A stretch of DNA of 64,000 nt from Candidatus Terraquivivens ruidianensis (GCA_023267975.1 JALNLA010000004.1:62001-126000), one strand, 5' to 3'; numbered from the stretch's first letter, positions 1 through 64,000 are shown. A program made the numbers and translations. The notes: generated by a model not told the origin, from the sequence alone.

Positions 1-551
1 ATCCAAGCCTTTAGGGCGTTTCCACCTAAGCCCTTAGCCAAGCTGATGAAAACAACGGCCGCCAGCATCTGCGTCGTAGATATCACTAAAATCATGGTAG
101 CAAGATAATATGCTCTGGCTACGAGTGCGTTCAGTCCGGCTGCAAAAGCTAATGTAGAGCCCACCAGCGTGTCTAGCATCAGCTCTACGATTGATATCCA
201 GAAAGCCACAGTCGCACGCTCGCCACGCTCAGTCAACAACCATGTTCTGGCTGCCTCATCGGCCATGAACGGTATTATGGTGAGGGCGAAAAACTCGCTG
301 GCACCTCTTAATGCGAACGAGTCTATGTAACCTATGTTCAGGCAGGAGAAACGTCTCAGGAGCATATGTAACCTCAGACCCTGAGCCATGAATCTGGCGA
401 AGTTCAGGGCTAGAGCTAAGATGAGTACATGGGACTGTATGTCCAGGACGTCCTCCAACGATATATTGAAGACGTTGATGATTAGGATGGTGACACTAAG
501 AGCGATTATGATGCCTACAATCGAGTATCTCAAGCACCTAGGGTTCATCAT
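1..551 (-). CDS. Flippase-like integral membrane protein (LPG-synthase TM / UPF0104 family), 3' end outside window
   Basis: The reverse strand is open from an ATG at 551 (or 548) to the window edge, giving about 183 residues. The product is very hydrophobic, with segments near residues 10-28, 42-58, 115-135 and 145-168. It carries an FMADEAARTW stretch like the conserved acidic/Arg motif of the lysylphosphatidylglycerol-synthase transmembrane (flippase-like, UPF0104) family, whose archaeal members are usually found in lipid or glycan clusters. The start overlaps the stop of the preceding methyltransferase gene by 14 bases, so the two are translationally coupled. With the epimerase upstream this suggests synthesis or export of a surface glycan or glycolipid. 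The C-terminal part lies outside the window. Family assignment rests on hydropathy and one motif. Confidence 0.6.
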   Translation of the reverse strand, partial: MMNPRCLRYSIVGIIIALSVTILIINVFNISLEDVLDIQSHVLILALALNFARFMAQGLRLHMLLRRFSCLNIGYIDSFALRGASEFFALTIIPFMADEAARTWLLTERGERATVAFWISIVELMLDTLVGSTLAFAAGLNALVARAYYLATMILVISTTQMLAAVVFISLAKGLGGNALKAW

Positions 552-1104
552 CTCTCACCGCAACAACGCATATTGACTGCTGAATGAAGCGAAGCTTCCT
601 ATTCCTGATGAGTCTAAGGGGCCAGTATATATGTAAGGGGAGAGGTATCTGGGCTATCACATTTAGACCGCAACTGTGTAGCAGTTTCGTAAGACCCCGC
701 CAGCTGAAGTGGTGCAGATGGGATGGGTCTGCAAAGCTATCATAGAATCCGAGTCCTAATGTGTTGGGTGTTAAGATTAGCAGTAGACCGTTATCGGCCA
801 GTACCCTACGGCACTCCCAGATAGCATTCTTGATGTCAACTACATGCTCCAACACATCAAACATTATCACTCTGTCAAAGCATCCATCCACGAATGGCAG
901 AGATGAAGCTGAGGCCAAGACATCGGGCCTCAGCCCAATATCCACGCATACGTACTGCTTACCCATACAGTAGGCCTCGTAGTGTCTGAGACCACAGCCA
1001 ACTTCTAAAACCCTTAAAGCTCCTGAGGTAAACGCTGCTACAAGCTCGGCCTTATATCCGCGGAATCTATGGGGCTCCAGAGGACTTTTGAGGAGACGAT
1101 TCAC
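538..1104 (-). CDS. Class I SAM-dependent methyltransferase (Methyltransf_11 type)
   Basis: This 188-residue protein has a Rossmann SAM fold: motif I VLEVGCGLRHYEAY near residue 33, an acidic strand end VCVDIG near 53, and motif IV FDRVIMFDVLEHVVD near 80, typical of UbiE/Methyltransf_11 enzymes. The acceptor cannot be told from sequence. It starts inside the end of the epimerase gene (4-base overlap) and its stop overlaps the flippase-like gene, so the three form one operon. A sugar or lipid-linked sugar is therefore a likely acceptor, by context only. Confidence 0.75.
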   Translation of the reverse strand: MNRLLKSPLEPHRFRGYKAELVAAFTSGALRVLEVGCGLRHYEAYCMGKQYVCVDIGLRPDVLASASSLPFVDGCFDRVIMFDVLEHVVDIKNAIWECRRVLADNGLLLILTPNTLGLGFYDSFADPSHLHHFSWRGLTKLLHSCGLNVIAQIPLPLHIYWPLRLIRNRKLRFIQQSICVVAVRDDEP

Positions 1105-2006
1105 TTTGTGATGCCTACCCTCTTCTTTTCGTACTCTATTACCCTTTTTAACCCCTCCTCAAGACTTACCACGGGTCTGTAACCTATGCTCATAAGCTTC
1201 TCTATGCTTGGATAGCTACGCATGGGTTCAGACTCCATCTCAGTCCTAGGCGGAAGTAAGATAAGCTCTGAAGAAGAACCCGTTAGTGCCTTTATCTTCT
1301 CTGCCAGCTGCCTTATCGTGACCTCGTTGCCCGTTCCGACGTTAAAGACTTGACCGACGGCCTCTTCCCTTTCAAGGGATAGTTTAACTGCAAGACAATA
1401 GTTCTCTATGTATGTAGGGTCTGTCGAGTCCCTGCCAGCGTTGTAGAGGTATAGAGGTTGGTTGGTAAGGCAACTTCTCACGAACCTTACTATGGCAGAA
1501 GTGGGCACGTCGTCCTCGCCGAAAAGCTTCCAAGACCTAAGTATAACTGCTGGCAACCCTTTGTGATTTATGTAACTCTCAACGAACTTTTCGCCTATAA
1601 CTTTTGAGAAGTCGTAAGGTGCTCTAGGGCTTATCGGTGTGTCCTCTCTGACTGGTAGTTCTTTTGGTAGACCATACACATTCGCTGAGGATGCGTAAAT
1701 GAATCGTTTCAGGCCTATTCTTGCGGATGCCTCAAGGACGTTAAGTGTGCCAAAGCAGTTGACGCGGTAGCAGTTATATGGGTCCTCTATGGACTTCGGT
1801 ATGCTCACTATGGCGGCGAGATGTACGATAGCGTCTGGATTAAAATCCGTTACAGCACGAAATACGGCATCCTTGTCCACGACATCCACCGTATATTCTG
1901 AAGAGTCAGCTATATCAATACCCGCGACATCGTATCCGAGTGACTTAAAATAGCGTTTAAGATTCCTACCGATAAAACCTTCTGACCCTGTGATCAGTAC
2001 CTTCAT
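1101..2006 (-). CDS. NAD-dependent sugar-nucleotide epimerase/dehydratase (extended SDR)
   Basis: The 301-residue protein starts with the NAD-binding motif ITGSEGFIGRNL (GxxGxxG). It has a D-I-A-D strand end for the adenosine ribose, HLAAIVSIPKS, and the catalytic YDFSK (YxxxK) with an upstream Ser in ASSANVYG. This is the extended short-chain dehydrogenase architecture of UDP-glucose 4-epimerase and dTDP-glucose dehydratase. The C-terminal substrate region does not single out one sugar. It is the first gene of a three-gene operon; an A/T-rich TATA-like element lies about 30-40 bases upstream of the ATG (around 2035-2046). Confidence 0.85.
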   Translation of the reverse strand: MKVLITGSEGFIGRNLKRYFKSLGYDVAGIDIADSSEYTVDVVDKDAVFRAVTDFNPDAIVHLAAIVSIPKSIEDPYNCYRVNCFGTLNVLEASARIGLKRFIYASSANVYGLPKELPVREDTPISPRAPYDFSKVIGEKFVESYINHKGLPAVILRSWKLFGEDDVPTSAIVRFVRSCLTNQPLYLYNAGRDSTDPTYIENYCLAVKLSLEREEAVGQVFNVGTGNEVTIRQLAEKIKALTGSSSELILLPPRTEMESEPMRSYPSIEKLMSIGYRPVVSLEEGLKRVIEYEKKRVGITK

Positions 2007-2076
2007 TGCACAGACCAGTTATTGGCTCGTGAGTCATATTTTAATCTTAAAAATTAACATCAAATTATGAATCAAA

Positions 2077-2766
2077 ATGTATAAAAAGCAAACAATTCTA
2101 AAAATCGGCAACGTAACCGTCAGGCTCTACGAGGACAAGAGAGTTTATAGACCGTTAGCTGTGTCGAGGTTAATCGCCAGCTGTATTGCCCTAAAGGGCG
2201 GCGAGTATGTTTTAGACTTGGGCACTGGTAGCGGCTTTTTGGCGATAGTGGCGTCTAAACTTGGCGCTGGAAGCTGCGTGGCTACGGATACCTCACCTGA
2301 CGCTATAGCAATGGCTAAAGCTAATGCAGAATTAAACAACGTACATAACATCGAGATTAGGCGAGGAAATCTCTACGAGCCCGTAGAGAATGAACGGTTT
2401 GATGTGATAATATCGAACCCACCGATGACGCCCTCACCAAGGCCTTTAAAATCGGAAACCTATGGAGGACAGAACGGCAGGGCAGTTTTGGATACCGTCA
2501 TAAAGGGTGCAAGGGAGCATCTAAGACCAGGCGGCAAGCTCCTAATTCCGACAATATCGATAATCGGCATAGACGTAACGGCCAGCATGCTTGCCCAGCT
2601 GGGCATGAGCTATAGATGCGTGGGTTATACCATAGTTCCCTTTAGTAAACTCTTGAGAAGTTTAGAAGAATACATAACGAAGTTGCCGAACGCCAGCATA
2701 GTATACGATAGACATATGAGAGCATGCTGGACTGCCGTGGTCTTCGAGGCAACTCTACTATCTTAG
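2077..2766 (+). CDS. Class I methyltransferase with NPP motif (MTS / HemK-like)
   Basis: The protein (229 aa) has SAM motif I VLDLGTGSGFLAIVASKLG near residue 47, acidic VATDTSPDAIAMA, and motif IV IISNPPMTP near 112. NPP-type motif IV is found in enzymes that methylate planar nitrogens (HemK/PrmC glutamine, or adenine and guanine N). A following GGxxGRxVLD block is typical of the MTS family. The substrate is not recognisable; release-factor Gln methylation or a nucleic-acid base are both possible. The gene ends 9 bases inside the convergent aminotransferase gene. Confidence 0.75.
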   Translation: MYKKQTILKIGNVTVRLYEDKRVYRPLAVSRLIASCIALKGGEYVLDLGTGSGFLAIVASKLGAGSCVATDTSPDAIAMAKANAELNNVHNIEIRRGNLYEPVENERFDVIISNPPMTPSPRPLKSETYGGQNGRAVLDTVIKGAREHLRPGGKLLIPTISIIGIDVTASMLAQLGMSYRCVGYTIVPFSKLLRSLEEYITKLPNASIVYDRHMRACWTAVVFEATLLS

Positions 2767-3975
2767 CATACTACTGAATGCCTTTCCAAGCCTGGATATG
2801 CCCTCAACTAAGTTCTCGACGGAGTTAGCAAAGCTAATCCTGATGAAGCCCTCACCGTATTTACCCATAGATGAGCCGTGAAGGACAGCTACACCATAGT
2901 CTTCGATTAACCTAGCGACAAGCTGTTCAGAGTTCATACCAACCCGCGATAAAATCTTTTGAACGTTAACGAACGTGTAGAAAGCCCCTTGCGGCTTCAG
3001 ATACGTTACGCCTTCTATCTTCTTGAGTTCTTCCATTACCGCATTTCTTCTCTCTTCGTATGCTTTCACCATCCGTCTCACGGAATCTTGTGGACCCCTG
3101 AGCGCCTCTATACCAGCATACTGGACGAACTGGCTTGGACACGATGTCATGTTGTTTAACAGCTTAGTCACAGGCTCGACAAGGTCTGAGGGGACGACCG
3201 CATACCCAAGCCTCCAACCAGTCATAGCGTACCTTTTCGAGAATCCATCCACCAATATTACGTTGTCTTTTTTTGCGAAGGATAGCGGTGAGTAGTGCCT
3301 CAGCCCATCGAACAGTATAGGATAGTATATTTCGTCAGATATCACGAATGCGTACCTATCCTCCGCAATCTCCACTATGCCCTTCACATCTTCCTTCTTT
3401 AGGACAGACCCGCATGGGTTATGCGGCGAATTGATGATTATCGCCTTCGTTTTGCTCGTCACTAGCTCGTTAACTTCTTCAGGCGTCATTCTAAACTCAT
3501 TACTTTCGCTCAACCTCAATGGCACGGGTTTTCCACCTGAACATGCCGTGACAGACTCGTACGCAGGGTATCCTGGGTTCGGATATATCACCTCGTCACC
3601 ATCATCTACAATGGACATGATGGATGCGAATATTGCCTCCTTGCAGCCGAGGGTCACGAGTACATTCTTCCAATTAACGCTAACGCCCAGTTCAGCAGAG
3701 ACCTTCTCTGCAATAGCCTCCCTAAGCCCTAATATTCCAGGCGTGGGCGTGTAATGCGTCGCGCCTTTCGCCAAAGCCTCCATCGCCGCCCTCTTTATGT
3801 TCTCTGGCGTGTCAAAGTCTGGCTCGCCAATCTCCATATGTATTACATTTTTTCCCTTTGCTTCGGCATCCTTTGCTTTTGCAAGAACGGCAAAAGCACC
3901 TTCCTGAGTTATCTTGTAAACTCTGCTGGATGTTCTCTTCATGGTTGTTTCAGAAATTTCTGATGTTTTATCCAT
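2758..3975 (-). CDS. PLP-dependent class I/II aminotransferase
   Basis: A 405-residue fold-type I aminotransferase of the archaeal aspartate/aromatic family. Visible motifs are GEPDFDTPENI near the N-terminus, NSPHNPCGS (the Asn contacting PLP), SDEIYYP, and the PLP-lysine segment DGFSKRYAMTGWRLGY with the Schiff-base Lys. Near the C-terminus FIRISFANS carries the carboxylate-binding Arg. Amino-acid specificity cannot be read from these motifs. A TATA-like TTTTATTAAC lies about 25 bases before the ATG at 3975, which fits a leaderless transcript starting there; an internal Met at residue 12 is an alternative. The same A/T-rich stretch faces gatD. Confidence 0.85.
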   Translation of the reverse strand: MDKTSEISETTMKRTSSRVYKITQEGAFAVLAKAKDAEAKGKNVIHMEIGEPDFDTPENIKRAAMEALAKGATHYTPTPGILGLREAIAEKVSAELGVSVNWKNVLVTLGCKEAIFASIMSIVDDGDEVIYPNPGYPAYESVTACSGGKPVPLRLSESNEFRMTPEEVNELVTSKTKAIIINSPHNPCGSVLKKEDVKGIVEIAEDRYAFVISDEIYYPILFDGLRHYSPLSFAKKDNVILVDGFSKRYAMTGWRLGYAVVPSDLVEPVTKLLNNMTSCPSQFVQYAGIEALRGPQDSVRRMVKAYEERRNAVMEELKKIEGVTYLKPQGAFYTFVNVQKILSRVGMNSEQLVARLIEDYGVAVLHGSSMGKYGEGFIRISFANSVENLVEGISRLGKAFSSMLR

Positions 3976-4044
3976 ATAAAAACTTTCGAAGTGTATAAGT
4001 TAATAAAAATGCCGTACGAGTAAAACGTGAGTTGATCGAGTAAC

Positions 4045-5382
4045 ATGGACACATCGGGTTTGCAGGGATATTCGGGTACGACGAAAGAACTTTTAGAACG
4101 GGAAAACGTACGCATTGGAGACGAAATTGAGGTAATATCAAACGGCAAGAGATATAGAGGCATCTTAATGGCTAGGTATGAGTTATCGGACCCAAACTAC
4201 ATAACCTTAAAGCTCCATAACGGTTACAACATTGGGATAAGGGTAACAAAGGGCGTAAGAGTTTTCAAAATATCTGCCGGGGTGAAACCAGCGTTCGTGC
4301 GGCCACCTAAACCCCAAATCCTCAGCGACCTTCCGAGCGTTATCATAGTCAGCACGGGTGGGACCATAGCGAGTAGAGTGGAGTATAGGACTGGAGCCGT
4401 TAGACCTGCTTTGAATGCAGACGACTTATTAGCAATAGTTCCCGAGCTCGCGGGAATCGCAAGGATAGACACCGAAATACTGTATAACGTGTGGAGCGAG
4501 AACATTCAAGTTCAACATTGGATTGGAATGGCTGAGGCCGTAGACCGACTTATTCGTAAGAACGTAGATGGTGTTGTCTTAACGCACGGTACTGACACCA
4601 TGGGATATACGGCCGCAGCGCTCAGTTTTGCACTCCAGAAGCCACCTGTTCCAGTCGTTCTTGTCGGCGCGCAAAGGTCTTCGGACAGGCCTTCCAGCGA
4701 TGCGACGACCAACTTAATCGCCGCCGTCGCAACCGCCGCCAAAGCACCTTTCGGCGAGGTTGTCGTTGCCATGCATAAGTGGCACTCTGACGATGTCATA
4801 GCCCTGCATAGGGGAACTAGAGTCGTTAAACTGCATACGAGTAGCAGGGATGCCTTCCATTCGGTGAATTCAAGACCGATTGCTTACTATCAGCATGGTG
4901 AGCTTAGGGTAATTGCCGACGATTTAAATCCGAGGGGGTCCAATGAATATATCTGCAAACCAAAGTTTGATGCGAGGGCATTCCTCATCAAGTTCTTTCC
5001 GTCCATGAAACCTGATATACTGAACATCCTAGCCGATATAGGCATAAAGGGCTTTGTGATAGAAGGGACGGGACTCGGGCATGTCTCTTCAAACTGGGTA
5101 CCGGTGATAAAGGAATTGACGGAAATAGGAGTATTCGTAGGTATGACATCCCAGTGCAAGTTTGGAAGGGTTAACATGAACGTATACGATAGTGGTAGAG
5201 ACTTACTAAGGGCTGGCGTCGTTCCGCTTGACGACATGCTAGCTGAAGTTGCGCTAGTTAAGCTCATGTGGATACTAGGCAACTTTGGTGATAGGGCAGA
5301 ATTGGAAGATATTAAGGAACTTATGCTCATGAATGTGGCTGGGGAGATTCGCTCAAGAACTCTACCTAATGTTGGTGGATGA
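4045..5382 (+). CDS. gatD: Glutamyl-tRNA(Gln) amidotransferase subunit D (asparaginase-like)
   Basis: GatD hydrolyses glutamine to supply ammonia for conversion of Glu-tRNA(Gln) to Gln-tRNA(Gln), working with GatE in the archaeal-only GatDE enzyme. The 445-residue protein has a small N-terminal barrel (about 1-80), then an asparaginase domain. That domain has the two threonine motifs STGGTIASRVEYRTGAV (near 108) and LTHGTDTMGYTA (near 179), and the Lys-containing MHKWHSDD (near 247). Length fits the family. The downstream gatE start lies 5 bases after the stop, so the pair is one operon. Confidence 0.95.
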   Translation: MDTSGLQGYSGTTKELLERENVRIGDEIEVISNGKRYRGILMARYELSDPNYITLKLHNGYNIGIRVTKGVRVFKISAGVKPAFVRPPKPQILSDLPSVIIVSTGGTIASRVEYRTGAVRPALNADDLLAIVPELAGIARIDTEILYNVWSENIQVQHWIGMAEAVDRLIRKNVDGVVLTHGTDTMGYTAAALSFALQKPPVPVVLVGAQRSSDRPSSDATTNLIAAVATAAKAPFGEVVVAMHKWHSDDVIALHRGTRVVKLHTSSRDAFHSVNSRPIAYYQHGELRVIADDLNPRGSNEYICKPKFDARAFLIKFFPSMKPDILNILADIGIKGFVIEGTGLGHVSSNWVPVIKELTEIGVFVGMTSQCKFGRVNMNVYDSGRDLLRAGVVPLDDMLAEVALVKLMWILGNFGDRAELEDIKELMLMNVAGEIRSRTLPNVGG

Positions 5383-5386
5383 TATT

Positions 5387-7294
5387 ATGGAGGATTATTC
5401 TGGCATAGGATTGAAGGTTGGTCTGGAGATACATAGACAGCTGGACACAAAAAAGAAGTTATTTTGTGAATGTCCGACGGAAGAAGTCGGGGACGGGGAA
5501 GGTATAGAATTCGTCAGAAGGTTAAGGGAAGTTCAAAGCGAATTGGGTACGATAGATGCAGCAGCAAAGTTTGAATCAAGAAAACAGAAGACTATTGTTT
5601 ACCATGCAAATCTTAAAAATGTTTGTATGGTCGAGATGGATGAGGAGCCTCCGCATAATCTGAATCCCGAGGCTCTCGATGTAGCACTTATAGTTACCCT
5701 CTTGGTGGACGCTGAACCAGTTGATGAGATACATGTAATGCGAAAGATAGTCATAGATGGCTCTAACACGACGGGATTTCAGCGCACGTGTATAGTGGGG
5801 ATAGGAGGCCGCATAGAGGTAAAGAATAAAATCATACCCATACAGACGATAACTCTTGAGGAGGATGCTGCTAGGATAATAGAGGTTAGAAAAGACGAGG
5901 TTCATTACGACCTATCGAGACTCGGAATACCGTTAATAGAAGTTTCAACTGGGCCGGTCATCGAGTCGCCTGAAGAAGCGATGGAAGTAGCTTATGCCAT
6001 AGGGAGAATTCTAAGGGCAACGGGCAAGGTTAAGAGAGGGATAGGAACCGTCAGGCAAGATTTGAACGTATCCATCAAGGGTGGAGCACCTGTCGAGATA
6101 AAAGGTGTCCAAGAGCTCGAGCTCGTCCAGAAAGTCGTGGAGAATGAGGTTAAGCGGCAGCTACACCTTTTGCGGATAAAGGAGGAATTACTGAAGCGGG
6201 GCGTTAAGAAGGAAGATATTTTGAATGCAAAGCCCGTTGACGTAACCCGTGTATTCTCTAAAACCTCTAGTAAGATAATCAGAAGGCAGCTTGAGGTTGG
6301 TGGAGTTGTGTACGCCATAGCATTGAAAGGATTTGCTGGATTGTTAGGCTTACAGCCGTTGCCCGGCATAAGGTTTGGTGCGGAGATAGCAGGAAGGGTA
6401 AGGGCGTGGAGTGAGGTAGAGGGCATATTCCATACCGATGAACTCCCTGGTTATGGGATAACACTTGAAGAAGTCAAAGCTCTAAAGGACGTAACGGGTG
6501 CCGGAGAATCGGATGCCATCGTAATAGTCGCGGCAGAAAGGGACAAAACGTTGGATGCGATGGATGTTATTAAGGAGAGGGCAGCCGAGGCCCTGGATGG
6601 GGTACCCGAAGAAACGAGGGCAGCAAGACCTGATGGAACGACCGTTTACATGAGGCCGAGGCCGGGCTCAGCGAGGATGTACCCGGAGACGGATATACCG
6701 CCCATCATAATTTCACGAGAATACATCGAACGTCTGAAAATGAGGCTCCCGCCGACTTTAGACAGTATAGCCCAAAAGCTCGTAGAAAAATACGGGCTAA
6801 GCAAGCAGCTTGCAAACGACATCGTAGACAGTGATATGGTCGAAGACTTTGAGGATATTGTATCGAAAACTGGAGCACCCTATACTGTCGTAGCCTCTAC
6901 GCTGACGGAGTTGCTCAGGAGTTTGAGGAGAGATGGGGTGAACGTCGAAAGGATAACTAAGGCGCATATAACGAGGTTCTTCGAGCTCGTGTCATCCGGT
7001 AAGGTGGCAAAGGAAGCCGCTAGAGATGTCTTAGCGGCCGTAGCCCAAAAGGGACAAGACGTGGACCGAATTGTAGATGAGCTTGGCCTTTGGTCTCCCC
7101 CTGTTTCTGAGGTGGAGAATAGAATTAGGACACTTGTTAAAGAGCATGAAAAAGAAATTTCCGCCGACGAAAAGAGAGCCATTGCTAAACTAATGGGCGA
7201 GCTTATGAAGGAGTACAGGGGCAAGGTTGACGGCGCACTCCTGAACAGCATGCTGGTAAAGACGATCCAGACACTTAAATCTAAAGACGTATAG
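5387..7294 (+). CDS. gatE: Glutamyl-tRNA(Gln) amidotransferase subunit E
   Basis: GatE binds Glu-tRNA(Gln), phosphorylates the glutamyl carboxylate and amidates it with ammonia from GatD. The chosen ATG at 5387 gives 635 residues beginning MEDYSGIGLKVGLEIHRQL, matching the family N-terminus; upstream in-frame codons at 5333 and 5369 would lie inside gatD. GatB-type motifs (GLEIHRQLDTKKKLFCECP, then EVSTGPVIESPEEA) are followed by the AspRS-like insert characteristic of GatE (around 290-420) and a C-terminal helical YqeY-type tail (about 480-630). This is full length. Confidence 0.95.
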   Translation: MEDYSGIGLKVGLEIHRQLDTKKKLFCECPTEEVGDGEGIEFVRRLREVQSELGTIDAAAKFESRKQKTIVYHANLKNVCMVEMDEEPPHNLNPEALDVALIVTLLVDAEPVDEIHVMRKIVIDGSNTTGFQRTCIVGIGGRIEVKNKIIPIQTITLEEDAARIIEVRKDEVHYDLSRLGIPLIEVSTGPVIESPEEAMEVAYAIGRILRATGKVKRGIGTVRQDLNVSIKGGAPVEIKGVQELELVQKVVENEVKRQLHLLRIKEELLKRGVKKEDILNAKPVDVTRVFSKTSSKIIRRQLEVGGVVYAIALKGFAGLLGLQPLPGIRFGAEIAGRVRAWSEVEGIFHTDELPGYGITLEEVKALKDVTGAGESDAIVIVAAERDKTLDAMDVIKERAAEALDGVPEETRAARPDGTTVYMRPRPGSARMYPETDIPPIIISREYIERLKMRLPPTLDSIAQKLVEKYGLSKQLANDIVDSDMVEDFEDIVSKTGAPYTVVASTLTELLRSLRRDGVNVERITKAHITRFFELVSSGKVAKEAARDVLAAVAQKGQDVDRIVDELGLWSPPVSEVENRIRTLVKEHEKEISADEKRAIAKLMGELMKEYRGKVDGALLNSMLVKTIQTLKSKDV

Positions 7295-7360
7295 AGTAGC
7301 TTCCCACTAACGTTGAACGATAGATTTTAATGCATGTTTACTTAGGGTTTATGTTGGTTA

Positions 7361-7837
7361 ATGAATTTGCAAAGTGTGAAGGGTCTTAAGGTAAGGATAC
7401 AGCATGATGACGTTTCTGTCGAGTTTGATGGAAATTATGAAGACGTGTGGGTAAGCGTTAACAGGTATCTCTCAGAGCTTTATCCGTCCATTTCCATAGT
7501 GAAGAAGTTTCTAGGATTTGTTGATATTTCTCATATCATGTCCCTACTCTCAGGAAAGGCTCAAGTAGTTAACGGAAGGATAATCGTCTCGGCACAAGTG
7601 GATGCGAAGAAAAAGATCCTCATCTGTCTTGCGGCTGCATACGTGGGAAAGATGCTCGGGCTTTTAGAACATGACGCACTATCCCCTAAAGAAGTTTCAA
7701 TATTTACGGGTTTAGAGGAAAGGGTTACTAGGGCTAGGCTAAGCGAGATGAGGAGGCTCGGCCTTGTTGCAAAAGTTGACGGTGGAAAGTATGCTTTTAA
7801 TATATCTGCGGTTAATGCGTTGGCAGAGGAGGTTTAA
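7361..7837 (+). CDS. Unrecognised protein: N-terminal beta-beta-alpha module plus winged helix (copy 1)
   Basis: I do not recognise a named family for this 158-residue protein. The N-terminus KVRIQHDDVSVEFDGNYEDV suggests two beta strands followed by a helix. The C-terminal third (LSPKEVSIFTGLEERVTRAR to the end) looks like a winged helix-turn-helix. The next gene, 2 bases downstream, has the same architecture with related N-terminal wording, and a third member lies convergently at 8332. These look like local duplicates. DNA binding or protein bridging is a reasonable guess for the C-terminal half, with no further evidence. TATA-like GATTTTAATG precedes the gene. Confidence 0.6.
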   Translation: MNLQSVKGLKVRIQHDDVSVEFDGNYEDVWVSVNRYLSELYPSISIVKKFLGFVDISHIMSLLSGKAQVVNGRIIVSAQVDAKKKILICLAAAYVGKMLGLLEHDALSPKEVSIFTGLEERVTRARLSEMRRLGLVAKVDGGKYAFNISAVNALAEEV

Positions 7838-7839
7838 TT

Positions 7840-8331
7840 ATGGGCGATGAGACGTTGAAGGTTTCGATACAGTATAGAGACGTTCGGATAGATTTTGAGG
7901 GAAAGCCAGAGGACGTCTACAGAAGCGTTATATCTTTCATGGAGAAAGCAATACCATCTTACTCGCTTGCAAGTAGAATAGCCTATTCAGTGGATATTCA
8001 AAATTTAATCGAAAAGTTGAAGGATTATCTGGCATACAACCAAGCTGAGGGGATATTTTTACTTAAGCCTCTAAATACCCTGTCAGTTTCTGAGGCGATA
8101 ATGCTTCTGTGCATAAAAAGGTACATCGAGCATGGGTTAGGCCTAGCGGAATCTCCCTCTATAAACGCCTCAGAACTTGCGAAAAACATAGCTAAGTCCG
8201 AAAAGACGATATCAGGAAAGCTGAGCCTAATCTTACGAAAGGGCTACATTAGACGCCTAGATAGAGGAGACTACGTCGTAACCACGCTCGGCATTAAGGA
8301 GTTCGTAGAAGGTAAGGTAGAGAGAAAGTAG
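7840..8331 (+). CDS. Unrecognised protein: N-terminal beta-beta-alpha module plus winged helix (copy 2)
   Basis: A 163-residue paralogue of the preceding gene. KVSIQYRDVRIDFEGKPEDV aligns with the N-terminus of copy 1 (shared xVxIxxxDVxxxFxGxxEDV pattern). The C-terminal part (INASELAKNIAKSEKTISGK onward) is again winged-helix-like with a basic recognition region and a D-R-G-D-Y wing. It is translated with copy 1 (2-base gap) and ends one base before the convergent third member. Function unknown; a heteromeric regulator formed by the two products is possible. Confidence 0.6.
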   Translation: MGDETLKVSIQYRDVRIDFEGKPEDVYRSVISFMEKAIPSYSLASRIAYSVDIQNLIEKLKDYLAYNQAEGIFLLKPLNTLSVSEAIMLLCIKRYIEHGLGLAESPSINASELAKNIAKSEKTISGKLSLILRKGYIRRLDRGDYVVTTLGIKEFVEGKVERK

Positions 8332-8763
8332 CTATTCACTCTTGGGTTCGCTTTCCTCGGCCTCCACTTTTGTTGCCGATGTGGACTGCGCCATATACAA
8401 GTACCTTCTGGGACGACCTATCCTAACTAGGCCGCCCTCTCTTACCATATCCAGCAACACATGAGCCACAGCGGTAGGGTCGTAATGATGGCCCCTTCTG
8501 GCCAATTCTGCCACAACCTCGGATAACGGCCTAGGTGTGGAGAACCACCCTTCGTTTAAAACGCCTTCTATCAATGCTCTACATGTAGAGCTCTCGGCCG
8601 ACCTTACACGCTTCTGAGGGCCGGATTCGGGCTCTAACGTCTCGGAAACACCGAGAGCCGCCATAACGTCCCTTACAGACCTTTCTAGTAGTTCGGGAGG
8701 CGCCTCTATCTCCACGTTTGCCTTTCCTACCATTATCTTGACTTTTATTCTTTCTTGGGACAT
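8332..8763 (-). CDS. Unrecognised protein: same module plus winged helix (copy 3)
   Basis: A 143-residue protein whose N-terminus RIKVKIMVGKANVEIEAPPE keeps the strand-strand-helix pattern of the two upstream proteins. A predicted winged helix follows (about 65-125, with PLSEVVAELARRGHHYDPTA) and an acidic tail rich in Glu/Ser. The ATG at 8763 is preferred to the codon at 8790 because a TATA-like element TTATAA around 8791-8797 would overlap the latter and lies about 26-30 bases upstream of 8763, the archaeal spacing for a leaderless or short-leader transcript. Function unknown. Confidence 0.6.
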   Translation of the reverse strand: MSQERIKVKIMVGKANVEIEAPPELLERSVRDVMAALGVSETLEPESGPQKRVRSAESSTCRALIEGVLNEGWFSTPRPLSEVVAELARRGHHYDPTAVAHVLLDMVREGGLVRIGRPRRYLYMAQSTSATKVEAEESEPKSE

Positions 8764-8786
8764 GAACAAATTACCCAAATTGCGCA

Positions 8787-8799
8787 ACATTTATAAGCA
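8787..8799. promoter_or_regulatory. Shared TATA-like element between divergent genes
   Basis: The stretch ACATTTATAAGC sits between the gene starting at 8763 on the reverse strand and nurA starting at 8821. Its distance to both starts (about 25-30 bases) matches archaeal TATA spacing, so one A/T block may serve both directions. Inference from spacing only. Confidence 0.4.
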
Positions 8800-8820
8800 C
8801 ATGAGTACGTAAAGTTAGTA

Positions 8821-9873
8821 GTGAGGGCGCGGATGGGCGCGTTCATAAACATCGAAACACCCGTTATTGAAAATTTCTTGGGAATATTTAAAGCATTTTC
8901 TAAGATAGGGTTAGGTTCTATGGAAAGCCTGAGGAAAGCCTTGCCTACCGTCAGTTTCGACGAATTTGAGCACCATATTGGCCATGATGTCATATTAGAG
9001 TTGGACAAGATGCCTTCCATTAAGGCCTACAAGATAAAGCCTTCTGGTAAAACATACGACGTGGTTGCCTGTGATACTTCGGTCATAAAGCTGGCTGATG
9101 GACCTTTTGGCTATCTCGCTGCTTTGAGGGGGTCGGTAGTGAGGAAGGGAAGCTCTGGAGATATTGAATCATGGATAATCGGTCCTCTCATCTTTTTCGT
9201 ATCCCTTGAAGATAGCATGCCTTTGCTCGCCTCTGTATCGGAGTTCATGGGTGTCCAGCCTATGAATGAAGATTTTGAGACAGTACATAAAAGCATCAGC
9301 AGCCTACTCGAGAAGTGGCTTCAGCGTTCATTAGCATCGACGTTTTCTGACTCGATACTGCTGTTTGATGGTTCGCTGACGGCTGGGCCGGCAGACAATT
9401 CCTTACAACTAATTCGTGAGACGTTAAGCGAGGCTGAACGTAACGACAACGTCGTGCTCGCTTTTTCAAAATCAACTCACTTATCTTATATGGGAATTAG
9501 GATAACTTCCCTATTGCCGAACTTGGACCCTCCATGCGTGGTTGATGTAAGCGACGCTGTGTGCTCGCCCCTTAGGATGCATAAGTTCGGTAGGATACTC
9601 GTATCCCATTTATCTAAGACTTTCTTTCCCTACAGGCTTGACGTAAGCGGAAGGAAAATAGATGATTGTTTGCTCGCAATAGGCAACCTTATCAGCAGCG
9701 ATGCCTTGATATATGGCTATCCAGAGACCTTGTTACTAGCCCACAACTACTGTACCTTTAACAAGTTGGACGTGTTGGCACTACAAAAGCTGCTGAGGCA
9801 GGAGTTTAACATAGATGTTTTTAACATGGGCGACGTAAGAGATAGCCTTTTCAATCCATTGGACGGACAGTAG
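8821..9873 (+). CDS. nurA: NurA-type 5'-3' nuclease for DNA end resection
   Basis: NurA is a Mn-dependent 5'-3' exonuclease that partners the HerA hexamer in archaeal double-strand-break end resection. This 350-residue protein shows the NurA core: an acidic strand VVACDTSVIKL (Asp85) and a second acidic motif LLFDGSLTAG (near 190), with a downstream SKSTHLSYMG segment. Its stop is 2 bases before the herA-like gene, the classic gene pair. Mre11 and Rad50 are not adjacent, although they often are. The GTG at 8821 lies about 26 bases from a TATA-like element; an ATG at 8833 is the alternative start. Confidence 0.8.
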   Translation: MRARMGAFINIETPVIENFLGIFKAFSKIGLGSMESLRKALPTVSFDEFEHHIGHDVILELDKMPSIKAYKIKPSGKTYDVVACDTSVIKLADGPFGYLAALRGSVVRKGSSGDIESWIIGPLIFFVSLEDSMPLLASVSEFMGVQPMNEDFETVHKSISSLLEKWLQRSLASTFSDSILLFDGSLTAGPADNSLQLIRETLSEAERNDNVVLAFSKSTHLSYMGIRITSLLPNLDPPCVVDVSDAVCSPLRMHKFGRILVSHLSKTFFPYRLDVSGRKIDDCLLAIGNLISSDALIYGYPETLLLAHNYCTFNKLDVLALQKLLRQEFNIDVFNMGDVRDSLFNPLDGQ

Positions 9874-9875
9874 AA

Positions 9876-11369
9876 ATGAAGATTTTTTCTAAACAAAAGG
9901 ATACATTGGATATATTGGCATTTCCTTCGGAGGTTGTTGTTGAAAAAGGACAATATCTCATTATGAATGAGGGGGACAAATTTATGCTGGCTCAAGTGAT
10001 AGATGTAAGCTATGCCGACATTCCTGGAATACTCGAGGACGTGCTACGAGAAGTTTCATTAGAAGTCGTGAGCCATGAGAACATCTTTGACCCTTTCGAG
10101 ACAAAATCGCTAATGATGATGATAAAGGAGGTAAGGGTGATAAGGTGTAAGATAAGGTGTATCGTGGAAGGGGGCAGGGTCGTGCATAACAGCTCATGGC
10201 TCCCTTCAAGGTTTAGGTCAGACATATACGCCGCAAGAGTAGACCTACTGAGGAATATGATGGGTTTAATGGGTAGGCGGAGAGTTTGCATCGGGACCAT
10301 TGGGGACGAAGATTTTTGGGTTGACGCGGAATCCTTCGACGGTAGACTGACCATAATAACCGGGAAGAAGGAGACCGGGAAATCCCACATAACGAAGCTG
10401 ATATCGACTACGTTAGTTGATTATGGAGCCTTGGTCATAGTCCTTGATATTAACGGAGAATACGTAAACCTAAATAGGAAAGTCGATGGAAGTCGGAGTA
10501 ACCTAGCCGTTCGACATGAAGTGTTAGAACCAGGTAGGAACTTCAGGGTTAGAACAGAAGACGTTGGGCTCAGAACTCTTATGGATATACTGATTCATGT
10601 TTATGATACACCATCCAGCAGCTGTAGAGAGTTCTTTAGAATATGGAACATAGTAAAAAAGGAAAAAAGTAGAGTTACCCTCAGAAATTTGATGGATGCC
10701 ATCCAAAGGGCACAGTTGCATGAATCTGTGAAGGAGGCACTGATGACGAGGCTTATGGCTATGGAGGCCACTGGTATAATTACTGATGAAGGAGACGACA
10801 TACCGTCATTTGAGGATGTCGTTAAGTATACCGGTGGCAAAATGATCGTGGTTAACCTTAGGGACCTGTTGCCCTCGACGAGAAGGATGGTTGTTGAGTA
10901 CCTGCTCAGCAAACTCACTGAGTTGTTGCATGTAAAGAGGTTACCTCCTGTATTTCTTGTGGCCGAGGAGGCGCACCTCTACCTAAGGGATACGTACTGG
11001 GACGATATGATAACGAGGATGAGACATTTAGGTCTCTCACCGATATTCGTGACGAACCAACCTGATTCCATACCCGAAACGATATACAGGCAGGCGGACA
11101 ACATAATCCTCTTCAACTTCACCAACGAGGCAGACCTAGAGGCCATAGCAAGGACTTCACGTATGGATTCCGAGAGCGTAAAGGCAATAGCAGCCTCCCT
11201 GCCTCCGCGCTACTGCTTGCTCATAGGTTACTTAGTCAAGGACATCCCTGTCGTGGTTAGGGTTAGAGACGTCGATGTCGAGACGATGGGTAAAACTAGA
11301 CTATTTTTTGATATGTTTGACAGGCAACAAATACATATACCGAGAGTGTTAGACGAGCATATAGCATGA
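9876..11369 (+). CDS. herA: HerA-type hexameric DNA translocase
   Basis: HerA is an FtsK/HerA-superfamily ATPase that drives NurA-mediated resection. The 497-residue protein has an N-terminal HAS-type beta barrel (roughly 10-100), Walker A ITGKKETGKSHITK near 161-174, Walker B VFLVAEEAHLYL near 365, and a downstream Arg-rich RQADNIILFN region for the sensor and arginine finger. Length matches archaeal HerA. It follows nurA by 2 bases and its ATGA stop/start overlap couples it to the Ogg glycosylase gene. Confidence 0.88.
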   Translation: MKIFSKQKDTLDILAFPSEVVVEKGQYLIMNEGDKFMLAQVIDVSYADIPGILEDVLREVSLEVVSHENIFDPFETKSLMMMIKEVRVIRCKIRCIVEGGRVVHNSSWLPSRFRSDIYAARVDLLRNMMGLMGRRRVCIGTIGDEDFWVDAESFDGRLTIITGKKETGKSHITKLISTTLVDYGALVIVLDINGEYVNLNRKVDGSRSNLAVRHEVLEPGRNFRVRTEDVGLRTLMDILIHVYDTPSSSCREFFRIWNIVKKEKSRVTLRNLMDAIQRAQLHESVKEALMTRLMAMEATGIITDEGDDIPSFEDVVKYTGGKMIVVNLRDLLPSTRRMVVEYLLSKLTELLHVKRLPPVFLVAEEAHLYLRDTYWDDMITRMRHLGLSPIFVTNQPDSIPETIYRQADNIILFNFTNEADLEAIARTSRMDSESVKAIAASLPPRYCLLIGYLVKDIPVVVRVRDVDVETMGKTRLFFDMFDRQQIHIPRVLDEHIA

Positions 11370-11989
11370 GCAGTGTTATGAATAGATATATGAAGATTTA
11401 TGAAGAGAGACGTGATGAGATAGAAAGGAGACTTAGAGAATTTAAGGGGATGCTTCAAAAGAGCGACGACGACGTATTTGCAGAGCTTTGCTTCTGTATA
11501 TGCACCCCTCAAACTAAGGCAAGGGCTGCAGATAGGGCAATATCTGCTATGAAGGAAGGGTCGCTATTATCTCGTGGAAACGAGAGCAGCATAGCATCTA
11601 TGTTAAGAAAGCATGGCGTTAGGTTTCCTGAGACAAAAGCCAAATACATAGTGGCTGCGAGGGCATACTTAAAATTGTTAAAGAGCTTGCCATCGGACGC
11701 TTTTAGGGCGAGGGGATGGCTCGTTCAAAACATAAAGGGCTTAGGCTATAAGGAAGCGAGTCATTTTCTAAGGAACGTAGGCTACGAAGGGTTGGCAATT
11801 TTGGACAGGCATATATTAAGGGGCATGAAGGAAGCTGGGATTATAAAGGAGGTACCGAAGAGCTTGACGAAGAAAGCGTATATGGAACTTGAGAAGAAGC
11901 TCATACAGTTTGCCAGAGATTTGGGTATAAAACTCGAGGTTCTTGACCTCATTATGTGGGCGGACAAAACAGGGGAAATATTCAAGTAA
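11366..11989 (+). CDS. ogg: 8-oxoguanine DNA glycosylase/AP lyase (Ogg2 family)
   Basis: This 207-residue HhH-GPD protein resembles the archaeal Ogg2 type (Methanocaldococcus Ogg-like), which removes 8-oxoguanine and cleaves the AP site. The helix-hairpin-helix and catalytic block KGLGYKEASHFLRNVG supplies the Schiff-base Lys, and AILDRHIL supplies the catalytic Asp. FCICTPQTKA near the start is a family motif. No C-terminal iron-sulfur cysteines are present, unlike endonuclease III. It is coupled to herA by ATGA, giving a repair operon. Confidence 0.85.
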   Translation: MSSVMNRYMKIYEERRDEIERRLREFKGMLQKSDDDVFAELCFCICTPQTKARAADRAISAMKEGSLLSRGNESSIASMLRKHGVRFPETKAKYIVAARAYLKLLKSLPSDAFRARGWLVQNIKGLGYKEASHFLRNVGYEGLAILDRHILRGMKEAGIIKEVPKSLTKKAYMELEKKLIQFARDLGIKLEVLDLIMWADKTGEIFK

Positions 11990-12001
11990 ACGTGACGTGT
12001 C

Positions 12002-12946
12002 TTGAGCACTATTAGGATAAGCGAAGATCTTAAGAATCTTCTATATAGCTTGCCAGAGATAGACGTTGAAAGCTTACTGGAAAGTTATCGGAAACCTATG
12101 CGACAATCGATCAGGGTTAACACACTAAAGGCCAAGGAAGAGGATATTGTCAGTATGCTAAGAGAAAAGGGCGTAGAGCTCGAGAAGATACCTTGGACAA
12201 GGTATGGCTACTGGGTTGTAAACAATGTAAACGTGGCCAGCATGCTGGAACACGTGCTCGGCCTCGTGTATATTCAGGGCGCAATATCCATGGCGCCGGT
12301 AGAGGTGTTATCGCCTAAACCTGGTGAGCTCGTTCTGGACCTCTGCGCCGCTCCAGGCAGTAAAACTACGCAGATAGCCCAAATTTTACAGGGAGAAGGT
12401 GTGATAGTTGCTAATGATGTTAATGCTAAGAGAATAAGGGCACTATCCTCTAACGTTCAGAGATGCGGGATTATAAACTGTATCATTACCCAAGCTGATG
12501 GAAGGAAGTTTCCTTTATGGGCCAAAAGCTTCTTTGATAAAGTTCTCGTCGATGCACCATGCACGTCGCTCGGCATAGTAAGCAAAGATTGGGGTGCTGC
12601 GAAAAATTGGAGCTTTCGAGCTTCCGAAAGACTATCCAAACTACAACTCAGCTTAGCTATTTCTGGCTTCGATTGTCTGAAGGCTAGTGGCACGATGGTT
12701 TATGCTACGTGCACGCTTAGTCCACAGGAAAACGAGTGGGTCATAGAGCACCTCATTATGAGTAGGCCGAATGCACGTTTAGAGAGCATAAAGCTAGAAG
12801 GATTGAAGATGAACAAAGGGCTTCTAGAGTGGCAACATAAGAAGTTTAATCCTGAAGTCGAGCGATGCGTAAGGGTTTACCCCTACGAGCATGAGGCCGA
12901 GGGGTTCTTCATAGTGAAGATAACGAAAGAAGGTGAGGGTTCATGA
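12002..12946 (+). CDS. NOL1/NOP2/Sun-family RNA cytosine-C5 methyltransferase
   Basis: The protein (314 aa) has SAM motif I VLDLCAAPGSKTTQIAQIL (near 110), motif IV with the first catalytic cysteine VLVDAPCTSLGI (near 183), and motif VI with the second, YATCTLSPQENEW (near 235). These are the two cysteines of the m5C mechanism. It targets tRNA or rRNA; which one cannot be seen. A TTG start 12 bases after ogg and a 4-base ATGA overlap with the PUA-type gene keep it in the nurA operon. A second NSUN enzyme is encoded at 17085. Confidence 0.88.
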   Translation: MSTIRISEDLKNLLYSLPEIDVESLLESYRKPMRQSIRVNTLKAKEEDIVSMLREKGVELEKIPWTRYGYWVVNNVNVASMLEHVLGLVYIQGAISMAPVEVLSPKPGELVLDLCAAPGSKTTQIAQILQGEGVIVANDVNAKRIRALSSNVQRCGIINCIITQADGRKFPLWAKSFFDKVLVDAPCTSLGIVSKDWGAAKNWSFRASERLSKLQLSLAISGFDCLKASGTMVYATCTLSPQENEWVIEHLIMSRPNARLESIKLEGLKMNKGLLEWQHKKFNPEVERCVRVYPYEHEAEGFFIVKITKEGEGS

Positions 12947-13401
12947 AAAGGACGATTCTATTAAGCTCTTCGAAAAGCTCAGCGTTCCAAACCATGCTTG
13001 AGAGACAATATGGTACTAAAGATTTTTCGGACAAAATTTTGATTCAAGTCGGTGAGGATAAAATTAGGTTGACGACGAACGATACGGTAAAGGTTGCAGA
13101 AAAGATGCGGGGCGTGCAATCTTTGGGTTTATATGTAGCAAAAGTTAAAGGACAAGACGTCGTACTCTCAATTGAGGGGTCGCAACTCCTTTGCAACAAT
13201 ATTAAGAAGAACCGAATAGAATTAACTGAAGAGCAGGCTAGGCTTTGGATGGTAGGGGCGCCAATACAGTTTGAGAGGCTAATCGCGGCAAAGTACGTCG
13301 TTGCTTTTTACAAGAACATATGTCTGGGATGTGGACGAGTTTCGGCAGACGGTAAAGTTTACCCCCAAGTGCCTAAATGGAGGCGTATACAACAGGAGTG
13401 A
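12943..13401 (+). CDS. PUA-like RNA-binding protein partnered with NSUN methyltransferase
   Basis: A 152-residue protein overlapping the NSUN gene by ATGA. The C-terminal half (roughly 85-152) has a PUA-like feel, with a glycine-rich turn and a conserved KNICLGCGRVSADGKVYP segment holding a CxxC. Proteins of this type are commonly encoded next to, or fused to, NSUN/RsmF-type methyltransferases and help bind the RNA. I infer it is the RNA-binding partner of the upstream enzyme. Last gene of the operon, convergent with the glycosyltransferase gene. Confidence 0.55.
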   Translation: MKRTILLSSSKSSAFQTMLERQYGTKDFSDKILIQVGEDKIRLTTNDTVKVAEKMRGVQSLGLYVAKVKGQDVVLSIEGSQLLCNNIKKNRIELTEEQARLWMVGAPIQFERLIAAKYVVAFYKNICLGCGRVSADGKVYPQVPKWRRIQQE

Positions 13402-13414
13402 GTTCGAGACATTT

Positions 13415-15685
13415 TTAGCTGGTTGAGAGCGTTATCCTGTACGGTAAGTATTTATTGGTATGATATATTGCGTATCCGCTCATCGTACCAAACTGCGATA
13501 ATGTACCTATGTCTTCTTGAAGAATTATTGCTGGGGTCATCCAACCTTCTGTAATATCCATAGCGTTAATGCTGAAGAGCATCTTATGCTTTATATCGTC
13601 TGGCAAGGAGGATAATAGTTCGGACAGATAGCTTCTGTAATCATTAAACGTAATGTTCTTAATGTTGCTGTAGTAAAGCGTATCTGGCCATGAGGATGTT
13701 TTGAGTACTATATAATCGAGTTTCTTACCAAGAAGCTCTGCATATTGCGGCTTTATCTTCACGTCTAAACTCCCTAACATTATTTGTTTTGAATGCGTCC
13801 TGATAACAGGCGAGAGCTTGTCCAGAAGATACAGGATACTTTTTACACACGCTTCATCATCGTCTTGAAATTTACCCAGTAAATATATACCGTCAAAGTT
13901 AAAGTCCTTAATAACCCTTAATGCGTTTAATGTAAAGAAGTCAGCATAAGGCTGCTCAAATAAGACGTATGTGCCGTCTGGTTTTAGTATTCGCTGGAAT
14001 TCTATAAACCCAAACTCGTTCAGTACCTCCCCATGAAGCACTTTTAACCAAACAGACTTGTAGCCGTGTACACCGTAACGTATGCTCAACCTTTCTGGTT
14101 CAAGATATATGCCCAGCATGACAGAAACACCTCTCCTCTTTAACTCATCTACCAAACCTTTTAAGTCCCGAAGGGACCAGCTGAAAGAAGATATCGTAAA
14201 CTTAGAGTATTCTGATACACGTACATGTTCGTCGTATTTTATGTACGTGTTAACGAAATCTATGCTAAACGGTATAACGACATGGGTTACGTTGTACCTG
14301 TTTAAGAACTCGTCCACGCCGTAACCTTCTTTTAAAACAAAAGCCGAGTCCAGACTTTCAATTACGCCAACCCTTATTGGCAGAGTTGGAGCCTTGACGC
14401 CGGCAGGTGTTGGAAACGTTGCTATCGTAACTAAGAAAAGCATAACAAGAGCTATGACCACCCATTTTGATACTACGCTTAGATTAATCTTTTGAAGCTT
14501 TGATATGTCAAAGAGGAGGGCGACTATCCTGCTAGAACCGAATATTCCTGCCGCCAACACGATGACGCCATATATACCAATTTCGTTAAAACCTAAGTTT
14601 GTAAGATTTCCAATGTATGCCAGGTCGTACCCATTACACAATCCTATGCTTCCAACAAAGAAAGCATATGCGCTAATATTCAACATGATTAGGTTTAACT
14701 TATAGTCTTTTTTCTTAAAGTACAAAGCATAAATCAGCAAGAATGGTAGAGCCCATGTTATATACTGAACGTTTACCTTCACAGATGTGGCAAGAAACGT
14801 GAGTAGCGTTAGTGTTGAACCTTTGATGAGTATCTCGTTTATGTCCGCTTCACGGGCCAAAATTTTAACAAATAGCAACGCGATTGCAACGATAAATATG
14901 GCTGTGCTTACATATCCTAAACTCGTGGAACCTACGATTCCAGAAAGCACGACCCAATAGGTGAACTGGCCTATGTTATTAAAGTGAAAGAAAAGCTTAC
15001 CAAGGTAAGATACCGGGTCGTAAAGGAAAGGAATTGAAGATATGACTGGTACTATAGATGCGTATAAAAGGTACTCTACTGCTTTTCTTTTGAAGTCACC
15101 GTATTGAGTTTTCTTGATATAGAGCAGCATTGGTAGAACGAGTAACCCTGGGAAAATTTTTACACTCGTGCCAATACCGAGCAGAAGTGCGCTTAACCTG
15201 TATTTCCCCCTAAACATGCTGTATACTGATGTGAGACCAAAAAGGGCTGCAATAGAATCGAACATACCCCATACTGAGGAAATGAAAAACGGAAGCGGGT
15301 TTAGGAGCCATAAAGCTGAAATTTTTATGGCCAAATGCTTGTCATCTTTAAGCAACATGACGAGTCTGTAGAGAATGAACCCGATGAGTATGTCGGAGAT
15401 TATTATGGGTAACTTCACAAAAAATGCAAACATGTTTAGACTCTGTGTAAACCCGTATAACAACGAGGATAACGAAATCCAGTATAGCCAGATTGGAGGG
15501 TAAGTGTAGAAACCCCAAGGATAGTTTGGTATCTCTTCGACCTGATAGACGTTTATGCCATAGTATGCTGTCATCTCCCCTGCTTTCAACCAAGTAAACA
15601 TGTCTATAGGGTGGCCAAAAAAGGGCGCAACGGCCAATCGTACTACCAAGCCGGCTACAACTATTGCCAGAAGCTTTTTATCCAT
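13415..15685 (-). CDS. Membrane glycosyltransferase (GT-C / GT87-like) fused to a TIM-barrel-like extracellular domain
   Basis: The 756-residue protein has two parts. Residues about 1-430 carry roughly ten to twelve hydrophobic segments with an early acidic loop (HPIDMFTWLKAGE) and a YPPIWLYWISL segment, as in GT-C glycosyltransferases of the DUF2029/mannosyltransferase group that use polyprenyl-phosphate sugars. Residues about 440-756 are soluble and, after the last membrane segment, predicted outside the cell. They show alternating strands and helices (LKGLVDELKRRGVSVMLGIY; VIKDFNFDGIYLLGKF) resembling a glycosidase-type TIM barrel, without recognisable catalytic carboxylates that I can name. 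Such a fusion is uncommon. The gene is monocistronic by spacing. Confidence 0.6.
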   Translation of the reverse strand: MDKKLLAIVVAGLVVRLAVAPFFGHPIDMFTWLKAGEMTAYYGINVYQVEEIPNYPWGFYTYPPIWLYWISLSSLLYGFTQSLNMFAFFVKLPIIISDILIGFILYRLVMLLKDDKHLAIKISALWLLNPLPFFISSVWGMFDSIAALFGLTSVYSMFRGKYRLSALLLGIGTSVKIFPGLLVLPMLLYIKKTQYGDFKRKAVEYLLYASIVPVISSIPFLYDPVSYLGKLFFHFNNIGQFTYWVVLSGIVGSTSLGYVSTAIFIVAIALLFVKILAREADINEILIKGSTLTLLTFLATSVKVNVQYITWALPFLLIYALYFKKKDYKLNLIMLNISAYAFFVGSIGLCNGYDLAYIGNLTNLGFNEIGIYGVIVLAAGIFGSSRIVALLFDISKLQKINLSVVSKWVVIALVMLFLVTIATFPTPAGVKAPTLPIRVGVIESLDSAFVLKEGYGVDEFLNRYNVTHVVIPFSIDFVNTYIKYDEHVRVSEYSKFTISSFSWSLRDLKGLVDELKRRGVSVMLGIYLEPERLSIRYGVHGYKSVWLKVLHGEVLNEFGFIEFQRILKPDGTYVLFEQPYADFFTLNALRVIKDFNFDGIYLLGKFQDDDEACVKSILYLLDKLSPVIRTHSKQIMLGSLDVKIKPQYAELLGKKLDYIVLKTSSWPDTLYYSNIKNITFNDYRSYLSELLSSLPDDIKHKMLFSINAMDITEGWMTPAIILQEDIGTLSQFGTMSGYAIYHTNKYLPYRITLSTS

Positions 15686-15736
15686 GTTGCCACCCTTTTC
15701 GAATAAGGTTGACCTTTATTATGTAAAAAAGTTTCG

Positions 15737-16609
15737 TTACGTCGCACGGGATAATATCTCAAATATAGCCCTTGCGGCTAAAAATTCCGTCACCTCATCA
15801 TACGAAATCTTGCGAAGACAGACAACATCGCAGCCGACAATTTTTCCTTTTATGCTTCTAACGAGTTTCGTAAACTCTCTAAAGCCTATACCAGAAGGCT
15901 CTGGATGGTCAACAGCAGGCGCTATCGAAGGGTCGAACACGTCGATATCCAAAGACACGTACACTTTCTTACCCCTTGTCAATGTTGACAGAATCCTAAT
16001 GGCAGCGTTCAGCCCCTTCTGTGATAGGAGTTTCTCAGAGGTGATAAGGGATATTCCCTTCTTCTTTGCATAAGCCAGTTGCTCTTCGTCGCCTGACCTT
16101 ACGCCTAAGACTGCAGCCTTTTTAAACATTCCTTCCTCCGATGCCCACCTGAGCCATGTCGCATCGTTCAACCTTTTATCTACCGCTACATCCTCGCCGA
16201 TATAGTCAAGCTCAACAATCTTCTCGTCTATGTAACTTTCCCGTAGGTCGCAGTGAGCATCAAAAACCACTAATGTTACTTCCTTTGGCATGGCTTTGAG
16301 TGCATGGTATGTCGCAAGGTGACCGCCGCCGAGCATTAAAGGAAGTTTGCCCTCCAGCAATATGGATGATGCTGTTTTTGTGACATTGTCCAACTCAGCA
16401 TAAGAGGTTGGCTTTATGTCGCCGATGTCGTAAACCTTTGCCCTCTCGAGAAGATTTCTCTTGGATATTATGTCGAATGTCTCGATGAACCAACTAGCGT
16501 CCCTTACCGCCTTCACGGATTCTGCAGCCTTTTTTCCTAAGATTACGCCGAAGGCGATGACGTTCGATTCCTCCCTACTGTAGAGGTTGGTTATAAGCGG
16601 CTTACTCAT
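15737..16609 (-). CDS. Arginase/agmatinase-family ureohydrolase, substrate uncertain
   Basis: The 290-residue protein has all binuclear Mn ligand motifs of the ureohydrolase fold: the His in MLGGGHLATYHA, DAHCDLRES (DAHxD), and SLDIDVFDPSIAP (SxDxDxxDP). Two places differ from standard agmatinases: GGGH replaces GG(D/E)H, and the loop after the metal site reads AVDHPEPSG rather than the usual GTGTPEPGG. Metal binding should be intact, but the substrate loop is altered, so agmatine, guanidinobutyrate, formiminoglutamate or another guanidino compound all remain possible. It stands alone on the reverse strand. Confidence 0.75.
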   Translation of the reverse strand: MSKPLITNLYSREESNVIAFGVILGKKAAESVKAVRDASWFIETFDIISKRNLLERAKVYDIGDIKPTSYAELDNVTKTASSILLEGKLPLMLGGGHLATYHALKAMPKEVTLVVFDAHCDLRESYIDEKIVELDYIGEDVAVDKRLNDATWLRWASEEGMFKKAAVLGVRSGDEEQLAYAKKKGISLITSEKLLSQKGLNAAIRILSTLTRGKKVYVSLDIDVFDPSIAPAVDHPEPSGIGFREFTKLVRSIKGKIVGCDVVCLRKISYDEVTEFLAARAIFEILSRAT

Positions 16610-16728
16610 AAACCTCTTCCGCTCCCTACCACCTTAAACGACTTACCAAGTAGGAGCGTTATAAGTTATGTTGTCAGCTTAGAAGCATGCTCAACAGTTA
16701 AATTCTCCCTGAAGAAATACGGATACGG

Positions 16729-17082
16729 ATGGATGGTATTAAGAGGTTAATAAGGACAAATACCATTAGGATAAAAATAAGGAGAGAACTTGGCGGTCAG
16801 GACTGGCTAGACATAACCCAGCTTGTAGTTAACTTTTTCCCGAAGCTCATCCACGCATTTGAGGAGGCTGACACTTCCTTTCAGGAAAAAACCTCAACAT
16901 ATCCACCAGAGTATTACGAGCTCTTTGTTCGTCCCGCTGTCGTGGTACTTCCACTCAAAGAAGCTGATGAGCTAATCAGGAATTTGGAAGAAAAGACGTC
17001 CACGAAGTTTAGCGAGGGTTCGTTTAGGGTATGCTTTGATGGAAAGCACTACACAATATCCGTTGAGTATCCATGCGGGTAG
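16729..17082 (+). CDS. Conserved-looking small protein of unknown function
   Basis: A 117-residue soluble alpha/beta protein that I do not recognise. It begins MDGIKRLIRTNTIRIKI with a basic amphipathic start and has ELFVRPAVVVLPLKEADELI in the middle. It ends in a likely beta hairpin containing FRVCFDGKHYTISVEY. It ends 2 bases before the convergent NSUN gene. A TATA-like TTATAAGTTATG lies around 16660. No membrane segment or known motif is visible. Confidence 0.55.
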   Translation: MDGIKRLIRTNTIRIKIRRELGGQDWLDITQLVVNFFPKLIHAFEEADTSFQEKTSTYPPEYYELFVRPAVVVLPLKEADELIRNLEEKTSTKFSEGSFRVCFDGKHYTISVEYPCG

Positions 17083-17084
17083 CA

Positions 17085-18458
17085 TTAGCTTGCCTTTCTG
17101 AGCAGGGCTACGAAGAAACCATTGCACATATCACGGTGTGGATAAAGCCTTCTGCATTCCTCCAAACCTAAAAGCCCTGGTGAGCCTAATTTTATAGGAG
17201 CGGCTTCAAGATGAAAATCAGGATTCGATGTGAGGAAGTCTTTAATCAAACCCTCATTCTCTTCAACTGTGATGCTACAAGTACAATATACGAGCAGGCC
17301 ATTATTTTTTACATACCTCGCAACATTATCCAGCATTTTCTTCTGTATAGCTGAAAATTTCTTTATGGTAGTAGGCTTGACAATCCATCTGTAAGAGGGT
17401 TCACGCCAGAATAAACCGGTAGAACTGCACGGTGGGTCAAGTATCACGACGTCGGCATACAAACGCGTTGGCATATCCCTAGTAGCGTCGCAGAGGATAG
17501 CGTCCGCACCCTCAACTCCTAAGCGTCGTGTGTACGAAAGATAGGTCTTTAACCTATGCGGCGAGATGTCAACAGAAAGGATTCTAGCTTTATTCTGTGC
17601 GTAGATTGCAATTAAAGAAGTTTTTATGCCAGGAGCTGCGCACACGTCAAGGAATCTCATGCCGCTCTTTGGCTGAGTAGAGATGATGGAGAATACGCTC
17701 GAGAAGTCTTGGACAGTGATGAGTCCACGTTTGCATACCGCTAAATCCCTTATAGGCTTAGACTGGATTATTTTGTAAAGTAAAGGAGCTCTCTTGTCCC
17801 TCTCAAACTTAACACCATCCCTTTCAAGCATCTCTAATATTTCCTCCTCAGACATCTTCAGTCTGTTTAGGACAAAATATGTCGGCGGCTTTTCGTTGCA
17901 AGCCTGCATCAGTTTGACGGCCTCTGCTTTACCTAAAATGTTAAAAAGATATTCGACAAACCATCTGGGATGCCCGTATGCAAGACCTATTTTTTCTAAT
18001 TCGTCCCCACCCTCTGCTACCTTACCCTCAAGCTTTAATGCATACAACTTACCGAGTAACGGCTCTAATGGCATCATCCATTCTTTTCCGAAGACGTTCC
18101 TCGCTGCTTGGACGAATTTAGTAGCCTCGAGCCTGCTACATCCTTTTACGAGTACTTGATTGGTAAAAAGTTCCAGAAGGACCTTCCGATCAAGCCAAAA
18201 CCGCTTATCCTTTATCACTTTACTGACAATCTTAGCTAAAAGGCTCCTTCTTGTTCCGTGCTCCCAGATTAACCTCCTTGCAATTTCTATCGATTTTATG
18301 GGATATCTTTTTTCACGTGTAATCTCATAAAGGCACGACTTAAGGGAGTGCCCTGTCTCCTTATGTCTCACATACGCTTGCACTACAGCTTTTAGCGCCG
18401 CACCTAAAACATCCGGGGGTGTCTCGACTAACCATCGACCCGAATCATCGGCACTCAT
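17085..18458 (-). CDS. NSUN/RsmB-type RNA m5C methyltransferase with long N-terminal helical domain
   Basis: The protein (457 aa) has a helical N-terminal half (about 1-200) and an RNA-recognition plus Rossmann C-terminal half. SAM motif I is FLDVCAAPGIKTSLIA (near 275), catalytic motif IV VVILDPPCSSTGLFW (near 342), and motif VI YCTCSITVEENEG (near 408), so both catalytic cysteines are present. The layout resembles RsmB (NusB-like domain plus methyltransferase) more than the shorter enzyme at 12002, and the two probably modify different RNAs. Confidence 0.85.
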   Translation of the reverse strand: MSADDSGRWLVETPPDVLGAALKAVVQAYVRHKETGHSLKSCLYEITREKRYPIKSIEIARRLIWEHGTRRSLLAKIVSKVIKDKRFWLDRKVLLELFTNQVLVKGCSRLEATKFVQAARNVFGKEWMMPLEPLLGKLYALKLEGKVAEGGDELEKIGLAYGHPRWFVEYLFNILGKAEAVKLMQACNEKPPTYFVLNRLKMSEEEILEMLERDGVKFERDKRAPLLYKIIQSKPIRDLAVCKRGLITVQDFSSVFSIISTQPKSGMRFLDVCAAPGIKTSLIAIYAQNKARILSVDISPHRLKTYLSYTRRLGVEGADAILCDATRDMPTRLYADVVILDPPCSSTGLFWREPSYRWIVKPTTIKKFSAIQKKMLDNVARYVKNNGLLVYCTCSITVEENEGLIKDFLTSNPDFHLEAAPIKLGSPGLLGLEECRRLYPHRDMCNGFFVALLRKAS

Positions 18459-18580
18459 GCTTAAGACCTAGACCTAGCCGATTGTTAAATAAGCTTCCGG
18501 ATAAGACCGACGCATTGTTACTGTGTAAATGGGACCCAAAACATTAATATGTTAACATTTTTAAATAAATCCTAAGGATG

Positions 18581-18599
18581 GTCGGTTGGCATAGCCGAC
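18581..18599 (+). promoter_or_regulatory. Small hairpin in the 5' leader of the Cys-rich gene
   Basis: GTCGG (18581-18585) pairs with CCGAC (18595-18599), plus one possible T-G wobble inside, leaving a 7-base loop. It lies just before the purine-rich ribosome-binding stretch (18601-18609) and the TTG at 18615, and just downstream of a TATA-like TTTTTAAATAAAT near 18560. It would form the 5' end of the transcript. A regulatory role is inference. Confidence 0.3.
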
Positions 18600-18614
18600 G
18601 GTAGGGGGTAAAAA

Positions 18615-18914
18615 TTGAGCCAAACCTTTAGTAGAGAGCCAACTTTGATATGCAATCCCCTTTGTAGGTTTTTCAGATGCGTTAAGAAAGCCCTGAACTA
18701 TAGACAAAATCCTCCGTGGTGCGATTGGGTAGGCGGGGTGTGCACAGGCTACCGTTGTCCGTATGCAAGCTGCATACAAGTTAAGCTACTTCCTGATGGA
18801 AGATGTGGTCTGTTCGTCAAGCGAAAGACGACCGAGACAGGCGAGCCAGAGATAAAGATTGGAGCTGACGTCGCCATTAGGGCCAAGAAAAGACTAGAGA
18901 AATTCGGTGCATAG
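18615..18914 (+). CDS. Small cysteine-rich protein, probable metal-binding
   Basis: A 99-residue protein from a TTG start with a purine-rich ribosome-binding stretch upstream. Cysteines occur as CNPLCRFFRC near the N-terminus, then single Cys in PPWCDW and GVCTGYRC, and PYASC, giving about eight in the first 60 residues. A zinc or iron-sulfur site is likely, by inference. The C-terminal third is basic and helical. It lies 45 bases upstream of cofE on the same strand and could be co-transcribed with it. No family name recognised. Confidence 0.6.
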   Translation: MSQTFSREPTLICNPLCRFFRCVKKALNYRQNPPWCDWVGGVCTGYRCPYASCIQVKLLPDGRCGLFVKRKTTETGEPEIKIGADVAIRAKKRLEKFGA

Positions 18915-18959
18915 TGCATCATTCAGTTTATAACATACCAATAAAACGCTTAGACAGGG

Positions 18960-19718
18960 TTGAGCGATAGCGTAGAGGTCATAGGCATAAGGGGTATACC
19001 GGTCATTAGGCCAGGTGACGACTTAGCTAGCATAATAGTTGAGAATGCCAGAAAGACAGGTGTAGGTATAAAGGATGGTGACATAATCGTCATCACGCAC
19101 GTTGCCGTAGCTAGAGCTGAAGGAAAAATAGTACGGCTTAAGAACGTTGAACCCTCTGAGCTGGCAAAACGTATAGCGGAAGAGACTGGAAAGGACCCTA
19201 GACATGTTGAGGTTATACTAAGGGACTCAAAGGACATAATAAGAATGCGTAACGGGATAATAATATCTAGGACGAAACACGGGATCGTTTGTGCTAACGC
19301 TGGTGTGGACGCTTCTAACGCCTCCGAGGACGAAAGCGTCGTCGCACTACCAGACGACCCGGATTTGTCAGCTAAGAAGATAAGAGAAGGAATAGAGAGA
19401 CTTACGGGCTCGCAAGTTGCCGTTATTATATCAGATACCCAAGGCAGACCTTTCCGCAGGGGCGTGATCAACGTGGCCATAGGTTGTAGCGGCATACAGC
19501 CGCTGTGGGATAGGAGAGGTGAGGTGGACCTTTTCGGGAGAGTCCTGCGCTCAAAGATTACGTGCGTCGCAGACGAGTTGTGCAGCGCCGCCGAGCTCGT
19601 AATAGGACAGGCTGCCGAAGGCATACCCGTAGCCGTAATCAGAGGTTACAGATACGTAAGGGACGAGGTGCCTGCTTCCGCCATCTTGAGGGACAGCAAT
19701 GAGGAACTCTTCATCTAA
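18960..19718 (+). CDS. cofE: Coenzyme F420-0:L-glutamate gamma-ligase
   Basis: CofE adds gamma-linked glutamates to F420-0 using GTP, making mature coenzyme F420. The 252-residue protein (TTG start) has the family hallmarks GIRGIPVIRPGDDLA at the N-terminus, GDIIVITHVAVARAEGKIV, NGIIISRTKHGIVCANAGVD, and VIISDTQGRPFRRGVINVAI with the metal-binding acidic residues. Length fits. No other F420 biosynthesis gene lies in the window, and the hydrogenase here is the F420-non-reducing type, so F420 use must be elsewhere. Its end overlaps the nuclease gene by 20 bases. Confidence 0.92.
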   Translation: MSDSVEVIGIRGIPVIRPGDDLASIIVENARKTGVGIKDGDIIVITHVAVARAEGKIVRLKNVEPSELAKRIAEETGKDPRHVEVILRDSKDIIRMRNGIIISRTKHGIVCANAGVDASNASEDESVVALPDDPDLSAKKIREGIERLTGSQVAVIISDTQGRPFRRGVINVAIGCSGIQPLWDRRGEVDLFGRVLRSKITCVADELCSAAELVIGQAAEGIPVAVIRGYRYVRDEVPASAILRDSNEELFI

Positions 19719-20439
19719 TCTCAACATTAGACCCGAAATAGTCACTAGGGTAGTTGAAAACCTGCTTAAGCTTACGTCGCATGGCGATATAACCACAATA
19801 GACGTCTTAGCTGAGCATAGCATGGTCTCGAGGGACGTTGCGTTCGAGGTCGTCTCAAGACTACTCGGTAAAGGCTTTAATGTAAACGATGTCGAAGTTA
19901 CAGGCGATGTTAGACTATCCATCGTCCTAGAGTGCATTAGGGACGGTGCTCCTGCTGAAATTCTTGCCAGACATGTATCTTGGAAGGATTTTGAGGCTTT
20001 CTCCGCAAGAGTTCTAAGTGAGTACGGGTTTAATGTGCTGACAAACTTGAGGCTACGTGTGTCAAGGAAGAGAAGTGAGGTGGACGTGCTAGCTGCAAAA
20101 AGCCCCATCGTCTTGCTCCTCGACTGTAAAAGATGGGGCGCCGTTTTAAGCGGAAAAAGACTATCGTGCATATCAGAGAGCCAGATGAGAAGGGCTCGGA
20201 TGTTCGCAGAATACCTCTCAAATATGCTTGGAAAGGGAGAAAAAACCGTTGAGATAATTCCAGTAATATTGACGCTTTACGGCTCGAGTAAGCAGGTCGA
20301 GAGTGGTGTGGCGATAGTACCTGTTGGTCTTCTGGGAAATTTTGTCGAAAAGCTACCAGAGATAAAGTATGACCTCGAGCGCATAAAGGCGAAGGTCGGC
20401 TCCGCATTAGATGCACTATTTAAACGCCAGAAAGAATAA
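19699..20439 (+). CDS. Mrr-like PD-(D/E)XK nuclease with N-terminal helical domain
   Basis: This 246-residue protein has a C-terminal restriction-endonuclease fold: DFEAFSARVLSEYGF (acidic residue on helix 1), RKRSEVDVLAAKSPIVLLLD and CKRW, giving the E-x(n)-D-x(n)-DxK pattern of Mrr and archaeal resolvase-type nucleases. The N-terminal 80 residues look like a winged helix. No DNA methyltransferase or other restriction gene is next to it, so repair or recombination is as likely as restriction. The start overlaps cofE, indicating translational coupling. Confidence 0.65.
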   Translation: MRNSSSNLNIRPEIVTRVVENLLKLTSHGDITTIDVLAEHSMVSRDVAFEVVSRLLGKGFNVNDVEVTGDVRLSIVLECIRDGAPAEILARHVSWKDFEAFSARVLSEYGFNVLTNLRLRVSRKRSEVDVLAAKSPIVLLLDCKRWGAVLSGKRLSCISESQMRRARMFAEYLSNMLGKGEKTVEIIPVILTLYGSSKQVESGVAIVPVGLLGNFVEKLPEIKYDLERIKAKVGSALDALFKRQKE

Positions 20440-20442
20440 GCC

Positions 20443-20505
20443 GCCCCTCAGTGACCCTATGGTTCTTCATGAACTCAGTGTGAGCTTTGGGTTCTTCATC
20501 GGGGC
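20443..20505 (-). ncRNA. Box C/D sRNA (2'-O-methylation guide)
   Basis: On the reverse strand, 5' to 3': GCCCC (20505-20501), C box ATGAAGA (20499-20493), a 14-base guide (20492-20479), D' box CTGA (20478-20475), a 4-base spacer, C' box ATGAAGA (20470-20464), a 12-base guide (20463-20452), D box CTGA (20451-20448), then GGGGC (20447-20443), which pairs with the 5' GCCCC as a terminal stem. Box order, the 12-base D guide, short D'-C' spacer and 63-base size match archaeal C/D sRNAs. The C boxes deviate by one base from RTGATGA. The D guide is complementary to GACCCTATGG, which resembles the conserved 23S rRNA segment after A2058-A2060. It lies 46 bases downstream of tRNA-Glu on the same strand. 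Confidence 0.7.
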
Positions 20506-20551
20506 AAAGTTTAGATGCGTCACCTCACGTATAAACGTTCGGATTTATGAG

Positions 20552-20626
20552 TGCTCCGGCCGGGATTTGAACCCGGGTCCCGGGCTCGAGAGGCCCGTAT
20601 ACTTGACCGGACTATACTACCGGAGC
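20552..20626 (-). tRNA. tRNA-Glu (anticodon CTC)
   Basis: A complete 75-base cloverleaf without CCA. The acceptor stem is GCTCCGG with CCGGAGC, with discriminator A. The D arm has two G-T closing pairs and GG in the loop. The anticodon stem is CGGGC/GCCCG around loop CTCTCGA (anticodon CTC, Glu), and the T arm is CCGGG-TTCAAAT-CCCGG. No intron. On the reverse strand a TATA-like TTTATGG lies about 25 bases upstream of the 5' end. The C/D sRNA follows on the same strand, so a joint transcript is plausible. Confidence 0.95.
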
Positions 20627-20738
20627 GATAGCGCGATAATATTCGTAATTGTCCATAAATTAAGCATTTCGTTTAAATCGCTTATTTTCCTTCAAAAGCT
20701 GCAAAATAGCCTGAAATATTACGCGATTATGACTAAAC

Positions 20739-20790
20739 CTTAATATTTTGCTTGGTTCGATAAATTCCTCGAAACTGTTGAGAGGTGATC
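20739..20790 (+). promoter_or_regulatory. Thermosome promoter, possible operator and strong ribosome-binding site
   Basis: A TATA-like CTTAATATTTT lies at 20739-20749. Around the expected transcript start is an inverted repeat TTCGA (20756-20760) / TCGAA (20769-20773) with an 8-base spacer, a possible site for a heat-shock regulator. GAGGTGATC at 20782-20790 is a perfect match to the archaeal 16S 3' end, 4 bases before the ATG at 20795. The operator role is inference. Confidence 0.5.
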
Positions 20791-20794
20791 TTAC

Positions 20795-22423
20795 ATGTCT
20801 ATGACGAGGCAGCCCATCTTAATACTAAAAGAAGGGACTCAAAGGACAAGGGGCAGACCAGCTCAGCACAATAATATCTTAGCAGCTAAAATAATCGCAG
20901 AAGTGGTTAAGACGACGCTCGGCCCAAAAGGAATGGACAAGATGCTAGTAGACAGTTTGGGCGATGTCGTCGTCACGAACGATGGTGCAACTATCCTCAA
21001 GAAGATAGACGTTGAGCATCCTGCTGCCAAGATGATAGTGGAAGTCGCAAAGGCTCAAGACGAAACAGTCGGTGATGGTACGACTACGGCAGTCATCTTA
21101 GCTGGAGAACTTTTAAAAAGAGCCGAGGAGTTAATGGAGCAGAAAATCCATCCGAGCACCATAATCAGCGGCTACAGGAAGGCTTTGGAGGTTGCTTATA
21201 AGACCCTTCAAGATACGATGTTAACCGTAGACTTAAAGGACAAGAGCACTATCAAGAAGGTCGTAAAGACGGCGCTTAGCAGCAAATCGCTAGGATATGC
21301 CCTAGACCACATAGCCGACTTGGCAATAGAGGGAGTCCTCTCGGTCATAAAGGAAAGGGACGGTAAATTGATTGCCGACAAAGACGACATACAGATTGTG
21401 AAGAAAGTTGGCAAGAGTCTCATGGAATCCGAACTCGTAAGGGGCGTCATAGTTGACAAAGAGGTTGTCCACGCAGCGATGCCTAAGAGAGTAGAAAACG
21501 CTAAGATAGCCCTACTCGACACGCCACTGGAGATAGAGAAGACCGAGTTCAGCGCCGAGATCAGAATTAGAGACCCATCCAAGATAAAGGCGTTCTTAGA
21601 TGAAGAGACGAATATACTAAAAGAAATGGTTGACAAGATAGCCTCGGTGGGTGCGAACGTCATAGTCTGTCAGAAGGGCATAGACGATGCTGCCCAGTTC
21701 TTCTTGGCGAAGGCCGGCATACTTGCTGTAAGGCGTGTTAAAAGGTCAGACATGGAAAAGCTAGCAAAGGCTACAGGAGGAAGAATCGTCACCAACATCG
21801 AGAGTCTCACTGAGAAGGACTTGGGGAAGGCTGGGCTGGTTGAGGAGAGAAAGATTGGTGAGGATAGGCTGGTGTTCGTCGAGCAATGCGAGAATCCTGG
21901 CGCGGTTTCCATACTGATTCGTGCGGGCCTAGAGAGGCAGATGGACGAGGCGGAGAGGGCTTTGAACGATGCCATCATGAACGTCGTAAACCTCGTGGAG
22001 AACAACAAGATAGTACCCGGTGGTGGTGCAATAGAGATAGAGATAGCCAAGGCCATCCGAAAGGAGATGGGTAAGTTAACGGGTAAAGAACAGCTGGCGT
22101 TCCTAGCATTCGCCGAGGCGGTAGAGTCCATACCGAGGACGCTCGCGGAGAATGCAGGTCTTGAGCCGGTTGAGATAATGGCTTCACTCAGGCACGCTCA
22201 TGAGAATGACGGCAAAGGTTACGGCATTAACCTCTTTGCCGGCAAGGTCGAGGACATGCTGAAGCTAGGCGTGTTAGAACCGCTGAGGGTCAAGGAGAAT
22301 GCACTCAAGTCGTCTCTGGAGGCAGCTGCGATGATACTGCGTATCGACGATGTCGTTGCTGCTTCTAGAAAGAAGTTTACAGAAAAGAAGAGTGAAGAAG
22401 AAAAGATGGGCGGAGGCGGCTGA
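20795..22423 (+). CDS. thsA: Thermosome subunit (group II chaperonin)
   Basis: The 542-residue protein is a full-length archaeal chaperonin subunit that assembles into double rings and folds proteins with ATP. Motifs are [35 protein letters not shown], the nucleotide-binding [19 protein letters not shown], and a later VVPGGGA-like [16 protein letters not shown]. The C-terminus ends EEKMGGGG, the glycine-rich tail inside the cavity. Only one subunit gene lies in the window. It converges on the membrane Hsp20-like gene at 22456. The alpha/beta/gamma label cannot be decided here. Confidence 0.95.
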
Positions 22424-22455
22424 TAAACCCAAGTATTTTAAAATTTTAAAAATTT
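22424..22455. terminator. A/T-rich bidirectional terminator region
   Basis: The 32 bases between the convergent thermosome and Hsp20-like genes consist of runs of A and T (TTTTAAAATTTTAAAAATTTTTAT). T-rich runs on either strand terminate archaeal transcription, so this short spacer can stop both genes. Confidence 0.5.
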
Positions 22456-22887
22456 TTATAATTTTTGCATCTTTAGCGCCAGAACTCCGTTTTTGTACGA
22501 CTTATGCATCAATTCTACCTTATGAGGCAAAACCAGCGTTCTTTTAAAACCACCGCCGCCTTTTATGATTATGCGTTTACCCAACGTCAATACATTCACA
22601 GCGTCCTCAGGACCTGGAACTTGTGCTATTATACTTATACAATCGCCCTCGTCCAACACCTCATAGATGAAATCCTTTAATCCTGACCTTTTGAGCATCT
22701 TACGAACCTCTATCATCCAATAGAATAGTATGAACGCTGTAGCCACTACCAAGACGATGCCTATGAATCCCCTTTGTAGCCTGAGGGCAAGTATAACCAT
22801 CACTAGCATGACGATAACTAATAACGTTACCGTCATGGGTCTGAGCTCATGAATCCTACGGTCCTTGCTGGCCTGCATGTTCCGCAC
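22456..22887 (-). CDS. Membrane-anchored Hsp20/alpha-crystallin-like protein
   Basis: A 143-residue protein with two hydrophobic segments (about 18-36 and 40-58: VTLLVIVMLVMVILAL, IVLVVATAFILFYWMI). A cytoplasmic domain follows whose end has Hsp20 features: IAQVPGPEDAVNVLTLGKRI, a GGGGFKRTLVLP strand like the xFxRxxxLP motif, and GVLALKMQKL like the GVLxIxLPK tail. Typical small heat-shock proteins have no membrane anchor. It is 13 bases behind the UPF0182 gene, in the TrmB operon. I infer a membrane quality-control or anti-aggregation role. Confidence 0.6.
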   Translation of the reverse strand: MRNMQASKDRRIHELRPMTVTLLVIVMLVMVILALRLQRGFIGIVLVVATAFILFYWMIEVRKMLKRSGLKDFIYEVLDEGDCISIIAQVPGPEDAVNVLTLGKRIIIKGGGGFKRTLVLPHKVELMHKSYKNGVLALKMQKL

Positions 22888-22900
22888 CGGCCACTACCGG

Positions 22901-25708
22901 CTACTTTAAGACGATAGATATATAATGCAATTCTACTACTCCGTCTTCTACTATAAGAACTCCGTATTTAATAATATTATCTTCTGTCCATTCCAGCACC
23001 CTCTTCCCCACCCATTCCCCTATGAACGCCTGAACCATTTCCTTTACTTTCTCGTAGTCCTCAGCAGACTTCACGTTAACTTCGCCTTCAAGGAAAACTA
23101 AGTGAGCATTTATCTTTTCAGGTCTCACCACGGTAACATTTGCATGTTCGAATAATGTTAGAATAAACTCTTTAACGTTAGAAAGCTCTCGTTCACCCGT
23201 AGTAACCTCAGGAGGAGGCGTCTCTAATCCTGCTAACTTCAACAAGAATGCCCTGAATGCCATTTCAGGTGTAGATCCGAGACCGACGTAGTATTCACCA
23301 GTAAAGGCAGCACCTACAGCAGCCACTGTACCAATTGTTGTTATGACACCCTCTGCTGGTGCTGTGTATACTGGAATGAAGTAAACTGGGTAGTCATCGA
23401 TTTGGTATAGTATATTATCGCCTATTCTCGGGTTCCTAAGTAGAGTCTCCATCTGTTTAAAGACCGGGTCCCTTCTTAGAGCTTCAATAGCTGCCGTTGG
23501 ACCTAAAAGCTTGACCGTCGATTCCAGAGGAACTTTGTAGACGATTACCTCACCAAGGTGAGGATAGTCATTTCTTATTACGGCATAGCCCGCAAGGTTC
23601 TGTCCTAAAGCACCTTTAAGCTGTAAAGAGAGCATGCCAATGAACTCGATGTCTTCGAAACCGGGCGGTTGTGCATAGATGAAGTACGTCTCAAGATCTT
23701 TAGGAACTTCGAAGAACTCTCTTGCACCTATGAATGTGGCAGGGTCCCTGACGTGATACCTATTGTATATGCTAATCCTCCATTCAAATAACTCGACAGG
23801 ATACCTAGCCTGTTTGTGCAACCAAGTAGGCACTTCTGTGCTGATGTACTCGGCATAAAGATTTTTAAATAACTCACTAAAGAAATCGTCGCCTATTACT
23901 ATGAGGTGTACTGTACCATCGTAGGCATCTATCAACGAATAACCAACGAAGCGTGTAAAGAATTCGCCCCTACTCCATGGCACGTTCTCGGCAGGTACTC
24001 TAAAGATAAGCGGCATCAACCAATAGGTCCTTTCACCGTCCGTCACTGGAAACATATCAACCCATGAGTCGCCCCATTGGTACGAAAAGTAAGGGAATAA
24101 AAGACCTACCCTGTCGTATACATCCTTATACCTCATTATGTGGACAGTTTTATCAGGATACGATAGCATGAACGTTATGTCAAACAACCAGCTTAAAGGT
24201 GGCTGAGTATCTATACCACCCTTTCCTGAGTAGAAATGTCCAGTAACTTCCTTACTCGATTCTTCGCCAACTACATAAGCCGACCAAGTGGTTGAAAGTA
24301 AACCACCTTCTCCATAGTAGATTTTACGCTGCTTGAAGAATTTGCTTGGGTCCGCAATCGTTCCGTCATACGCATTCAGTAAAAGAAAGCCACTCGGTAC
24401 ATGCGTATAAACCATGTGCTCGTTGAACCAACGGTCCTCAGGCTTTACGAATGCAGGCAGTATAGGCTTCATGGATGCGCTCCAGTAAAGCGTACCGTTG
24501 AACCTTATTATGTCCGAGTCTTCGAAGTCAACATACGGTATAAGACCTATCTCCGGTTTGAGTTTCGTGAATGCCGCATCCCAATCCCATAACCTAACCT
24601 TTGATAATATGTTTTTATGTTCTTCGATGTATGAGGATATCGTCTCTTGGCGTATCTCTTTCATAGAAAAATTGTATGGCAATTCCTTAATCCTATCAAG
24701 TTCCGCCAGATAACGATTTACTGATATCTCTTGGACGACGTAAGGGCCCAGCCACTCTATTTTTCTCGCATCGGCTACGCTGTTCTGTATGGCGATAATG
24801 GAGCCTGCTAAAAGAGCAACAAGCACTATAGCACCGATTCTTACATAAATGTTCCCCAACCTGCCTAACTTGCGGGAGTCGAGGTATGCATAAATTGCAA
24901 ATATTGCCGCAACCGTTATCATCGCGATAAGACTTACCTTCGTGTTGTAATCGATGTACGTTGTGAAGAATGAATTAAAAGCTGTCCAGAAAAGCCCAAC
25001 TGCTATCAGCGCCTCTATCGTGGCAATCGGTATTACAACCCTGCCTTCCTCTAAATACTTTACGATTGAAGTACTGATGCACTTGACGAGGTGCGTTAAG
25101 CCTACCAGAACTATAAGTCTAACTCCTACTGCACCAAGTAACGGAGGTATAATGAGTAACAACGCCGGAAGCGCTGGTACGACCATGTTTTGGGCGAACG
25201 TCTCATCAACAGGAGGGACGATGAACGGTAAGGGGAATATTCTCCAAACCTCACCCAGCCCTGGGTCCCATCCGTTTAGCATCGCTAGCACTGACATACC
25301 AAAGAGCGTGTTTGTGAAGAATATTGTTCCCACTATCGTTTTCGTTACCTGCCAAACGACGAAATTGCGTACGCTCATCTTGAACCTTGAGAAGTCTATT
25401 GCATCAAGATAGACGAAGCTGGGACTTCTAACCATAGTCAGTAGCAGCTTGAAGAACCACCACAAAAGTGACCTTCTGTTTTTAAAATCAACCCTAAAGA
25501 AGGCTATTGCCGAAAGTGTCAGACCGCCAACTAACGCGTAGTAGAAAGGCCTTATGAAAAGTTCGCCGAACTCCACGAAGTTTAGGAATAAATTGATTGT
25601 CTGACTGCCGACTATGAAGAACATCAGCACGATTATTATCGCCGCTATTATCCTAACTACCCATTTTCTTGACGGTGTTCTTCTGCTCGGATAGTACTCT
25701 CGTCGCAT
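22901..25708 (-). CDS. UPF0182-family large membrane protein
   Basis: The 935-residue protein has about seven to eight N-terminal membrane segments (roughly 15-310) and a large extracytoplasmic domain. Its tail holds the family-type wording YFIYAQPPGFEDIEFIGML, NDYPHLGEVIVYKVPLES and NILYQIDDYPVYFIPVYTAP. It resembles UPF0182/COG1615, found in many bacteria and archaea and of unknown function. It lies 32 bases downstream of a TrmB-type regulator and just upstream of the membrane Hsp20-like gene, so the three probably form an operon. Confidence 0.75.
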   Translation of the reverse strand: MRREYYPSRRTPSRKWVVRIIAAIIIVLMFFIVGSQTINLFLNFVEFGELFIRPFYYALVGGLTLSAIAFFRVDFKNRRSLLWWFFKLLLTMVRSPSFVYLDAIDFSRFKMSVRNFVVWQVTKTIVGTIFFTNTLFGMSVLAMLNGWDPGLGEVWRIFPLPFIVPPVDETFAQNMVVPALPALLLIIPPLLGAVGVRLIVLVGLTHLVKCISTSIVKYLEEGRVVIPIATIEALIAVGLFWTAFNSFFTTYIDYNTKVSLIAMITVAAIFAIYAYLDSRKLGRLGNIYVRIGAIVLVALLAGSIIAIQNSVADARKIEWLGPYVVQEISVNRYLAELDRIKELPYNFSMKEIRQETISSYIEEHKNILSKVRLWDWDAAFTKLKPEIGLIPYVDFEDSDIIRFNGTLYWSASMKPILPAFVKPEDRWFNEHMVYTHVPSGFLLLNAYDGTIADPSKFFKQRKIYYGEGGLLSTTWSAYVVGEESSKEVTGHFYSGKGGIDTQPPLSWLFDITFMLSYPDKTVHIMRYKDVYDRVGLLFPYFSYQWGDSWVDMFPVTDGERTYWLMPLIFRVPAENVPWSRGEFFTRFVGYSLIDAYDGTVHLIVIGDDFFSELFKNLYAEYISTEVPTWLHKQARYPVELFEWRISIYNRYHVRDPATFIGAREFFEVPKDLETYFIYAQPPGFEDIEFIGMLSLQLKGALGQNLAGYAVIRNDYPHLGEVIVYKVPLESTVKLLGPTAAIEALRRDPVFKQMETLLRNPRIGDNILYQIDDYPVYFIPVYTAPAEGVITTIGTVAAVGAAFTGEYYVGLGSTPEMAFRAFLLKLAGLETPPPEVTTGERELSNVKEFILTLFEHANVTVVRPEKINAHLVFLEGEVNVKSAEDYEKVKEMVQAFIGEWVGKRVLEWTEDNIIKYGVLIVEDGVVELHYISIVLK

Positions 25709-25740
25709 GAAGCTTAAAGTTTATTCATTAATAGGCAACT

Positions 25741-26535
25741 TTAAACCTTTTTTACGACGCTTGCGTCGTTCCAAAGATAGTCGAAGTAGTCCCTAGCAAA
25801 CTTTGCCAAGCTCGTATGATCTGACCATATGGCTATAGCCGGCCTCTTCCCATTTTCAGCCGCAAGGATTATCATAACCTCCTTTAAATCACGGACTGCG
25901 CCACCACCGAACATGTGCTCCCTGACCCTAACATCCGCAACCTCGGCCACTTTCTTTAGTGTCTGCTGCTCAACATCTGACGTGAGCATTATCTGCACTT
26001 TGCCGTTTCTCCCTTTGATTGCTGTAAAAAACGGTAGCAATGTACGTAAAAGCTCCTTAGGAAGAATTGGTGTTGCTAATAACAACTCTCGTTCACAATT
26101 AGCGATAAGTTCCTTTAACTTAGCTAGAATGTTTTGTTCTCCCCTCAATATCCAAATATCTGGCCTTTCCTTAGCCCACCTGTTCTCGAAGACAGGCATG
26201 AGCTCGGATACTATTATATCACCATTTTGTTGGAACTTTTCTTCGAGCTTCAGCTTCATAACCTCGACGGCCGTAACGGGTGATTTTGCATGATACTTTG
26301 CAGGTCTTCCACCCTCTACTTCAACCCATCCCTTCTCCTCCAAGCTCCCTAATACCTCGTAAATCTTTGAATAGGGTATCTCAGCTATATTGCTCAGCTC
26401 GCTAGCGGTCAATGGACCCATTTGGATAAGCGGAAGATAAGCCCTAATCTCGTAATCCGTAAGACCTAGGTTTTGCATCGCCTTTTTAACTCTCTCGCTG
26501 ATAGTTATTTTGTCTGTTTTTTCAGTCCAACCCAT
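25741..26535 (-). CDS. TrmB-family transcriptional regulator
   Basis: The 264-residue protein has an N-terminal winged helix of the TrmB type: MQNLGLTDYEIRAYLPLIQM then TASELSNIAEIPYSKIYEVL and a wing GRPAKYHAKSP. A coiled linker and a C-terminal phospholipase-D-like effector-binding domain (WILRGEQNILAKLKELIANC, LLLATP) follow, as in sugar-responsive TrmB proteins. It is the first gene of a TrmB/UPF0182/Hsp20-like operon, which suggests control of membrane or envelope functions rather than sugar uptake. The ligand is unknown. Confidence 0.85.
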   Translation of the reverse strand: MGWTEKTDKITISERVKKAMQNLGLTDYEIRAYLPLIQMGPLTASELSNIAEIPYSKIYEVLGSLEEKGWVEVEGGRPAKYHAKSPVTAVEVMKLKLEEKFQQNGDIIVSELMPVFENRWAKERPDIWILRGEQNILAKLKELIANCERELLLATPILPKELLRTLLPFFTAIKGRNGKVQIMLTSDVEQQTLKKVAEVADVRVREHMFGGGAVRDLKEVMIILAAENGKRPAIAIWSDHTSLAKFARDYFDYLWNDASVVKKV

Positions 26536-26750
26536 ACAATCATAAATTTTAAGGATTGCTGCCTTATATCTGCTTCTCGGTTACTATATTGGATAGTCTT
26601 CGAGACGTTCTATAACGTTCTTTATCTTAAGAGGGCTTATCAATAACTTAGCGTCGAAATCGTGACTAACTGCTCATATTGATATGATAATTTTTCATAA
26701 AGCGCTGTCTAGAGATTATCTATTTTAAAACGAAGGATAAAACCATCACG
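26536..26750. other. Intergenic region, no gene seen
   Basis: A 215-base spacer between the TrmB gene start and the hypF stop. It has a TATA-like TTAAAATTTATG near 26540 serving the TrmB gene and A/T-rich stretches after hypF consistent with termination. I see no tRNA, sRNA boxes or sizeable open frame. Confidence 0.5.
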
Positions 26751-29042
26751 CTAGCCATTTACCTTAGATGCGATCACTGCTTGACCGAGCGAAAGTCCAC
26801 CATCGCCAGGCGGAACTTTCGTGTTCATGTAGAACTTCAGTCCTCTGGTCTCAACTTTTCGTCGTATGGTCGCTGTTATTTGTTCGTTATATGCCACACC
26901 GCCCGTGAAAGCAATACTCCTTATTCCCTCTTTAGCAGCTATTTCCAGGGCAAGCTCAGCTAGGCCTGATGCCAAATAATTCTGGGCTGAGAAAGCAAGG
27001 TCTCTCACTTTTCTTGAATCCGGTCCCTTCATCACTATCTCCGCAATCGATTCTACCATGCACTTTGTCTTCAGGACTTTACCTTTTATTTCTGGCTTCA
27101 GTCCTAAGATATCTGAACCACCTATCGCTGCGGATTCAAGCTTCATGGCAGGTTCGCCCTCGTAGGTTCTCTCGTAACATGTACCCAGTATTGCCGCAAC
27201 GCTGTCTAGAACTCTACCAGCGCTGGAAGTTTTTACGCTCCTTCCATTCTTAATCTGCTTCAGTATTATCTCTGCCTCGACTTTTCCTCTTGGAAGTTTA
27301 TCGGCATTCGAAAACAACCAATCTTCACATAAATCTGACCCGAAGAGAATTCCTGCAGCCATTCTCATAGGATACTTTGCGGCCAAGTCACCACCCGGCA
27401 TTGGATGGTTTTCTAAATGACCCAAACGGCAGTAACCGTTATTATCACATAAAAGAACCTCACCACCCCATGCCAAGCCGTCACTGCCATAGCCAAATCC
27501 ATCGCACGCTATACCAACAACTTCATCTAACCCGTGCTCCGTCATTACTGAGGCAACATGTGCATGATGATGCTGGATAGCCAACGTTGCTATTCCAAAC
27601 CGCTCGGCCAGCTCTTCCGCAAGCCTAGTTGTCTGGAACCCAGGATGTAGGTCGTGGGCTATTAACTCTGGCTGTACTCTAATCAGCTTAGATAGGTGGT
27701 GAACTGCTGACTTCAAAAATTCATAAGTTTCCACACAATCTACGTCGCCTATATGCTGTGTTAAGAATGCCTTATCATCCATAAGTATGCAACCAGCGAC
27801 GTTGAGCTCACCACCTAAAGCGATGACCCTTTTACCGTACTCATGCGGCAACTTAATTGGCTCTGGCGCATAACCTCTTGAACGGCGTATGTGGCTGACA
27901 GCTCCGTCGACTATCCTTATCACGGAGTCGTCACACCTGTTGACGATTTCTCGGTTGTGAAGGAGCATATAGTCGACATCCTTTCCAATCCTTACATAGG
28001 CCTCTTGATTTTGCGTGACTATCGGCTCGCCCGGCGGGTTGGCGCTAGTCATCACGTATGCTGGTTCTTTGCTGTTAAGCAACAGGAGAAGATGTAGTCC
28101 CGTGTACGGTAACATCACGCCTACGTTATGGAGACCGGGCGCTATCTCATCGGACAGATAATAATCCTCACTTTTACGTAGTAAAACGATGGGGCGCGCT
28201 GGAGAGGTGAGTAGCGCTTCCTCTTGGCTACTAACTATAGCAAAAGACTTTACTGTCTTTAAATCTTTAGCCATTATCGCAAAGGGCTTCTGTCGCCTAT
28301 GCTTGACCTTCCTAAGCCTTATTATAGGCTCAGAGATTGTCGTTGCTGTTGCTACGTGGAAGCCACCGTTTCCCTTTATCGCTACAATGTAACCTTCATC
28401 GATGAGCTTGGTCGCTTCCCTTATAGGGTCGTCGCATTCAAATAACCTTCCGTCGTTGGTCGTTAGATAAACTCTAGGCCCGCACTTGGGGCATGCTATT
28501 GTTTGGGCGTGAAACCTCCTGTCTAAGGGGTCTTCATACTCAGTGCTACATGACCTACACATCGGAAAATCTCTCATGGACGTATTATGTCTGTCATAGG
28601 GCGTGTCCAGTATCGTCGTAAACCTTGGCCCGCAGTTTGTGCACGTTATAAAAAAGTAGCCGAACCTCCTATCGGTAGGATTTAAGAGCTCTCTCACACA
28701 ATCGTCGCATATTGCCACATCCGCTGGTACCACGGAGCCTGTGACTGAGCTTTGCTCTGAGCTCTTTAGTATCTTGAACTCTGCGAGCTCGTTCTTTGGT
28801 TCCGAATAGCTTACATCGATCTTGGTTATATGAGCTAAGGGTGGCTTCTCCTTAACCAGAGCATCTAAGAAGGACTTTATGTTCTGTTCGGGTCCTTCTA
28901 CAACTATCCTAACAGATGCGTCCTTTAGGTTCTGGACGAATCCCTTAAGCCCCCTCTTAACGGCGATTCTGTAAACGAATGGCCTAAAGCCTACTCCCTG
29001 AACTATGCCCGAGACCCTGACCTCGGCCCTAACCTTTTCCAT
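26751..29042 (-). CDS. hypF: Hydrogenase maturation carbamoyltransferase HypF
   Basis: HypF uses carbamoyl phosphate and ATP to carbamoylate the C-terminal cysteine of HypE, the first step to the CN ligands of the NiFe site. From ATG 29042 the protein is 763 residues (29051 is an alternative). Domains in order are acylphosphatase (GIVQGVGFRPFVYRIA), two zinc fingers (CDDCVREL...CTNC and CRSCSTEY...CPKC), YrdC-like (LRKVKHRRQKPFAIM), and a Kae1-like C-terminal domain (HHHAHVASVMTEHG, DGFGYGSDGLAWGGE). All parts are intact. It diverges from the hdr-mvh operon, while hypE, D, C, A and B lie 18-26 kb away on the other side of the redox locus. Confidence 0.95.
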   Translation of the reverse strand: MEKVRAEVRVSGIVQGVGFRPFVYRIAVKRGLKGFVQNLKDASVRIVVEGPEQNIKSFLDALVKEKPPLAHITKIDVSYSEPKNELAEFKILKSSEQSSVTGSVVPADVAICDDCVRELLNPTDRRFGYFFITCTNCGPRFTTILDTPYDRHNTSMRDFPMCRSCSTEYEDPLDRRFHAQTIACPKCGPRVYLTTNDGRLFECDDPIREATKLIDEGYIVAIKGNGGFHVATATTISEPIIRLRKVKHRRQKPFAIMAKDLKTVKSFAIVSSQEEALLTSPARPIVLLRKSEDYYLSDEIAPGLHNVGVMLPYTGLHLLLLLNSKEPAYVMTSANPPGEPIVTQNQEAYVRIGKDVDYMLLHNREIVNRCDDSVIRIVDGAVSHIRRSRGYAPEPIKLPHEYGKRVIALGGELNVAGCILMDDKAFLTQHIGDVDCVETYEFLKSAVHHLSKLIRVQPELIAHDLHPGFQTTRLAEELAERFGIATLAIQHHHAHVASVMTEHGLDEVVGIACDGFGYGSDGLAWGGEVLLCDNNGYCRLGHLENHPMPGGDLAAKYPMRMAAGILFGSDLCEDWLFSNADKLPRGKVEAEIILKQIKNGRSVKTSSAGRVLDSVAAILGTCYERTYEGEPAMKLESAAIGGSDILGLKPEIKGKVLKTKCMVESIAEIVMKGPDSRKVRDLAFSAQNYLASGLAELALEIAAKEGIRSIAFTGGVAYNEQITATIRRKVETRGLKFYMNTKVPPGDGGLSLGQAVIASKVNG

Positions 29043-29092
29043 CAACCACATTAAATCTCTTTAAACCATAAGATATACTAGATGTTTGTTGT

Positions 29093-29102
29093 CTACTAGT
29101 AG
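29093..29102. promoter_or_regulatory. Palindrome between hypF and the hdr-mvh operon
   Basis: CTACTAGTAG is a perfect 10-base palindrome at 29093-29102. TACTAG also occurs at about 29077, giving two related half sites in the divergent promoter region. TATA-like elements for both directions lie nearby (TTATAAATATAC near 29152 for hdrC). A shared operator for hydrogenase genes is inference. Confidence 0.35.
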
Positions 29103-29214
29103 TCAGGTTGATAATTAAAGTATTTACATAATTAGTTTTTTGTAAAGAGTTTATTATAAATATACTTGAAATTTAAATCTAAGAGGTTTATCTCCTTTTT
29201 AATTAGGAGGCTGA

Positions 29215-29712
29215 GTCTTTACGTTCAAATTCTCTTTAGAAGATGCGGTAAAGGAGCTTAGGCCGCAATTATGCTATCAATGCATGAAATGCTCTAGTGG
29301 ATGCACTGCCGCAAAGGTTGTTGACAAGTACAGACCCCACGAGATAGTAGCCTTGGTGAAGGCAGGCTATTCTGAGGAACTTATAAACAGCGACGTGATA
29401 TGGGCATGCTCAGTTTGTTTAAAATGCGTGGAATATTGTCCCCAAAGGGTCTCACCATTTGAGGTAGTAATGACCCTCAGGAACGAAGCTATCACAAGGG
29501 GGATAACGCCTCCGAAATCCTTCGTCGAGATGGCAAAGTCTATAGTGAAGGTCGGCTACATACAAGAACCCATGTACATAATGTCGAAGGAGTTCGAAGA
29601 GGTTTCTAGGACAGAGCTAGGCTTACCAGAAATGCCAAAGCCGAAAGATATTGAAAAGTTTAAGCAGCATGTCCTATCGGTAGGTTTTGAAAGGCTAAGG
29701 GAGGTAGTTTGA
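29215..29712 (+). CDS. hdrC: Heterodisulfide reductase subunit C (HdrC), start codon unclear
   Basis: HdrC carries two 4Fe-4S clusters that pass electrons from HdrA to HdrB. Cluster motifs are CYQCMKCSSGC and CSVCLKCVEYCP. The reading frame is open from just after a stop at 29212-29214, and the first cluster motif begins about 19 codons in. The first in-frame ATG (29284) is the Met inside that motif, so starting there would remove two of its cysteines. No ATG, GTG or TTG lies between 29215 and 29284, yet a good AGGAGG (29205-29210) sits just upstream. Translation from a rare start codon near 29215, or a sequence error, is implied. It overlaps or abuts hdrB. Confidence 0.85.
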   Translation, partial: VFTFKFSLEDAVKELRPQLCYQCMKCSSGCTAAKVVDKYRPHEIVALVKAGYSEELINSDVIWACSVCLKCVEYCPQRVSPFEVVMTLRNEAITRGITPPKSFVEMAKSIVKVGYIQEPMYIMSKEFEEVSRTELGLPEMPKPKDIEKFKQHVLSVGFERLREVV

Positions 29713-29714
29713 GA

Positions 29715-30590
29715 ATGAAGTTTTTACTTTTCCTAGGTTGCACAACTGCAACAAAGCAATATGGTTATGAACTATCGCTAAGGGCCACGTTACCATTGCT
29801 GGGAGCAGAGTTAGAGTACCCTAAAGACATGAACTGTTGTGGAGTACCGATGAAGGGTATAAGTAAGTTTTATCCGTACTATGCGTGCGCGAGAATTCTG
29901 GCAATAGCTGAGTCGCAAGGTTTGGATGTCGTCGCACCGTGCAACGGTTGCCATCTAAACCTAACGGAAACTATTTACAAGCTAAAGCTGAACCCGTCGC
30001 TTATGGGTGCGGTGAACGAGCTTCTTAAAGAGGAAGGGTTGAAGTACATGGGTAAAGCGACGGTTTATCATCCGGTAGAAGTTCTGCATGATAAAGTAGG
30101 TGTTGAGAAGATAACATCTGCGATAAAGAGAAAGTTGCCGGAAATACCAGTTTCTTCCCATCCCGGTTGTCACCTACTTAGGCCAACGGAATTCCCGAGA
30201 CCGGAGGTAAGAAATGGACCGCTCAAGCTAGACAGGTTGATTGAGGCCATAGGTCTTAAGGCAAGAGACTACCCTGAGAAGTACGAATGTTGTGGAGCGG
30301 CTATGATTCCCTATTCGCCTGAGGCGGCGATAAGGGTTGTAGCCCTCAGAATAAAGAGGGCATTGGCCGCAGGTTCGAGGGCAATAACCAGCTTGTGCCC
30401 ATATTGTATAGACATGCTTGACGGAAAGCAGGATGCCGCTAAGACGATAACTGGTGACCAAAACCTTTCAATCCCAGCACTTTACTATACACAATTATTG
30501 GGCCTTGCGTTAGGCTTGAATGAAAGAGAATTAGGAACAAACCTCAACATGAGTCCGGTTGAGGTTTTGCTTGAGGAGGTGAAGGTTTAA
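29715..30590 (+). CDS. hdrB: Heterodisulfide reductase subunit B (HdrB)
   Basis: HdrB is the disulfide-cleaving subunit, with two noncubane 4Fe-4S clusters held by CCG domains. Both CCG domains are complete: FLGCTTATKQYG, DMNCCGVPMKG and APCNGCHLN, then SSHPGCHLLRP, YECCGAAMIPYS and SLCPYCIDM. The ATG at 29715 (291 aa) lies 9 bases after GGAGGT; a TTG at 29709 overlapping the hdrC stop is possible. In methanogens the substrate is CoM-S-S-CoB; no genes for those thiols are seen here, so the disulfide is unknown. Confidence 0.93.
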   Translation: MKFLLFLGCTTATKQYGYELSLRATLPLLGAELEYPKDMNCCGVPMKGISKFYPYYACARILAIAESQGLDVVAPCNGCHLNLTETIYKLKLNPSLMGAVNELLKEEGLKYMGKATVYHPVEVLHDKVGVEKITSAIKRKLPEIPVSSHPGCHLLRPTEFPRPEVRNGPLKLDRLIEAIGLKARDYPEKYECCGAAMIPYSPEAAIRVVALRIKRALAAGSRAITSLCPYCIDMLDGKQDAAKTITGDQNLSIPALYYTQLLGLALGLNERELGTNLNMSPVEVLLEEVKV

Positions 30591-32569
30591 TGGTTGAAGG
30601 TGAGGAGATTAGGATAGGCGTTTACGTATGTCATTGTGGTATAAACATAGCATCCGTAGTTGACGTAAAGAAAGTAGTTGAAGAGGCATCAAAGGTACCA
30701 AACGTTGTAGTTGCGAAGGACTACCAATTCATGTGCTCCCAACCAGGCCAGAATATGATAGTTGAGGACATAAAGCAGCACAACCTCAACAGGGTCATCG
30801 TAGCGGCTTGTTCGCCGAGAATGCATGAACCAACATTCCAGAAGGCTGTCGAGAGGGGCGGCCTTAATCCTTACCTCTTTGAGATGGCCAACATAAGGGA
30901 GCACTGCTCTTGGGTTCATGAAAAGGAAAAAGCTGCTGCGACGGATAAGGCCATCAAGCTGGTTAAGGCGGCCATCGCTAAGGCCAGGCTATTAAAGCCG
31001 CTAAAGGTAGAGAAGGTCAAGGTAATACCAAGGGCGCTCGTCATAGGTGGTGGGATAGCCGGCATCAGGGCCTCGCTCGATATAGCAAACGCTGGCTTCG
31101 AGGTACACTTAGTCGAGACAAGACCGAGCATAGGAGGGAACATGGCAAGGCTTGACAAGACCTTCCCAACGCTTGACTGCTCCCAGTGTATACTAACACC
31201 CCTGATGGTAGAAGTGAGCAAGCACCCAAACGTAACACTCCACACTTATACTGATGTTGTGGGAATCGACGGTTCCGTTGGGAACTTCAAGGTCAAGCTG
31301 CTGAAGAAACCAAGGTACGTGGATGAGTCAAAATGTACTGGTTGTGGCACGTGTGTCTTAAAATGCCCATGGACTGCGCCGAACGAGTTTGACATGGGAC
31401 TCGGGAAGAGAAAGGCAATATACTTTGAATTTCCGCAGGCTGTCCCGCTTATTCCTGTAATCGATACTGGTCATTGCATGTACTTCCAGAAAGGGACCTG
31501 CAGGGCCTGCGAAAGGTTCTGCCCCACCAAAGCCATAGACTTTAACCAGAAACCGAAAGAGATAGAGCTTGAAGTAGGAGCGATAATCCTGGCTACTGGT
31601 TATGGTTTGTACGATGTGGCAAAAGCTATGCCGGAATACGGCTATCGTAAGTATAAAGATGTAATCACTGGATTAGAGTTGGAGAGAGTTGTTTCGGCTA
31701 CGGGACCGACGAAGGGCCACATACTCAGACCGAGCGATGGAAAGGAGCCTAAGAAAGTTGCAATAGTTCTCTGCGTCGGTTCGAGGGATGAAAAGCACCT
31801 TAGGTTCTGTTGTAGGTTCGGATGCGTGGCTGGAATAAAGCACGCATACTACGTAGTAAGTCACATACCGGACGCAGAAGTATACGTCTGCTACAGGGAC
31901 ATCAGGACCTTCGGAAAAGGTTACGAGGAGTTTTACGAGAGGGTTAGGAATTACGAAAACGTCAGATTCATAAGGGGTAGCCCGATGGAGATACTCCAGG
32001 ATGCTGATGGGGGCATCTACTTTGACGTGTTCGACGCAAACACGAATAGGGTTGTAACGCTCAGACCCGACCTCGTCGTTCTTGAGACCGGCATAGTCCC
32101 GCATCCAACGTTTAAGGAGGTGGCTAAAGTATTAAAGTGTGCGATAGGTCCGGATGGTTTTGCGTTGGAGCTTCATCCTAAGCTCAGACCCACGGAGACA
32201 TCCGTTGACGGTGTGTTCTTAGCTGGTGCGGTGCAGGGACCAAAGGACATACCGGATACCGTAGCTCAGGCGGGTGCTGCTGCGTCGTCAGCCATAGCGC
32301 TAATGTCAAGGGGTTATGTAGAAACCGTACCCTATGTATCCTCAGTTAACGAAGACCTGTGCAGCGGTTGTGGCATATGTCAGCCCCTATGCGCTTTCGA
32401 TGCCATATCTTTGGTTAAGAAAGAAGATGGAAAGGAGGTTGCAAAAGTGGACGTGAGTAAATGCAAGGGGTGCGGGGTATGTGCGGCCGCGTGTCCCTCT
32501 GGAGCTGCCCAGCAACTCGGGTTCAGTGATGGGCAAATTTTGGAGATGGTAAGGACGCTTGCGAGGTGA
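30590..32569 (+). CDS. hdrA: Heterodisulfide reductase subunit A (HdrA), electron-bifurcating flavoprotein
   Basis: HdrA holds the bifurcating FAD that splits electron pairs between a disulfide (via HdrC/B) and ferredoxin. The 659-residue protein has the N-terminal VYVCHCGINIASVVDVKKV, FAD motif ALVIGGGIAGIRASLDIANA (near 150) and GGNMARLDKTFPTLDCSQC. A 4Fe-4S motif CTGCGTCVLKC, an insert cluster CRACERFCP, and C-terminal ferredoxin motifs CSGCGICQPLC and CKGCGVCAAAC follow. Length matches soluble HdrA. Its ATG overlaps the hdrB stop and its end overlaps mvhD. Confidence 0.95.
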   Translation: MVEGEEIRIGVYVCHCGINIASVVDVKKVVEEASKVPNVVVAKDYQFMCSQPGQNMIVEDIKQHNLNRVIVAACSPRMHEPTFQKAVERGGLNPYLFEMANIREHCSWVHEKEKAAATDKAIKLVKAAIAKARLLKPLKVEKVKVIPRALVIGGGIAGIRASLDIANAGFEVHLVETRPSIGGNMARLDKTFPTLDCSQCILTPLMVEVSKHPNVTLHTYTDVVGIDGSVGNFKVKLLKKPRYVDESKCTGCGTCVLKCPWTAPNEFDMGLGKRKAIYFEFPQAVPLIPVIDTGHCMYFQKGTCRACERFCPTKAIDFNQKPKEIELEVGAIILATGYGLYDVAKAMPEYGYRKYKDVITGLELERVVSATGPTKGHILRPSDGKEPKKVAIVLCVGSRDEKHLRFCCRFGCVAGIKHAYYVVSHIPDAEVYVCYRDIRTFGKGYEEFYERVRNYENVRFIRGSPMEILQDADGGIYFDVFDANTNRVVTLRPDLVVLETGIVPHPTFKEVAKVLKCAIGPDGFALELHPKLRPTETSVDGVFLAGAVQGPKDIPDTVAQAGAAASSAIALMSRGYVETVPYVSSVNEDLCSGCGICQPLCAFDAISLVKKEDGKEVAKVDVSKCKGCGVCAAACPSGAAQQLGFSDGQILEMVRTLAR

Positions 32570-33015
32570 TTAAAATGGGGGAAAATTTTGAACCAAAGAT
32601 AGTGGTTTTTGCATGTAACTGGTGCTCATATGCTGGGATGGACCTAGCCGGAACCAGTCGGATACAGTACCCCCATAACCTCAAGGTAATCAGGCTCATG
32701 TGCTCCGGCAGAATTAACCCAGTCTACATACTTGAGGCTTTTGCAAACGGTGCCGACGGTGTTCTTGTGACTGGTTGCCATCCTGGTGACTGCCATTACA
32801 TATCTGGAAACTATAAGACCAGAAAGAGGGTTATGCTATTAGAAAGACTGCTTGAACAATTTGGTATTGAAAAAGGGAGGTTAAGGTTGGAATGGGTCTC
32901 CGCATCAGAAGGAGAAAAGTTCGCCAACATCGCAAAAGAGTTCGTCGAGCAGATAAGAAAGCTGGGACCAAACCGTATAGCAGAAGAGCTAAGGAAGGAA
33001 GTGGCAGTAGTTTGA
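32566..33015 (+). CDS. mvhD: MvhD/FlpD-type iron-sulfur linker subunit
   Basis: MvhD carries a 2Fe-2S cluster and links the hydrogenase (MvhAG) to HdrA. The 149-residue protein shows the family pattern VVFACNWCSYAGMDLAGTSR, then RLMCSGRI and GVLVTGCHPGDCHYISGNY, which give the conserved cysteines. Length fits. Start overlaps the hdrA stop and its own stop is inside the TTG start of mvhG. Confidence 0.95.
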   Translation: MIKMGENFEPKIVVFACNWCSYAGMDLAGTSRIQYPHNLKVIRLMCSGRINPVYILEAFANGADGVLVTGCHPGDCHYISGNYKTRKRVMLLERLLEQFGIEKGRLRLEWVSASEGEKFANIAKEFVEQIRKLGPNRIAEELRKEVAVV

Positions 33016-33989
33016 CTAAGCCGATGCTGGCCATAATACCCGGGGCAAACTGTGCCGGCTGTGACTACTCTCTCCTAGACTTAGGCGAAAAAGCTGTTGA
33101 AGTTCTGATGGCCGTGAATATAGCTTACTGGCCGACCGCTGCTGACCTAAAGTTGGAGGATTTAGAGAAGTTGCCAGATGGTTCTATAGACATAGTGCTC
33201 TTCGAGGGTGCCGTGAACAACGACGAGACTGAGGAGGTGGCCAAGCTCGCAAGGAAAAAAGCAAAGAACCTAATAGCGTTCGGAGCATGCGCCTGCTTTG
33301 GCGGTATACCTGGTCTTGCAAACGTAGCCTCAAAAGACAGTATTCTTCAGAAGGCATACGTAAAGACTCTGAGCACCGTTAACCAACAAGGAACGATACC
33401 CCATAAGCTGACGAGACTTGCTGACGAAGAATTGACAATACCAGAATTTCTCGAGACGGTTAAGTCGCTCGGTCAGGTGGTTAATGTAGATTATTATCTG
33501 CCAGGCTGTCCACCACCCCTCAAGCTGGTGGCCGAGGCACTGGCTGCTGCACTCTCTGGAAAGCTTCCGCCGAAGGGAACGGTGTTCGGTTCGATGAAGT
33601 CCGTCTGCGATGAGTGCAAGCGCGTCCGTGAGAATAAGAGGATAATGGAGATAAAGAGGTATCATCAATTCATCCCAGACCCTGAGAGGTGTCTCCTTGA
33701 GCAGAGCATAATTTGCATGGGTCCTGCAACTAGGGGCGGTTGTGATGCCGTATGTCCAACTATGAGCGTTCCCTGCAGAGGGTGTATGGGACCGACACCA
33801 GAATCCCAAGATCAAGGTGCCAGGATGCTATCTGCCTTGTCTTCTGTAGTAGGCTTAGAAGTTGAGACTGGTGTGAATGACGAAGAAGTTAGGAAAATCA
33901 TAGCACAAGTAAAGGACCCATTAGGGACGTTTTACAGATACGGTTTACCAAAATCAATAATGCGGAGGGCATGGGGTGTTAGAGAATGA
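33012..33989 (+). CDS. mvhG: F420-non-reducing NiFe hydrogenase small subunit
   Basis: The small subunit relays electrons from the NiFe site to MvhD through three 4Fe-4S clusters. From TTG 33012 (8-9 bases after AAGGAAGTGG and overlapping the mvhD stop) the protein has 325 residues. A longer frame from 32892 would lie over mvhD and adds a basic non-homologous stretch. Cysteine motifs are IPGANCAGCDYSLLD, FGACACFGGIPG, and a C-terminal set CLLEQSIICMGP...GGCDAVCPT...PCRGCMGP. Group 3c small subunit features are complete. Confidence 0.93.
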   Translation: MTKPMLAIIPGANCAGCDYSLLDLGEKAVEVLMAVNIAYWPTAADLKLEDLEKLPDGSIDIVLFEGAVNNDETEEVAKLARKKAKNLIAFGACACFGGIPGLANVASKDSILQKAYVKTLSTVNQQGTIPHKLTRLADEELTIPEFLETVKSLGQVVNVDYYLPGCPPPLKLVAEALAAALSGKLPPKGTVFGSMKSVCDECKRVRENKRIMEIKRYHQFIPDPERCLLEQSIICMGPATRGGCDAVCPTMSVPCRGCMGPTPESQDQGARMLSALSSVVGLEVETGVNDEEVRKIIAQVKDPLGTFYRYGLPKSIMRRAWGVRE

Positions 33990-35446
33990 GGAAGGTCGTA
34001 ACTATTCAGCCCATAACAAGGCTTGAGGGGCACGGTAAGATTTCAATATTTTTAGACGATGGTGGCAACGTTAAGGACGCTTACTACCAAGTCGTCGAGT
34101 TCAGGGGCTTCGAAAGGTTCTGCATAGGAAGACCTGTTGAGGAGATGCCCATAATAACGCCGAGAATCTGCGGCGTTTGTCCGTGGGCACACCATATGGC
34201 GTCAGCGAAGGCGGTAGATGCCGTCTATGGGGCTGAGTTGCCGGAGACCGCTAAGAAGATACGGGAGATGGCCTACAATATATTCTACGTACATGACCAC
34301 TCGGCAGTGTTCTACGCGCTTTCGGCACCAGACTTCGTCGTTGGACCCGATGCTCCTAGGGTTGAAAGGAATATCCTTGGCCTTATCGGAAAGGTCGGCT
34401 TGGAAACGGGAAAGAAAGTCATAAACGCTAGAATGGTGGCCACGAAGCTTTTGGAAAAGCTCGCTGGGAGAGCAATAATACCGACGTGCGCCGTTCCGGG
34501 CGGTGTCTCCAAGCCCTTAACAGAAGAGGATAGAAAAGAGATAGAGGAGGGCGCGAAAAAGCTGGTAGAATTCGGTCAGTTCACGCTGAAGATACTCGAG
34601 GATGTTGTCCTGAAGAACCAGAAGTACCTTGACTTGATTGTGGGCGACGTGTACAAGCATGAGACTTACTATATGGGTTTGGTTGACGAGAAAGGGCTGG
34701 TTAACTACTACGAGGGGAAGGTCAGAGTTGTAGACCCGAAGGGAAGAATCTACGCAGAATTTCACCCAAAAGACTACCTGAATTACATAGGCGAACATGT
34801 GGAACCATGGACTTATCTTAAGTTTCCATACTTGAAAGGTCTGGGCTGGAAGGGAATAGTTGACGGTGAAAAATCCGGCGCGTATAGGGTAGGGCCCCTT
34901 GGTAGGCTCAACGTAGCGAATGGGTTTGCGACGCCGCTCGCTCAAGAAGCATATGAAAGGTTCAAAGAGACCTTAGGCAAGCCAGCCCACGCAACGCTCG
35001 GATACCATTGGGCAAGGGTTATAGAGATACTTAATGCTGCCGAGAGGGCGCTCGAGTTAAGCAGGGACCCGGATGTAACTGGAAAGGACTTCAGGGTTCC
35101 TCTAACTAACACTCCTAACGAAGGCGTTGGTATCGTTGAGGCACCGAGGGGTACGCTCATCCACCACTACAAAACGGACCAAGAGGGCATATTGACCGAT
35201 GTCAACCTAATAGTCGCGACGACGCATAACAACGCGGGCATATGCATGTCCGTAAAGAAGGCATCGCAACAGCTCATAAAGGGCGGCAACGTAAGCGACG
35301 GTCTGCTCAACATGATAGAGATGGCGTTCAGGGCTTATGATCCATGCCTGGCATGCGGAACGCATGCGCTACCAGGACAGATGCCGCTTGACGTATGCAT
35401 ATATGATGCAGACGGAAAGCTTGTAGCTGAGATAAAGCGTCCTTGA
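33986..35446 (+). CDS. mvhA: F420-non-reducing NiFe hydrogenase large subunit (catalytic)
   Basis: The large subunit binds the NiFe(CN)2CO centre and oxidises or makes hydrogen. The 486-residue protein has the two cysteine pairs that ligate nickel: RICGVCPWAHH near 54 and DPCLACGTHAL near 450. About 25 residues follow the C-terminal His, a peptide that must be removed by an endopeptidase during maturation; the next gene encodes one. Group 3c by gene context (mvhDG, hdrABC). Its start overlaps mvhG by 4 bases. Confidence 0.95.
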   Translation: MRKVVTIQPITRLEGHGKISIFLDDGGNVKDAYYQVVEFRGFERFCIGRPVEEMPIITPRICGVCPWAHHMASAKAVDAVYGAELPETAKKIREMAYNIFYVHDHSAVFYALSAPDFVVGPDAPRVERNILGLIGKVGLETGKKVINARMVATKLLEKLAGRAIIPTCAVPGGVSKPLTEEDRKEIEEGAKKLVEFGQFTLKILEDVVLKNQKYLDLIVGDVYKHETYYMGLVDEKGLVNYYEGKVRVVDPKGRIYAEFHPKDYLNYIGEHVEPWTYLKFPYLKGLGWKGIVDGEKSGAYRVGPLGRLNVANGFATPLAQEAYERFKETLGKPAHATLGYHWARVIEILNAAERALELSRDPDVTGKDFRVPLTNTPNEGVGIVEAPRGTLIHHYKTDQEGILTDVNLIVATTHNNAGICMSVKKASQQLIKGGNVSDGLLNMIEMAFRAYDPCLACGTHALPGQMPLDVCIYDADGKLVAEIKRP

Positions 35447-35913
35447 AGAGGAAGCACGGAACAGTTGTAATAGGGCTCGGTAACCCGATACTTGGCGACG
35501 ATGCCGTAGGCCTGGTTATCGCATCTGAGCTAAGGAAGCGGATGGGTAGAATTGTTGACATTGTTGAGCTGAGTGCCGGAGGTTTAACCGTGGCAGAGGC
35601 CATGCTTGGTTACAGGAAGGCAATAATCGTAGATGCTCTGGTCGAAGAGGGTACCGTCCCTGGAAAAATCCTAAGGCTAACGTTTGAAGACCTTAAGACT
35701 ACACCCAAACGATTCATCGGTTTTCATGATATAGACCTCGTAACATCCGTTGAGCTCATTAAAGCTATCGATAGAGAATCTTTTCCAGACGAAGTAGTGG
35801 TTTTTGGAATAACCATTCAAAAACCGGGCTGCTATCAAGAGGGGCTAAGCGAGGAGGTAAAGACTGCCGTACCAAAATGCGTTGAGATGATTGAAGAAGA
35901 GTGCGGGCGTTAA
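35443..35913 (+). CDS. Hydrogenase maturation endopeptidase (HycI/FrhD family)
   Basis: This 156-residue protease cleaves the C-terminal extension of the NiFe large subunit after nickel insertion. Family residues are visible: VVIGLGNPILGDDAVGL at the N-terminus with the metal-sensing Asp/Glu, and LSAGGLTVAEAMLGYRKAIIVDALVE. A conserved His appears in IGFHDIDLV. The TTG start overlaps the mvhA stop, so it is the last gene of the hdr-mvh operon and very likely acts on MvhA. Confidence 0.92.
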   Translation: MKRKHGTVVIGLGNPILGDDAVGLVIASELRKRMGRIVDIVELSAGGLTVAEAMLGYRKAIIVDALVEEGTVPGKILRLTFEDLKTTPKRFIGFHDIDLVTSVELIKAIDRESFPDEVVVFGITIQKPGCYQEGLSEEVKTAVPKCVEMIEEECGR

Positions 35914-36047
35914 TTTAACGCGCTTGTATCTACGTTGGGAACGAAAATATCTTCGAACATTAGTCATGGATGACACCCTTCCTTCACCATGGGCATAATC
36001 TTGTCAGGCAGCTTAACTCATAAAGGCAAAAATTATTATATGAGTTT

Positions 36048-36090
36048 GTTTAAAATATATACAAACTATAATCGCGTTAATGCGACTATA
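36048..36090 (+). promoter_or_regulatory. Promoter with imperfect 24-base palindrome upstream of the HdrD-like locus
   Basis: A TATA-like TTTAAAATATATAC lies at 36048-36061. Directly after it, 36067-36090 is a 24-base imperfect palindrome (left arm TATAATCGCGTT, right arm AATGCGACTATA) in which 10 of 12 pairs match. It covers the expected transcript start, where a repressor could act. A ribosome-binding GGGGGAGGGAG precedes the TTG at 36113. Confidence 0.5.
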
Positions 36091-36112
36091 CGAAAAATAA
36101 GGGGGAGGGAGT

Positions 36113-36880
36113 TTGGACACTAATTTAAAGCTATTGATGGATTTTATCTTTGGAACGTTACCTTGGGTTACTTATGCAACATTCTTATTCGGCATCTCTT
36201 TAAAGCTATACACATGGTTTTCGACATCGCCACCCAGCAGGACAGTACCATCCTCCATATCCAGAACCCCAATCTCAGCAGAATCCATAAGGCTTACGAT
36301 AGGACAGTTCATATACTTGTTACTGTTTCAGGGTCGTTTCATAAAACCCAAGGCTAAATCCTTTGTGCTCTGGCTCATGTCTTTTTCGGCGCATATATCA
36401 CTGTTTTTAATACTGTTTGGGCATCTAAGACCCATTGGAGTTTGGTCAGCGTCCTGGTTTGCATGGATGGCATCTGAGCAATTTTTAACGAGGGATCTAC
36501 CATTCTATCTCGGCTGGGTCGTACTAGGCGGCTTTAGCCTGCTGTTAGTGAGGAGAGTGGTTGATAGGTCAGTGAGAAGTATATCCGGCTTTGACGATTA
36601 CTTTTTGCTTGCTATTTTAATTACAATATTTCTCGCTGGAAACATGATGCGCGTATCGCCTTACATTCACGAGTCCTTTGCGCTCAGAATATCACCAAGC
36701 ATCGTGATGCAACTTAAGGAGACACCATCGTTAATTTGGCTTGCCGTGCATGGTATTGCGGCCCAGGTCCTGATAATGTACATGCCGTTCAGCAAACTAT
36801 TCCACATAATAGCATCACCCTTCACCATTCTCGCCTACAGCATCAGACACGGCAGGCTTTACGGAGGTATGAAAACATGA
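36113..36880 (+). CDS. Membrane cytochrome-b-like subunit (NarI/DsrM/HdrE type)
   Basis: The 255-residue protein has about five to six membrane segments. Histidines sit near their ends (FSAHISLFLILFGHLR; WLAVHGIAAQVLIMYMPFSKLFH), as in diheme b cytochromes of the nitrate-reductase gamma / DsrM / HdrE group that exchange electrons with the quinone pool. The TTG start follows a strong purine-rich site. It overlaps the start of the HdrD-like gene by 4 bases, so the two should form a membrane complex like HdrED or DsrMK. Heme number and quinone use are inferred. Confidence 0.75.
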   Translation: MDTNLKLLMDFIFGTLPWVTYATFLFGISLKLYTWFSTSPPSRTVPSSISRTPISAESIRLTIGQFIYLLLFQGRFIKPKAKSFVLWLMSFSAHISLFLILFGHLRPIGVWSASWFAWMASEQFLTRDLPFYLGWVVLGGFSLLLVRRVVDRSVRSISGFDDYFLLAILITIFLAGNMMRVSPYIHESFALRISPSIVMQLKETPSLIWLAVHGIAAQVLIMYMPFSKLFHIIASPFTILAYSIRHGRLYGGMKT

Positions 36881-38094
36881 AGCTGGAGACTCTAAAAGAA
36901 GTGTCACCGTTTACCATGCTGCAGCTCGAGACGTGCGCGAGGTGCGCCCACTGTGCAGAATACTGTCCAGTCTATGACGTTCTGAAGAAACCACAGGTCA
37001 TGCCAGGGGGCAGAGTTTCGGTTATGCTTAAGATAATAAAGAGTGGTGTGAATCCGTGGTTCGCGCTCTATCGATCAAAGACAAATAAGTTAAATGAGAT
37101 TGAGAACTACGTCGAAAACGTTTACAACTGTGCCCTCTGTGGCAGATGTATGGCCGTATGTCCGTTCGGGATACAGACGGATATACTTTGGGAACTGTTC
37201 AGAAAGATTGTTTATAGGTTCAATAAACACCCACCCGTACTCAAGGAGGTTGATAAGTTCATACTCAGCACATACAACGCTTATGGCGTGGGAAACGATG
37301 CAAGGTCGATGTGGGTTGATTATTTAGGTCTTGATAACGCTAAGATAAACGAACGTTCTGATGTTGTGTATTTTGTAGGATGCACATCTTCGTTTAAGGC
37401 CGTCGCGCAAGACATAGCTTATGCCACATCTCTGATCTTAAACCATGCAAGGTTAAGCTGGACACTCCTTGGCGAGGATGAGTGGTGCTGCGGTGCGCCG
37501 CTACTCATGATAGGAGACGAGGATGGTGCTAGGAAGATGGCTGAGCATAATGTTAAGGCAATAGAGAACTTAGATGCGAAGCTGGTAGTATCGGCATGTC
37601 CAGGGTGCGCAAGGACTATTAAGCAAAAGTATCCATCATTGATAGGTAGGGCTCTAAGGTTTAACGTTATGCATGTTATGGAGTTACTTGACCTATACAT
37701 CAGAAAGGAGCGCATGCCACTCAAAGGAATAGAAAAGGAATCTGCTCTTGTAACGTACCATGACCCGTGTGAGCTTGCAAGGCTCAGTGGTGTGATAGAC
37801 GAGCCGAGACACGTTATTCATGCTGTAACGTTTTCTTTTAGGGAGATGCCTGAGGGCAAGAAAGACGTGCGCTGTTGTGGGGGAGGGGGCATCCTCCAAG
37901 CGGTGAACGACGAGTTAAGGTTAAGCATAGCCGAAAAAAGGGTGAGACAAGCTCAGGCCCTTGAAGCCGAAATCCTCACCTCCGCATGCCCAGCCTGCAA
38001 AATAACGCTGATGGATGGGTTAAAAAAGATCGGCGTAAAGATGCAGGTTCTAGATGTGACAGAATTATTTGCCAGGAAACTCGGCTTAATGTAG
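36877..38094 (+). CDS. HdrD/DsrK-like iron-sulfur protein, copy A
   Basis: From ATG 36877 (overlapping the cytochrome gene) the protein has 405 residues. Two N-terminal 4Fe-4S motifs (C20, C23, C26, C30 in CARCAHCAEYC; then CALCGRCMAVC) are followed by two complete CCG domains: VGCTSSFK, DEWCCGAPLLM, SACPGCART; and HDPCELARL, VRCCGGGGIL, SACPACKIT. This is the HdrD/DsrK catalytic architecture, able to hold a noncubane cluster that reacts with disulfides. The partner cytochrome lies directly upstream and a GcvH-like gene follows. The natural substrate is unknown. Confidence 0.88.
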   Translation: MKLETLKEVSPFTMLQLETCARCAHCAEYCPVYDVLKKPQVMPGGRVSVMLKIIKSGVNPWFALYRSKTNKLNEIENYVENVYNCALCGRCMAVCPFGIQTDILWELFRKIVYRFNKHPPVLKEVDKFILSTYNAYGVGNDARSMWVDYLGLDNAKINERSDVVYFVGCTSSFKAVAQDIAYATSLILNHARLSWTLLGEDEWCCGAPLLMIGDEDGARKMAEHNVKAIENLDAKLVVSACPGCARTIKQKYPSLIGRALRFNVMHVMELLDLYIRKERMPLKGIEKESALVTYHDPCELARLSGVIDEPRHVIHAVTFSFREMPEGKKDVRCCGGGGILQAVNDELRLSIAEKRVRQAQALEAEILTSACPACKITLMDGLKKIGVKMQVLDVTELFARKLGLM

Positions 38095-38118
38095 GTTTTC
38101 CGAATCTTTTAACTGATA

Positions 38119-38193
38119 TATACATGTATAAGTCAGTATAACATGCTAAGTCTTTATACGACGTAGGTTATACTTCTCTATATTGTTATAACA
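38119..38193. promoter_or_regulatory. Two perfect palindromes in the promoter of the second module
   Basis: TATACATGTATA (38119-38130) and TGTTATAACA (38184-38193) are perfect palindromes within a 117-base gap. Between them lie inverted GTATAAC (about 38136) and GTTATAC (about 38167) half sites. The second palindrome ends 5 bases before the ribosome-binding GAGGTG (38199-38204). The repeated GT(T)ATAA(C) words suggest a multi-site operator. Confidence 0.4.
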
Positions 38194-38211
38194 TTTGAGA
38201 GGTGAAAAGAC

Positions 38212-38580
38212 TTGTCAGAGAAAAGCATGCTTCGGGAGCGGCTGTTGACATACGACCATTTCTGGGTTAAGATTGAGCACAAATCTCCGACACCATTGGT
38301 AAAGATAGGCCTGAAAGAGGCCACCACTAAGGCAGTGGGGCAGATAGAGGCCTTCAGGGCCTTGCCGAAGGGTAGATGCGTTAACAAAGGATATCCGTTT
38401 GGGTCAATAGAGCACGGAAGAAAGATACTCATACTGCGTAGCCCTATAACAGGTTCGATAGTTGAAGTAAACGAAGAGCTTATCAAAAATCCGCAGCTGA
38501 TAAACGAGGACCCTTACGGTAAAGGTTGGATAGCCATCCTGAAGCCAAGCAACGTTGAGGAATTGGATGCATTATTCTGA
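38212..38580 (+). CDS. GcvH-like protein A without the lipoyl lysine
   Basis: A 122-residue protein with the full hammerhead fold of glycine cleavage H protein: HFWVKIEHKSPTPLVKIGL, LPKGRCVNKGYPFGSIEHG, RSPITGSIVEVNEEL and NEDPYGKGWIAILKPS. In true H proteins the lipoyl Lys lies seven residues before the S-P of the hairpin; here that position is Arg70 (EHGRK), while LbpA at 44978 has Lys70 in an ungapped alignment. It is therefore probably not lipoylated, though Lys71 is next door. TTG start after GAGGTG. It precedes the second cytochrome and HdrD-like genes. Confidence 0.85.
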   Translation: MSEKSMLRERLLTYDHFWVKIEHKSPTPLVKIGLKEATTKAVGQIEAFRALPKGRCVNKGYPFGSIEHGRKILILRSPITGSIVEVNEELIKNPQLINEDPYGKGWIAILKPSNVEELDALF

Positions 38581-39460
38581 AGACAAGGCAAAGATACTTC
38601 TACGGTGGAGAATGATGGTGCCGGATGCGGTATTTTTTGCATCTACATTTTTTCTAATCGGGATGGTATCCCTAATCGTCGGAGCCTTATGGAATATTAG
38701 GATATGGTTTCTCGGAGCGGAGAGTGTTGTAGGAACGATTAAGAAGGCGCTGTTAACTGTCCTAAATCCTCGTTCCTTAGCGGCCATTATCAAGGCGTTC
38801 CTAGTCAAGGTCTTTGGTCAGCATAGACTCTACAAGTATGAAAGGCTGAGGGGGTTAGAGAAAGCATCCTTTGTTTCTTTTTACGTTTTGTTAATACTTT
38901 CGAACCACATAGCCGCGGACATAGCAACAGGTGTTTCGAGTATTCAAGAGCTGATGGTAGAATTCTTTAGATCACCCTTCTTTCCTGGCTACATATTCTA
39001 TGAGCTAGGCACTGAGCTACCATTGATTTGGGCACTCTTCCTTCTGATCGATAATCTCTCGATGGCCGTTGTGTTGCTATTTGCCGAGGGGCTTGCGATA
39101 CATAGAAGGTTCATCAAAAAGAACTTCATGTTTGGTACGAAAGAAGACGCCATTGGTCTTTTCATGCCTGTGATATGGTTCCTCTTCAGGTACATGGCCG
39201 AGGCTGCAACAATTGTGAAGTTTGGCTTTCCGGACTCGGGTAAGTTCATGTTCATAGCATATGGTATAGCCCAACTCATGGCGGGTCTAAGTCCTGCACA
39301 AATCGAGTTGCTCTACAACGTCCTCTGGTCGACCTCTGGATTCTTCCTTGGAGTCTTCGTGGGCGCCATACCCCACTCGGGCAGGCTCTGGCACGCATTC
39401 GCTGGTCCTATTGCCATGTTGGCCAATTCTGTACCTAAAACTGTAAGGAGTGTGAAGTAA
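38567..39460 (+). CDS. Membrane cytochrome-b-like subunit B (NarI/DsrM type)
   Basis: From ATG 38567 (6 bases after TTGAGG; a TTG at 38555 is the alternative) the protein has 297 residues with about six membrane segments. Candidate heme or structural histidines occur in FGQHRLYKYE, LLILSNHIAADIATG, AIHRRFIKK and AIPHSGRLWHAFAGP. It is a different sequence from the 36113 cytochrome but the same type. It overlaps the end of the GcvH-like gene and lies 3 bases before the HdrD-like copy B, implying a second membrane complex. Confidence 0.7.
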   Translation: MHYSEDKAKILLRWRMMVPDAVFFASTFFLIGMVSLIVGALWNIRIWFLGAESVVGTIKKALLTVLNPRSLAAIIKAFLVKVFGQHRLYKYERLRGLEKASFVSFYVLLILSNHIAADIATGVSSIQELMVEFFRSPFFPGYIFYELGTELPLIWALFLLIDNLSMAVVLLFAEGLAIHRRFIKKNFMFGTKEDAIGLFMPVIWFLFRYMAEAATIVKFGFPDSGKFMFIAYGIAQLMAGLSPAQIELLYNVLWSTSGFFLGVFVGAIPHSGRLWHAFAGPIAMLANSVPKTVRSVK

Positions 39461-39463
39461 GGT

Positions 39464-40699
39464 ATGGCAAAAGTAAGAAGCTTACCGTTAAGCGTTAAGC
39501 AGATGATAGAGCTTGACGGTTGTGTCAGGTGCGAGATATGTAGGGAGGAGTGCTCGCTGTACAGGCTCCTGAACTCTAATCCGCATCCCTTGGGTTTCCC
39601 CACCAGCTGCGGCGGGATAATCAGACGATTTAGGCCTCTGGTTCGTAAAGACCATAGTTTGAAGGCAAAACTTTTTGGACTAAGGTCTCCGTCGGATGAA
39701 GAGGTGTGGGAGCTTGCCGATGCTCTCTTCTTGAACTGCTCGCTGTGTGGCAGGTGTAGCGCATTCTGCCCAATCGGTATAGAGACGCCATCGCTCATAA
39801 CCTCCATGAGGGAGTACTTTATGGAGATTCTTGGCAACGTTCATTGCGCTGTTGAGTTCTTGGACAACCTCCATCGCATGGTTAACGAGACAAAGAACGT
39901 TTTTGGTGTGGATAACTCCGCAAGAACCAACTGGTCACTATACACAGGAGTAGATGTTAACGTTAAAGACAGTGCCAACGTAGTGTATTTTGTCGGTTGC
40001 ATCTCGTCTTATCAAGGTAGGGCGCAGGACATATCTGCGGCCATAACCTCGATATTAAATTACGTAGGCGAGGATTGGACGCTTTTGAAGGATGAGGCTT
40101 GCTGTGGTCATCCGCTCACGGTGAGTGGCGGGATTAGGAAGGCTGTAAATTTAGTAAGACACAATTTAGAGCAGTTAGCATCCATTGGTGCTAAGACCGT
40201 TGTGACGGGCTGTCCAGGCTGTTACCTTGCCATAAAGCATGAATGGCCAAAGTTGCTGGGTCGTGAGTTCGACTTTGAGGTGCTCCACTTCACTGAGCTA
40301 CTCAACAGATACATAACTAATGGCAAATTAAAGATACCAATCCTAGAGGCTAGAGTTACGTACCACGACCCCTGTGAGCTGGGTAGGCTCGGAGGCATTA
40401 TCGAAGAACCTAGGAAGGTTATCAAGCGAGTAACCCGAGAGTTCATTGAACCATACGGTCATGGTATGGAGGGTATATGCTGCGGCTCTGGTGGTATGCT
40501 AAAAGCGTTGAACCCAGAGCTTTCGGGACAGCTTGCTATTCAAAGGTTGAAGATGTTGAAGGTCACTGAGCCTGAATACATACTTTCAGCATGCCCGACA
40601 TGTGTACAAGCCTTTGCCTCCGTTGCGCCAAAAATTGACGGAAAGCTTAAAGTGTTAGACCTAAGTCAGTTGATTGCCCAGCAGAACAATCTGTTATAA
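39464..40699 (+). CDS. HdrD/DsrK-like iron-sulfur protein, copy B
   Basis: The 411-residue protein has an N-terminal cluster motif C20-C23-C26-C30 (CVRCEICREEC), a second CSLCGRCSAFC near 100, and two CCG domains: VGCISSYQG, DEACCGHPLTV, GCPGCYLA; then HDPCELGRL, GICCGSGGML, SACPTCVQA. An insert of about 25 residues after the first cluster (NPHPLGFPTSCGG) distinguishes it from copy A. It is most like copy C at 43773, sharing the WxxYTGxDVNxKDSAxVVYFVGCI stretch, so B and C are the more recent duplicates. Partner of the 38567 cytochrome. Confidence 0.88.
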   Translation: MAKVRSLPLSVKQMIELDGCVRCEICREECSLYRLLNSNPHPLGFPTSCGGIIRRFRPLVRKDHSLKAKLFGLRSPSDEEVWELADALFLNCSLCGRCSAFCPIGIETPSLITSMREYFMEILGNVHCAVEFLDNLHRMVNETKNVFGVDNSARTNWSLYTGVDVNVKDSANVVYFVGCISSYQGRAQDISAAITSILNYVGEDWTLLKDEACCGHPLTVSGGIRKAVNLVRHNLEQLASIGAKTVVTGCPGCYLAIKHEWPKLLGREFDFEVLHFTELLNRYITNGKLKIPILEARVTYHDPCELGRLGGIIEEPRKVIKRVTREFIEPYGHGMEGICCGSGGMLKALNPELSGQLAIQRLKMLKVTEPEYILSACPTCVQAFASVAPKIDGKLKVLDLSQLIAQQNNLL

Positions 40700-40701
40700 A
40701 T

Positions 40702-41799
40702 TTAACTTTCGTCCGAGTTCTTAGTCGGGCACTCAATAGTAACGAATTTTCCAGATTCCTCTAGAGACCTGTTTATCGCCACCTCTGCAATCTGACGATA
40801 ACATAAACCAATTTCCTTAAGAGCGTGTATTATTCGGAAGAGGTAGTGCCTGAATGATTTACTATTGCCGGCCAATTTTTCACTACTCTCTATTTTCTCC
40901 CCAACTAAACTGTTAATTTGAGCTATTGCCCTATTTGCCAGCAAAAGGTCCCTTGATAGAAGAGAATCTATTGCATTTTGAGATATGTGCTTTAGTGTTG
41001 CATAAAAATCCGCGCACCAATCTATGATACGTTTCTCAATCCCGCACCCACTTGTGAATATTTCATATGTCGAAAGCGCAATTGATTCACTCAAGTTGAC
41101 AGCCCTCTTAAGCAAAACTAACACCAGTCTATTACCGAGCAACCATAGAGTTGACTTTATCCCGAGGGCCTCCCGTACACTTGGGTCGCTGACTGCTCTT
41201 ATAAGCTGCCTTACCGTTAACCAGTAAAGTCTATCACATTCTTCACCTATACTCATAATACGCTTAATCATGTCTTGGTTACCACTTGACAACATACTTA
41301 CAGCGCTCTCAAGCATATCCACTACAAGGCTATGAAACCTCCTGATAGAGCTGTCCATGGAAGGCCTTACGGGATTTGAGAGATTCTGAATAATTATGAT
41401 GTTTTCAGAGCTGTCTACGATGTGGACTCCAATGAGCTTCCTTGTCACTGCACTAACTTCCTCAATCTGTCTCTGCGTGAACGGTCTTCTGGATTGTAGC
41501 CAAATCGTGTCGTGACCAGCTACGTAAGCCCCTATCAAAGCCCTAGTGATAGAATGAGGCTCTACACATGCGTCCACATTTATTATACAGACCGGTGGTC
41601 CAACTCCGCCTTCTCGCTCAACTTTGCTTAATTCTAACGAATCACCTGTCTGTCTTACGACCAAGTAATCGTTCTCCTTTATACCAACAGAATCAGCCCA
41701 AGCTTTTGGTAGTGTAACACATAACGCTGACCGGCCAAGCTTCATTACCTTTCTTAAAGTGCGGCCATACCCATACAAACGGCTACTTTTTATGCTCAA
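40702..41799 (-). CDS. AbrB/SpoVT-PhoU domain regulator, copy 1
   Basis: The 365-residue protein starts with a swapped-hairpin AbrB-type DNA-binding domain (KLGRSALCVTLPKAWADSVG, then KENDYLVV, residues about 15-50). A long helical region follows with PhoU-like three-helix bundles (around 140-350, with ESAVSMLSSGNQDMIKRIM). Archaeal proteins of this type are annotated PhoU-like regulators. No phosphate transport genes are near; instead it sits inside the redox locus, divergent from GcvH-like B. A paralogue lies at 45985. I infer it controls this locus, possibly through the palindrome in front of it. Confidence 0.8.
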   Translation of the reverse strand: MSIKSSRLYGYGRTLRKVMKLGRSALCVTLPKAWADSVGIKENDYLVVRQTGDSLELSKVEREGGVGPPVCIINVDACVEPHSITRALIGAYVAGHDTIWLQSRRPFTQRQIEEVSAVTRKLIGVHIVDSSENIIIIQNLSNPVRPSMDSSIRRFHSLVVDMLESAVSMLSSGNQDMIKRIMSIGEECDRLYWLTVRQLIRAVSDPSVREALGIKSTLWLLGNRLVLVLLKRAVNLSESIALSTYEIFTSGCGIEKRIIDWCADFYATLKHISQNAIDSLLSRDLLLANRAIAQINSLVGEKIESSEKLAGNSKSFRHYLFRIIHALKEIGLCYRQIAEVAINRSLEESGKFVTIECPTKNSDES

Positions 41800-41832
41800 T
41801 TCTATGTAAAAACGCTACGTCTGGTATTTATG

Positions 41833-41850
41833 TGTAACGTATACGTAACA
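41833..41850. promoter_or_regulatory. 18-base palindrome between the regulator and GcvH-like B
   Basis: TGTAACGTATACGTAACA at 41833-41850 is a palindrome with 8 of 9 pairs matched; its core ACGTATACGT is perfect. It lies between the divergent AbrB-PhoU gene (start 41799) and GcvH-like B (start 41928), about 34 bases before the former. An autoregulatory operator is likely but inferred. Confidence 0.5.
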
Positions 41851-41927
41851 TTTGTCTGACATATGAAACAATACGTCATGAATAATATCGCGCTGTAATT
41901 AAGTGCATTTGGAGGTGGTCTAAGAAA

Positions 41928-42329
41928 ATGGCAATAACCATTTCTGCGCTCGTAGGGAAGTTGTTCATCTCGAAGGCTAGTCATGGAATGTGGGCGAGGT
42001 TTGAGCAAGCAGGCGATGGTTCTGAAATACTTGTACGTGTTGGTCTTGTGAGGGATGTTGTGGAGTCTGTGGGCACGATAGAGTTCGTTAGGGTCCTTCC
42101 GAAAGGGCGTCTAATTACTAGGGGGCATCCTTTCGGCTCCGTAGAACACGGTATGCGTGTGGTGCTCCTAAGAAGTCCAGTATCCGGCTGGATAGTTGAG
42201 GTCAACGAGGCGCTGAGGGGGAGGCCTGAGCTCATAAACGAGGACCCGTATGGTGAAGGTTGGGTCGCCGTGCTTAGGCCAATTAACTATGAAGAAGACG
42301 CAGGGTATTTTAGTGAATTAACAAAATAG
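41928..42329 (+). CDS. GcvH-like protein B without the lipoyl lysine
   Basis: A 133-residue H-protein homologue: ILVRVGLVRDVVESVGTIEF, LPKGRLITRGHPFGSVEHG, RSPVSGWIVEVNEAL and NEDPYGEGWVAVLRP. The lipoyl position, seven residues before S-P, is Met76 (EHGMR) and no Lys is adjacent, so lipoylation by the usual route is excluded. The EHG that precedes it is shared with GcvH-like A but differs from the ETG of the lysine-bearing LbpA. GGAGGTGG lies upstream of the ATG. The FAD oxidase gene follows after 2 bases. Confidence 0.85.
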   Translation: MAITISALVGKLFISKASHGMWARFEQAGDGSEILVRVGLVRDVVESVGTIEFVRVLPKGRLITRGHPFGSVEHGMRVVLLRSPVSGWIVEVNEALRGRPELINEDPYGEGWVAVLRPINYEEDAGYFSELTK

Positions 42330-42331
42330 GT

Positions 42332-43771
42332 ATGGTGGCCATAATGGCCACATCTAACAATTTTTTAAGAGAACTTGTTAACAAGCTGGGACAAGAGTGC
42401 GTTTCCGTAGATTCGCTCGAAAAGCTCGTTTATGCCCACGACTTAGCGGCTTTACCCAAGTCTGTAAAGTTACTCTTTAACACGACCCCTGACGCAATAG
42501 CACGACCGAGGAGCATAGAACATGTAGCAGAAATTATTAGGCTGGCGAATGAGTACAAAATCCCCGTTATAGCTCGAGGTGGTGCCACATGGGGGTTCGG
42601 GGGTACAGTGCCAGTGAGGGGTGGCATAATTTTGGATCTGACGGGGCTTAACAGGGTAGTTAATTTAGACGAAAAGAATGGGTTGCTGACCGTCGAGTGC
42701 GGGGTCGTATGGGAAGACATTATGCGTTTTTTGCAGGAGACGAATTGGGAGCTACCAACGTACCCTTCGAGTGCGTTAAGCTCAACCGTTGGCGGTTGGG
42801 CGGCTACTGGTGGAATAGGTTATGGTTCCCTTAAGTACGGCCCATTCGTCAAGAACGTTGCCAAGGTAACCGCTGTCCTTCCAGATGGAAGGGTCGTCGT
42901 GGCTGACGATAACAGCAACCCTAATCTATCACAGCTGTTTGGGTCCGAGGGCATCTTGTGCATATTTGCTGATTTAACTTTGAAGTTGATTCCGAAGAGC
43001 GAGGTAGAGAGGCCGTTTATGGCAAACTTTAGCAACTTTGCCAATGCCGTGATGGCAGCTCAGGAGGTTTTGAGGTTAACAAACCCACATTCTCTCGTTC
43101 TAAGGACTTTTGGATTCGTTAGGGCAAAGGACTACATCGAGTCTGATACATATTTCTTTGGATGCTTTAATGGTAACAGGTACGATGTTGACAGGCAACA
43201 CCTTACATTGGGTAGCATCGTAAATCGATATCGCGGGTACCTTACCCCAGAAGACGAGGCGAGGCGTGAATGGGAAGAGAGGTTTTATACACTAAGGATT
43301 AAGAAGTGGGGACCAAGTATCCTAGGCAACGAGTTCATAATACCAGTACATAAAATACTAGATATTGTAAAGTATTGCTGGCATCTAGGCAACCAAGCAC
43401 ATTTAGATGTAGAGGTTGAAGTAATGTTTATATCAAGAGATAAGGCCCTAATGTTCCAACTCTTCCTTTGTGACGAAAGAAAGTCCATCAGATACCTTAC
43501 GGAGGCTGCCATAACGAAGAAAGTGCTTGACGCTGCCATAAAGGCTGGAGGCAAACCTTACGGTTATGGATTATGGAACTTTCCATTCATGGAGAGGGCA
43601 GAGCCGGAGAAAAAAAGGGAGCTCAAAAGTATGAAAGGTGTGCTGGACCCACAGAACGTACTAAACCCGGGCAAAACGATAGGCGCTGAGCTCATGTTAG
43701 GTATCCCTCTTCCTGGAAAGCTATACAGCACGTTCATGGATGGCGTGTGGGTTTTAAGGAAGGTGGTTTAA
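42332..43771 (+). CDS. GlcD-like FAD-linked oxidase (VAO/PCMH family)
   Basis: The 479-residue protein has the PCMH FAD-binding domain (IPVIARGGATWGFGGTVPV, IILDLTGLNRVVNLDEKNGL, SSTVGGWAATGGIGYGSLKY) and a C-terminal FAD-oxidase C domain ending LDPQNVLNPGK. These are features of glycolate, D-lactate and alkyl-DHAP-type oxidases. Gene order with the downstream two-CCG protein matches GlcD-GlcF and archaeal D-lactate dehydrogenase pairs. The substrate is probably a 2-hydroxyacid, by family only. The ATG at 42332 or 42344 may be used. Confidence 0.82.
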   Translation: MVAIMATSNNFLRELVNKLGQECVSVDSLEKLVYAHDLAALPKSVKLLFNTTPDAIARPRSIEHVAEIIRLANEYKIPVIARGGATWGFGGTVPVRGGIILDLTGLNRVVNLDEKNGLLTVECGVVWEDIMRFLQETNWELPTYPSSALSSTVGGWAATGGIGYGSLKYGPFVKNVAKVTAVLPDGRVVVADDNSNPNLSQLFGSEGILCIFADLTLKLIPKSEVERPFMANFSNFANAVMAAQEVLRLTNPHSLVLRTFGFVRAKDYIESDTYFFGCFNGNRYDVDRQHLTLGSIVNRYRGYLTPEDEARREWEERFYTLRIKKWGPSILGNEFIIPVHKILDIVKYCWHLGNQAHLDVEVEVMFISRDKALMFQLFLCDERKSIRYLTEAAITKKVLDAAIKAGGKPYGYGLWNFPFMERAEPEKKRELKSMKGVLDPQNVLNPGKTIGAELMLGIPLPGKLYSTFMDGVWVLRKVV

Positions 43772-43772
43772 G

Positions 43773-44942
43773 ATGCTTGTCCTGCCAAAACTACAGTTAG
43801 AGGACGTCTTCGCTTGCGCTCAGTGCGGCTATTGTATGAAAAGGTGTCCCGTTTATTACTTTTTGGGATGGGAGTCTACATCGCCAAGGGGTAAAATATT
43901 CGCCCTTAAAGAAATTTTAGGAAATGATGGTAGATTGGACGAGCAAAGCATACGTAAACTCGGAAAGTCCTTCTCTACAAGGTTTTTCAACTGTACGTTT
44001 TGCGGGTTCTGTAGAGAAGTCTGTCATGTAGAGATTGATTTACTGGAGATATGGTCAAAAGTTAGGGAGATACTGTATGACCATGAAGTTGTGCCCGAGA
44101 GCATTATCAAGTTATCTGAAACAGTAAAAAAATCAAAGAATATTTACATGATGGACAATTTATCAAGGACGGATTGGATTACTTACACCGGTGCCGACGT
44201 AAACTTTAAGGATTCGGCAGAGGTCGTCTACTTTGTTGGTTGTATAACATCGTTCTCCGGTAGAGTTCAGTCAATTGCGCAGGCAGTTTCCTCAATCCTA
44301 AATTCTGCGAATGAGGATTGGACGTTGCTGAAGGACGAATGGTGCTGCGGTCATCCACTCGCTCTCTCCGGCGCTATTAGAGAGGCTAGGGTTTTGGCGC
44401 TCCACAACGTCGAGATGATAGAGTCTACAGGTGCAAAGAAAGTTGTGACAGGCTGTCCAGGCTGTTACCTTGCGCTTAAGCATGAGTATCCGAGACTTTT
44501 AGGGAAAAAACCTAGGTTTGAAGTGCTGCATTCCAGCCAACTACTTGACACCTACATAACTTCTGGAAAGCTTGTAGTCCCTAAGGCAGACATAACTTTA
44601 ACCTATCACGACCCCTGCGAGCTTGGAAGAATATCCGGTGTCATCAGAGAACCTCGGGTAGTCCTGCAAAGCGTTACGGATACATTCATAGAGCCCGAGT
44701 ATTTTGGAAGAGAATCAATATGCTGCGGCTCTGGAGGTCTGCTGAAGGCGGTCAACCCATCTCTGGCCGATAACCTTACCCAGAGGAGGTATGGCATGCT
44801 AGCATCCACGAACGCTGAGGTGATTGTCTCGGCATGTCCTGCATGTGTTCAAGCACTTGCTCAAACAGCTACCGCGATACAAAACGGCAAGCGTGTTATC
44901 GATATATCGCAACTGATAGCCGAGCAATTGGGTTTAATGTAG
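43773..44942 (+). CDS. HdrD/GlcF-like iron-sulfur protein, copy C
   Basis: The 389-residue protein begins one base after the GlcD-like gene stop. Cluster motifs are C15-C18-C21-C25 (CAQCGYCMKRC) and CTFCGFCREVC; CCG domains are VGCITSFSG, DEWCCGHPLAL, GCPGCYLAL and HDPCELGRI, SICCGSGGLL, SACPACVQA. As GlcF it would take electrons from the flavoprotein. No cytochrome is next to it, unlike copies A and B, so its electron acceptor may be soluble or shared with those complexes. Confidence 0.87.
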   Translation: MLVLPKLQLEDVFACAQCGYCMKRCPVYYFLGWESTSPRGKIFALKEILGNDGRLDEQSIRKLGKSFSTRFFNCTFCGFCREVCHVEIDLLEIWSKVREILYDHEVVPESIIKLSETVKKSKNIYMMDNLSRTDWITYTGADVNFKDSAEVVYFVGCITSFSGRVQSIAQAVSSILNSANEDWTLLKDEWCCGHPLALSGAIREARVLALHNVEMIESTGAKKVVTGCPGCYLALKHEYPRLLGKKPRFEVLHSSQLLDTYITSGKLVVPKADITLTYHDPCELGRISGVIREPRVVLQSVTDTFIEPEYFGRESICCGSGGLLKAVNPSLADNLTQRRYGMLASTNAEVIVSACPACVQALAQTATAIQNGKRVIDISQLIAEQLGLM

Positions 44943-44977
44943 CAATAAAAATTTTTAGTTTTAAACCATCAGGTTAA

Positions 44978-45406
44978 CTATTTAATAATCTTCGGTATCT
45001 CCTCCTGTAGCCACGGGACCATCTCTTCAACTTTTGAGAACAAACCTTTTAGTTCGTCCTCAAGTTTTGAAGGCTTTATAATGGCCAACCACCCTTTTCC
45101 GTATGGGTCTTCATTCAGAAGCTTAGGCTGAGACTTCAGAGCTTCGTTGACTTCGACTATCGTTCCGGACACGGGAGACTTCAGGGGTCCAACCCATTTT
45201 CCAGTTTCCATGGTCCCTATGGGCTTCCCTGCATCCACGGCCTTACCCTTTGGCATGAGCCTTACGTACACTATCGGACCAGCCGCTTGTTGCGCTAAGT
45301 CTGTAACACCAACCCTTACGACGTCGCCCTCGATTTTTAACCATAGATGGTCCTTGGAATAGTACAAACCTTCTGGAAACTCGTACTTGTCGAATAGTTT
45401 CACCAT
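44978..45406 (-). CDS. lbpA: Lipoate-binding GcvH-like protein (LbpA type), lysine present
   Basis: From ATG 45406 (after GGGTGTGG; a GTG at 45439 is the upstream alternative) the protein has 142 residues. H-protein motifs: YYSKDHLWLKIEGDVVRVGV, PKGKAVDAGKPIGTMETGK with lipoyl Lys70, LKSPVSGTIVEVNEAL and NEDPYGKGWLAIIKPS. A C-terminal helix EELVPW-like extension (about 120-142) is extra. No gcvT or gcvP is nearby, while a dedicated lipoate assembly cluster lies 3 kb downstream. That points to an LbpA-type carrier of Hdr-like systems rather than glycine cleavage, by context. Confidence 0.8.
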   Translation of the reverse strand: MVKLFDKYEFPEGLYYSKDHLWLKIEGDVVRVGVTDLAQQAAGPIVYVRLMPKGKAVDAGKPIGTMETGKWVGPLKSPVSGTIVEVNEALKSQPKLLNEDPYGKGWLAIIKPSKLEDELKGLFSKVEEMVPWLQEEIPKIIK

Positions 45407-45439
45407 AACTACCACACCCTTTTTATCAAACCTAATCAC

Positions 45440-45475
45440 AAATAAGCATTGCTTATTTTTAAAAATTCTTTAAAA
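45440..45475 (-). promoter_or_regulatory. lbpA promoter with perfect 19-base palindrome
   Basis: AAATAAGCA (45440-45448), a central T, and TGCTTATTT (45450-45458) form a perfect 9+1+9 palindrome. It lies directly upstream of lbpA, next to A/T-rich TATA-like sequence (TTTTTAAAAAT, about 45456-45466, on the reverse strand). Binding here would block transcription start, so a repressor operator is likely. Confidence 0.55.
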
Positions 45476-45490
45476 TAATTAATTTGCGCT

Positions 45491-45946
45491 TTAGGAATGA
45501 TTTAGGCTTACGACCTCGTACTCTGCCGTTAAAGCTATGGATGGTTTTATGGACCTGGTTAGATGGCAGTATTCCATAGCTAACTCTGCGCACCTCGTAG
45601 CCTTCTCAACTTCCTGGCTTTCTGCTAAAACCTTTAACTTGATTTTTATATCTGTGATCTTGTATCCTCCGCTATCCAGCATAACCTCTCCGTCGATATT
45701 AACTTCTATACCATCTATCTTTGCGCCCAGTCGTCGCTGAAAGTAAACGAACGTAGTTATCATGCATCCCCCTAAGGCAGAAAGGAATACCTCATCCGGG
45801 CATGGATACCTTCCCAAGCCACCGAAGTCCTTAGGCATGTCCAGGCGAATGCTACCCCCTTTGGTAAAGGCCTCAGCACCTGTAGAATGGTCCCAGTTCA
45901 ACCTTACGTTAAAAATTAAGGAGCTTGGCTTAGCTTTGTTACTCAT
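45491..45946 (-). CDS. OsmC/Ohr-family thiol peroxidase-like protein
   Basis: A 151-residue OsmC-fold protein with both redox cysteines in their usual places: PDEVFLSALGGCMITTFVYF (first Cys) and AMEYCHLTRSI (second Cys). OsmC/Ohr proteins reduce organic hydroperoxides, and in bacteria Ohr is recycled by lipoylated proteins. Placement next to the lipoyl carrier LbpA (same strand, upstream) is therefore suggestive of a direct partnership, by inference. Confidence 0.85.
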   Translation of the reverse strand: MSNKAKPSSLIFNVRLNWDHSTGAEAFTKGGSIRLDMPKDFGGLGRYPCPDEVFLSALGGCMITTFVYFQRRLGAKIDGIEVNIDGEVMLDSGGYKITDIKIKLKVLAESQEVEKATRCAELAMEYCHLTRSIKPSIALTAEYEVVSLNHS

Positions 45947-45984
45947 ACCGTTCTGACGTTGCTATATTTATTTAAACATAATGT

Positions 45985-47085
45985 TTAGATTTTCTCCTCA
46001 AAACTACCGGTATCTACGCTCACGTATTCACCAGATTCCTCAACTGACCTATTAATTGCAACCTCCGCTATGTATCTGTAGTTTAGGACGATATTTCTTA
46101 AAGACCTGACTATGCCTGAGAGAGACGGGCAAATGTTGACGTCGTACTTTTTTGGGGCTACCATCTCCGCTGCCTCAAGAACTTTCACAAGCTTGTTCGC
46201 AGATTCGATGGCGTTATTGCCGCCTACCAAGTCTCTTGTGATAAGGGAATCGATTGCCGTGTTTGATATCTTTCTAATCTCCTCACGTATGTTGGTAAAC
46301 CAACGAGTAGTCTCTGCATCAAGCTTATAACCAAGCTTCAGTAAGTTTTCGACGTATCTATATATGCACTCGCTATCTGTAACTATACTCTTCAACATTC
46401 TAGCAACCGCCCTATTCCCTAAAAGCCAAAGGTGAGACCTTATACCAAGCTCCTTTGCTAAAGCTCTGTCATTGACTGATAGAAGTAGCTGCCTTGTTAC
46501 GAGCCAATAAACTTTGTCACATTCTATCCCAAGCGCTTTGATATCTTCAAGTTGCTTTGGATCCTCTTCACCTAAAAGGACGTCTATTGCCATCTCATAC
46601 ATACTGGAAGATATTAAGTGGAGTCTGCGGATAGAGCTATCGATTGTCGGTCTAGAAGGGTCAGCAAGGCTCTGAAGTATGATTATGTTATCGGTCTGCT
46701 CTGTTACGTGAAGCCCTATGAGCATCTCAGTCAAAGCCCTTATCCCTTCGATGTCGTTAGGCCCAAAACCATTTCTCGTCTGTATCCAAATGATTTTGTG
46801 GCCGACCATATATGCTCCGATTATGATTCTCCATAGCATATTTTGTGAAGTGCAAACATCTGCGTTAATGACACAGACAGCGGGCGGGACCTCAAATTCG
46901 CTATCAGCTTTCCTTATTTTGATGTAGTTTTCTTCGGCATCATCCATGAGGACATAGTCACCCTCTTTTAGCTTGATTGAGGATGTCCATTCTTTAGGTA
47001 GCGTCACGGCTAGGGCAGACCTGCCCAGCTTTATGACCTTACGGAGGTGCGGGCGCATATCAAGCATCGTATTCCGTCTTCTCAA
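45985..47085 (-). CDS. AbrB/SpoVT-PhoU domain regulator, copy 2
   Basis: A 366-residue paralogue of the regulator at 40702 with the same layout. The AbrB-like domain has KLGRSALAVTLPKEWTSSIK and KEGDYVLM, and the helical PhoU region follows. Shared blocks include RPxIDSSIRRxHxxxxxM, ECDxxYWLxxRQL, LWLLGNR and YRxIAEVAINRSxEESG, so the pair arose by duplication. It lies upstream of osmC on the reverse strand and diverges from hypE. The two copies flank the GcvH-GlcD-HdrD module. Confidence 0.8.
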   Translation of the reverse strand: MRRRNTMLDMRPHLRKVIKLGRSALAVTLPKEWTSSIKLKEGDYVLMDDAEENYIKIRKADSEFEVPPAVCVINADVCTSQNMLWRIIIGAYMVGHKIIWIQTRNGFGPNDIEGIRALTEMLIGLHVTEQTDNIIILQSLADPSRPTIDSSIRRLHLISSSMYEMAIDVLLGEEDPKQLEDIKALGIECDKVYWLVTRQLLLSVNDRALAKELGIRSHLWLLGNRAVARMLKSIVTDSECIYRYVENLLKLGYKLDAETTRWFTNIREEIRKISNTAIDSLITRDLVGGNNAIESANKLVKVLEAAEMVAPKKYDVNICPSLSGIVRSLRNIVLNYRYIAEVAINRSVEESGEYVSVDTGSFEEKI

Positions 47086-47183
47086 TATATACTTTTACCA
47101 ATAGCGTATAGACCTGTATATATAAACTATGCTACGGAATAAAATAGTAGCGTTAGGGATGTCGATATAGGGGTTGATGTCCT

Positions 47184-48230
47184 TTGGATAGGATAACGAT
47201 GGCTCACGGCGCGGGGGGCGTCATAATGCAGTCTCTGATTAAGAATTTTATACTTAAGAACCTTGCATGGGGAAATGCTGAAGTCCCTCTGGAGGCGCTG
47301 GACGATGCGGCCGTCGTGGATGGTATTGTGATAAAATCAGATTCTTATACGGTTAAGCCGTTATTCTTTCCAGGTGGTGACATAGGGAGGCTAGCAGTCT
47401 CAGGAACTGTAAACGACATATCCGTGCTGGGAGCTGAGCCAGTTGCGCTCGCGATGGGCTTTATTTTAGAAGAGGGATTCCCACTATCGGATTTTGAAAG
47501 GATAGTCATGAGCATAAGACAGACGTGCACGGAAGCCGATGTGTTCGTGGCAACTGGTGACACAAAAGTTGTGGAGAGGTGTGCTTTAGATAAGTTCATC
47601 ATAAACTCATCTGGTATTGGAAGGAGGCAGGCGGTGTTAGATTACAACTTGAGTGTCGTTAGGCGTTACAGAAATTTCGAGGCGAGGTGGCTTCTTGACT
47701 CTAACGTCAGAACAGGTGACAAGATAATAGTTTCTGGGACTATCGGCGACCATGGTATAGCGATACTTTCCTCAAGGGAAGGATATGGCTTTGATACCGT
47801 CATAAAGTCTGACGTTGCGCCTCTTAACAAAATGATAAGGAAGGCCTTGGAGATTGGTGGAATCGTCGCTATGAAGGACCCAACTAGGGGTGGTCTATCA
47901 AACGCCCTTAACGAGTGGGCCCAAAAGTCAAAAGTCGGAATTTACATAAAAGAAGAAAAAATACCGATAAAAGAGGGTGTCAGGGCTGCCTGCGAGATGC
48001 TGGGCATAGACCCACTCGATGTGGGTAACGAAGGAAAGGCGATTATCGCTGTGGTACCCCAGATGGCAGATGCGGTATTGGAGGCCATACGTGAGACACC
48101 AGAAGGTAGGGACGCGGAGATAATAGGCGAGGCGACCGATAGGTACGAACATGTCATACTCGAGACGATAGTAGGGGGTAAAAGGCTTCTACCCCCGCCA
48201 ATTGGTGATCCAGTCCCGAGGATTTGTTGA
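47184..48230 (+). CDS. hypE: Hydrogenase maturation protein HypE
   Basis: HypE dehydrates the thiocarboxamide on its C-terminal Cys to thiocyanate, the source of the NiFe cyanide ligands. The 348-residue PurM-like protein has ITMAHGAGGVIMQSLI at the N-terminus, GDIGRLAVSGTVNDISVLGA, FVATGDTKVVE, and the required C-terminal PRIC with the terminal Cys. A TTG start at 47184 matches the family N-terminus; ATG 47199 would shorten it by five residues. It is separated from hypF and hypBACD by other genes. Confidence 0.95.
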   Translation: MDRITMAHGAGGVIMQSLIKNFILKNLAWGNAEVPLEALDDAAVVDGIVIKSDSYTVKPLFFPGGDIGRLAVSGTVNDISVLGAEPVALAMGFILEEGFPLSDFERIVMSIRQTCTEADVFVATGDTKVVERCALDKFIINSSGIGRRQAVLDYNLSVVRRYRNFEARWLLDSNVRTGDKIIVSGTIGDHGIAILSSREGYGFDTVIKSDVAPLNKMIRKALEIGGIVAMKDPTRGGLSNALNEWAQKSKVGIYIKEEKIPIKEGVRAACEMLGIDPLDVGNEGKAIIAVVPQMADAVLEAIRETPEGRDAEIIGEATDRYEHVILETIVGGKRLLPPPIGDPVPRIC

Positions 48231-48231
48231 G

Positions 48232-49308
48232 CTACATACCAAATACGTTAACGCGCAATAGTTCTTTCTTAACAAAAGTTTCTCTCTTCTCGTCATCAAA
48301 GTCACTTACGAACGCATGCATCCTAAGCAAAAACTCCTTCAATCCCTCTATCTTTGATTCATAAATCGATACTAACTTTATACTCTCTTCCTGCGATGTC
48401 TTAATAGATTCCGCAGCGGCCACTCCGCTCTCGATCGCGAACCTTATACCCTCACCTGAGAAAGGGTTGCATAACCCCCCGGCATCACCAACAAGCACTA
48501 CATTCTCGAGTCCTGCGGACGGTATGGTAAACGGTATGGGCGCAATCTCTCTTATCTCCATCCTTATAGGCTTAAACGAAAACTCATTTTTTAACAAACC
48601 TAAAAGCCTATCCGTACAAGACTGTATATTGGCCGTTCCACTTTTAAAGCCAAAGCCTACGAAAAATTTTCCGTCCTTGGGTATTACGTAACCATAAGTT
48701 GGTACGATTTTACCGTTAAGAATTACATAAAAATTATTTTCAAACTTGCCTTCTGCATCCCAAACTTCTTGCACGACGGTGAGTACTCTAGACCTATAAT
48801 TTGGAAATAAGCAAGAACGAACTTTTGAAATTGCGCCATCGGCGCCGACCACGTAAGTAGCTTCAAAGATCTCTAGGCTGCCATTCACTCTTACCTTTAA
48901 CATGTTGTTCTTTCCTAGCTTCAGTTCAGTAAATTCCGCGCCGTACAAAAGACGGACATTACGTGCCTTGGCCTCTTCCCTCAACCACTCATCAAAAGCA
49001 ACCCTACGTAAATTGAGTAGTGTATAATTTCTCATTACACCGCCGTTGTGCTTCCCGCTGGGTGGTACATAGAAAAGTCCCAATCTTTCTGGCACAGAGA
49101 GTACAAACTGGGGAGTGCTCAACCCTAACTCAAGCTCTAACAATTCTTTCGTTATGGTTGGTGTAACACCACCGCAAGCCTTCCTCCTGTAACTTGTTGA
49201 TTTTTCCAGCAACGCCGTCCTAAAGCCCATCTCAGCACATTTGATTGCACATACAGCGCCTGCAGGACCGCCGCCGACTACTACCACGTCAAACCTATGC
49301 ACTTTCAT
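48232..49308 (-). CDS. Geranylgeranyl-reductase-like flavoprotein, LipT candidate
   Basis: The 358-residue protein has the FAD dinucleotide motif [20 protein letters not shown] at the N-terminus, [12 protein letters not shown], and the second FAD motif [20 protein letters not shown] (near 268) of the geranylgeranyl reductase family. Such enzymes normally saturate archaeal lipid chains. Here it overlaps the lipoate ligase gene by 14 bases in a cluster with two LipS-type radical SAM genes, the arrangement described for LipT in the bipartite lipoate assembly pathway. LipT is the preferred reading; lipid reduction remains possible. Confidence 0.65.
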
Positions 49309-50875
49309 CGCCCATTTTCGAGGCTGCTACCAAAACTTTCTTGAGAAGCCCTAGGTTCAGCCTAGTCTGGGCCTCAAAGCCACCCCTATAAGCCTCTTCT
49401 GCCTTGCCCAAGTCATAGCAAGTTTTGTCCTCGATATCTACTATTATCCCTGGCATGCCCGCATCTCTCATCTCGTCGCGATGCTTTACGTAAAATGCCT
49501 CGCAACAGCACCCAACAAAACCTCTTGCACCTTTGGCTTTCATCATCTTCAAAACCTCTATCAAATGCTCAAAGCTATGAATCGTTATGGGTTTTAGGCC
49601 AAATTCCTCTGCTAGGCTGTATGCCTCACCAACCGTGCACTCGCCGCACTTTACACACCCATCCCTTCTTCTATATGCGCATGACACCATCTTAGAACAG
49701 TAGGGCAGTAGCATATAGTCGAAACCGTTCTTTAATGTTGACTTGATGTCATTTGTTATTGGATATATGTTGTTGACTTCGCTACCATTTATGCCGTAAG
49801 ATTCAAGCTCAGTTTTTTCTAGGGCCTCGAGTATAAGTCCTACTATATCGTCTTCGGTTATGCTGAGCGACTTGACCTGTTTTTCTTCAAATATCCTATG
49901 AACCACCTCTCTTATCTTATCAACATCCGCTGGGATGAACTTAAGGGCAGACTCTAAATCCATGATTACCCTTTGGGGGAAGATGAAGAAGTCTCCCGTT
50001 ATTAGCGCGCTTTTTATGACATTTGTATCCTTGTCTATACTCAGCGACACGCGGATGATACCACCTGGTTTCTTATCAACTGCATGAACCACCGCGGACC
50101 CGTTCGGCGAGTACCTATCCATGAATATCCATGCTTCAGACTTGAACCAAGGTAGCCTTTTCTCAAAAAGTTCTAACTCATGATTAGTGAGGTCACCAAA
50201 CTTGAGTTCTATGTTGAGGGATTCCTCAAAGCCTCTAATTAAGACACGCCTGATTTCCTCATAATCTGGAACATAACCTAACTCCCACTTGAGGCAAGTG
50301 ACCCTTTTCCTCGCCGATTCTAACTCCTTATCCTTGAGCTTTATTATCGGAATCTTTAATGCTTTTATCATCGTCTCGACGTCAAAGTCTACGAGGAGCG
50401 TACCTTGGAAGAGAAAAGCATCCCCCCTCTCAACACCACCCGTGCCCGATATCTTCCTACCACCTATCTCTATGTCGTTCCTAGGTCGGAAGCAAGCGTC
50501 TAAACCAAACTCTTTTAGGGCGTTTACGACACATTCGCACATTATCCTGAAAACCCATCCTAAAGAGTAATCTTCACATAGTGAGTGCTTTGACGCTATC
50601 ACCTCCCATCCAACGGCGGAGCTATCAAAGTATATGGCACCGCCTCCTGTTATCCTCCTGTTAGCATCTATCCCGTTCTCCTTCACGTATTCTAAGCGAA
50701 CCTCTTGCTCAACGTCTTGGTGATATCCGACGAGAACCGCTGGTGGGCTGAACCTCAGAAACCTTACGGTATCCGGCACCAAGCTCCTAGCTTTACACTC
50801 TAATATCACATCGTCAAGCGCTATGTTCTCGGACGCAGGCCTAAGGCCCGTATCAACAAACCTCCACTGACGCAT
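49295..50875 (-). CDS. Lipoate-protein ligase fused to a DUF116 domain
   Basis: The 526-residue protein has two parts. Residues 1 to about 360 are a biotin/lipoate ligase with LplA motifs [56 protein letters not shown] and a C-terminal accessory domain ([12 protein letters not shown]). Residues about 385-526 match DUF116: [27 protein letters not shown], and [14 protein letters not shown] with clustered cysteines that probably bind an iron-sulfur cluster. The fusion is unusual and suggests a redox or sulfur-related helper for the ligase. It starts 4 bases after the LipS-type gene. Confidence 0.82.
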
Positions 50876-50879
50876 CGCA

Positions 50880-51887
50880 TTACACCTTTGGAGCCATGTC
50901 CCGCCAGATTAGCGAGCAACAGTCATCGTGAACGACCACGTTCAGACCCAGCCTTCTCGCAAACCTGTAAGCTTCTTCGCTGGGATACGCTATACCGTTG
51001 ACGCCTACCCTTAACGCCAAAACATCCATCGCAGACCTTAACGCACCCCTCGGTCTAGCACAGCCTAACATTATAGGAGTATTTGGCATTAGAAATCTAG
51101 CGAAGAGAACTACCCGCATGACGTCTATTGGGCTAGGGGGGCTAACGTTTTCCATGGGCGTGTCGGCGATGGGCATCAGGGCGACGACCACGAGGGCTTT
51201 TGTCTTATGTTTAGAAATGATCTCAACAGCCTTCCTTTCACCCAAAATCTGGCCATAGTGAATACCAACAACTATGTGTGGCACTATAGGCACACGATAC
51301 TTCTCCAGATTGTCCAGAGATCTTTCATAATCTGCCACAGTCTTATTTAACTTCAGAACGTCCCTTATGGTTTCATCAGAACCGAGGACGTCTATCATGG
51401 CAGCATCAACACCAGCATAGGCCAAACCCTCGGCTAGTTCCTCGTTAACTAGTCCTGTATGGACTACCACGTGGAGCCCCAGCTCATCTTTTATCCTCTT
51501 TATCACTGGTATGAACCTCTTTATCGGAACGCTACCATCCTCAAGGCTCCCGCCCGTCACAAGGCAACCAGTCCCACCAGCCTCCTTCACCCTAAGGCAT
51601 GTATCAAATAGGGTTTCAGGCGTTGTTGCGCACAGCATATTCCTCAGGAGTAGACCTTTGCAGTGCTCGCACTGTAACTTGCAAACTGCACCAGTTACCG
51701 ATATTCCGGGGAAGCGAAAAACATTGGTAGGTGTGTAAAATGATGTTTCGATGTGTATCATTCCCGGAAAGTAGAAATGAACCTCCTCTGGAAAGTTCGC
51801 ACGCGTTATTTCCCATGCTTTTTCTATTAACGGCCTTAGCTCGTCAAATTTTAGGCTGAAGCACGTGTCCAAAGACACACAGTCCAT
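50880..51887 (-). CDS. LipS-type radical SAM protein, bipartite lipoyl synthase component (1)
   Basis: The 335-residue radical SAM protein has its cluster motif at C69-C73-C76 (VCKLQCEHCKGLL), a glycine-rich SAM site GCLVTGGSLEDG, and additional cysteines at the N-terminus (MDCVSLDTC) and C-terminus (VHDDCCSLIW) that could hold a second cluster. Two such proteins together form the bipartite lipoyl synthase LipS1/LipS2 known from Thermococcus and from sulfur-oxidizer lipoate clusters. Which of the two this is I cannot decide. The neighbour at 51917 is the other. Confidence 0.7.
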   Translation of the reverse strand: MDCVSLDTCFSLKFDELRPLIEKAWEITRANFPEEVHFYFPGMIHIETSFYTPTNVFRFPGISVTGAVCKLQCEHCKGLLLRNMLCATTPETLFDTCLRVKEAGGTGCLVTGGSLEDGSVPIKRFIPVIKRIKDELGLHVVVHTGLVNEELAEGLAYAGVDAAMIDVLGSDETIRDVLKLNKTVADYERSLDNLEKYRVPIVPHIVVGIHYGQILGERKAVEIISKHKTKALVVVALMPIADTPMENVSPPSPIDVMRVVLFARFLMPNTPIMLGCARPRGALRSAMDVLALRVGVNGIAYPSEEAYRFARRLGLNVVVHDDCCSLIWRDMAPKV

Positions 51888-51916
51888 CTAACCACCGATA
51901 ACAGCGTTCATTTAGT

Positions 51917-53032
51917 CTAGACATATTCAATACAACTCGATAGACCCTCCAGTCCCTCTACCCATACCTTGACTGGAACCATAGAATAGTCCTGCAGCTG
52001 CTTTCTTATCAATCTGACATCCTCCTTCGTTGGCATGAACGGGTAGTTGCGCATCTCACCGATTAGAGCGTGGTATGGCGTGTAATCCGAGAAAGGTCTA
52101 TTACACGCATTATCCCTTTTCTTGCTGGCACATCCTGATGTCATGAACGGAAGCCCACTTTCTATCACTTCGTCGAGTGTGTCTTTTTCTAAGCCGAAAT
52201 CTATCAATCTCCCAGAGCTATCAAAACGCATATTATCAGCGACAGTTAGACCCTTGTTAATCAGATAGCGAGCGAGTTGTATGCGCCTATATTGTCCAAT
52301 TGGGGGCTGAGCATGTCCATCCATAACTGAGCCTTCTTCTGGGAAGAATGAGAATAGGTGCGTTAATGCGCCAATATCATAAGCCGTTTGTATACTCTTG
52401 ACCATCTCCTCCTCGGTCTCACCTAGGCCGACTATCAGGTGAACGCCAACATTATACCTACCGAATACTTCTACAGCCTCTTCGACCGTCTTCCAGTATT
52501 TCTCCCAGCGATGCGGACCACTAATCCCTTTACCCCTGAGCTTATCAAAAAGCTCTGGTGTAGCGGCATCTATCGCTATGCCGACCTTGTCGGCTCCTGC
52601 TCTCTTCAACTCCTCGAGCCAGCTACGGTCTATTATCGTCGGCGTTATTAGACCGGATATAGAGTCTGTCTTTTCGCGTAACCTCCTAACGACGGTTAAG
52701 CAATCCTCCGGTGCCCTGCGATTCGTCACCATCGAGACGCAAACCCTTTCGACTTGCGGGCATGAGTCCATCTTTTTAAGGACGTTGTCTAAGCTAACCG
52801 TCGGCCAATCGACGCGTATGAAGCTATAGTCCATCCAGACTTTCTCCAGCTTTCTGCTCCTGGAAAGTCCGCAGTAAGCACACCTTCCTACACAGCCATT
52901 CTTGTACGTTAAGAGGAGGTTGACGCAGTAAAGGGTTGCGCCCCTGAAGAATGTACCATTTACCAACCCCAACGTCATGGCCGCGGCAAGGCTTATTCTT
53001 ACATATTCTGGCGACTCTTGTTGTATATTCAC
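51917..53032 (-). CDS. LipS-type radical SAM protein, bipartite lipoyl synthase component (2)
   Basis: The 371-residue radical SAM protein has its cluster motif at C47-C51-C54 (GCVGRCAYCGLSR), a biotin-synthase-like GVHLIVGLGETEEEM stretch, and a later SGCASKKRDNACNRPF pair that may ligate an auxiliary cluster. A TATA-like GTTATATACAAA lies about 25-30 bases before the GTG at 53032, so the four lipoate genes probably have their own promoter after hypD. Role with the downstream partner: insertion of sulfur into octanoyl groups, by family and context. Confidence 0.7.
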   Translation of the reverse strand: MNIQQESPEYVRISLAAAMTLGLVNGTFFRGATLYCVNLLLTYKNGCVGRCAYCGLSRSRKLEKVWMDYSFIRVDWPTVSLDNVLKKMDSCPQVERVCVSMVTNRRAPEDCLTVVRRLREKTDSISGLITPTIIDRSWLEELKRAGADKVGIAIDAATPELFDKLRGKGISGPHRWEKYWKTVEEAVEVFGRYNVGVHLIVGLGETEEEMVKSIQTAYDIGALTHLFSFFPEEGSVMDGHAQPPIGQYRRIQLARYLINKGLTVADNMRFDSSGRLIDFGLEKDTLDEVIESGLPFMTSGCASKKRDNACNRPFSDYTPYHALIGEMRNYPFMPTKEDVRLIRKQLQDYSMVPVKVWVEGLEGLSSCIEYV

Positions 53033-53073
53033 GAGTTATAACTTCAGGAACTTTTGTATATAACTTTTCGTTT

Positions 53074-54159
53074 TTATGAGAATACCATATGGGTTGCCCA
53101 GATCCTACAGGCACCTTCGACAGAGACCATGCAGGGTCCAACGGGCTTATCCGGCTTGCATATCTTCATGTAGAGCGGACACTGCGTAGGCTTAACCCTT
53201 CCCAGCATAACCTCAACGCACCTGCATCCTGGATGCATCTCGTTGGCGTACTCTACACTCTTCAGACCGTACTTGCATCTTGCATCGTAATCTTTAAACT
53301 CTTCCTTCAGGACGAAGCCAGTACGTTCGATAACGCCCATACCCCTCCAATGGGCATCAGCCAGCTCAAAAACACGATCGATTGTCCGCATAGCCCTAAC
53401 GTTGCCTTCCCATGTAACAGACCTAGAGTATTGGTTCAAGATTTCAGCCTTACCCTCTGATATCTGTTTAACCAGTATGAGAATGGACATCAAAACGTCT
53501 ACCGGCTCGAACCCGGAAGCAACCACTGGTATGCCGTATTCCTTGGCTAAAGGCTCGTAAGCCTTTAGGCCGCTTATCGTCGTGGCATGCCCAGGCGCTA
53601 TGACACCATCCATCTCCAGCCTACCGCGCGAGTATAGGGTAATGACAGCGGGAGGCACGTATCTATGTGAACTGAGTATTGAGAAATTATTCGGTGGAGT
53701 CCGCAGTATGTGTAGAGCTGTGGCTGGGGCCGTAGTCTCAAATCCAACGGCAAAGAAGACAACTTCCTTATTAAGGTCCGACTCCGCTATCCTAATGGCG
53801 TCAAGTATACTATAAACAATCCTTACGTTACCACCTTCCGACCTTACGCCTTCCAGAGAATACTGTGTACCCATCGACCTCGATACGTCCCCGAAGACGG
53901 CGACAGTTTTACCTTCAAGCGCAAGCTCAGCGGCTTGGTCGATATCCAGCGCAGGGGTTATGCACACAGGACAACCAGGTCCAGCGATGAGCTCTATGTT
54001 ATCCGGAAGGAGTGAGCGCAAACCATAGTGAACTATTGTCCATTCGTGCGTACCGCATACATGGCATATCTTGACTGAACTCTTTAGAGGAGTTTCCCTG
54101 ATTTTGCGCACGATTGCCTCTACCAGTTCCCTTTTCCTGAATTCTTTTAAGAAGCTCAA
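53074..54159 (-). CDS. hypD: Hydrogenase maturation protein HypD
   Basis: HypD, with HypC, is the scaffold on which Fe(CN)2CO is built. The 361-residue protein has the catalytic CHVCGTHEWTIVHYG, IAGPGCPVCITP, GFEPVDVLMS, and the C-terminal 4Fe-4S region with cysteines in ARCKYGL, HPGCRCVEV, TQCPLYMKIC and GPCMVS. Complete. It lies downstream of hypC (23-base gap) in the hypB-hypA-hypC-hypD run on the reverse strand. Confidence 0.95.
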   Translation of the reverse strand: MSFLKEFRKRELVEAIVRKIRETPLKSSVKICHVCGTHEWTIVHYGLRSLLPDNIELIAGPGCPVCITPALDIDQAAELALEGKTVAVFGDVSRSMGTQYSLEGVRSEGGNVRIVYSILDAIRIAESDLNKEVVFFAVGFETTAPATALHILRTPPNNFSILSSHRYVPPAVITLYSRGRLEMDGVIAPGHATTISGLKAYEPLAKEYGIPVVASGFEPVDVLMSILILVKQISEGKAEILNQYSRSVTWEGNVRAMRTIDRVFELADAHWRGMGVIERTGFVLKEEFKDYDARCKYGLKSVEYANEMHPGCRCVEVMLGRVKPTQCPLYMKICKPDKPVGPCMVSVEGACRIWATHMVFS

Positions 54160-54181
54160 GGGATATCGCCAACCATGTGGA

Positions 54182-54400
54182 CTACCCTTCGCTGAGCATC
54201 TCTGATAGTAATTCTATCGTCTTAAGCGCTTCATCTTCATCAAGCGTCTGTATGGCGTAGCCAGCGTGGACGAGTACGTACTGTCCTACCGAAACATCTA
54301 CGAGCGACACATCCACTTCCCTGAGCGTGTTGTCACCAAAGTCCACCTTGGCTATGTTACCGGATTTTTCGACAACCTTTGCGGGTATGGCTAAGCACAT
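54182..54400 (-). CDS. hypC: Hydrogenase maturation chaperone HypC
   Basis: The 72-residue protein begins MCLAIPAKVVEKSGNIAKVD, the HypC/HupF signature in which the N-terminal Cys2 binds the Fe(CN)2CO precursor. VLVHAGYAIQTLDEDEA follows, also conserved. It works with HypD upstream of the NiFe large subunit. Confidence 0.95.
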   Translation of the reverse strand: MCLAIPAKVVEKSGNIAKVDFGDNTLREVDVSLVDVSVGQYVLVHAGYAIQTLDEDEALKTIELLSEMLSEG

Positions 54401-54446
54401 CTTCTGTAAGATTTACGCCGACCCAGCTAATAAACCCTTGTCGATG

Positions 54447-54818
54447 TTACAGCTCAAGCCTCACCCTCTTTACGATGCAGCCCTTTCCCTCCAGGACCTC
54501 TACAGGACTTCCGCAGTTGGGGCATAGGAATAAAGGTGCCGAGACATGGTAAGAGGCATCATCGGCATAGTTCGGCCTACCGTCAAACCCGCAGGCTTTG
54601 CACCTAACGTGAGCTTCTATTGTGGTGATGATTAGGTGAGAGTTTTCCAGAATAGTTCCCTTAGAAAGCACGCCGTATGCAAAACGCATCTGCTCCGGGT
54701 TCAGAAAAGATAGCTGGCCGACTTCCAGCTCGACCTCGATAACCCTCTTCGCGTCCCTTTTCTTAGCCTCTTCTACTACTTTTTCTACGAGCTGAGATAC
54801 CATGTAGAACTCGTGCAT
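54447..54818 (-). CDS. hypA: Hydrogenase nickel insertion protein HypA
   Basis: The 123-residue protein begins MHEFYMVSQLVEKVVEEA with His2 of the nickel site. It carries a zinc site of two CxxC pairs (CKACGFDG and CPNCGSP) and the strand VIEVELEVGQLSFLNPEQM. It delivers nickel with HypB, whose gene ends 2 bases upstream. Confidence 0.95.
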   Translation of the reverse strand: MHEFYMVSQLVEKVVEEAKKRDAKRVIEVELEVGQLSFLNPEQMRFAYGVLSKGTILENSHLIITTIEAHVRCKACGFDGRPNYADDASYHVSAPLFLCPNCGSPVEVLEGKGCIVKRVRLEL

Positions 54819-54820
54819 GT

Positions 54821-55504
54821 CTACAACAGACCTAGTGCTTTAGCTACCATATCTATACCATAGTCAGTCTTGCAACTCGTCTTAACGACTGCAGCGCTCG
54901 GAGAAATTTTCTTTATCTTAGCCTCCAGCTCGTCAACGTTCACGTTCATGGCATCTGCCAAGTCTATCTTATTGATGACAACCACGTCCGCTTCCATGAA
55001 TATGTAAGGATGCTTCAGCGGCGTGTAAGGACCTTCCGTCACACTTATGACGACCACTCTACTGTCGGTTCCGAGCGGAAACTCGGCCGGGCATATTAGG
55101 TTTCCAACGTTTTCAATGAACAGTACATCGATTTCATTCAAGTCTATTTTGCTCAGAGCCTTCCTCACAAGGTTAGCATCGAGGTGACATTCTTTACCAG
55201 TGTTTATCTGTAGCGTCTTAGCACCACGCTTCTTAATCCTTTCGGCATCTATCGTCGTAGTAACGTCGCCACCAAACACTGCAATTCTATACTTGTCCTT
55301 CAATAATTCGATTAGCTTTTCGATCAGTGTTGTCTTCCCTGAGCCCACTGAGCCCATTACATCGACGGCCCTTATGCGATGCTTCTCTAAGAGTTGTTTG
55401 TTTTCTTCAGCTATCCTCCTGTTCGCCTCAAGCAGGTCCTCCTCGAGCTCTATGTCAAAAACCTCGCCTTTATCGGGCACTATTACCTCTACTTCGTCTG
55501 GCAA
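54821..55504 (-). CDS. hypB: Hydrogenase nickel incorporation GTPase HypB
   Basis: The 227-residue SIMIBI GTPase has P-loop VMGSVGSGKTTLIEKL (near 50), GKECHLDANLV with the Cys-His metal site at the dimer interface, ENVGNLICPAEF, and the guanine-specificity NKIDLADAM. It lacks the His-rich N-terminal nickel store found in some bacteria. First confident gene of the hypBACD operon. Confidence 0.95.
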   Translation of the reverse strand: MPDEVEVIVPDKGEVFDIELEEDLLEANRRIAEENKQLLEKHRIRAVDVMGSVGSGKTTLIEKLIELLKDKYRIAVFGGDVTTTIDAERIKKRGAKTLQINTGKECHLDANLVRKALSKIDLNEIDVLFIENVGNLICPAEFPLGTDSRVVVISVTEGPYTPLKHPYIFMEADVVVINKIDLADAMNVNVDELEAKIKKISPSAAVVKTSCKTDYGIDMVAKALGLL

Positions 55505-55536
55505 AACTGGATGCTCCCTTAAACGGAGAGTTCGTT

Positions 55537-55671
55537 CTAAAATTTAAAGATAATTTGGTGGGCGTATAAAGGTCTTTGGCCAAAAACCTGTAAAGGTTCA
55601 ATGAACCAACGAGCACGGATCTCATCAAGAGCTACTCTACCGTCCTTTAGAAGAACACTAATACTACTCAT
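55537..55671 (-). CDS. Possible small 44-residue protein upstream of hypB
   Basis: An ATG at 55671 opens a 44-codon frame (begins MSSISVLLKDGRVALDEIRA, ends in HQIIFKF) that stops 32 bases before hypB. A TATA-like TTTTTAAAGATTTTT lies about 25 bases upstream of the ATG, so the transcript would begin at or near this codon, as in leaderless archaeal mRNAs. The composition looks protein-like, with a predicted helix in the middle. It could equally be the untranslated hyp leader. No family recognised. Confidence 0.35.
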   Translation of the reverse strand: MSSISVLLKDGRVALDEIRARWFIEPLQVFGQRPLYAHQIIFKF

Positions 55672-55739
55672 CCATGTATTCGGTTAAAAATCTTTAAAAA
55701 TCGCAAAAGGCTTTTGTGTAGCAAGCTCGGTGCCATTGC

Positions 55740-57326
55740 TTGACCCAGACCGTTAAATCTTTGAAAGAAAATGTCAACATAATCGCAACTACCCAAAGTA
55801 TTTGTCCTACATGCAACGCAATAATACCAGCACGTCTTGTTGAAATGAATGGAAAGGTCTTGATAAAGAAATCTTGTCCAGAGCATGGTTACGTTGAGGA
55901 GCTTTACTTCGGGGATGTAAACATGTACAGGAAATTTGGCAAATGGGCACATGATGGTAAAGGAATAGAGAACCCGAGCGTTCAAGTTAAGGAGCCCATC
56001 TGCCCGATGGACTGTGGTTTGTGCAACTTGCATTTGAGCCATACGGCCCTCGCAAACCTTGTTGTGACAAACAGATGCGACCTTAGATGCTGGTACTGCT
56101 TCTTCTACAGTGAGAAGGCGGGATACGTTTACGAGCCTACGTTGGAGCAAATAGAAGAGATGATAAAGACCCTTAGGGCAGAAAAGCCGGTGCCAGGAAA
56201 CTCGGTTCAGTTAACTGGTGGAGAGCCCTGCTTAAGGGACGACCTACCGGAAATAATCCGTATAATCAAGAGGCATGGTGTTGACCACGTTCAGCTTAAC
56301 ACAAACGGTATAAGACTCGCTAATGACTTTGAGTTCTTCAGAAAAGTTAAGGAGGCTGGCGTGAGTACCCTCTACCTAAGCTTTGACGGCGTAACACCGG
56401 AGACGAATCCGAAGAATCATTGGGAGATACCAAACATTTTGGATAATGCAAGGAGGCTCGACGTCGGTGTAGTTCTTGTACCAACTATCATAAAGTCCGT
56501 TAACGACCATGAGTTGGGAGAAATAATCAGGTTCGGGTTCACGAACGTCGACATCATAAGGTCGGTAAACTTTCAACCCGTATCTTTGACTGGTTTAATG
56601 CCGAAGAAGGAAAGGGAGAAGTATAGGATAACTATAGCCGATTGTATCCATCTCATAGAGGAACAAACGGAAGGACAGATACCCGCAGATTGCTGGTTTC
56701 CGGTTCCGACGTGTACACCAGTGACACACTTCGTAGAAGCCTTAACGTTTAGACCTCAGTACGAACTAACGCCGCACTTCGTCTGTGGTGCCGGAACGTA
56801 TGTTTTCAAAGATGGAGATAAGCTAGTGCCAATAACGGACTTCGTGGACGTGGAGGGGTTACTTAACTATATTTCCGAGAAGGCGGAAGAGATCAAGCAA
56901 GGAAAGAGCAAATACATAGTTGGGCTTAAAATACTATTGAAAATAAAGAGCTTTATAAACGAGAACAAAAAGCCGACTGGATTAAATTTATCCAGAATCC
57001 TTTTCCAGATGCTCATAAAGCATGACTATAGGAGCGTCGGCGAATGGCACAAGAGAAGCCTTTTCCTCGGCATGATGCACTTCCAAGATAAGTACAATTA
57101 CGATGTAGAGAGGGTTAAGAGGTGCAGCATACACTATCTTGTTCCGGACGGACGTATCATTCCATTTTGCGCATTCAACGTGATACCGGAGATTTATAGG
57201 GACAGCATACAAGCAAAGTACGGAATACCTATATCTGAGTGGGAGAGGCGCACGGGTAGAAAGTTAAGCCAAGACTTTTACGTCCGAAAGCAGCCGATAG
57301 CAGTTAAGGGTTCAACACAAAATTAA
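55740..57326 (+). CDS. Tetraether-lipid-synthase-like radical SAM protein (Tes / MJ0619 group)
   Basis: The 528-residue protein has an N-terminal zinc-ribbon-like CPTC (C22, C25) with CPEHG (C46), a second Cys group CPMDCGLCNLH (C88, C92, C95), the radical SAM cluster CDLRCWYC (C113, C117, C120), and LTGGEPCLRDDLPEIIR. This layout matches the MJ0619/Tes group, which includes the synthase that couples two archaeol tails into GDGT membrane lipids. Other members act on pterins or are uncharacterised. A TTG start follows GGTG. It stands alone, divergent from hypB. Confidence 0.65.
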   Translation: MTQTVKSLKENVNIIATTQSICPTCNAIIPARLVEMNGKVLIKKSCPEHGYVEELYFGDVNMYRKFGKWAHDGKGIENPSVQVKEPICPMDCGLCNLHLSHTALANLVVTNRCDLRCWYCFFYSEKAGYVYEPTLEQIEEMIKTLRAEKPVPGNSVQLTGGEPCLRDDLPEIIRIIKRHGVDHVQLNTNGIRLANDFEFFRKVKEAGVSTLYLSFDGVTPETNPKNHWEIPNILDNARRLDVGVVLVPTIIKSVNDHELGEIIRFGFTNVDIIRSVNFQPVSLTGLMPKKEREKYRITIADCIHLIEEQTEGQIPADCWFPVPTCTPVTHFVEALTFRPQYELTPHFVCGAGTYVFKDGDKLVPITDFVDVEGLLNYISEKAEEIKQGKSKYIVGLKILLKIKSFINENKKPTGLNLSRILFQMLIKHDYRSVGEWHKRSLFLGMMHFQDKYNYDVERVKRCSIHYLVPDGRIIPFCAFNVIPEIYRDSIQAKYGIPISEWERRTGRKLSQDFYVRKQPIAVKGSTQN

Positions 57327-57371
57327 TTTTAATTGTTTTTTATTAGTAATTCTTGGATAGTGGGTTTGAGT

Positions 57372-58223
57372 ATGAGTTTGAGGCGGCGATTGCTTAGGTT
57401 TATTGAGGAGGACCTAGGCTGGGGCGATATAACGAGCGAATTGTTAATTCCAGAAGATATAGAGGGTGTAGGAATCGTAAGGGCGAAGGAGCCCGGTGTA
57501 ATGTGCGGCGGTGACGAAGCAAGGGAATTGGTTGAGTTGATGGACCTTAGCGTTAAAATCCTTAAAGAGGATGGACAGGTTTTCGATAAAGACGAGACCC
57601 TGCTGGAACTTAGGGGCAAGGTGAGGAAAATATTGGCCGTTGAAAGGGTCCTTCTGAACTTGCTTGCGCATATGTGCGGTGTGGCGACGCTCACGAGAAG
57701 GATTGTCGAGCGGGTACGCTCGGTAAACCCCAGTGTAAAGGTTGCGGCTACAAGAAAGACGCTGCCCGGTTTGCGGTTTTTCGAGAAGAAAGCCGTAAGG
57801 GTAGGCGGCGGAGATACTCACAGATACGACCTTTCGGGCATGGTGCTGATAAAGGACAACCATATATCCGTCTTGGGTGATGTTAAATCTGCGGTCGAGA
57901 AGGCCAAGACGTCCGCAAGCTTTGCTGTAAAAGTCGAGGTTGAGGTTTCGACCGTAAAGGCTGCCATCGACGGTGCAAGGGCAGGTGCTGACGTTCTCAT
58001 GCTCGACAACATGAGCGTATCCGAAATTAGAGAAGTAATCAAGACTTTGGAGACCGTTGGTCTAAGAGAAAGGGTACTGCTCGAGGCCTCCGGTAGGATT
58101 ACAGAAGAGAATGTTGTCGATTATGCCGCAACCGGTGTAGATATAATCTCCATCGGTGAGATTACACACTCTGCAAAGTCGATAGACATGAGCTTGGACG
58201 TTAAGCTAATGGTTAGAGACTGA
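57372..58223 (+). CDS. nadC: Nicotinate-nucleotide pyrophosphorylase (quinolinate phosphoribosyltransferase)
   Basis: NadC converts quinolinate and PRPP to nicotinate mononucleotide in NAD synthesis. From ATG 57372 the protein has 283 residues; a codon at 57333 adds a non-homologous leader. Motifs are FIEEDLGWGDITSELL at the N-terminus, ATRKTLPGLRFFEKKAV, VGGGDTHRYDLSGMVLIKDN with the substrate Arg/His/Lys residues, and a C-terminal EASGRITEEN and ISIGEITHSAKSIDMSLD. NadA and NadB are not in the window. The end overlaps the convergent permease gene by 11 bases. Confidence 0.95.
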   Translation: MSLRRRLLRFIEEDLGWGDITSELLIPEDIEGVGIVRAKEPGVMCGGDEARELVELMDLSVKILKEDGQVFDKDETLLELRGKVRKILAVERVLLNLLAHMCGVATLTRRIVERVRSVNPSVKVAATRKTLPGLRFFEKKAVRVGGGDTHRYDLSGMVLIKDNHISVLGDVKSAVEKAKTSASFAVKVEVEVSTVKAAIDGARAGADVLMLDNMSVSEIREVIKTLETVGLRERVLLEASGRITEENVVDYAATGVDIISIGEITHSAKSIDMSLDVKLMVRD

Positions 58224-58992
58224 CTTCAGGCCTCCATCTTAAGAACTTGTTTTCTATTCTCTTAGCCATCTCCACAACCGTAGCACCCACGAAGCCCACT
58301 ACTAAAACCAACGCGTAAAGCCTATCGCTCATGAGAAGTCCCTCGGCGTAAATCAGCTGGTATCCGATGCCGGCGGTCGCGCCGACGAATTCGCCTATTA
58401 TCGCACCTATAAGGGCATACGAGACGCTGAGCCTTAGACCTGCGAATATCCACGACGCCACGGACGGCAGGATGACTATCCGCATCGTCTGGAGCCTGCT
58501 CGCGTTCATGACCTTCATGACGTTCAGCACATCTGGGTCTATAGATTTTATGCCTAAGTAAGTGTTGTAGAATATAACGAAGAACACAATCGACCATGCG
58601 AGGAATATCTTAGAGAAGATTCCGATTCCGAACCAGAAGATGACGAGCGGTGCGAGGGCTGGCCTAGGAATGGAGTTCAGCGCATACATGAATGGTTCAA
58701 GCGTTGAAGAGACCAACCTCGAGTAGGCGAAGAGGAGGCCTAAGACAACACCGCTTACCATACCTATAGCGAGGCCAAAAAAGGCTTCTCCGAGTGTTAC
58801 GAGTATATCCTTAAAGATGTTCTCTTGGAAGAAAAGCACGTAAAGCTCACGTGCGATACGGCTTGGACTGCTGGAGTAGAATGGGTCGAAGAGCGATAAT
58901 GATGGGTGCACTCCACCAGCTAGGGCCTCCCAAAAGAACAAGAGTACGACCAAAAACATTAAACGTCTTACATGTACCGTCCAAGCACTCAT
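58213..58992 (-). CDS. ABC transporter permease, NitT/TauT (SsuC-like) family
   Basis: The 259-residue protein has about six membrane segments and the permease EAA-type loop around LNVMKVMNASRLQTMRIVIL PSVASW. The RPALAPLVIFWFGIGIFSKI segment is typical of SsuC/TauC/ThiX permeases. It is the last gene of a binding-protein/ATPase/permease operon. The substrate class in this family includes sulfonates, nitrate, thiamine precursors and others; none can be chosen here. Confidence 0.88.
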   Translation of the reverse strand: MSAWTVHVRRLMFLVVLLFFWEALAGGVHPSLSLFDPFYSSSPSRIARELYVLFFQENIFKDILVTLGEAFFGLAIGMVSGVVLGLLFAYSRLVSSTLEPFMYALNSIPRPALAPLVIFWFGIGIFSKIFLAWSIVFFVIFYNTYLGIKSIDPDVLNVMKVMNASRLQTMRIVILPSVASWIFAGLRLSVSYALIGAIIGEFVGATAGIGYQLIYAEGLLMSDRLYALVLVVGFVGATVVEMAKRIENKFLRWRPEVSL

Positions 58993-59010
58993 AACCCATA
59001 CCTTCCGTAT

Positions 59011-59799
59011 TTATGGATGGCTGAGTTGCTCAGCCTGTATCTCTTCTTTGAGTCCATCCCAAATGAGTCTATAAAGCCTATTAAACTCCGGGTCGAGTCT
59101 GGAGTTGAGTGCAGACCTAGGTTTCGGCAATTCAACCTTGTACTCTGACTTTATTCTGCCCGGCCTGCTACTCATCACAAGGACTCTGTCGCCCAGTATT
59201 ATGGCCTCGGCTATGTCGTGCGTGACCATCACCATGGTCTTCCGTGTTCTCTTGTGTATTGTTAAAAGTTCATCTTGGAGGATAGTCCTAGTTTGGGCGT
59301 CAAGGGAGCCGAGTGGCTCGTCCATGAGTATGAGTTCGGGGTCGTATGCAAGTGCCCTCGCTAGTGCGACCCTCTGCCTCATGCCAGCAGACAGCTCGTG
59401 AGGGTATCTACCTTCGTAACCCTCCAGCCCGACCATTCTCAAGAAGCCTAATGCCGTACTCATTCTTTTTTCCCTCGAAACCCCCTTAACCTCTAGACCT
59501 AGTGCAACGTTCTCAATGACCGTCCTCCAAGGAAGGAGCGCGTCCCTTTGGAAGACGTATCCTATGCTTCTAACGTTCTGCACGATGGTGGTACCCTTTA
59601 TCAGCACGTCCTTCCGAAAACTTAGCAGACCTGCGATGGCATTAAGTAGTGTGGTCTTCCCACAACCGCTTGGACCAACCATCGTAACGAACTCACCATC
59701 GTACACTTTGAAGGATACGTTTTGGAGTGCATCAATCTTTCCTGTCGATGAGATATAGGATACGTTCAGGTCCTCCACCGATACGCGCTCCATGGTCAT
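59011..59799 (-). CDS. ABC transporter ATP-binding protein, NitT/TauT (SsuB-like) family
   Basis: From ATG 59799 (9 bases after GGGAGGAG; an ATG at 59829 would lie inside the upstream gene) the protein has 262 residues. It has Walker A GPSGCGKTTLLNAIAGL, Q-loop YVFQRDALLPWRT, signature LSAGMRQRVALARAL, Walker B LILMDEPLGSLDA and the switch His in MVTHDIAEA. It energises the permease encoded 18 bases downstream. Confidence 0.92.
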   Translation of the reverse strand: MTMERVSVEDLNVSYISSTGKIDALQNVSFKVYDGEFVTMVGPSGCGKTTLLNAIAGLLSFRKDVLIKGTTIVQNVRSIGYVFQRDALLPWRTVIENVALGLEVKGVSREKRMSTALGFLRMVGLEGYEGRYPHELSAGMRQRVALARALAYDPELILMDEPLGSLDAQTRTILQDELLTIHKRTRKTMVMVTHDIAEAIILGDRVLVMSSRPGRIKSEYKVELPKPRSALNSRLDPEFNRLYRLIWDGLKEEIQAEQLSHP

Positions 59800-59801
59800 A
59801 C

Positions 59802-60815
59802 CTATGGTCTCCTCCCAGCGAAGCTCCAATCAACGGCTTCCTCGAAGCTAACGCTTCTCTCAAGAGCGCCCGTCTCGATGAGCGGCGCGAGGTCAACGTA
59901 GTAGGCCGACTCGCTTAAGCTACCATCTTCGCGTATGGCTTCCTTTATCCTGTTTACGACTTTCTCGAGTAGCGCTATATCCATGCCCTTAAAGTATGGC
60001 TGAAGGACCTCAGCCACTTTCCTGGCATCCTCTCTCTTGATGAATTCTAGGGCCATCTTATGGGCCTTTACGATCCTCTCGACGAGCTCAGGATTCTTCG
60101 CTATAACATCGTCCCTCGTGACCAAGACCTGCGACATCGCCTCTTCTCCTCCCAGTAGCCTCGCATGTTGTTCTGGGTCGTAGAGGTCTATCAGTGCGTA
60201 CGCCTCACCGCTCTCCAGCAACTGCGTCGTCAATGGGTCCCATGTCACGGCTGCATCAACCTTTCCAGCCTTCAGGGCAGAATACATCGTTGAGAGTTCT
60301 CCGACGGCCACCATCTCGACATCCTTCTCAGGTTCGAGTCCTGCTTTCTTCAAAAAGTAAACGGCGAACGCCCAGCTTCCTGCGCCCGGTGCCGAGAAAC
60401 CAAGCTTCAAGCCCCTTAAGTCCTTAACATCCTTGACTGTATCCTTCAGCTCCGACCTAACCATCAGCGAGAATATTTCTCGGGAATGTAACGAGAGCAC
60501 TATCTTCAAAGGCCTATCCTTAAGTCTAGCTATAGGCACATGCACCGTCGATAGTGAGGCAAAATCTATATCGCCTGTTATGAGGGCTTCCCTTGCCTTC
60601 GTACCGCTTGGGAATGCTATGTAAGTCGCGTTTATGCCTACGTCGTCCATGAAGAGGCTAATCGCTATGTATGTCGGCGCGTACGTTATCGCCGGAACAT
60701 TGCCTATCTTAACGCTGTACTTGGTCTCTTCCTTGGGTATGTAAAGAAGGAGCATTCCCAGGATGAGTGCTACGGCAACGAGGATTGTAATTACTAGCAT
60801 GTTTACTCGTTTCAT
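59802..60815 (-). CDS. ABC transporter substrate-binding protein (NMT1/SsuA-like)
   Basis: The 337-residue protein begins with a membrane anchor or signal segment (NMLVITILVAVALILGMLLL) and no lipobox cysteine. A periplasmic-binding-protein type 2 fold follows: KIGNVPAITYAPTYIAISLF, KAREALITGDIDFASLSTVH, LRGLKLGFSAPGAGSWAFAV, and KVDAAVTWDPLTTQLLESG. These are SsuA/TauA/ThiY-type features. First gene of the transporter operon; the ligand is not identifiable. Confidence 0.88.
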   Translation of the reverse strand: MKRVNMLVITILVAVALILGMLLLYIPKEETKYSVKIGNVPAITYAPTYIAISLFMDDVGINATYIAFPSGTKAREALITGDIDFASLSTVHVPIARLKDRPLKIVLSLHSREIFSLMVRSELKDTVKDVKDLRGLKLGFSAPGAGSWAFAVYFLKKAGLEPEKDVEMVAVGELSTMYSALKAGKVDAAVTWDPLTTQLLESGEAYALIDLYDPEQHARLLGGEEAMSQVLVTRDDVIAKNPELVERIVKAHKMALEFIKREDARKVAEVLQPYFKGMDIALLEKVVNRIKEAIREDGSLSESAYYVDLAPLIETGALERSVSFEEAVDWSFAGRRP

Positions 60816-60912
60816 CGCTTTACAGTCTGAGAACGCGTCAGTTTAAAGCATATCTTTGATGGCAAAATATGTTAAAACCTTAGGCATCCATGCAATTTAT
60901 GCAACTTTGGAG

Positions 60913-61134
60913 CTACTTGGTGGCCTTGGTATCGGCTTGGAAGTTTACCTTATGATGCGTCCCGTCGCAGAACGGTTTGTTTTCCGAGGCACCGCATCTG
61001 CAAAGGGAGATAAACTCTTTATCTGTGGGTAGCTGGAAAACGTTGTCCTCGTAATCCACAAGCTGGAAAGGCCCATATACTCTGTAAGGACCGTTCTTAC
61101 GGACTACTATCCTTACTATTTTTTCTTGAGCCAT
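60913..61134 (-). CDS. CDGSH iron-sulfur domain protein
   Basis: A 73-residue protein with the 2Fe-2S CDGSH motif ISLCRCGASENKPFCDGTHH, including the three Cys and one His that hold the cluster, as in mitoNEET-like proteins. The ATG at 61134 is preferred to 61155 because a TATA-like TTAAATATAAC lies around 61155-61166, placing the transcript start near 61137. Cellular role is unknown; redox or cluster transfer is typical of the family. It follows the endonuclease III gene. Confidence 0.88.
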   Translation of the reverse strand: MAQEKIVRIVVRKNGPYRVYGPFQLVDYEDNVFQLPTDKEFISLCRCGASENKPFCDGTHHKVNFQADTKATK

Positions 61135-61173
61135 GTCGTTATATGTTATAATCATGTTATATTTAATTCTTAC

Positions 61174-61845
61174 CTAGCGACGTCTCCTTGCATACCATTC
61201 GCAGTAAATCGTTATGGGGCAAATCTCACATCTTGGTCTTAGCTTTCTACAGACCTCTTTTCCGAACTTCACCAGTATGCCGTTTACCATCCTCCTCATA
61301 TGCGATGGTGTGATATTCTCTATACTCTTCCTCGTCTCTTCATATCCTGCTTTCTTCCTAACTATTCCAAGCCTTTTGGAGACCGTCTCGACGTGCGTAT
61401 CCACCGCCACGATTGGCTCACCATAGGCTATTGACAACACTATATCGGCAGTCTTGTAGCCGACGCCTGGAAGTTCAACGAGCAAAACCCTATCTCTCGG
61501 AACTTGGCCATCGTAACGCTCGAGTAATATCTTCGCCACATCCTTTATCCTTTTAGCCTTCTGCCTGTAAAACCCTACGGACTTTATCAGACGCCTTATC
61601 TCTTTGAGCGGTGCCTTTACAATATCCTCGATGCTTCCATATGTTGAGAATAACCTGCGGAACGCCAAGTCCGTCATTTCGTCACGAGTTCTATGTGAGA
61701 GCATAGCGCCTATCAGTACCCTAAAGGGGTCCGGCTTATCCAAATGTGCGGGTACCTGTATACCGTAACGTTCGACTAGTAAGTCCAGGATGTTCATGAA
61801 GGTGTTCTCGTCCAACTTTACATCCTTAACGTTATCTGTAGGCAA
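61174..61845 (-). CDS. nth: Endonuclease III (thymine-glycol DNA glycosylase/AP lyase)
   Basis: The 223-residue protein has the HhH motif with catalytic Lys (ELPGVGYKTADIVLSIAY), the catalytic Asp (AVDTHVETVSKRLGI), and the C-terminal 4Fe-4S loop Cx6Cx2Cx5C (CRKLRPRCEICPITIYC). It removes oxidised pyrimidines and nicks AP sites. A complete Nth, distinct from the cluster-free Ogg at 11366. It starts inside the end of the acyl-CoA dehydrogenase gene (14-base overlap). Confidence 0.94.
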   Translation of the reverse strand: MPTDNVKDVKLDENTFMNILDLLVERYGIQVPAHLDKPDPFRVLIGAMLSHRTRDEMTDLAFRRLFSTYGSIEDIVKAPLKEIRRLIKSVGFYRQKAKRIKDVAKILLERYDGQVPRDRVLLVELPGVGYKTADIVLSIAYGEPIVAVDTHVETVSKRLGIVRKKAGYEETRKSIENITPSHMRRMVNGILVKFGKEVCRKLRPRCEICPITIYCEWYARRRR

Positions 61846-63055
61846 TATACTCTTTGCCGAGCAGTTCCCTTGCCACTATTATCTTCATTATCTCCGTTGC
61901 ACCCTCGGCCCACATGTACGACCTTATGCCCCTTAAAGCTATCTGGAGCGGACACTCGGCCATGTAGCCGTATGCTCCATACCATTGCATGGCATCGTTT
62001 ACCGCATCGAATGCCACCCACGGCGCTAACATCTTGGCCTCTGCTGCCACTCTCGTCACCTCGAACCTTGTGAACTTACCTTCCCTTTGCTCCTTGTCAA
62101 ACATCCATAGAGCTTTGTATCCTAAGAGCCTCACGGCGTCAAGCTTCGCATAATTTTCCGCCAACTTAAACTGTACGCCTTCGTACTTAGCTAACGGATT
62201 GCCAAAGACGTTTCTTTGCTTTATGTAATCCATGGCAGTCTCGAGTGCCGACATGGCTGCACCACAGCAGACGACCGATATTATCGACCTAGCAAAGTCA
62301 AAGCCCTCCATACATATGTAAAAACCTCTGTTCTCTGGGCCGACCATATTTTCCTCAGGAACTTCTACATCCTTCAGTGAGAAACCTCCAGTCGAGATGC
62401 CTCTCCTTCCCATCTCTCTGAGGTACGTAACGCTAACTTCACCAGAAACTTCTTTTATCGGTACATAGAACAAAGACATACCTCTCGTTCCTTTTGATGG
62501 ATCTGTCTTCGCCAACGTGAGGAAGCCGCCAGCTTCCGGGAGAAGCTCCATTACCTCTTTTACGCCAGAGGTGTACATCTTCTCACCGTTAAGAATATAC
62601 GTGCTGCCCTTCTTCACCGCCAACATTCTTATGTTGGCAAGGTCTGAACCGGCTGCTGGTTCGGTGGTTGCTATTCCGATGAACGCCCTACCTTTTGCGA
62701 CTTTTGAGAGAACCTTCTTTGAAAGTTCGGAATCTCCGTACTTGTTGAATACGTAGCCCCACGCAGTGGGGACGAGGTAGAAGACGGCTGTAGCGCAAGA
62801 CACGTCCGCCCTGCCAATCTCCTCGCCCGCTATTCCTGCGGTTACAGCATCCGCACCCGCTCCGCCCTTTTCAGGTGATGCTGTCATTGCGAGTATTCCC
62901 ATGTTCGCCAAACCCTCGATTATATCCTGTGGTATCCTACCACCATCTTCTATATCGAAAAGTCTTGGGGCTAGGTTCTTTTGGCAATATTCCCTGATAG
63001 ACTTTCTGAACAGTTCCTGCTCCTCCGTAAACTCAAAATCCAAGCTCGCATGCAC
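61832..63055 (-). CDS. Acyl-CoA dehydrogenase
   Basis: The 407-residue flavoprotein has the family layout. The N-terminal helical domain (FEFTEEQELFRKSIREYCQK) is followed by a beta domain with GIATTEPAAGSDLANIRM, and the C-terminal helical domain has RNVFGNPLAKYEGVQFKLAE, MQWYGAYGYMAECPLQ, and RGIRSYMWAEGATEIMKII. The E in the terminal AEGATEI block fits FAD/substrate contacts. It oxidises acyl-CoA to enoyl-CoA with an ETF-type acceptor. No etf or thiolase genes are nearby, so chain length is unknown. Confidence 0.92.
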   Translation of the reverse strand: MHASLDFEFTEEQELFRKSIREYCQKNLAPRLFDIEDGGRIPQDIIEGLANMGILAMTASPEKGGAGADAVTAGIAGEEIGRADVSCATAVFYLVPTAWGYVFNKYGDSELSKKVLSKVAKGRAFIGIATTEPAAGSDLANIRMLAVKKGSTYILNGEKMYTSGVKEVMELLPEAGGFLTLAKTDPSKGTRGMSLFYVPIKEVSGEVSVTYLREMGRRGISTGGFSLKDVEVPEENMVGPENRGFYICMEGFDFARSIISVVCCGAAMSALETAMDYIKQRNVFGNPLAKYEGVQFKLAENYAKLDAVRLLGYKALWMFDKEQREGKFTRFEVTRVAAEAKMLAPWVAFDAVNDAMQWYGAYGYMAECPLQIALRGIRSYMWAEGATEIMKIIVARELLGKEYIAYR

Positions 63056-63143
63056 CTCTCTGGGCAGAGCACAGTAAAATATTAATAATTATAAGTCTTT
63101 ATTTATCACTCTTTTTAAGAGGCACATATGCCATTATTATCCA

Positions 63144-64000
63144 TCAAATATCAGATGACGATATATCCATCATAGCTACCTCTACGCTTCCACCCCTCCC
63201 CCTTTGCACGAACATCTTGTCTGGAAACTTGATAGCTAAGCTGTTAAAGACGTCATGGACCATGCTGGGCGTTGAGAACATACGTCTTTCCAACAAAAGG
63301 AAAACGCAGAGCCTCTCTAGCATGCTAAGATTCACCGCATTTCCTTCTCGGACAAACCTTCTATATGCCTCGATTATCGTACTTGCTATCTCGAGCCTAC
63401 TGGCTTTCGTCAGACCTGGAATTATGAGCGGCGCGACATCCTTTATGATAGCTTCCTCAATCCTTTTCAATGGAACTTTGAGATAACCCTCAAAAATCTC
63501 TTTATGTTTAATGAAGCTTTCGTCGGTAGAGTATTTTCCCCTACCGGCCCTCTTGAGGATTCCCAAATCCACGAGCCACTCTAGCCTAGGTGGCGCTATG
63601 TGCCTGTATTTGGCGTATTGGCTACTCTTTATCCATTCGCTTTTCCCTTCTAGGCTAAGCCTCTTCATCCTAAACTTTTCTGCCTCAGCTATCTCTTTTT
63701 CTATCAGGCTTTTTTTCTTTGCGTCAACCTTCGTTATAATGCTCCTCAAAGCGGAGGGGTAAAGCTCCTCCATCATGTAACTCATGGCCTCCATCCTCAT
63801 GAACTTTTCATGCTCTAAAACCCAGAGCATAGTCTTCAGTAAAAACGGAAAGTCTGCTGAGATTAAAGTGGTGAGAAATAACACCTTCTCGACAGGGTTT
63901 AACGTTAACAGCTCTTCGTGTGTGATGTCCTTACTTTCTTGGATAAACTTTGTGGCAGAATCGAGCCTTATGTAAAGCTTACCAACATCTCCTAAAGTCT
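63144..64000 (-). CDS. Unrecognised protein, 5' end outside window
   Basis: The reverse-strand frame is open from the window edge to a stop at 63144, at least 285 residues, with no need for the GTG at 63884 to be the start. The part seen is rich in charged helices. It may include a winged helix in the middle (HIAPPRLEWLVDLGILKRAG, then GRGKYSTDE), which would fit DNA binding. No enzyme motif or membrane segment is clear and I do not recognise the family. Confidence 0.6.
   Translation of the reverse strand, partial: TLGDVGKLYIRLDSATKFIQESKDITHEELLTLNPVEKVLFLTTLISADFPFLLKTMLWVLEHEKFMRMEAMSYMMEELYPSALRSIITKVDAKKKSLIEKEIAEAEKFRMKRLSLEGKSEWIKSSQYAKYRHIAPPRLEWLVDLGILKRAGRGKYSTDESFIKHKEIFEGYLKVPLKRIEEAIIKDVAPLIIPGLTKASRLEIASTIIEAYRRFVREGNAVNLSMLERLCVFLLLERRMFSTPSMVHDVFNSLAIKFPDKMFVQRGRGGSVEVAMMDISSSDI

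Follow-up and report, generated by a model that had tools for sequence, protein, structure and literature searches.

Enzymes of the Hdr type are widely distributed among archaea that lack methanogenesis, and which disulfide they act on there has been stated as an open puzzle by the authors of studies on Korarchaeia and Culexarchaeia (PMC10667645, PMC9723716). The same question is raised by a locus in a 64,000-nucleotide window (the whole stretch of DNA analysed, to which all positions refer) from a Candidatus Terraquivivens-type archaeon (Caldarchaeales) of a hot spring. All genes named in the original prediction for positions 36113-47085 were recovered by Pfam and NCBIfam domains and translations, in the order CytbA-HdrD-A, GcvH-A-CytbB-HdrD-B and GcvH-B-GlcD-HdrD-C, then GcvH-C and OsmC, with two regulators. 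Their spacing was operon-like, with an ATGA overlap of CytbA and HdrD-A at 36877-36880 and gaps of 3 bp (CytbB-HdrD-B), 2 bp (GcvH-B-GlcD) and 1 bp (GlcD-HdrD-C); the most likely starts were 36877 for HdrD-A (its ATG overlapping the CytbA stop, an alternative TTG at 36736 being unlikely), 38615 for CytbB and 45406 for GcvH-C. In full, the locus extended from 29284 (hdrCBA-mvhDGA) to 53032 (lipS2), and the original prediction had overlooked the lipoate and HdrABC-MvhADG genes, the missing lysines of GcvH-A and GcvH-B, the missing metal motif of GlcD, and the lack of Mcr and glycine decarboxylase. The host genome, 97% complete, gave no match to PF02249 (MCR) and none to PF02347 (GDC-P), the latter being matched in control genomes; thus neither turnover of CoM-S-S-CoB nor cleavage of glycine can account for the genes. 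We consider it reasonably probable that the locus encodes an electron-transfer system centred on the disulfide of a lipoylated GcvH, and lipoyl-GcvH-C is offered here as a concrete, testable candidate for the disulfide in question.

The lipoyl lysine was replaced by arginine in GcvH-A (EHGRK; 38212..38580, plus strand; GCV_H, 89 bits) and by methionine in GcvH-B (EHGMR; 41928..42329, plus strand; GCV_H, 78 bits), so that only GcvH-C (44978..45406, minus strand; GCV_H, 132 bits), a putative LbpA-like carrier with the motif ETGKWVG, can carry lipoate. Its lysine was kept in all five aligned copies of the genus (5/5), and its omega was 0.01-0.04 where HdrDs were present, the highest dN being obtained against G031, a genome without HdrDs. 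For GcvH-A and GcvH-B, omega was 0.11-0.15 and 0.08-0.20, respectively. The earlier view of the GcvH-like proteins as adaptors fits these two, given their missing lysines and purifying selection, and in cassettes B and C they most likely serve as permanent docking subunits that cannot be lipoylated; lysine loss was not universal in the clade, as the L056 orthologue of GcvH-A has lysine at the site (EYGKRK). Missed in that view was that the disulfide is very likely carried by lipoyl-GcvH-C, whose dedicated lipoylation genes lie 3-8 kb from it. Unlike the glycine cleavage H protein, GcvH-C has no GcvP (GDC-P) partner, and the lipoyl lysine is confined to this one paralogue. GcvH-C contains no Cys, and so differs from most LbpA proteins, in which two cysteines are conserved, these being missing from some archaeal LbpA (PMC6067878).

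The lipoate genes, all on the minus strand, comprised a LipT-like FAD oxidoreductase of the geranylgeranyl-reductase superfamily (48232..49308; TIGR02032, 158 bits), an Lpl(AB) lipoate-protein ligase fused to DUF116 (49295..50875; LplA-B_cat, Lip_prot_lig_C, DUF116), and the lipoyl synthases LipS1 (50880..51887; NF053742, 233.6 bits, over the cut-off of 230) and LipS2 (51917..53032; NF053743, 223.5 bits, under the cut-off of 270, E=4e-66). LipS2, under its model cut-off, and LipT, without a model of its own, were both assigned by E-value and neighbourhood. The fused ligase type was rare (more than 450 bits versus less than 225 for all others), LipT adjoined it in L056, L163, L171 and L074, and a search for it against plasmids returned ordinary ligases only. 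A second, housekeeping LipS1 was located elsewhere in the host genome, and in G035, which lacks the locus, only the housekeeping type was kept. LipS1 was rejected as an anchor, since most LipS1 genes of the phylum (40 'long' and 20 'short' loci) had no Hdr neighbours; the link is therefore specific to Lpl-DUF116/LipT and the KW-type GcvH, not to lipoate synthesis generally.

Domain search confirmed two CCG domains in each of the three HdrD-like genes (HdrD-A, 36877..38094, also with Fer4_8; HdrD-B, 39464..40699; HdrD-C, 43773..44942; all plus strand), and in the alignment all three (3/3) kept the full catalytic Hdr cysteine set, that is, both CCG cysteines and CPGC/CP[AT]C. The description of the locus as repeated cassettes is a loose one: the HdrDs were 38-49% identical in pairwise comparison and fell in separate clades, and cassette A has no GcvH. 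Local triplication was ruled out by the HdrD tree, in which each HdrD grouped with its own partner type (HdrD-A with CytbA-linked HdrDs and HdrD-B with the L056/L057 orthologues, support 100/100 in both cases). Identity as DsrMK was not supported by the NCBIfam equivalogs, the scores being 47.7 bits for DsrM (against 300) and 114 bits for DsrK (against 400). The modules could be plain EtfD- or GlcF-like wires from flavoproteins to quinone that never touch a disulfide, the GcvHs being there for some other reason, and among solved structures HdrD-B indeed has its nearest relative in mycobacterial EtfD (9ojn), a cytochrome b-CCG fusion in which the clusters serve as a wire between ETF and menaquinone (PMC13083937). 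EtfD shares with the window modules a NarI-like cytochrome, two [4Fe-4S] and two CCG domains; L057 has a cytochrome b-HdrD fusion, and such wires typically pair with GlcD and with NarI-type proteins. This reading is nevertheless unlikely, as EtfD has a cysteine of the first CCG replaced by threonine and a CPHC histidine ligand, substitutions that silence catalysis (PMC13083937) and were also seen in the alignment, whereas HdrD-A, -B and -C keep the catalytic cysteines; the N-terminal site, degenerate in the ordinary HdrD that is linked to GlcD in this genus (L299/L300), is intact in the window copies, and wires would leave the linkage to GcvH and lip genes unexplained. An EtfD-like motif was discarded as a discriminator across all HdrDs: CCG was part of the retrieval pattern, so that nearly all those retrieved had full cysteine sets, and the motif is therefore informative for the window HdrDs only.

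CytbA (36113..36880, plus strand) was a NarI/DsrM-type di-heme cytochrome b (PF02665, E=1e-11) with four histidines at spacings of 10 and 18, kept in most homologues; the histidine spacings of NarI are likewise 10 and 18. The HdrD-B partner CytbB (38615..39460, plus strand), a polytopic membrane protein, had orthologues of 57-61% identity at the equivalent position in L056 and L057, no Pfam or NCBIfam match, and His98 and His260 as its only invariant histidines. It was not accepted as a proven NarI relative, since hhalign against CytbA gave a probability of 1.5%, which does not support kinship, and its AlphaFold model (pLDDT 50) was too weak for structure searching. The label 'cytochrome b-like' stands for CytbA by domain match, and for CytbB it reflects position and helix content only. 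The GlcD-like VAO/PCMH flavoprotein (42332..43771, plus strand; FAD_binding_4) belonged to a metal-less DER[KR] subfamily: the HxGDGNxH metal motif of D-2-hydroxyacid dehydrogenases was absent from the window GlcD and its subfamily and present in 14/14 ordinary GlcD loci, so the earlier designation 'hydroxyacid-type' was dropped, and the substrate of GlcD-HdrD-C is probably not a classical hydroxyacid. Metal-less GlcD had GcvH or lipoate genes alongside in all five genera (5/5), versus no GcvH within 1.5 kb of any ordinary GlcD (0/14), and a GlcD-HdrD fusion protein directly after a KW GcvH exists.

Next to CytbA, on the plus strand, lay hdrC (29284-29712), hdrB (29709-30590) and hdrA (30590-32569), with Fer4, two CCG and the HdrA-type domain set (29284..32569; HdrB scored 181 bits with TIGR03288, under the cut-off of 345), followed at 32566..35913 by mvhD (32566-33015; FlpD, 193 bits), mvhG (32892-33989), mvhA (33986-35446) and a maturation protease (35443-35913), the last three named from translation. 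The mvhD-mvhG-mvhA-protease genes adjoined the locus also in G033, G032 and G031. OsmC, a thiol peroxidase family member (45491..45946, minus strand; PF02566), adjoined GcvH also in L171 and L242 and was a pseudogene in G031. It is rather improbable that the locus is a sulfur-trafficking variant of sHdr-LbpA, in which lipoyl-GcvH-C would bear sulfane sulfur or a persulfide to be oxidised or reduced by the HdrDs, with electrons passing to quinone or H2 chemistry. Such a variant would suit the OsmC-type thiol chemistry alongside, the many Aigarchaeota predicted to oxidise sulfide (PMC6053391), and the features shared with sHdr-LbpA, namely a lysine-bearing KW-type GcvH homologue, dedicated Lpl, LipS1, LipS2 and LipT, and CCG-domain Hdr proteins (PMC6067878, PMC10332631). 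However, no sHdrC1B1A-hyp-C2B2 set occurs in or near the locus, hdrCBA-mvhDGA and three hdrD being the only Hdr genes in the neighbourhood; the genes of the block included no recognisable sulfurtransferase; GcvH-C has no Cys, unlike bacterial LbpA; and membrane cytochrome b-HdrD, GlcD-like-HdrD, HdrABC-MvhADG and two lysine-less GcvH paralogues set the locus apart from sHdr-LbpA.

Orthologous blocks were found in two further archaeal lineages (LipS2-LipS1-Lpl-LipT-GcvH-CytbB-HdrD-B-GcvH-C-HdrD-GlcD in L056 and GcvH-GcvH-CytbB-HdrD-B-GcvH-C in L057), so that a search for the ordered set found GcvH-CytbB-HdrD conserved in three lineages. Other blocks were MvhA, HdrA, HdrC-HdrB-GcvH-OsmC-LipS2-LipS1-Lpl-LipT (L171), Lpl-LipT/GcvH/HdrC-HdrB-GlcD-HdrD-LipS1 (L163) and MvhAGD-HdrABC, OsmC, GcvH (L242), and fused cytochrome b-HdrD and GlcD-HdrD proteins occurred beside GcvH. 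Phylum-wide, Hdr genes lay within 3 kb of 16 of the 28 KW-type GcvH genes versus 8 of the 52 other lysine-bearing ones (Fisher p=2e-4; p=0.002 when loci initially located via HdrD were left out). Some KW GcvHs had no Hdr neighbours (G021, G022, G347 and G358), and non-KW, non-canonical motifs (ESTKATS, ESVKC) were also found near HdrABC, KW not being the sole Hdr-linked type. Within the genus, cassettes decayed or vanished as units (G032, G031). G031 had lost all three HdrDs and GlcD and retained the lip set and the two regulators as well as GcvH-B and GcvH-C; one further partner or more must therefore exist for GcvH-C, HdrABC-Mvh being a suitable one, and the role of GcvH-B goes beyond that of a GlcD/HdrD-C subunit. 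HdrD apart from GcvH had been named as evidence against the original prediction, and on this point the picture was mixed: several Bathyarchaeal CytbA-HdrD-A pairs had no GcvH in their short flanks, and G031 has GcvH-B without GlcD/HdrD-C; all observed CytbB-HdrD-B and metal-less GlcD-HdrD pairs adjoined GcvH or lipoate genes. The proposal of one system around a disulfide carrier was supported by the joint loss and decay of cassettes, conserved order, partner-HdrD fusions beside GcvH and intact catalytic cysteines. Chance or regulatory clustering of a hydrogenase, paralogous redox modules and a lipoate pathway in a small genome, which the interleaved hyp genes and Tes and the plastic gene content within the genus might suggest, is very improbable given the recurrence of the parts across many genera in re-shuffled order, with fused partners, co-decay and statistical association.

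In the preferred lipoyl-disulfide system, the adjacent LipS1, LipS2, Lpl and LipT would lipoylate GcvH-C, which would shuttle two electrons as lipoamide/dihydrolipoamide, and the HdrD modules would open or close the lipoyl disulfide at paired CCG clusters. CytbA-HdrD-A, and CytbB-HdrD-B with its putative quinone link and heme content, would exchange electrons with the membrane quinone pool, and GlcD-like-HdrD-C with a flavoprotein substrate. HdrABC-MvhADG probably uses the GcvH-C disulfide too, coupling H2 to ferredoxin, and OsmC probably draws on dihydrolipoyl-GcvH-C for peroxide detoxification. The locus may thereby vary an LbpA/Hdr theme, by analogy with the service of LbpA to sHdr in sulfur oxidisers; a similar idea has been floated for the Culexarchaeia, in whose Ehe cluster (HdrBC / group 4 hydrogenase) GcvH may, as its authors suggest, hold the disulfide (PMC9723716). 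There too GcvH lies beside Hdr genes, and full CoM/CoB synthesis is missing; that report describes a single cluster type with HdrBC, HdrA2B2C2, SdhA and CdhA, HdrD modules, lipoate-kit linkage and lysine-less paralogues not being reported (PMC9723716). HdrDE and HdrD-GlcD/Fpo of methanogens and Korarchaeia resemble the window modules in having a two-CCG HdrD with full cysteines and a membrane or GlcD partner (PMC10667645, PMC6783470), whereas here Mcr is absent, GlcD has no metal motif, and GcvH/lipoate genes take the place of the CoM-S-S-CoB context.

The findings suggest that the disulfide long sought for 'methanogen-type' enzymes in non-methanogenic archaea is lipoic acid bound to a protein, the locus displaying the candidate carrier's own maturation genes and newly tying to it two protein groups, the lysine-less GcvH clade and the metal-less GlcD subfamily. 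More tentatively, KW-GcvH lipoamide may replace CoM-S-S-CoB in many such archaea, linking H2 (HdrABC-Mvh), the quinone pool (cytochrome b-HdrD) and metal-less GlcD-HdrD, with lysine-less GcvHs acting as structural pseudo-carriers in the docking or gating of the modules. If true, lipoate would serve anaerobic energy metabolism in general, in addition to 2-oxoacid and glycine metabolism and the oxidation of sulfur by sHdr.

Two AbrB-PhoU regulators had been proposed within the locus; the MazE/AbrB domain (PF04014) was found in both regulator A (40702..41799) and regulator B (45985..47085), each on the minus strand, and PhoU (PF01895) in regulator A only. A homologue of regulator B was also present in L057.

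All genes of the original prediction, which had read the locus as one system exchanging electrons between a disulfide carrier, the membrane and a hydroxyacid-type flavoprotein with GcvH-like proteins as adaptors, were recovered in place by domain and gene checks; a lipoate kit that alters this interpretation had been overlooked. Cassette A comprises CytbA (36113-36880) and HdrD-A (36877-38094), cassette B GcvH-A (38212-38580), CytbB (38615-39460) and HdrD-B (39464-40699), and cassette C GcvH-B (41928-42329), a GlcD-like gene (42332-43771) and HdrD-C (43773-44942), while regulator A (40702-41799), GcvH-C (44978-45406), OsmC (45491-45946) and regulator B (45985-47085) lie on the minus strand. 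Cassette partners showed operon-like packing (one 4-bp overlap, otherwise gaps of 1-3 bp). Upstream of the cassettes are hdrCBA-mvhDGA and a maturation protease gene (29284-35913), and downstream, past hypE, is the kit itself, LipT-Lpl(AB)-DUF116-LipS1-LipS2 (48232-53032, minus strand), the LipS1 of which scored above its curated cut-off. The tetraether lipid synthase Tes (NF045702, 728 bits) is encoded at 55740-57326, just downstream of hypBA. A third homologue of the AbrB/PhoU-type regulators (L192:16051-17136) was located in the same genome, approximately 6 kb away from its housekeeping LipS1.

The nearest named loci were those of Candidatus Terraquivivens tengchongensis and T. tikiterensis (Caldarchaeales, Aigarchaeota). 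Neither Mcr alpha nor the glycine decarboxylase P-protein was found in the host genome (1.30 Mb, 97% complete), control genomes being positive, and CoM-S-S-CoB turnover and glycine cleavage therefore do not account for the locus genes. The genome encodes one dihydrolipoamide dehydrogenase; since another LipS1 and a GcvH of canonical type lie elsewhere, the kit comes on top of a housekeeping one. In G035, of the same genus, the locus is missing and only the housekeeping GcvH and LipS1 were found, and Lpl of the window type gave no match. A canonical GcvH (ESVK; G000:C1:60070, L050:8035-8490) is encoded even though its genome lacks the P-protein.

Alignment to canonical GcvH placed Arg (EHGRK) at the lipoyl Lys site of GcvH-A, Met (EHGMR; Thr in the congeneric G031) at that of GcvH-B, and Lys (ETGKWVG) in five of five genus copies of GcvH-C. 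GcvH-A and GcvH-B are under purifying selection despite the missing Lys (dN/dS approximately 0.08-0.20) and GcvH-C under very strong purifying selection (0.01-0.04; up to 0.10 against G031, where the HdrDs are lost), all values being rough because synonymous sites are partly saturated. In the GcvH tree, GcvH-A and GcvH-B shared one clade (100/98), separate from canonical and KW-type GcvH (Trp directly after the lipoyl Lys), with two copies from Candidatus Scotarchaeum otlingeri (Arg, Arg) and one from Nitrososphaeria archaeon JZ1_bin.63 (Lys, EYGKRK); this is a small GcvH subfamily, here preceding CytbB-HdrD-B or GlcD-HdrD-C. A further lysine-less GcvH (site GSID) occurs in the related genomes G021 and G022 (L046:7411-7821 and L048:7892-8299), flanked by a large helicase-like gene and a class-II aminoacyl-tRNA synthetase-like gene with no Hdr genes nearby, and G180 carries three GcvH-like genes in approximately 4 kb (L263; ETAKT, ESEKN, ESAKA).

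Among loci drawn from 398 Thermoproteota genomes ranked by GcvH, together with earlier loci, hdrA/B/C/D or mvhD lay ≤3 kb from 16 of 28 KW-type and 8 of 52 other lysine-bearing GcvH genes (Fisher p = 2e-4), or 13 of 25 and 8 of 52 (p = 0.002) when loci first found by HdrD similarity were omitted, both p-values being optimistic because the genomes are related. LipS1 in general showed no linkage to Hdr genes among the loci compared. The KW motif was also present in GcvH homologues of L190 and L278-L280, probably Sulfolobales, one with HdrB, HdrC and HdrA alongside. A GcvH with the motif ESTKATS adjoins HdrA/HdrB genes in L283, L285 and L286 (genomes G227, G098 and G252), a putative second Hdr-linked type. 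In G021 (L046:12289-13365) the gene immediately after a KW-type GcvH encodes a membrane-anchored, TlpA/thioredoxin-like protein, possibly a non-Hdr partner of this carrier.

Of the two predicted cytochrome b-like partners, CytbA has the four-His pattern of NarI, with its spacings of 10 and 18, whereas in CytbB just two His are invariant and similarity to CytbA could not be detected, leaving its cytochrome label unproven. A hydroxyacid substrate became doubtful, as the GlcD-like protein has the DER[KR] signature but not the HxGDGNxH metal motif by which D-2-hydroxyacid dehydrogenases are marked, and its subfamily, set apart by score (at least 485 versus at most 267 bits for ordinary GlcD), stands beside GcvH or lipoate genes in five of five genera (Terraquivivens, G165, G138, Hecatella and an actinobacterial MAG). 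Ordinary GlcD had the motif in 14 of 14 loci and GcvH within 1.5 kb in none of the 14, a contrast that is indicative, the flanks being unequal in length. In each of HdrD-A, -B and -C, the two four-Cys ferredoxin motifs are present and the two C..CC..CxxC sets are complete. Their nearest solved relative, EtfD, is a cytochrome b-CCG wire, made non-catalytic by Thr in place of one CCG Cys and by a CPHC His that caps the second cluster (PMC13083937); neither change occurs in the three HdrDs. The HdrD that accompanies ordinary GlcD in the genus (L299, L300) has a degenerate N-terminal site. A recent triplication of the cassettes was ruled out by the HdrD tree, in which HdrD-A grouped with HdrDs that accompany CytbA in Bathyarchaeota and others (100/100), HdrD-B with those of L056 and L057 (100/100) and HdrD-C with other Terraquivivens HdrDs, so that older modules were assembled at the locus. 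An extra HdrD of G033 (L201:5654-6808; 41% to HdrD-B, in the HdrD-C clade) lies beside a permease-like gene without GcvH.

Within the genus, every cassette was present in G033 and G034, apparent frameshifts splitting some genes (CytbA, Lpl) in the latter. Decay in G032 was confined to cassette B (GcvH-A broken, CytbB with a large internal deletion, HdrD-B split, with loss of Cys ligands), cassettes A and C and GcvH-C being intact. G031 has none of CytbA, HdrD-A, GcvH-A, CytbB and HdrD-B in the interval from the hydrogenase protease to regulator A, and no GlcD or HdrD-C between GcvH-B and GcvH-C; its OsmC is a pseudogene (five stops). Thus GcvH-A decays together with CytbB-HdrD-B, and OsmC along with the HdrDs. 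Since G031 keeps GcvH-C and the lip set, as well as GcvH-B, the regulators and hdrCBA-mvhDGA, GcvH-C must have another partner, with the neighbouring HdrABC-Mvh as the obvious candidate.

We propose that lipoyl-GcvH-C is the mobile disulfide, which HdrABC-Mvh would oxidise or reduce against H2 and ferredoxin. Its electrons would be exchanged with the quinone pool by CytbA-HdrD-A and CytbB-HdrD-B and with a flavoprotein substrate by GlcD-HdrD-C, while GcvH-A and GcvH-B could be fixed subunits positioning or gating the carrier. OsmC, whose relatives are reduced by lipoylated proteins, would form a side branch. LbpA is an established sHdr partner (PMC6067878), matured by LipS1/S2/sLpl/LipT, and LipS1/S2 occur well beyond sulfur oxidisers (PMC10332631). 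In Culexarchaeia, a GcvH encoded next to Hdr genes has been suggested as the holder of the disulfide (PMC9723716), DsrC was proposed as Mvh-HdrABC acceptor in Aigarchaeota (PMC6053391), and retained HdrABC and HdrD/GlcD were found puzzling in Korarchaeia (PMC10667645). The literature search found no paper that links GcvH and HdrD in archaea; the systematic GcvH/Hdr link, the dedicated lipoate kit beside HdrD and HdrABC-Mvh modules, the GcvH clade devoid of the lipoyl Lys and the GlcD subfamily devoid of the metal motif appear to be new, provisionally so because subscription papers and preprints were outside the search.

None of the other 38 genomes in the class yielded CytbB. The ordered set GcvH/CytbB/HdrD, whose conserved co-occurrence would, by the original prediction, support a single system, occurs in two distant lineages, with CytbB homologues 57-61% identical: JZ1_bin.63 (L056; LipS2-LipS1-Lpl-LipT-GcvH-CytbB-HdrD-B, then on the opposite strand GcvH-C, HdrD and two GlcD-like genes) and Scotarchaeum (L057; OsmC, a 636-aa cytochrome b-HdrD fusion, a regulator B homologue, GcvH-GcvH-CytbB-HdrD-B and GcvH-C). 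Other arrangements were Lpl-LipT, GcvH and HdrC-HdrB-GlcD-HdrD-LipS1 (L163, Bathyarchaeota), LipS2-LipS1-Lpl-LipT-GlcD-HdrD (L074, Hecatella), MvhA, HdrA and HdrC-HdrB-GcvH-OsmC-LipS2-LipS1-Lpl-LipT (L171), MvhAGD-HdrABC, OsmC and GcvH (L242), GcvH-CytbA-HdrD (L059), and HdrA-HdrD-GcvH followed by a 903-aa GlcD-HdrD fusion (L239). The actinobacterial MAG (L076:461-7119) carries an operon of GcvH, a RACo/AcsV-like corrinoid activator, Lpl, LipA, metal-less GlcD and HdrD in this order, from its gene content the same idea with the bacterial lipoyl synthase.
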